Assembly (NCBI GenBank): GCA_938048925.1
Contig: CALITV010000009.1
Coordinates: 1-17,642 of the forward strand
Origin: an uncultured bacterium
GTDB lineage: Bacteria > UBP6 > UBA1177 > JAKLFG01
Direction of reading: 5' to 3'
Length of the DNA: 17,642 bases
The notes beneath the pieces were generated by a model that searched no databases, had not been told where the DNA came from, and saw only the letters and a list, made by a program, of their open reading frames with translations. Numbering within the stretch: position 1 is the first letter of the stretch; each line of letters opens with the position of its first letter. A program made the translations under genes and the position numbers. Positions 1 to 17,642 of this stretch are shown piece by piece.

Positions 1-44
1 ATCATCACCTTTCGTTTTTTCGGAGATTGACAGCAGGTTTTGCC

Positions 45-476
45 ATGGAAATGACACGGAGCCTCAGAAAAGAGGATGTCCAGCACCGCTGGTTCGAGGT
101 GGATGCGGCGGGCAAGACGCTCGGCCGCCTTGCGACCCGCATCGCCACCCTTCTGCGCGGCAAACACAAAGCGTTCTTCACGCCCCATATTGACGGCGGC
201 GATTATGTCATCGTCGTCAACGCCGACAAGGTGGTCCTCACCGGAGGGAAGTGGGACGAAAAGTTCTACTACCACTACTCAGGGTATCAAAGCGGTATGA
301 GGAAGTGGAGCGCCCGCCAGAAACAGGAGCGACACCCCGATTTTCTCGTTCTCAATGCGGTCAAGGGGATGCTTCCCAAGAACAAATTGGGGCGGGCGGT
401 GCTCAAGAAACTCAAGGTCTATGCGGGCCCCGAGCACCCGCATCAGGCTCAACAGCCGGTAAAGATCGAATTATAG
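45..476 (+). CDS. rplM: 50S ribosomal protein L13
   Basis: Structural protein of the large ribosomal subunit, an early assembly protein that binds 23S rRNA. The translation has the L13 hallmarks: W-F-E-V-D-A followed by GKTLGRLAT near the N-terminus, RGKH, the TPHIDGGDYVIVVNA stretch, and a C-terminal half with GMLPKN and KLKVYAGPEHPH. From ATG 45 it is 143 residues, close to the usual 142. The frame is open back to a TTG at 27, but that TTG directly abuts CGGAGA. ATG 45 has AGG at 35-37 with good spacing, and the family's usual N-terminus fits this ATG or the next one at 51. rpsI follows after 21 bases, the classic rplM-rpsI pair. Any promoter lies left of the window or within the first 44 bases, where I see none. 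Confidence 0.97.
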   Translation: MEMTRSLRKEDVQHRWFEVDAAGKTLGRLATRIATLLRGKHKAFFTPHIDGGDYVIVVNADKVVLTGGKWDEKFYYHYSGYQSGMRKWSARQKQERHPDFLVLNAVKGMLPKNKLGRAVLKKLKVYAGPEHPHQAQQPVKIEL

Positions 477-497
477 TTCTGAAAGGAGCAGACGGCG

Positions 498-884
498 ATG
501 GAGCAATGGTACGGGACCGGCAAACGGAAAACGGCGGTCGCACGGGTTTTTCTGCGCCCCGGCGCAGGCGAGATAACGGTCAACGGCAAAGAGCTGACGG
601 AACACTTTCAGACCGAGGCACACCTCAAGAAGGTGTTCGCCCCGCTCCGCATCACGGGAACCGAGAAACGCTTCAACGCGCTCATCACCGTGACCGGTGG
701 CGGCATCGCGGCACAGGCCGATGCGGTGCGGCACGGCATCAGCCGTGCGTTGTGCGCCTTCAACAAAGGACTCCGTCCGGCGCTCAAGAAAGAGGGGTTC
801 CTCACCCGCGACGCCCGTGTCAAGGAGCGCAAGAAGTACGGGCTCCGCGGCGCTCGCAAGCGTCCTCAATACAGCAAACGCTGA
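498..884 (+). CDS. rpsI: 30S ribosomal protein S9
   Basis: Small-subunit ribosomal protein whose C-terminal tail reaches the P-site tRNA. The 128-residue translation starts with the typical YGTGKRKTAVARVFL block, has the VTGGG motif and GISRAL in the middle, and ends in the basic RDARVKERKKYGLRGARK...YSKR tail; the terminal Lys-Arg is characteristic. Length matches the family (about 128-130). A strong ribosome binding site, GAAAGGAG at 481-488, sits 9 bases before the ATG. It is co-transcribed with rplM (21-base gap), and a hairpin with a T-run lies just after its stop codon. Confidence 0.98.
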   Translation: MEQWYGTGKRKTAVARVFLRPGAGEITVNGKELTEHFQTEAHLKKVFAPLRITGTEKRFNALITVTGGGIAAQADAVRHGISRALCAFNKGLRPALKKEGFLTRDARVKERKKYGLRGARKRPQYSKR

Positions 885-892
885 TACTCGGG

Positions 893-940
893 ACCTCCCG
901 CGGGAATGGCAATCCTTTGGTAACCGCGGAGGTGGTTTTT
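893..940 (+). terminator. Intrinsic terminator (or attenuator) between rpsI and metK
   Basis: The arm ACCTCCCGCGG (893-903) pairs with CCGCGGAGGT (924-933) with one bulged C, leaving a loop of about 20 bases. GG and five T follow at 934-940. The hairpin begins 8 bases after the rpsI stop and ends 33 bases before the metK ATG. The simplest reading is the end of the ribosomal-protein transcript. Because it also lies in the metK leader, an attenuator role cannot be excluded. The loop could form small alternative pairings, such as AACC at 922-925 with GGTT at 934-937. Confidence 0.6.
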
Positions 941-973
941 CGTGCTCACTCACCGCAATAACGGAGGCCTTTC

Positions 974-2134
974 ATGAAAAATCGTTCGTTTGTCTTCACT
1001 TCCGAATCGGTTACCGAAGGACATCCCGACAAAGTCGCCGATCAGATATCGGACGCGATACTCGACGCCATCATCGAGCAAGACAAGAACGCCCGCGTTG
1101 CTTGTGAAACATTCATTACGACCGGACTCGTGATCGTCGGCGGCGAGATAACGACCGACGGTTGGGTGGATATCCCCGCGGTGGTCCGCAACACCGTGCG
1201 CGAGATCGGCTACCTCGACACCAAGACCTGCCGGTTCGATGCCGACACCTGCGGCGTCGTCACGAGCATAGACAAACAGTCTCCCGATATTGCCCAAGGC
1301 GTGGACCGGGAAAACAAGGACGAGCAGGGGGCGGGTGATCAGGGCCTCATGTTCGGTTACGCGACCGACGAAAACGCCGACTATCTGCCCACACCGATAC
1401 TGCTCGCCCACCAACTCTGCCACCGGCTCGCCGAGGTGCGGAAGAACAAGACCGTCCCCTTCTTCCTGCCCGACGGCAAGTCGCAGGTAAGCGTCCGCTA
1501 CGAGGACGACCGCCCCGTCGCGGTGGACAAGGTTGTCGTCTCGACCCAACATCTCGAGAGTGCAACGAACGAGCAGATCCGCGAGGCGGTCATCGAAACG
1601 GTCATCAAACCGATCATCCCGGCACATCTGCTCCACGCAAAGACCGAATACTTCATCAACCCGACCGGCCGCTTTGTCATCGGTGGTCCAGTCGCCGACA
1701 CCGGCCTCACCGGTCGTAAGATCATCGTGGATACCTACGGCGGCTGGGGCCGCCACGGCGGCGGCGCTTTTTCGGGAAAGGACCCCTCGAAGGTGGACCG
1801 CTCCGCCTCTTACATGGCGCGCTATGTGGCCAAGAACATCGTCGCGGCGAAACTCGCCAAACGCTGTGAAATACAAATCGCCTATGCCATCGGCGTCGCG
1901 CGGCCTGTCTCGGTGTATGTGAACACCTTCGGAACCGGCGCCGTTGACGAAACGGTCATCGAAAAGGCGGTGACCGAGGTATTCGACCTGCGTCCGGCGC
2001 GCATCATCGCCCATCACGATCTTCTGCGGCCGATCTACAAGCGGACAGCGGTTTACGGCCACTTCGGGCGCGACTGGATGCCGTGGGAACGCACCGACAA
2101 GGTGAAGGAACTCATCGCTGCCTGCGGCCGGTAA
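974..2134 (+). CDS. metK: S-adenosylmethionine synthase
   Basis: Makes S-adenosylmethionine from methionine and ATP in the cytoplasm, releasing phosphate and pyrophosphate. The 386-residue length is typical (about 384). Visible motifs in order: [19 protein letters not shown] at residues 10-28, carrying the active-site His17 and Asp19; [10 protein letters not shown]; the [15 protein letters not shown] signature; [22 protein letters not shown]; and the glycine-rich [17 protein letters not shown] loop. The ATG at 974 has GGAGG at 963-967. bioD starts 21 bases after its stop, so metK, bioD and bioF are probably one transcript. No SAM-I riboswitch core is apparent in the 89 bases upstream, only the hairpin described at 893-940. 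Confidence 0.98.
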
Positions 2135-2155
2135 CCGACTCCACAGGGGGGATCG

Positions 2156-2896
2156 GTGCGGGGGATCTTCATCACCGGAACCGATACCGGCGTCGGTAAG
2201 ACGCTCGTCGCGACGCTGCTCGTTCGCGGGCTTCTTGACCGGGGTTTTCCTGCCGTCCATTTCAAACCGGTCCAATCGGGTTTTGTCGCTGTGAGCGGCC
2301 GCGAATATCCGGCCGATCTCGCTTTTTCATGGAGCCTCATCGAACCTGAAGGCGACCTTGCCGCTTACTGCGCGCAGCGGTCGCTCTACGCATTCCGTGA
2401 CCCGATTGCCCCCGACCACGCCGCCGAAAAAGAGGGAAGAGGGATAGAGCCGGCCGCCATCGTCGCGCGGGCAAAAAAGTTGGCCAAGGCGCACCTCCTC
2501 ATCACCGAAGGGGCAGGCGGTGTCGCGGTGCCGCTGACGGCGAACTATCTCATGGCCGACCTCATCGCCGATCTCGGGCAACCGGCGCTTATCGTCGCAC
2601 GGCCGGGACTCGGAACGCTCAACCATACCCATCTGACGGTCGCTTACCTGCGACAACGGGGCGTTACGGTTGCCGGTATCGTCATTTCGGGGTACGACCC
2701 GAACGACCCAATAGCCCAGCGGAACCGGAAACAACTTTCCGAGATGAACGGGACGCCCACCGTCGGCATTCTGCCGCGCATTATCGGCCTCGACACCGAA
2801 CGGCCCGGCTGGCTGGCTGGGGTGGTTGCCGGCACGCTCCAAGAAAAATTCGATTGGGATACCATTATGGCCATCATAAAGGGACCAGCACGATGA
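2156..2896 (+). CDS. bioD: Dethiobiotin synthetase
   Basis: ATP-dependent closure of the ureido ring: 7,8-diaminopelargonate plus CO2 gives dethiobiotin, the penultimate step of biotin synthesis. The 246-residue protein has the P-loop GTDTGVGKT at residues 8-16, the KPVQSG motif at 37-42 with its conserved Lys, a Y-x-F-x-x-P-x-x-P segment near 79-86, and the catalytic/nucleotide EGAGG at 118-122. The start is GTG, supported by AGGGGG at 2145-2150; no nearby ATG places the P-loop properly. Its TGA overlaps the bioF ATG as ATGA, pointing to translational coupling. Confidence 0.96.
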   Translation: MRGIFITGTDTGVGKTLVATLLVRGLLDRGFPAVHFKPVQSGFVAVSGREYPADLAFSWSLIEPEGDLAAYCAQRSLYAFRDPIAPDHAAEKEGRGIEPAAIVARAKKLAKAHLLITEGAGGVAVPLTANYLMADLIADLGQPALIVARPGLGTLNHTHLTVAYLRQRGVTVAGIVISGYDPNDPIAQRNRKQLSEMNGTPTVGILPRIIGLDTERPGWLAGVVAGTLQEKFDWDTIMAIIKGPAR

Positions 2897-4029
2897 CCGA
2901 TTTTATTTCAAAAGAACTACAAAATCTTTCTGAAACAGATCTCAAGCGCAATCTGAGAGAGTTCATACCCGATGGATCGGCCCTGCGCGGCACGATTGAC
3001 GGACGGCGGGTCGTTAATTTCTCGTCCAATTCCTACCTTGGGCTCGATAGCCACCCCGCACTCAAAAAGGCAGCGATCACGGCGCTTGAAAAGTGGCCGG
3101 TCGGCGCGTCGGCGTCACGGCTCATCACCGGCACCGGCCCGTGGGTGCGCGAACTGGAAGAGAAGACCGCCGCGTGGAAAAAGCGCGAAGCAGCGCTCTA
3201 TTTCGGATCGGGATACCTCGCCAACATCGGTATCATCACGGCACTTGCCGATCGCGACACCGACCTTTTCCTTGACCGATTCAACCATGCGAGCATTGTG
3301 GATGGCGCCATCCTTTCACGGGCGCGTTTGCATCGTTACGCACACAACGATACCAAAGAGATAGAGCGGCTCCTTGCCCGCTCGACCGCCGCGCGGAAGA
3401 TCGTGGTCACCGACACGATCTTCAGTATGGACGGCGATATTGCGCCGATGCCCGAGATCGTGGATCTCTGCGAGCGTTATGGTGCACTTCTCGTCGTGGA
3501 CGAGGCGCACGCAAGCGGCGTTTTTGGTAAGAGCGGCGCCGGCATCATGGAACTGTATGGCCTTACCGGCAAGGCCTTTCTCGAGATGGGAACCTTCTCC
3601 AAGGCCTTGGGGGTCTCGGGCGCCTATGTCGCCGGAGACCGAAAAACCATCGAATACCTTGTCAATCGTGCCCGCAGTTTCATCTATACGACGGCCACCC
3701 CACCGATGGTGTGCGCCGCATGCGCATCTGCGCTCGATATTGTCTCCTCACCAGAGGGAGAAGACCTGCGCGAACGGCTCCGGAACCACCGCTCGGCCCT
3801 CCGCGCCATCGTCCCAACCGCGATGACGCAGATCATACCGATCATTGTCGGCGATACGGACGCAACGGTGCGACGCTCCGAGGATTTGCGCGATAAAGGG
3901 TTGCTCGTCATGCCGATTCGACCTCCCACCGTGCCGCAGGGAACGGCGCGTCTCCGTATCTCGCTCTCGGCGGGACATTCACCGGAGGAAGTAGCGATGC
4001 TTTGTGCACTTCTTCGGTCGTTTTCTTGA
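2893..4029 (+). CDS. bioF: 8-amino-7-oxononanoate synthase
   Basis: PLP-dependent alpha-oxoamine synthase condensing pimeloyl-thioester with L-alanine to form KAPA, the first ring-building step of biotin synthesis. The protein has 378 residues. Motifs: NFSSNSYLGL near 42-51, the GASASRLITGTG block at 71-82, FNHAS with His132, VVDEAHASG with the PLP-nitrogen Asp203, and TFSKALG with the Schiff-base Lys237. The frame is open to an ATG at 2854, but ATG 2893 matches the family N-terminus, overlaps the bioD stop by ATGA and has AAAGGGA at 2878-2884. The related enzyme 2-amino-3-ketobutyrate CoA ligase is the main alternative; the partner bioD makes BioF much more likely. No clear terminator follows. 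Confidence 0.95.
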   Translation: MTDFISKELQNLSETDLKRNLREFIPDGSALRGTIDGRRVVNFSSNSYLGLDSHPALKKAAITALEKWPVGASASRLITGTGPWVRELEEKTAAWKKREAALYFGSGYLANIGIITALADRDTDLFLDRFNHASIVDGAILSRARLHRYAHNDTKEIERLLARSTAARKIVVTDTIFSMDGDIAPMPEIVDLCERYGALLVVDEAHASGVFGKSGAGIMELYGLTGKAFLEMGTFSKALGVSGAYVAGDRKTIEYLVNRARSFIYTTATPPMVCAACASALDIVSSPEGEDLRERLRNHRSALRAIVPTAMTQIIPIIVGDTDATVRRSEDLRDKGLLVMPIRPPTVPQGTARLRISLSAGHSPEEVAMLCALLRSFS

Positions 4030-4090
4030 CTCTTTGAGCATGTCAGATAGGGTTTTCGGGTAAGTTCTTTAGGGAAAAGGGAGGCTTATC

Positions 4091-5731
4091 ATGCGAGAAA
4101 AGATCGTCGTTTTTCTGTTTCTTGTTTCTTTGCCGTTTGTGGCTTTTGCTCAAACGTACTCGATCACCGTCGTCAAAACCGGGATAGGCTCAGGGCGCGT
4201 CTATGACAATGGTCTCTCCATCGATTGCGGTTCGGTATGTACCGGCACCTACCCCCAAGAACTAATAGTTATCCTTTTTGCAGATGCCGATCCCGGATCA
4301 CAATTCTACGGCTGGTCGGAACCTTGTTCGGGAACGGGAAACTGCGTCATCACCTCCGGAACCGATGTGACCATCACCGCCCGATTTGGCTGCATAGAAG
4401 ACGATATGCGGATGGGGCTGCCCTGCGGCCTCAACGGTCGCGGCATCGAAACGGAATACTGCATTGATGGAGAATGGGTGTCTTTCTGTGGAGATCCTGA
4501 TGTGTGTGCCATCGGGGACCGGGAGTGTGTCGAGAACACCTTTCGTCACTGTGAATACAATGCTGGGGCAGACCGTTATGAGTGGATATCTACCGAGTGC
4601 GTTGATGATCTTATGTGTACCCAAGACCTTTGTCATGAAGTAGCGGGATGTATCTTCGATCCTGCTCCTCAGGCTGGTATGCTCTGCCGCGGTGTCGCCG
4701 GTCCGTGCGACGAAGCCGAATACTGTAATGGCGTGGACAGTACTTGTCCGCCCGACAGTATCAAGATGGCCGGTGAGGTGTGCCGCCCCTCGACGGGCAC
4801 CTGTGATGCCGACGAACGCTGTGACGGCAACAGCATTACCTGCCCGCCTGAAAACTATACCTCAACCAACGGACTTTCTTGTAAAGATGCCTTCGACTAC
4901 ACCGAGAACGAGTCCTGCGCCAACGGTCTCTGCCTCGGCACCGAGGTCATCGGCTCCTGTTCGAACGCCTACACCGCCGACACCTTCCCTTATACGCTTG
5001 TAAGCACCACCGTCGGCCGGCCAAGCCACCTCACCACCTACGGAGCCAACTGCCCGGTAACCGATGCACCGCTCGGCGATGCTGTCGTTCATGTCGCCAT
5101 GAACGCAGGGGTCCAATACACGATATCAATCGTGCGCCACGGCGGCTGGACCGGTTTCATGGCCATCATTCCCATTTGTAGTATTCTCTACACCAACGCG
5201 ACCTGTCTCAATCAGAACGCGACCGAGGACTCGTTCACCTACACGCCGCTCCTCGGCGGCAACGCGACGCTCGTGATAGAGTCGCTCAGCGGCACCGGCG
5301 ATTTCACGCTCACCATCGAGCGCGAGGAGACGCCGCAACCCGACGATCCGGTCACCGACGACGATGTCATCCTACCCGACGAACTGTTCCCCGATGAGGA
5401 GTTGCCCGACGAGGCCGTCGTTGACGATGTTCAGGACGACATTGTTGACGAAGAGGAAAGCGACGACGCGACGATCGTCGCCGACGACGGTTCCCCCCTT
5501 ACGGACGACACCGTGAAACCGGACGACGCGACGGTCATCACCGACGACGGCACGGCGGTCAAAGACGATTCTTCCGCCGTCACCGACGAGGAGACCGAAC
5601 AGCCCGACGAAACCGACGACGAAGCGGCTGACGAACTGCTCGAAGACAACGATCTCATCCTTTCCGACACCGGGATCTCCGACACCGACAAAACCAAAGA
5701 GAGCGGCTGCGGCTGTTCGCTGGTATTCTAA
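4091..5731 (+). CDS. Secreted Cys-rich protein with InlB-type repeat, disintegrin-like motifs, acidic stalk and GCGCSLVF C-terminus
   Basis: Function unknown; surface or exported by design. Residues 1-20 form a signal peptide with an AFA|Q cleavage site. Residues about 22-100 match the divergent InlB-B-repeat style (VVKTGIGSG, IDCGSVC, FYGWS, CSGTGNC). Residues 101-290 are Cys-rich, with two disintegrin-like units at 199-222 and 231-254 (pattern CRxxxGxCDxxExCxGxxxxCPP). Residues about 290-410 look like a PPC-type beta-sandwich ending in GTGDFTLTI. Residues 412-533 are almost entirely Asp, Glu, Val, Thr and Ala, a likely extended stalk, and the last nine residues are SGCGCSLVF. AAGGGAGG at 4077-4084 supports the ATG. 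The 61-base gap after bioF suggests a separate unit or weak read-through. The N-terminal third is visibly less GC-biased than the acidic region. Confidence 0.85.
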   Translation: MREKIVVFLFLVSLPFVAFAQTYSITVVKTGIGSGRVYDNGLSIDCGSVCTGTYPQELIVILFADADPGSQFYGWSEPCSGTGNCVITSGTDVTITARFGCIEDDMRMGLPCGLNGRGIETEYCIDGEWVSFCGDPDVCAIGDRECVENTFRHCEYNAGADRYEWISTECVDDLMCTQDLCHEVAGCIFDPAPQAGMLCRGVAGPCDEAEYCNGVDSTCPPDSIKMAGEVCRPSTGTCDADERCDGNSITCPPENYTSTNGLSCKDAFDYTENESCANGLCLGTEVIGSCSNAYTADTFPYTLVSTTVGRPSHLTTYGANCPVTDAPLGDAVVHVAMNAGVQYTISIVRHGGWTGFMAIIPICSILYTNATCLNQNATEDSFTYTPLLGGNATLVIESLSGTGDFTLTIEREETPQPDDPVTDDDVILPDELFPDEELPDEAVVDDVQDDIVDEEESDDATIVADDGSPLTDDTVKPDDATVITDDGTAVKDDSSAVTDEETEQPDETDDEAADELLEDNDLILSDTGISDTDKTKESGCGCSLVF

Positions 5732-5743
5732 CAGAAAGATTCT

Positions 5744-6502
5744 TTACTTCTTTGACTTTTTCGGCATCGGGGCAAAATCGGTCGCATACCACTTGAAGTG
5801 GAGTATCCGTTCCGGCTGAAAGATAAAGAAGGCGATACGGGCACGCGCCTCGCCGGCGGTAAAGCAGTAGTAGTCGCCGAAATCCTTGGCATCGAAAAAA
5901 ACATCCAAGTCCTGCAAACCGATACGAAACTTCCCGGCGGTCCCTTGGAACTGGATGAGATCGAGATCTTCGACCGTTGCCCAGACAATCCCCTTGAAAT
6001 GCTCGTTTTTCGGTTTGCGCGGGATTACCTGTATCTTGTAGGCGGGAACCCCCTTTACCATTTCGACAGCCACAACGGTGCGAAGGTACTCCTTCTCGCC
6101 TCTGCGATCGAAAATCGGAATACCCGGCTTTGTCTCGTGGGGATCGTAATCATCGGGATCGGCCGGTTTGCCATCCACTTCGTAAGAAAGGGTCTTGTAT
6201 TCGAGGTCCTCGTAGAAGTCGTCCCAGCGGGTATAGACCACCTTCTCGGTCTTCACCAACTCCATCGTATCTGGTTTGTACCACTTGACTTCAAGGTGGC
6301 GCGTGGACCGACAGCCGGCGTATTTGTCATACATTTTCGAATACTTATCCGTCAGTTTCGCGATGATCTCTCGCGAGAGTTCCGGCGTTATTCTTTCGGG
6401 GATTACCGGTCCGGCGGTGACGGCGTCATCGTCGGAGGCAGATTCGGCAGCCGCGAGAAACCCCAGCGGAAGGAAAAACGAAAGGAAGAGGAGATATCTC
6501 AT
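5744..6502 (-). CDS. Exported LolA-like / outer-membrane lipoprotein-sorting-like protein
   Basis: The 252-residue protein has a clear signal peptide (MRYLLFLSFFLPLGFLAAA, cleavage near residue 19). The mature part lacks transmembrane segments and reads as a beta-rich periplasmic protein. Features near residues 150-190 (GVPAYKIQVIPRK, then HFKGIVWATVEDLDLIQFQG) resemble the LolA-like fold found in 'outer membrane lipoprotein-sorting protein' homologues, where such domains bind lipid or lipoprotein acyl chains. That assignment is by pattern only. The frame is open to a TTG at 6526, but ATG 6502 gives the clean signal peptide and has GGAG ten bases upstream. It is the last gene of the minus-strand run and converges on the 4091-5731 gene with only 12 bases between stop codons. 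Confidence 0.75.
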   Translation of the reverse strand: MRYLLFLSFFLPLGFLAAAESASDDDAVTAGPVIPERITPELSREIIAKLTDKYSKMYDKYAGCRSTRHLEVKWYKPDTMELVKTEKVVYTRWDDFYEDLEYKTLSYEVDGKPADPDDYDPHETKPGIPIFDRRGEKEYLRTVVAVEMVKGVPAYKIQVIPRKPKNEHFKGIVWATVEDLDLIQFQGTAGKFRIGLQDLDVFFDAKDFGDYYCFTAGEARARIAFFIFQPERILHFKWYATDFAPMPKKSKK

Positions 6503-6578
6503 CGCCCTACGACTCCGGTGCGGCAAAAAGGCTCTGTGCTCTCTATCCGAAAACGGAAAAAAGTCAATGAAATGGCGA

Positions 6579-8396
6579 TTAGAACAGAAGCGAGCATCCG
6601 CATCCGCCGCAGTTACCTTTCGGCGTCACGGATTCGCTGTCCGGCGTATCGGGAAGAAGAAAATCTTCGTCGCCGGAAAGGATATCTTCCGTTTCTTCGA
6701 GGATCAGTGCCTCCTCATCGGGTGCTATGCCCGTTTCGTCCACTTCGCTCGTGTCGGCCGCCTCGTCTGCCACGAGCGAATCTTCCGCGGACAGCGGTTC
6801 GTCAGGAATCTCGGCGACGCACTGGCCGGTCGTCTCTTCACACAGAAGCCCTTCGTCGCAATACCCGCAGACGCCGCCGCAGTTGTCGTCGCCGCATTCG
6901 CGACCGACGCAGTCGATGATGCAGGTGGGAGGCTGGCCGGTCGCCCAGCCGTTCAGAAGAACTCTCGTCAGTCCAAGCGCCAGAGAGCCGCCGATGCAGA
7001 TCTCGCCGATGGCGGTTGGGCCATCTATCGCTTGAATATACGGGGACGGCATATCATTCGCCCAAACCCACCCGAGCAGTTGGTCCCAAGGGAAATAGTA
7101 GCAGGGTCCCATCGTAAGCCCTGCGGCGATAAGTTCTGTCGTATCGTAGTTCTTCTGGTTGAGTCCGCCGATCTCAAGGACGAAAGGGGGATCGGGAATG
7201 GTGCAGAGATTGAGCACCGAAGACCCGGCGACCGCCGTTTCTATCTGCTCGAATCCGCGTTGCGTCATTTTGACGAGGTCATAGTATTTGTCTTCGCCTC
7301 CCGGCGTCGTCCCCATGTCGAACCATTCGCCCCACCCTTGGAATATCTCGCAGTATATCCCGTCGGCGGCCTCCTTGCCGTGGGCGGCGCCGGCGATCTC
7401 CCCCAGCACGTTGAAAGGCCTCCGTAGTCCCAGCCGACGGGCTTCCTGCGTCCCGTCGAGTTTGATTATGCCGCCGCCGCGAAGCCGCCAGTAGAGGCCA
7501 CCGAGCCAGAAGGCGAGGAACTCTCGGTCGGCCTGCGTGAGCGAGGGATAGGGCAGTTCGTTGCGGGCTCGCGAGATGGCGCCGAGCCGCAGTTTTTCCT
7601 TGTGGTATTCGGTTTCACCGGAGATGCGCAGGTCTTCGATGCGGTCGCGCAAGGCGGCCGCCTCGGCGATAAGGATATCTATCCGTTCTTCGGCCAGTTC
7701 TCGTTTCGCCGGGACGAAGCAGGCGGCGTTGTCGGCGATCAAGTTCCGTGCGTTCAGGAACGCGGCGAGTTGCCCATTCAGCAGCGGCATCAACTGGTCA
7801 TAGCGCAGTTTCCGCAGAATATCACGGAGCCGCGGCACGAAATCGTCGGGGAGAAGACCGTCGTAGAGCGGCGGGAACTGGGCGAGCGTGCTCCCCATGA
7901 CACCGATGAGGTCGAGCACCGTATCGGTATTCGAATCGTCCACGACCCCGGGCGGGTAATCGAGCACATAGCGCTCCGGCTCGGCTGCATCAGCGCAGGC
8001 GGTGCGGTTCTCGACCGCGGCTTGTATCTGGGCGTAGATATTCTGACATTCCGCCGATGCACCCGATATGAGCATCTGCGGCAAGAAAAATCCGGCGTGC
8101 CCCGCGCAACTGTCGAGGTCTCGTGGCCACGAGTAGCCGCTCTTGTCGGTGGCAACCATTCGGCCGAGCAGATCGAGCGCATCGGGGAAGAGCCACAAAT
8201 ACACCGGTCCATCGAGGCCTACATTACTCATCCGGTCAACCGGCAGATCGGGGAGCCCTTGCGAGTATTCGCTGATCAGGCTCTGCACCTCGGCGGGCTT
8301 CTCGGCAAGGTTCACATCGAAAAGATATGGCTGTTTCTGAGCCGCCTCAAGGGCACTGCATAACAGGATCGTGATCGCGCAAAGGATTCTTTTCAT
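6579..8396 (-). CDS. Large secreted protein with GRxCGDDxCGG Cys module, acidic stalk and GCGCSLLF C-terminus
   Basis: Function unknown. The 605-residue protein begins with a signal peptide (MKRILCAITILLCSALEAA). Residues about 30-490 form a largely helical domain that I do not recognise, with scattered Cys and a WFDMGTTPGGEDKYYDLV stretch near 358-375. Residues 492-526 are a Cys module containing GRECGDDNCGGVCGYC, a repeat type frequent in deltaproteobacterial/Myxococcota surface proteins. Residues 530-590 are an Asp/Glu-rich stalk, and the protein ends GGCGCSLLF, almost identical to the 4091-5731 gene. The ORF extends to 8420, but ATG 8396 has GGGAGGG eight bases upstream and yields the signal peptide. 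It lies 45 bases after the flavodoxin-like stub and 76 bases before the LolA-like gene. Confidence 0.82.
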   Translation of the reverse strand: MKRILCAITILLCSALEAAQKQPYLFDVNLAEKPAEVQSLISEYSQGLPDLPVDRMSNVGLDGPVYLWLFPDALDLLGRMVATDKSGYSWPRDLDSCAGHAGFFLPQMLISGASAECQNIYAQIQAAVENRTACADAAEPERYVLDYPPGVVDDSNTDTVLDLIGVMGSTLAQFPPLYDGLLPDDFVPRLRDILRKLRYDQLMPLLNGQLAAFLNARNLIADNAACFVPAKRELAEERIDILIAEAAALRDRIEDLRISGETEYHKEKLRLGAISRARNELPYPSLTQADREFLAFWLGGLYWRLRGGGIIKLDGTQEARRLGLRRPFNVLGEIAGAAHGKEAADGIYCEIFQGWGEWFDMGTTPGGEDKYYDLVKMTQRGFEQIETAVAGSSVLNLCTIPDPPFVLEIGGLNQKNYDTTELIAAGLTMGPCYYFPWDQLLGWVWANDMPSPYIQAIDGPTAIGEICIGGSLALGLTRVLLNGWATGQPPTCIIDCVGRECGDDNCGGVCGYCDEGLLCEETTGQCVAEIPDEPLSAEDSLVADEAADTSEVDETGIAPDEEALILEETEDILSGDEDFLLPDTPDSESVTPKGNCGGCGCSLLF

Positions 8397-8441
8397 CTTT
8401 TTTTCCCTCCCCGGCATCAATCGTGTGACCGAAAAACGCTA

Positions 8442-8729
8442 TCAACGCCATGTTTTTTGGCAAGAAAACTTTCTGGTTGAGTCCAAGATAGTTCCGATAC
8501 CTCCGCTCGAACCAGTTCCGTGGCTCTTTTCCCTCCGGACCGGCGGCATCGTGCGTCGCAAGGTCACGAGGAGTGGCGATTTGGGGCGAATTTTCTTTGA
8601 ATCCTCGTTCACATCGAGGTTTGCGAGCGATACAGGTCTCCCGCTCCGTTCCAGCGCCTCGGCAAGCCGCGCCGCAAGCCACGCGGTGTTGCCGGTGCCG
8701 GAAAAATATCTGATCGCGATAAGGCTCAC
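8442..8729 (-). pseudogene. Truncated flavodoxin-like N-terminal fragment
   Basis: A 95-residue reading frame whose first 40 residues look like the start of a flavodoxin-fold protein: IAIRYFSGTGNTAWLAARLA, with the FMN-phosphate loop SGTGNT after the first beta strand and an amphipathic helix after it. EFR1-type flavodoxin/ferredoxin proteins begin this way. After about residue 43 the sequence turns basic and low-complexity and no flavodoxin core follows in any frame; at least 100 residues are missing. The start is GTG, overlapping the TGA of the LamG lipoprotein as GTGA, so it is still placed for coupled translation. Most likely a decayed or deleted gene; a short functional peptide is the less likely alternative. 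Confidence 0.55.
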
Positions 8730-10525
8730 GGGATCGGCTCGGTCTGGCAGAGCGCCGAACAGCCGTCGCCGCTCACCGTGTTGCCATCGTCACAGAGTTC
8801 CCGCCGATGGCGCGGGAGGAGCACCAGTTGATCTGGGGAAAGTGACCTCCCGTAGACCTGTACTTCGTCAATGAGTCCGTTTACCGGAGAAAGGGCACAG
8901 CCGCCGCCGATCGTGAGCGGCCCGCTCGAAAGCACCGGCACGCCGGTAAAAGGTGTCTCGGCGCGCACCTCGCCATCAATGAGCAGACGGGCGGTCGCAC
9001 CGTTGTAGGTTGCCTCGATGCGGTGCCACTGCCCATCGGTGACCGCGCTGTCGGAGAGGAGATGGAGCCATTCGGTTGACTCTATCTGGAAGAGTACCTT
9101 ACCGGTTCCCGGTTCGATCCAGATGCCGTAGTTGCGATTGAGGCACGAGGGTTCGCTCTTACCGAGAATGCGCACCCAATTACTCGGAATAACCGATGTT
9201 TTCAACCACAAACGAATTGTCATCGCCGCGCCGAGATCGAGCCATTCGCTGTGCGGCACCGTCACCTGCCCCGCCGCACCGTTGAACGAGAGGGCGTTCC
9301 CCCAGCGACCTTCTCCCCACTCGACACCGACGAGCGACCCCGTAAGGTTGTTGCCCGAGGCGTCGAAAACGGTGTTACCGCCCCCTTCGTCGAACGAGAA
9401 ACGCGCCCGCGCACTCGCAATCTCGGCTAGTTCCCACGCCTCGAGCACCCGATTGTAGATGCGGACATCGTCTATCCACCCGGGGAATTTCTGGCCAACG
9501 AGCACCCCGCCGTTGGTGTCGGCCGGCACGACATCTACTTGCGTCTCGCCGTGCCACACCCCATCCACGAAGATCTTCATCACCGATCCATCGTATATCC
9601 CCAACACATGGTGCCACCTGCCGTCAACGATCGAGGTCTGTGAGAACACCCCCTTCCAATCCTCGGGGATAGCGCTTGTCAACGAAAGAAGCACCTTCCC
9701 CTCGTTCCCGGGGTTGTCGGATCCGGCGACGAAGAGGCCATAGTTACGCACAAGATCGCCGTCCTTCTGGAGAATACCGACATACCCCGACGGCATAACA
9801 GAGAGTTTCACCCACGCCGCAACGGTGAACACGGTCAGTTTCAGCGATGCGTGTTCCGTCACCGCCACCGTCCCGCCGCCCGCAAAAGCAAGGCCATTTC
9901 CGAACCGTCCGGGGGCCCATGTCGCGCCGGTTATCACGCCGTTATTACCAAAACCGGAACGGTCGTCCGCCGTTTGACCCTTCCCCTCATTGAACGGGAG
10001 CAGCAGCACCGCACCGGGGTCGGTGAAACGCACACCGTCACCGCACCGGTTGAGCAGACAATCGTTGCGACAGGCATCGTTGTCGTCCTTGTTGCCGTCG
10101 TCGCACTCTTCGCCCTCGTCGAGCGTCCCGTTGCCGCAGGGAGACGGCGGTTCGTCATCATCGGGAAGCAGCCCGTCCTCGTCGGGTGTGAGGGTATCGT
10201 CCGCGCCATCGGGCGCCGTCTCTACCTCCGTGGTCGTTTCTGTATCACCGCTATCGTCGTTATTGTCCGTTTCATCGGGGAACACCACCGCTTCACTCTC
10301 GGTCACCTCCGTCCCGTCATCGCCGACAACCGTGCCATCGGGCCCCGGCGTCGTATCTACCATCGTCGGATCGGCACACCACCCCTCTTCGGTACAGGTC
10401 TGGCCATCCGGACAGTCGAACGAGGTAATGCACGGGATCGGTTCCTGCTTTTTCCCCGCGCAAGAAACCGCAACGGCGAAGAAAATTCCCACCATCACCT
10501 TCACAAAGATAAACCGTTTCATCAT
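8726..10525 (-). CDS. Outer-surface lipoprotein with acidic linker, DUF4215 Cys repeats and two LamG-like domains
   Basis: A 599-residue lipoprotein of unknown ligand. The lipobox is AVSC (Cys22), followed by Ala rather than Asp, consistent with outer-membrane sorting by the E. coli rule. Order: Cys knot CITSFDCPDGQTC at 32-50; Asp/Glu/Thr-rich linker 55-128; DUF4215 (myxococcal Cys-rich) repeat at 130-160 with ECDDGNKDDNDAC; half of another repeat (RCGDGVRFTDPG, 160-171); LamG/concanavalin-like domain at about 172-366; a second at 373-567 (both with FDE/FNE, DGxWH, IDDVRIYNR/IDEVQVYGR landmarks); and the other DUF4215 half, ELCDDGNTVSGDGCSALC, at 576-593. LamG domains usually bind glycans or proteins. 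ATG 10525 has GGAG eight bases upstream, inside the end of the OPT gene; the two genes are separated by 3 bases. Confidence 0.88.
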   Translation of the reverse strand: MMKRFIFVKVMVGIFFAVAVSCAGKKQEPIPCITSFDCPDGQTCTEEGWCADPTMVDTTPGPDGTVVGDDGTEVTESEAVVFPDETDNNDDSGDTETTTEVETAPDGADDTLTPDEDGLLPDDDEPPSPCGNGTLDEGEECDDGNKDDNDACRNDCLLNRCGDGVRFTDPGAVLLLPFNEGKGQTADDRSGFGNNGVITGATWAPGRFGNGLAFAGGGTVAVTEHASLKLTVFTVAAWVKLSVMPSGYVGILQKDGDLVRNYGLFVAGSDNPGNEGKVLLSLTSAIPEDWKGVFSQTSIVDGRWHHVLGIYDGSVMKIFVDGVWHGETQVDVVPADTNGGVLVGQKFPGWIDDVRIYNRVLEAWELAEIASARARFSFDEGGGNTVFDASGNNLTGSLVGVEWGEGRWGNALSFNGAAGQVTVPHSEWLDLGAAMTIRLWLKTSVIPSNWVRILGKSEPSCLNRNYGIWIEPGTGKVLFQIESTEWLHLLSDSAVTDGQWHRIEATYNGATARLLIDGEVRAETPFTGVPVLSSGPLTIGGGCALSPVNGLIDEVQVYGRSLSPDQLVLLPRHRRELCDDGNTVSGDGCSALCQTEPIP

Positions 10526-10528
10526 AAA

Positions 10529-12334
10529 CTACTCTCCACGGAGTGTTCCCAAAATAAGCAAAAACACCCCCGCAAGGCTCTCACCGGCAATGAGACCCGA
10601 TGCGGCGGGCACTATCTGTTCCTCCCAGTTCTTCTTTTTCCACGAGATGACGAGCACGACGAGTGCGCCGAGAAACATCGCCAGACACGATGAGAACGGT
10701 ATCGTGAAGGCGAGACCGATCCCCATCGCCGATGGAGTGAATCGGGCGAGTTTCGGCGCAAACCGCTCGACGAGCGGTATCGCGATGCCGAGGAGCGCCC
10801 CGACGAGAATCGCCCAGCGGATAGAGACATCGAGGCTCGCGATACCCTCCGACAGGAGTTTCGCGACCGATGCCCAGATCTGCGCCGCCGGCGCCGGAAA
10901 CATCTGGGTACCGAGCGCCTCGGGCCCCGGCACGAGGACATAGAAGACCGGCACCACGACGAAGGTACCCGCGAAAACGCCGATGAACTGCGCGAGGAAC
11001 TGTTTACGCGGGTTGGCGCCCAGCAGATAGCCGCACTTGAGGCCGGTGAGGAGATCGGCCGAGGCGCCCGCGGCATCGGCGGTGATCGAGGCGGCCATGA
11101 GGTTCGGCACCATCCGTTTCGGGACCAGCACCCCGTAAACCAGTTGGGTCAGTTTACCCATCGCCCCGACCGGTGTCGTATCGGTCTCGCCGGTGGCGCG
11201 GCAGGCGACCATCGCAAGGACGAACGAAAGAGCGATGGCAACGAGCGACATCACGATGCCGACCTCGAACACGAAATACATGATGAGACAGATGCCCGCC
11301 GACACGACCGCCATACCGGCGGCGAACCACGACCCGGGGACCTCGATCTGTTCATAGGCGGTAAGTTGTCTCTTTTGTTTACGAAAAACATCTCCGAGTC
11401 CCGCAAAGGTCCGCATGATGACGCGCCACTGAAAGGCGAAGGCGGTAAGTCCCGCCATGACCATGACCGACGCACCGAACCAGAGACTCCATTTGACGAT
11501 CGTACTATATAAAAATGTACCCTCCTCGCCGGGGTGGATGATACCCTGCGACGCGAGCCACGGCGCGACAACGGCATAGTTGAGCACCGCGCCGAAGAGG
11601 ATGCTCCATGCGGTGCGCCACCCCATGAGCGCCCCGCCGCCCACCAGAAGCAGACTCGACTCAAGCGATATCGAGAACTTCTGCGCCCACTGGCCGAACA
11701 CGAAATACTCATAGCGGACAAGCCCCAACAGATCTTCGCCGAGCATTTTATTGAGGATACCGACACCCGCCGTCGCAAAGAGCACCTTCGCGTTGCGCAC
11801 CCCCTCGACACCCGACGAATAGAGACTCTTCAAGGTTTCGGCCGATGCCGTCCCTGATGGAAACGGCAGTTTCTCGACATTGATCATCTGCCGTTTGAGC
11901 GGTATCGCCATGAAGGTGCCGAGAAGCGCGATGAGCATGATCCACAGGCCGAGCACCACGATGTTGAGGTGGTGCCCCGTGACCAAAAGATATGCGGCGA
12001 TCGCCGAGACGAGCGTCCCGCCCGTCGTATAGCCCGACGCCGAGGCAAGCGATTGCATGATGTTATTCTCGAGGAGCGTCATGTTCTGCGTGTGGAACAC
12101 CTTCGCAATGACATTCCATATCGCGAACGAGAGGATGACCGCCGTTATCGCGACCCCGAACCCCCACCCGGTCTTGAGCCCGATATAGAGGTTGGTGAGC
12201 GACATGAAGCCGCCGAGCAGGATCCCCGTCACGACGGCACGGAGGGTCAGTTGCGGCTTATCGCCCTGATAGACCGTTTCGAGCCACCGTTGTTCCTCCT
12301 CCTCGGGGGTCGGTTTCCGTTCGTAATCGCTCAT
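10529..12334 (-). CDS. OPT-family oligopeptide transporter
   Basis: Inner-membrane secondary transporter of the OPT superfamily, whose members import peptides or metal-chelate ligands; the substrate cannot be read from sequence. The 601-residue protein is hydrophobic throughout, with many membrane segments. Family marks are NLYIGLKTGWGFG (about residues 48-60), LLENNIMQSLASASGY (87-102) and KLPFPSGTASAETL (about 155-170), close to the bacterial 'putative oligopeptide transporter' subgroup. The frame reaches ATG 12346, but ATG 12334 is preferred because GGAG lies six bases before it; the longer form would add four residues. It begins 15 bases after the small membrane protein's stop codon. The position behind pdxA does not identify a substrate. 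Confidence 0.92.
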   Translation of the reverse strand: MSDYERKPTPEEEEQRWLETVYQGDKPQLTLRAVVTGILLGGFMSLTNLYIGLKTGWGFGVAITAVILSFAIWNVIAKVFHTQNMTLLENNIMQSLASASGYTTGGTLVSAIAAYLLVTGHHLNIVVLGLWIMLIALLGTFMAIPLKRQMINVEKLPFPSGTASAETLKSLYSSGVEGVRNAKVLFATAGVGILNKMLGEDLLGLVRYEYFVFGQWAQKFSISLESSLLLVGGGALMGWRTAWSILFGAVLNYAVVAPWLASQGIIHPGEEGTFLYSTIVKWSLWFGASVMVMAGLTAFAFQWRVIMRTFAGLGDVFRKQKRQLTAYEQIEVPGSWFAAGMAVVSAGICLIMYFVFEVGIVMSLVAIALSFVLAMVACRATGETDTTPVGAMGKLTQLVYGVLVPKRMVPNLMAASITADAAGASADLLTGLKCGYLLGANPRKQFLAQFIGVFAGTFVVVPVFYVLVPGPEALGTQMFPAPAAQIWASVAKLLSEGIASLDVSIRWAILVGALLGIAIPLVERFAPKLARFTPSAMGIGLAFTIPFSSCLAMFLGALVVLVISWKKKNWEEQIVPAASGLIAGESLAGVFLLILGTLRGE

Positions 12335-12349
12335 AGGGTGCTCCATAAC

Positions 12350-12697
12350 TCAAAGATATTCCGTTATAATCAGCGTATAGACATTCACCTTGAACCACAG
12401 TTTTCCATAGGCATAGAACAACATGGCAAGCAGAGCAAGAAACATCACGAAAAACCCGATCCGCCGCCCGAGAAACTTGGCTCCTGTCCGCATAAGGAAC
12501 TTCGAAAGTGTCGTTGCCCAACCATCGAGATAACTGTAAAGGGGCACGAGCACGACCACGAGCACTACCATCGTAATCGCTGTCGCAGTAACCGGAGAAA
12601 ATTCGGCGCGCATCTGGGCAATGACGAAACGAGAACAGATATTCGCCAGTAGATTCGCCGCAAGCACCGAAACGAACATAAGGAGAAATTTGGTCAT
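12350..12697 (-). CDS. Small membrane protein, three predicted TM helices, unknown function
   Basis: A 115-residue protein I do not recognise. Three hydrophobic stretches stand out at about residues 2-24, 38-56 (very Val/Leu-rich) and 80-101, separated by short charged loops including a basic RTGAKFLGRR segment, so a three-helix inner-membrane protein is likely. The frame is open far upstream (to 13111) but only as a shadow of pdxA. ATG 12697 overlaps the pdxA stop as ATGA, which fixes the start and implies translational coupling. It sits directly before the OPT transporter (15 bases from its stop to that start), so an accessory role to the transporter is conceivable but unproven. Confidence 0.78.
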   Translation of the reverse strand: MTKFLLMFVSVLAANLLANICSRFVIAQMRAEFSPVTATAITMVVLVVVLVPLYSYLDGWATTLSKFLMRTGAKFLGRRIGFFVMFLALLAMLFYAYGKLWFKVNVYTLIITEYL

Positions 12698-13629
12698 AGC
12701 GCCGCCCCCCCCATTTCGAGCGCCCACGCCGCCGCCGCCGCGAGGCTCCTTTCCGCCGCGATCCCTTTTCCCGCAATATCGAAGGCCGTACCGTGGTCCG
12801 GCGAGGTGCGCACCACCGAAAGGCCGACCGTTACATTGATCCCTTCGTGGAACGCGAACATCTTGAAGGGGGCGAGCACCTGATCGTGATAACACCCCAC
12901 AAACAGATCGACGCCGGCAGCAAGCCCCTGCGCGAACAAGGTATCGGCTGCGAGCGGCCCCTCGATCGCGATTCCCTTGCGCCGCAGCAAAGTCACGGCT
13001 GGAACGAGCACCGACACCTCTTCGGCCCCGATCGTGCCCCCTTCTCCGGCATGGGGATTGAGACCCGCCAGCCATATCTTGGGCGACCGCCGCTTCCACC
13101 GACGGAACCACTCGTGAACGAGCGCCACCTGCCGCACGACCAGATCGGTCGAAAGCGCTGCCGGCACCGCCGCAAGCGGAATATGCCGGGTGAGCGGCAA
13201 CACCATGAGCCGGGAACTGCCGAGCACCATCGCCACCTCGTCGGAGCGTTTCCCGTCGAGCCGCGCGAGCAGTTCGGTATGCCCGGTAAATCCGGGACGC
13301 GCAAGGGAAACCGCCTCCTTCGCGAGCGGCAGGGTAACGAGCGGCACACCGCGCTGTTTTGCCTCCCGGTAGGCGACCTCGACCGCCTGTGCCGCCGCCT
13401 CGCCGGCGATGGAAGACACCTTCCCCGGTTCAGGGTGGTAGCGCACATTGAGATCGGCGACCGCAAAATCGAAGGGGATACCGATCTCCCGCGACCAGTA
13501 GAGGAGCGCCGTTCGATCGCCGACACACAGCAGCGGCAGATCGGGACGAGCCTTGTGAAACCTCAGTAAAATCTCGGGGCCAATACCATTGACATCGCCA
13601 AGACTCACCACCAATCGCGGGTCACTCAT
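12694..13629 (-). CDS. pdxA: 4-hydroxythreonine-4-phosphate dehydrogenase
   Basis: NAD-dependent oxidation of 4-phosphohydroxy-L-threonine in the DXP-dependent pyridoxal-phosphate pathway; the product is condensed by PdxJ. The 311-residue protein is slightly short (usual about 330). Motifs: GDVNGIGPEI at 11-20 (family normally GDPAGIGPE), GHTE at 116-119, and the three divalent-metal histidines in TRHIPL (His149), NPHAGEGG (His193) and YHDQ (His248). VGLSVVRTSPDHGTAFDIAGKG follows near 268-289. The ATG overlaps the stop of the upstream M23 lipoprotein as ATGA, and its own stop overlaps the next start the same way. Paralogues of PdxA act on other hydroxyacids; the intact metal site and length favour PdxA itself, but pdxJ is not in view. 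Confidence 0.92.
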   Translation of the reverse strand: MSDPRLVVSLGDVNGIGPEILLRFHKARPDLPLLCVGDRTALLYWSREIGIPFDFAVADLNVRYHPEPGKVSSIAGEAAAQAVEVAYREAKQRGVPLVTLPLAKEAVSLARPGFTGHTELLARLDGKRSDEVAMVLGSSRLMVLPLTRHIPLAAVPAALSTDLVVRQVALVHEWFRRWKRRSPKIWLAGLNPHAGEGGTIGAEEVSVLVPAVTLLRRKGIAIEGPLAADTLFAQGLAAGVDLFVGCYHDQVLAPFKMFAFHEGINVTVGLSVVRTSPDHGTAFDIAGKGIAAERSLAAAAAWALEMGGAAL

Positions 13630-14954
13630 GGCACCACTATCTCCTGCTCACGATCAGCGCAGTTGTCGTATTCATCGCAGGCAATCACCGTCACCACGCG
13701 CTGTCCCTTCCCTACCGTCGAGCGGGTGATCGGCTTTGCCGGCGCCCCTCGTTCATCGAAGGCCGTTACCTCGATGAAGAACCGGCGCGGTCCATAGTCG
13801 CCTGTGCTTGCCATACCGGCATCACCGCAGAGGTAGTAGTCGCAGACAAACTCTTCCTTCACCGTCGAGAGCCCCGTGACGAAATCGTAGCCCGGCCGTT
13901 CGAGGAGAAGGTTCCCCTTTTCGTCCGTTACCCGAACCGCAGTACGGCGCGGCGGAAGCGGCCACGGATTGTTGTCAATAAGGTCGTAAGTCTCTATAAC
14001 GACACGGAAATCCTGCGTTATCGCCGCCGGATCGAGCACCCTCGTGCGCCCGTCATCCACCAGCGTCACCGCGACAATGTTGGGGGGTACGGTGTCGGGA
14101 TGCGGCAAAAGCATCTGGAGCCCGTCGAGCGGCAAGAAGTCGCGGGTAAAGGTATTGAGATGGAGGTGGTGGAACGGTTCGTTGGTGTAGCCGGTTTCGG
14201 TCACCGTCCACGAGACGATGAAGCCAATCTCGGCACCGACCGGCAGTATTTCGGCGCTCCTTTTCGCCTCTTTCACCGCCTCGCTCACGCTGTCGGGATC
14301 TATGTGATGGTACTGGATCGTCAGCCCGTTCACCGTTTCGATGACCACCTCGAAGTACATTCGGTTTTTCGCGGTTCCGCCCGAAAGATCGTAGTAATCG
14401 TAGCGCACCACGCGCCCCGGCAGTATGTTGTACACGACCGAGTTTTCGGGCATCACGATATCCACGCCGGGATGGAAGTACTCGTCGCCGGCAAGCGGCG
14501 AGTAGTCTTGGAAACTATTCACCGTGTGGCCGACCGGGTGTGGTTTGTCTTGCGGCGCAAAGGGCCACGACATCGTCCGCTCGGGAACGAGCAAGAAGGC
14601 ATCGAGGGCTACGCGGTGCTCCGGAAGCGCGCACCGCCGCTCGGCCGTTCCTTGTCGAATCGTCACGACCGGCGCCGCTGTCGGATCGCCCGCTGGACAT
14701 TCTTCAGGAATCTTCGTCTGTTCGAGTATCTCGTAAACCGCGGCAAGATCATCGGCATGCATCACGAACGAGGCATCTGCGGTGCCGACGGTGCGATTGA
14801 CCAGCCCATCCGCCAAAAAGAGCATCGCCGACTGGCGCGAGGTCTCCCGCTCGATGGAAACGAAAACCGCCGGCTCGGGACGCCGGTCGGTCGCCGCGCT
14901 GTCGCACGAAACAAGGAACAGGAGGAACACCACCGCACCGATGGGCACGACCAT
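13626..14954 (-). CDS. Lipoprotein with M23 (LytM-type) metallopeptidase domain
   Basis: Probable cell-envelope peptidase or LytM-fold regulator. From ATG 14954 it has 442 residues: a short signal with lipobox LVSC (Cys17) followed by Asp18, which in E. coli retains lipoproteins in the inner membrane. The M23 core spans about residues 140-275, with HPGVD (His161...Asp165) as the HxxxD zinc site, YHHID (His216/217) as the additional His, and HHLHL (His263-x-His265) as the HxH motif. All expected ligands are present, so activity is plausible. Residues about 290-442 form a beta-rich C-terminal domain with two Cys pairs. GGAGG directly abuts ATG 14954, whereas GTG 14948 has the same GGAGG at ideal spacing, so the true start may be GTG. 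Open frame continues to 15149 only as a shadow of rpsU. Confidence 0.85.
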   Translation of the reverse strand: MVVPIGAVVFLLFLVSCDSAATDRRPEPAVFVSIERETSRQSAMLFLADGLVNRTVGTADASFVMHADDLAAVYEILEQTKIPEECPAGDPTAAPVVTIRQGTAERRCALPEHRVALDAFLLVPERTMSWPFAPQDKPHPVGHTVNSFQDYSPLAGDEYFHPGVDIVMPENSVVYNILPGRVVRYDYYDLSGGTAKNRMYFEVVIETVNGLTIQYHHIDPDSVSEAVKEAKRSAEILPVGAEIGFIVSWTVTETGYTNEPFHHLHLNTFTRDFLPLDGLQMLLPHPDTVPPNIVAVTLVDDGRTRVLDPAAITQDFRVVIETYDLIDNNPWPLPPRRTAVRVTDEKGNLLLERPGYDFVTGLSTVKEEFVCDYYLCGDAGMASTGDYGPRRFFIEVTAFDERGAPAKPITRSTVGKGQRVVTVIACDEYDNCADREQEIVVP

Positions 14955-14991
14955 CCTCCGAAAATGAGAGAGAAAGCGAAAGGAGCGGGAA

Positions 14992-15207
14992 CTACACGCG
15001 CCGTTTGCGCATATTCTTCCGGCGACGCCGTTCGGCCTCTTCGCGTTTCCGCCGATCGCGGACACTCGGCGGTTCATAGTGCCGCCGCTTTTTGAGCTCC
15101 TTGAAAAGTCCTTCGAGCGCCATCTTCTTCTTGAGGACTTTAATAGCACGCTCGAGATCGTCCGATACGGTCACTTCGAGAGGCCCGATGATCTTCGCAC
15201 GCTTCAT
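14992..15207 (-). CDS. rpsU: 30S ribosomal protein S21
   Basis: Small-subunit protein near the anti-Shine-Dalgarno region, involved in initiation. The 71-residue translation has the S21 pattern: VTVSDDLERAIKVLKKK, then FKELKKRRHYEPPSVRDRRK and a very basic end (RRRRKNMRKRRV). Length is typical. AAAGGTGG lies upstream of the ATG, and a plausible promoter is seen at 15280-15307. It is the first gene of the long minus-strand run, 37 bases ahead of the M23 lipoprotein; bacteria often place rpsU with primase and sigma-factor genes, so this neighbourhood is unusual. Confidence 0.95.
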   Translation of the reverse strand: MKRAKIIGPLEVTVSDDLERAIKVLKKKMALEGLFKELKKRRHYEPPSVRDRRKREEAERRRRKNMRKRRV

Positions 15208-15279
15208 GCAGTGTTCACCACCTTTCGCTAGGGTTAAGTTGTTGCTTCTTCCGAACCAAGGAACGGAAAACAGAGGGCG

Positions 15280-15307
15280 ATTGTAGCCGGAAACGGTGTT
15301 TGCGCAA
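15280..15307 (-). promoter_or_regulatory. Putative sigma70-type promoter of rpsU
   Basis: Read on the minus strand: a TTGCGC -35 element (complement of 15302-15307), a 16-base spacer and a TACAAT -10 element (complement of 15280-15285). The -10 matches consensus in 5 of 6 positions and the -35 in only 3 of 6. It would give a leader of about 65 bases before rpsU. It is the best candidate in the divergent intergenic region. Confidence 0.45.
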
Positions 15308-15336
15308 GATTTTTTTGGGACAACGCTCCCGAATCG

Positions 15337-15364
15337 TTGCCATCGGCGCTCCGCACGCTATACT
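15337..15364 (+). promoter_or_regulatory. Putative sigma70-type promoter of the AAA+ gene
   Basis: TTGCCA (15337-15342), a 16-base spacer and TATACT (15359-15364); each box matches the consensus in 5 of 6 positions. Transcription would start near 15371, leaving a short leader of about 22 bases that contains the GAGGGAGGG ribosome binding site (15381-15389). It is divergent from the rpsU promoter. Confidence 0.6.
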
Positions 15365-15393
15365 ATTTTCACTACCATGTGAGGGAGGGCGCC

Positions 15394-16725
15394 ATGCTCC
15401 GCATCATCCGCACCGACGATCCGTTCTACAGCATCCTTACCGCCAAGGGGCGCGCCGACTGGGGCGTCGGCGACGCCGCGGCGCTCCTCGACCGCGTGAT
15501 CGCCGCAATACGGAACGGCGAACCGGTTGCCGTCCCCTACGCCGAACATCTTCTCACCACCGAGGAGCGGGCGCTCCGTTTCCTCGACGCTGCTTTCACC
15601 GCGACGAAGGAGGTCGTTCTCTACTGCCGCGATCTTTCGCTTCCGCCGGTCCTCCTCCGCTATGCCCTCATCGAGGAGGCACCCGATCACCGCGAGGAAT
15701 TCCTGCCGCGCGTCGAGCATCTTCCCTTCTCTCCCGAGACGCGCCGGGCGATCGCCGAGAACATCCGCGGATTCCCCGCGACACGCCTGTCGGCGCTTCT
15801 CGACGAACTGGCGACGAGACCCGAAGAGAAGGCGATACCGACGCTTCTTTCCCACAAACGGGCGCTCCTCAAGCGCAACACTGTGCTCGAGGCGGTCGCC
15901 GTCGAGAGCGGCCTCGCCGACATCGGGGGCCTCGCCGAACTCAAACAGTGGATCATCGAGCGGCGCGGCAACTTCTCACCCGAAGCGCGCACCTTCGGTA
16001 TCCCGATGCCCAAAGGACTTCTCCTCCTCGGCGTGCAGGGATGCGGCAAGAGTCTTACCGCCAAGAGCATCGCGAACATCTGGCGATTTCCGCTCGTCCG
16101 GCTCGACTTCGTGAACCTCTTCCGGCAAGAGCGGAGCGTCGAAGAACTCATGCGCGATGCCATAGCCGCCGCCGAATCGTTTGCCCCCATCGTCCTCTGG
16201 ATAGACGAGATCGAAAAAGCGCTCTTCCAAGAGGCGCAATCGGCCGAAGTGCGCCGTGTCCTCGGCTGGCTCATGACTTGGATGCAGGAAAAAACCGTCC
16301 CCGTCTTCCTTGTCGCCACGGCGAACAATGTCGAGATACTGCCGCCCGAACTGCTTCGCAAGGGGCGTTTCGACGAGATATTTTTCGTGGACCTCCCCTC
16401 GATCGAAGAGCGCACCGAGATACTCCGCATCCATCTCACGCGGCGCAGCCGCGACCCGAACACCTACGACATCGCGAAGATCGCCGCCGCCGCCGAACAC
16501 TTCTCGGGCGCCGAACTCGAACAGATCGTCATAGATGCCCTCGTCGCCGACTACGCGAAAGGGCGAGATCTTACCCAGAAAACGCTCGAAGAGGTGCTCC
16601 GCCGCACCGTGCCGCTCGCCGTCACCTACGAGGAGCAGATAAAGAAACTCCGAATATGGGCCCGCGGGAGGGCACGCAACGCCTCGGGGAATCTCCGCAT
16701 CGAAGCGCTCTTCCAATCGCCCTAG
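15394..16725 (+). CDS. AAA+ ATPase, Ycf46-like
   Basis: Single-ring AAA+ ATPase of the type found in cyanobacterial/plastid Ycf46 proteins, here 443 residues. Residues 1-170 form an N-terminal domain without obvious motifs; the AAA module follows. Walker A is GVQGCGKS at 213-220 with Lys219, Walker B is LWIDEIEKA with Asp271 and Glu272, sensor-1 is ATANN with Asn311/312, and the second region of homology is RKGRFDE at 322-328 with the candidate arginine fingers. A C-terminal lid contains HFSGAELEQIV. Ycf46 proteins usually carry a glycine-rich GLVGESE segment after RLD; here it reads NLFRQERSVEE, so the pore loop differs. The frame opens at 15337, but ATG 15394 has a strong ribosome binding site. 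The next gene begins 9 bases after its TAG in the same frame. Confidence 0.88.
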   Translation: MLRIIRTDDPFYSILTAKGRADWGVGDAAALLDRVIAAIRNGEPVAVPYAEHLLTTEERALRFLDAAFTATKEVVLYCRDLSLPPVLLRYALIEEAPDHREEFLPRVEHLPFSPETRRAIAENIRGFPATRLSALLDELATRPEEKAIPTLLSHKRALLKRNTVLEAVAVESGLADIGGLAELKQWIIERRGNFSPEARTFGIPMPKGLLLLGVQGCGKSLTAKSIANIWRFPLVRLDFVNLFRQERSVEELMRDAIAAAESFAPIVLWIDEIEKALFQEAQSAEVRRVLGWLMTWMQEKTVPVFLVATANNVEILPPELLRKGRFDEIFFVDLPSIEERTEILRIHLTRRSRDPNTYDIAKIAAAAEHFSGAELEQIVIDALVADYAKGRDLTQKTLEEVLRRTVPLAVTYEEQIKKLRIWARGRARNASGNLRIEALFQSP

Positions 16726-16734
16726 CACCACGCG

Positions 16735-17642
16735 ATGTACCTCTCGGAACTTGCGGCCGTCGCCGCAACCATCACCGACCTCGGCGCTGGCGCGCTCGTG
16801 AACACCGTCTATCGTTCCTGCGGCGGAACACTCGTCAAACTCTACGGTGCCCGCGAACCGCTCGAGGGAATCTTCTTCTCGACCGACCGCCGCCTCTTTT
16901 TCCCCGTCCGCACCATCGCCTCGTTCCCCCGCGAGGAGATAACGACGCGCGAATCGGCGCTCCGCAAATACCTCGGCGGCAAACCGCTCGTCGCAGCGGC
17001 AGTTGAATCGTCATACGGCCGCGTCGTCACCGTGCGCTTCGGCGCCGTGACACTCATCGTTCCGCTCTTTGCCGGCAAAGCGGTGTTCATCCGTGACGAA
17101 CAAGACAACCTTCTTTGGCAGGAACACCCCGATGCACCAATCGAGCCGCTCACCGCACCGCTCGCCGACCGCGAACCCCGTGTCAGCGACCCGTTCGACT
17201 GGGAGGCGCGTTTCCTCGTCGAGGAACACGCGCGTCGCGACGAAGAGCACCGCCGCCATCTCGAGGCGATGCGGCGCACCCTCAGCGAACGCATCGCCAA
17301 GATGCGCGCCGAACAGCGGCGGGCGATCGAACGCGCCGAAAAGCACCGCGCCGACGCCGAACTCATCAAGACATGGCTCTACAGCCTGCCGGCGCAGGAA
17401 CGACGACCATCGCTTACCCTTGTGGACCGCGAAGAAAAAGAGAAAACCATAGCGCTCGACCCCGAGCGAACCATCGCCGAGAACATGCGCGACCTCTTTG
17501 CCGAGGCGAAACGGCTCCAGCGCGGCGCCGTGACCCTCGAGGCACGCATCGCCGAAAACGAACGGGCACTCGCCGCACTCGACCAGACTCCGGCCTCGCC
17601 CAAACGCCTTACCATCGCCGAGCGTCGCGGGACCTCCGCGAA
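16735..17642 (+). CDS. Divergent NFACT/RqcH-family protein (fibronectin-binding A-like), cut by window end
   Basis: The first 302 residues are visible and the gene continues past the window. NFACT proteins such as bacterial RqcH bind stalled 50S subunits and recruit tRNA for C-terminal tailing in ribosome quality control. The match is positional: LGAGALVNTVYR corresponds to the family's 'LVGGRIxKIYQ', ALRKYLGG (75-82) to 'LLRKHLEG', SSYGRVVTVRF to the 'GLDR' strand, then KHRADAELIKTWLY (203-216), ALDPERTIAEN (240-250) and FAEAKRLQRG (255-264) to the 'LDP...NA..YFKKYKKLKR' block that opens the coiled coil. A long Arg/Glu coiled coil occupies about 158-210. The Asp of the Asp-Arg motif is Gly95 here. 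No ribosome binding site is visible before ATG 16735. The gene lies 9 bases after the AAA+ gene, in the same frame. Confidence 0.8.
   Translation, partial: MYLSELAAVAATITDLGAGALVNTVYRSCGGTLVKLYGAREPLEGIFFSTDRRLFFPVRTIASFPREEITTRESALRKYLGGKPLVAAAVESSYGRVVTVRFGAVTLIVPLFAGKAVFIRDEQDNLLWQEHPDAPIEPLTAPLADREPRVSDPFDWEARFLVEEHARRDEEHRRHLEAMRRTLSERIAKMRAEQRRAIERAEKHRADAELIKTWLYSLPAQERRPSLTLVDREEKEKTIALDPERTIAENMRDLFAEAKRLQRGAVTLEARIAENERALAALDQTPASPKRLTIAERRGTSA

Follow-up and report, generated by a model that had tools for sequence, protein, structure and literature searches.

A C-terminal cysteine tag on exported proteins of an uncultured bacterial order is probably a stripped-down MYXO-CTERM-type signal

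Tagged proteins and their neighbours in the window

The window, by which we mean the whole stretch of 17,642 nucleotides analysed, holds two exported proteins with nearly identical C-termini. Protein 1 (4091..5731, plus strand; 546 aa) was delineated from its open reading frame and Pfam searches, with disintegrin-like and InlB-B-repeat-like matches that each fall under Pfam's cut-off. It opens with a signal peptide of about 20 aa, MREKIVVFLFLVSLPFVAFA (4091..4150; cleavage site placed by eye), and closes with an Asp/Glu-rich stalk (5324..5701, start approximate) and the tag SGCGCSLVF with its stop codon (5702..5731; tag 5702-5728, stop 5729-5731). Protein 2 (6579..8396, minus strand; 605 aa), also defined by its open reading frame, has the signal peptide MKRILCAITILLCSALEAA, a stalk at approximately 6609..6812 and the tag GGCGCSLLF with its stop codon (6579..6608; codons 6582-6608, stop 6579-6581). 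Both tags stand exactly as the earlier note had given them, each immediately preceded by the stalk on a protein with a signal peptide. Neither protein matched TIGR03901 or any other NCBIfam model at E<=1, and the two share no relationship with each other. The gene between them (5744..6526, minus strand) encodes an exported protein with no tag and no Pfam match, and falls outside the signal.

A third stalk-bearing surface protein (8726..10525, minus strand) has no C-terminal tag; it carries a lipobox-like Cys near its N-terminus (in FAVAVSC), an acidic stretch and two LamG-like stretches (Pfam PF13385). It had been proposed that the stalk always borders a Cys, which is true of proteins 1 and 2 and only roughly of this one, since its acidic stretch begins about 30 residues past the lipobox Cys.

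With only a few residues between the motif and the stop codon, the tag contains no transmembrane helix, and it has no Arg-rich cytoplasmic tail, in line with the earlier description. A helix hidden behind the stop was sought in 285 frames, which gave three hits, two of them the signal peptide of the next gene; this search rules out readthrough or frameshifting into such a helix. The stop codons that follow the tag are TAG (35), TAA (33) and TGA (28).

Distribution of the tag and the proteins that carry it

The tag motif reads [GA]-C-G-C-[ST]-phi-phi-F at a free C-terminus, and sister groups have a one-Cys form, G-C-S-phi-phi-phi-phi. Behind the last Cys come about 3-8 residues, at least 4 in nearly all tags and usually 4. 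Chance level was gauged with reversed-pattern controls. The strict pattern CGCxLxF-stop gave 4 matches in the window's genome (G000, 1.47 Mb) and 6, 12, 5 and 14 in the other four genomes of the family, with none for the reversed pattern in all five. A relaxed two-Cys pattern found 72 matches in these five genomes (reversed control 0), and the one-Cys form (GCS plus four hydrophobic residues) found 191, present in 25/25 genomes of the order (reversed control 0) and at chance level outside it; part of these pattern matches end no clear gene (2/8 in a stretch of genome G003, 4/20 of the one-Cys ends viewed). Combining the two-Cys and one-Cys patterns yields 4 to 23 matches per order genome. The controls rule out chance as the origin of the tag, and the motif extends well beyond the two window genes to which, on a view that would have spoken against a sorting role, it might have been confined. 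Recent local duplication of DNA is likewise excluded, as the tag sits on many unrelated proteins and different genes spell it with different synonymous codons.

A species scan with GCGC[ST]LxF (Leu as CTN only) returned 31 matches, 7 of them outside the family. Four of these seven end frames of 10-13 aa and two have TGG in place of a stop, so a wider spread of this form was rejected for six of the seven; the seventh (L034) lies at the end of a 117-aa frame open to the contig edge, has no acidic stalk and looks like chance. In the sister family f4 (3 genomes) the pattern searches gave no two-Cys match and a single one-Cys match against one control match, and no clear tag was seen in about 311 kb of one f4 genome (G026).

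Complete tagged open reading frames were compared with 347 untagged genes from a 400 kb stretch, handled identically. Our script assigned a signal peptide to 62/75 tagged frames versus 69/347 untagged genes (P 7e-25), or 69/75 versus 117/347 when the ribosome-site condition was dropped, and 10/13 of the tagged frames missed by the script have one by eye. The tag is therefore not equally common in cytoplasmic proteins, which the earlier note held would make a sorting role unlikely. An acidic fraction of at least 0.2, taken as a stalk, was found in 94/98 tagged proteins. N-terminal lipoboxes are depleted among them, with 2/62 tagged versus 37/69 untagged by script (P 3e-11) and 4/69 versus 43/117 without the ribosome-site condition. 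The implied either/or between an N-terminal lipid and the tag holds as a strong tendency and not as a rule: of the 72 tagged proteins that have a signal peptide, 5, perhaps 6, carry a lipobox as well, so strict exclusivity is ruled out.

Long forms and candidate enzymes

Elsewhere, proteins homologous to window protein 2 and to the tagged family A1 carry a full MYXO-CTERM-type signal at the place of the tag. Homology searches recovered 32 such long tails in 24/25 order genomes, in which paralogues share a CGC[ST]-phi-phi core and continue into a helix and an Arg/Lys tail. In family f1, the cores preceding the helix and R/K tail include GCGCSIV, ACGCTLV and GCSCSIV. Short-tagged and long-form paralogues occur in the same genome, and the window's own genome has one long form (L312, on contig C146). 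TIGR03901 was misleading as a census of these forms: across 28 genomes it found just two long-form proteins, one in G003 and the other in G001 (2/28 versus 24/25 order genomes by homology search).

The tag resembles MYXO-CTERM (TIGR03901; MrtX, MrtC, MrtP) in placing a GCGC-type C-terminal Cys signature behind a low-complexity linker in proteins exported by Sec, in that homologous proteins carry both, and in that the genomes encode GspD and, in 24/25 of the order, a candidate Mrt-like protease; it differs in having neither the transmembrane helix nor the Arg-rich tail. The generic MYXO-CTERM signature is GCGC with an invariant Cys (PMC11980579), and the tag has this signature.

The earlier note had seen no obvious case for a myxosortase-type route. 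We find no support for this view, given the long forms and a conserved myxosortase-like CPBP protease in the order: Mrt_core (NF040914) matches were found in 24/25 order genomes at E<=1.1e-21, with scores of 78-87 bits, all below the curated cut-off of 100 bits. In the nine order proteins scanned, the top NCBIfam match was MrtP or MrtC, Mrt_core also ranked among the best matches, with weaker matches to the MrtJ and MrtS protease models, and the active-site motifs EExxxR and HxxxN are present in 16/16 order sequences viewed. At 3/9 loci viewed, the gene for this protease and tagged genes are no more than a few kb apart. The second CPBP protein of family f1 was not preferred as a processing enzyme, having weak matches to Mrt models. 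The window's genome, which is 65% complete, gave no Mrt match, and the three genomes of family f4 have a myxosortase-like protease at 93, 99 and 104 bits, yet no tag was found there. GspD, the one type II secretion system component searched, scored over the cut-off in 25/28 phylum genomes, including the window's. Lgt (PF01790), considered as a possible lineage-specific acyltransferase, has 3-7 matches in each genome across the whole phylum, and f4 is no exception.

Proposed mechanism and alternatives

Since the tag occupies the place of the full signal in related proteins, it is probably a reduced MYXO-CTERM-type signal that functions without a membrane helix. The first proposal, that this C-terminal signal anchors proteins to the surface and that a Cys in it matters, is well supported by the export of the tagged proteins, their acidic stalks and the MYXO-CTERM position in homologues. 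We favour, with reasonable confidence, a sorting or anchoring signal of the MYXO-CTERM kind cut to its Cys signature, in which the Cys would be modified and the stub removed. Sec would export the whole protein, as its signal peptide indicates, and the Cys motif at the free C-terminus would be recognised in the periplasm, with the terminal hydrophobic-aromatic stub substituting for the missing helix. Modification of the Cys would come next, most likely the addition of a lipid by an Lgt-like enzyme, after which the myxosortase-like CPBP protease would probably cut off the short stub behind it, in the way that Rce1 trims -aaX off a CaaX box. By analogy with the MYXO-CTERM model, the type II secretion system would deliver the protein in folded form to the outer surface and the acidic stalk would space it off the membrane.

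Several observations count against this reading: the tag has no helix, the element proposed to tether the substrate in the membrane so that it can be lipidated; f4 has a myxosortase-like protease, and the searches there found no clear tag; the window's genome has no Mrt match; the protease scores lie below cut-offs; and some tagged proteins have a lipobox. It would also be surprising to see the last Phe so strongly conserved in a stub that is simply thrown away. The Cys might instead be lipidated or otherwise modified with no cleavage at all, myxosortase serving only the long forms. We regard this as unlikely, although the short tag stops at the point where the core that it shares with the long forms runs out, leaving almost nothing to remove, and the helix-bearing long forms in the same genomes could alone account for retention of the protease, whose presence need not then mean that it pairs with the short tag. 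What speaks against it is the stub itself, conserved as phi-phi-F in f1, whereas most f1 long forms have Gly, Ala or Thr after the shared core, which points to recognition of the stub by an enzyme.

A role without any lipid, in which the CGC and hydrophobic C-terminus dock non-covalently or by disulfide to the type II secretion system, a PDZ-type domain or a surface partner, would make a membrane helix unnecessary and account both for the conserved terminal aromatic residue and for the 5 or 6 tagged proteins with an N-terminal lipobox of their own. It leaves unexplained the same-core MYXO-CTERM-type signal at the same place in homologues and paralogues, as well as the lipobox depletion, and we consider it improbable. 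Decay of an ancestral MYXO-CTERM end into a remnant with no function today is hardly credible, even though the short tag does resemble a truncated long signal: mean pairwise identity among 45 homologues is as high in the tag (0.65) as in the body (0.62) and far above the stalk (0.28), the tag shows synonymous changes in its codons, and many unrelated proteins carry it.

Within the favoured reading of a reduced MYXO-CTERM-type signal, we put forward more tentatively that the tag acts as a soluble, CaaX-box-like signal outside the cell, possibly captured in the periplasm by its last 7-8 residues, modified at the Cys and trimmed by the myxosortase-like protease, beside the long form in the same genomes. 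Like the CaaX box and Rce1, the tag combines a Cys that stands only a few residues from the very end of the protein with a candidate protease of the same Pfam family (PF02517, CPBP); unlike them, the tagged proteins are exported and not cytosolic, and the last Cys is usually followed by 4 residues, not 3. JDVT-CTERM and Synerg-CTERM are tripartite signals with a helix, paired with CPBP proteases (MrtJ and MrtS). They share with the tag a Cys-type C-terminal signal and proteases that the order's CPBP weakly matches, and differ in the helix, which the tag does not have. GlyGly-CTERM with rhombosortase also combines C-terminal surface anchoring with type II secretion export (PMC11980579), with another signature, a tripartite signal and a rhomboid enzyme. 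In a partial literature search we found no earlier description of a helix-less Cys tag.

The sortase-type C-terminal signals treated in the myxosortase paper (PMC11980579) are tripartite in its description, and its model has the helix keep the substrate in the membrane; the soluble CaaX-box-like reading, if true, would give a sortase-type signal that departs from this three-part layout. A natural version lacking helix and basic tail, beside long versions with the same core, would make recognition of the Cys motif separable from membrane tethering, so that the residues read by the MYXO-CTERM acyltransferase and myxosortase, and the helix requirement for lipidation, become testable. The tag may offer a minimal tag for protein display on Gram-negative cells, and it provides an annotation rule for surface proteins of this uncultured order.

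Two-Cys tags in the window and its relatives

The earlier note had singled out two exported proteins of the window for their near-identical C-terminal ends, and both ends are present in the sequence as it described them. Protein 1 (4091-5731, plus strand) ends in SGCGCSLVF and protein 2 (6579-8396, minus strand) in GGCGCSLLF, each with a signal peptide and a D/E-rich stalk directly before the tag; neither matched an NCBIfam model at E ≤ 1. By eye, one flank of the tagged genes (3-4029) resembles rplM, rpsI, metK, bioD and bioF, and the other (10529-15149) an oligopeptide transporter, pdxA and an M23-like peptidase. In the source genome, a 1.47 Mb assembly that is 65% complete and in 293 contigs, the window corresponds to contig C9.

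The tag recurs across the window's family (f1, five genomes). The pattern C-G-C-x-[LF]-x-F-stop matched 4 times in the window's genome and 6, 12, 5 and 14 times in the other four, and its reversed-pattern control matched in none of the five. When mismatches were allowed, the residues behind CGC were mostly [ST]-[LVIM]-[VLIMA]-F. A relaxed two-Cys pattern matched 72 times in the five f1 genomes and 5 times in two f2 genomes (same order); the remaining 21 of the 28 phylum genomes had no match, and its control had none in all 28. The G006 tag CGCNLIF was caught by the first pattern only. A scan of 84,980 species for GCGC[ST]LxF (Leu as CTN; the window's own genome perhaps left out) found 31 matches over 28 stretches; 24 of the matches fall in the f1 genomes G001-G004 and 7 elsewhere. 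Six of these seven are not gene ends and were rejected as tags; the remaining one (L034) closes a frame that has no stalk and continues past the contig edge. A 400 kb stretch of G003, taken without regard to individual genes, held 8 relaxed matches. Called genes terminate at 6 of them; of the other two, one closes a frame of 63 aa and one a frame of 294 aa whose start is unclear. Separately, one subfamily carries Cys-richer tags with no strongly acidic stalk before them (DCCCGCSLVF, L061:2144-5278; PCCCACSVIW, L163:4556-7561; PCCCACSVVW, L164:3219-5123).

Export context of the tagged proteins

We assembled 98 distinct two-Cys ORFs of at least 100 aa from the window and from stretches picked for holding matches, 75 of them 5'-complete. 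A script assigned a signal peptide to 62 of the 75, inspection by eye added 10 of the other 13, and L060, L116 and L122 had none by either means. Among the 347 untagged genes of the G003 stretch, which include membrane proteins, the same script, applied in the same way, assigned 69 (Fisher P 7e-25; this and the P values below are too small because the tagged set contains orthologues). Without the ribosome-site condition the counts were 69/75 and 117/347 (P 1e-21). The G003 stretch itself contains six two-Cys genes and one one-Cys gene, all with a signal peptide (one by eye).

Of the 98 ORFs, 94 have an acidic fraction of 0.2 or more ahead of the tag; the median is 0.33, versus 0.14 in untagged exported proteins. 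Among signal-peptide proteins, the script found a lipobox in 2/62 tagged versus 37/69 untagged (P 3e-11), or 4/69 versus 43/117 without the ribosome-site condition (P 1e-6); by eye, 5 and perhaps 6 (L085) of 72 tagged proteins have one. Five proteins (L068, L079, L094, L098 and L120, three of them longer than 1,500 aa) combine an N-terminal lipobox with the C-terminal tag, and so may be attached at both ends. Ten tagged proteins searched against Pfam comprised, among others, subtilase, peptidyl-arginine-deiminase-like, metallophosphatase, CAP-domain, DUF11 and PKD proteins, and a second tagged family, A1, conserves an HExSH motif.

Long, short and one-Cys ends

MYXO-CTERM signals are described in PMC11980579 as a generic GCGC motif followed by a helix and an Arg tail, and homologues of A1 and of protein 2 carry ends of this type at the place of the tag. 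For A1, searched against 5.8 billion proteins, 120 of 243 matches were listed. Among these, the closest 48 are clade members, and a CxC tag stands at the end in 45/45 once three partial sequences (P0005, P0034, P0044) are set aside; across the 45, mean pairwise identities are 0.62 (body), 0.28 (stalk) and 0.65 (tag). Most of P0049-P0096, among the same 120, close with a Cys motif followed by a helix and a basic tail; the minority with a source name are given as MYXO-CTERM or TIGR03382 protein, Myxococcaceae, Myxococcota, Myxococcales or Deltaproteobacteria. P0060, P0061 and P0064 have one-Cys tags, two of these tails being those of the f2 g6 genomes G015 and G014, and most of the listed matches after P0099 lack a C-terminal extension. 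Protein 2 (43 matches) gave the same picture: its nearest relatives end in GCGCSLVF, GCGCSLAH, GCGCTVIRTFP, GCGCRIVL, GCGCTMII or GCSCSIISFGSM, and remoter ones mostly in a Cys motif (GCGC, GCSC or GCAC type), helix and basic tail.

Long and short forms also occur side by side within the order. Only G003 and G001 had a match to the MYXO-CTERM model TIGR03901, a single protein in each case, and a search with the G003 protein found its family in all 25 order genomes. The loci fetched for this family gave 32 long tails from 24 of the 25, the G006 locus having a short end, DGCSTLFID. In f1 the long tails share the core of the short tag (GCGCSIVG-helix-RR, ACGCSVVG-helix-RR, GCSCSIVT-helix-RRR, and ACGCTLVA-helix-RRR at L312 in the window's own genome), and in f2 they are mostly one-Cys (GSCAVTAV, GGCALSVM), followed by helix and R/K. 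By BLASTP, 18 short-tagged ORFs, several within G003, are related to the G003 long-form protein. With a common core and short-tagged relatives in the same genome, the short tag looks like a long signal ended just behind CGC[ST]-phi-phi, an aromatic residue taking the place of the Gly, Ala or Thr with which the long forms of f1 usually continue. No hidden helix was found downstream of the tag stop codons (TAG 35, TAA 33, TGA 28).

A one-Cys form, G-C-S plus four hydrophobic residues and a stop (written TRR, which also admits TGG), gave 191 matches across 25/25 order genomes and no control match. In f4, a sister family outside the order (three genomes), there was 1 match versus 1 control match, and the 90 genomes from other phyla gave 12 versus 11. 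Sixteen of 20 such ends at 18 order loci (L255-L272) close frames of at least 100 aa with an acidic or polar stretch before the end, and all 8 that are 5'-complete start like a signal peptide. The other 4 close frames of just 9-34 aa; the KSDGCSMLFI-type ends at L260, L266 and L272 are frameshifts, remnants or small peptides.

Processing enzymes and the proposed route

Every phylum genome (28/28) encodes a protease of the CPBP family, to which the myxosortases (Mrt) belong. One CPBP is conserved in 24/25 order genomes, missing from the window's incomplete assembly; in the nine sequences scanned its top NCBIfam match was MrtP or MrtC, with Mrt_core within the first three, at 74-94 bits, below the curated cut-offs. 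Mrt_core matched at E<1e-20 in 27/28 phylum genomes versus 9/90 others, tagged genes lie within a few kb of the order's Mrt gene in 3 of 9 loci viewed, and GspD scored above cut-off in 25/28. The f4 genomes (G025-G027) have their own Mrt-like protein (93-104 bits) despite no recognisable short tag and no TIGR03901 match.

Position, core motif, cargo and enzyme complement make it most likely that the short tag enters the same route as MYXO-CTERM. PMC11980579 reports that Cys residues are required for MrtX cleavage, that lipidation is predicted, perhaps by an Lgt-like enzyme, and that the T2SS delivers the proteins to the surface. By analogy, the Cys of the tag would be modified and the stub behind it removed, and the protein would pass the T2SS and be anchored. 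The same paper gives tripartite signals as the substrates of all sorting endopeptidases compared there. Conservation of the terminal Phe in the f1 short form points to the stub itself being read, in the manner of a CaaX box; alternatively, the tag may require no trimming whatever. Two defining features of MYXO-CTERM, helix and Arg tail, were tested for and are absent from the short tag, which is therefore not classed as MYXO-CTERM; as far as sequence can tell, it works like one.

A second f1 CPBP (L156:6530-7165, L157:5738-6373) is not clearly Mrt-like: the two sequences scanned, like two f4 CPBPs, matched Mrt models only weakly. Further CPBP matches lie at G002:C161, G004:C43 and G000:C44. 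At L156 and L157 the second CPBP is flanked by genes for large proteins, one ending in DCGSGGEGGC or DCGSGGEGEC, a C-terminal Cys end different from the tag. Lgt-family matches number 3-7 per genome, and in four f1 genomes (G003:C12, G004:C52, G002:C91, G001:C59) one falls in an open frame that spans 1,241-1,267 aa; a fusion of an Lgt-like domain to a large partner is therefore possible there.
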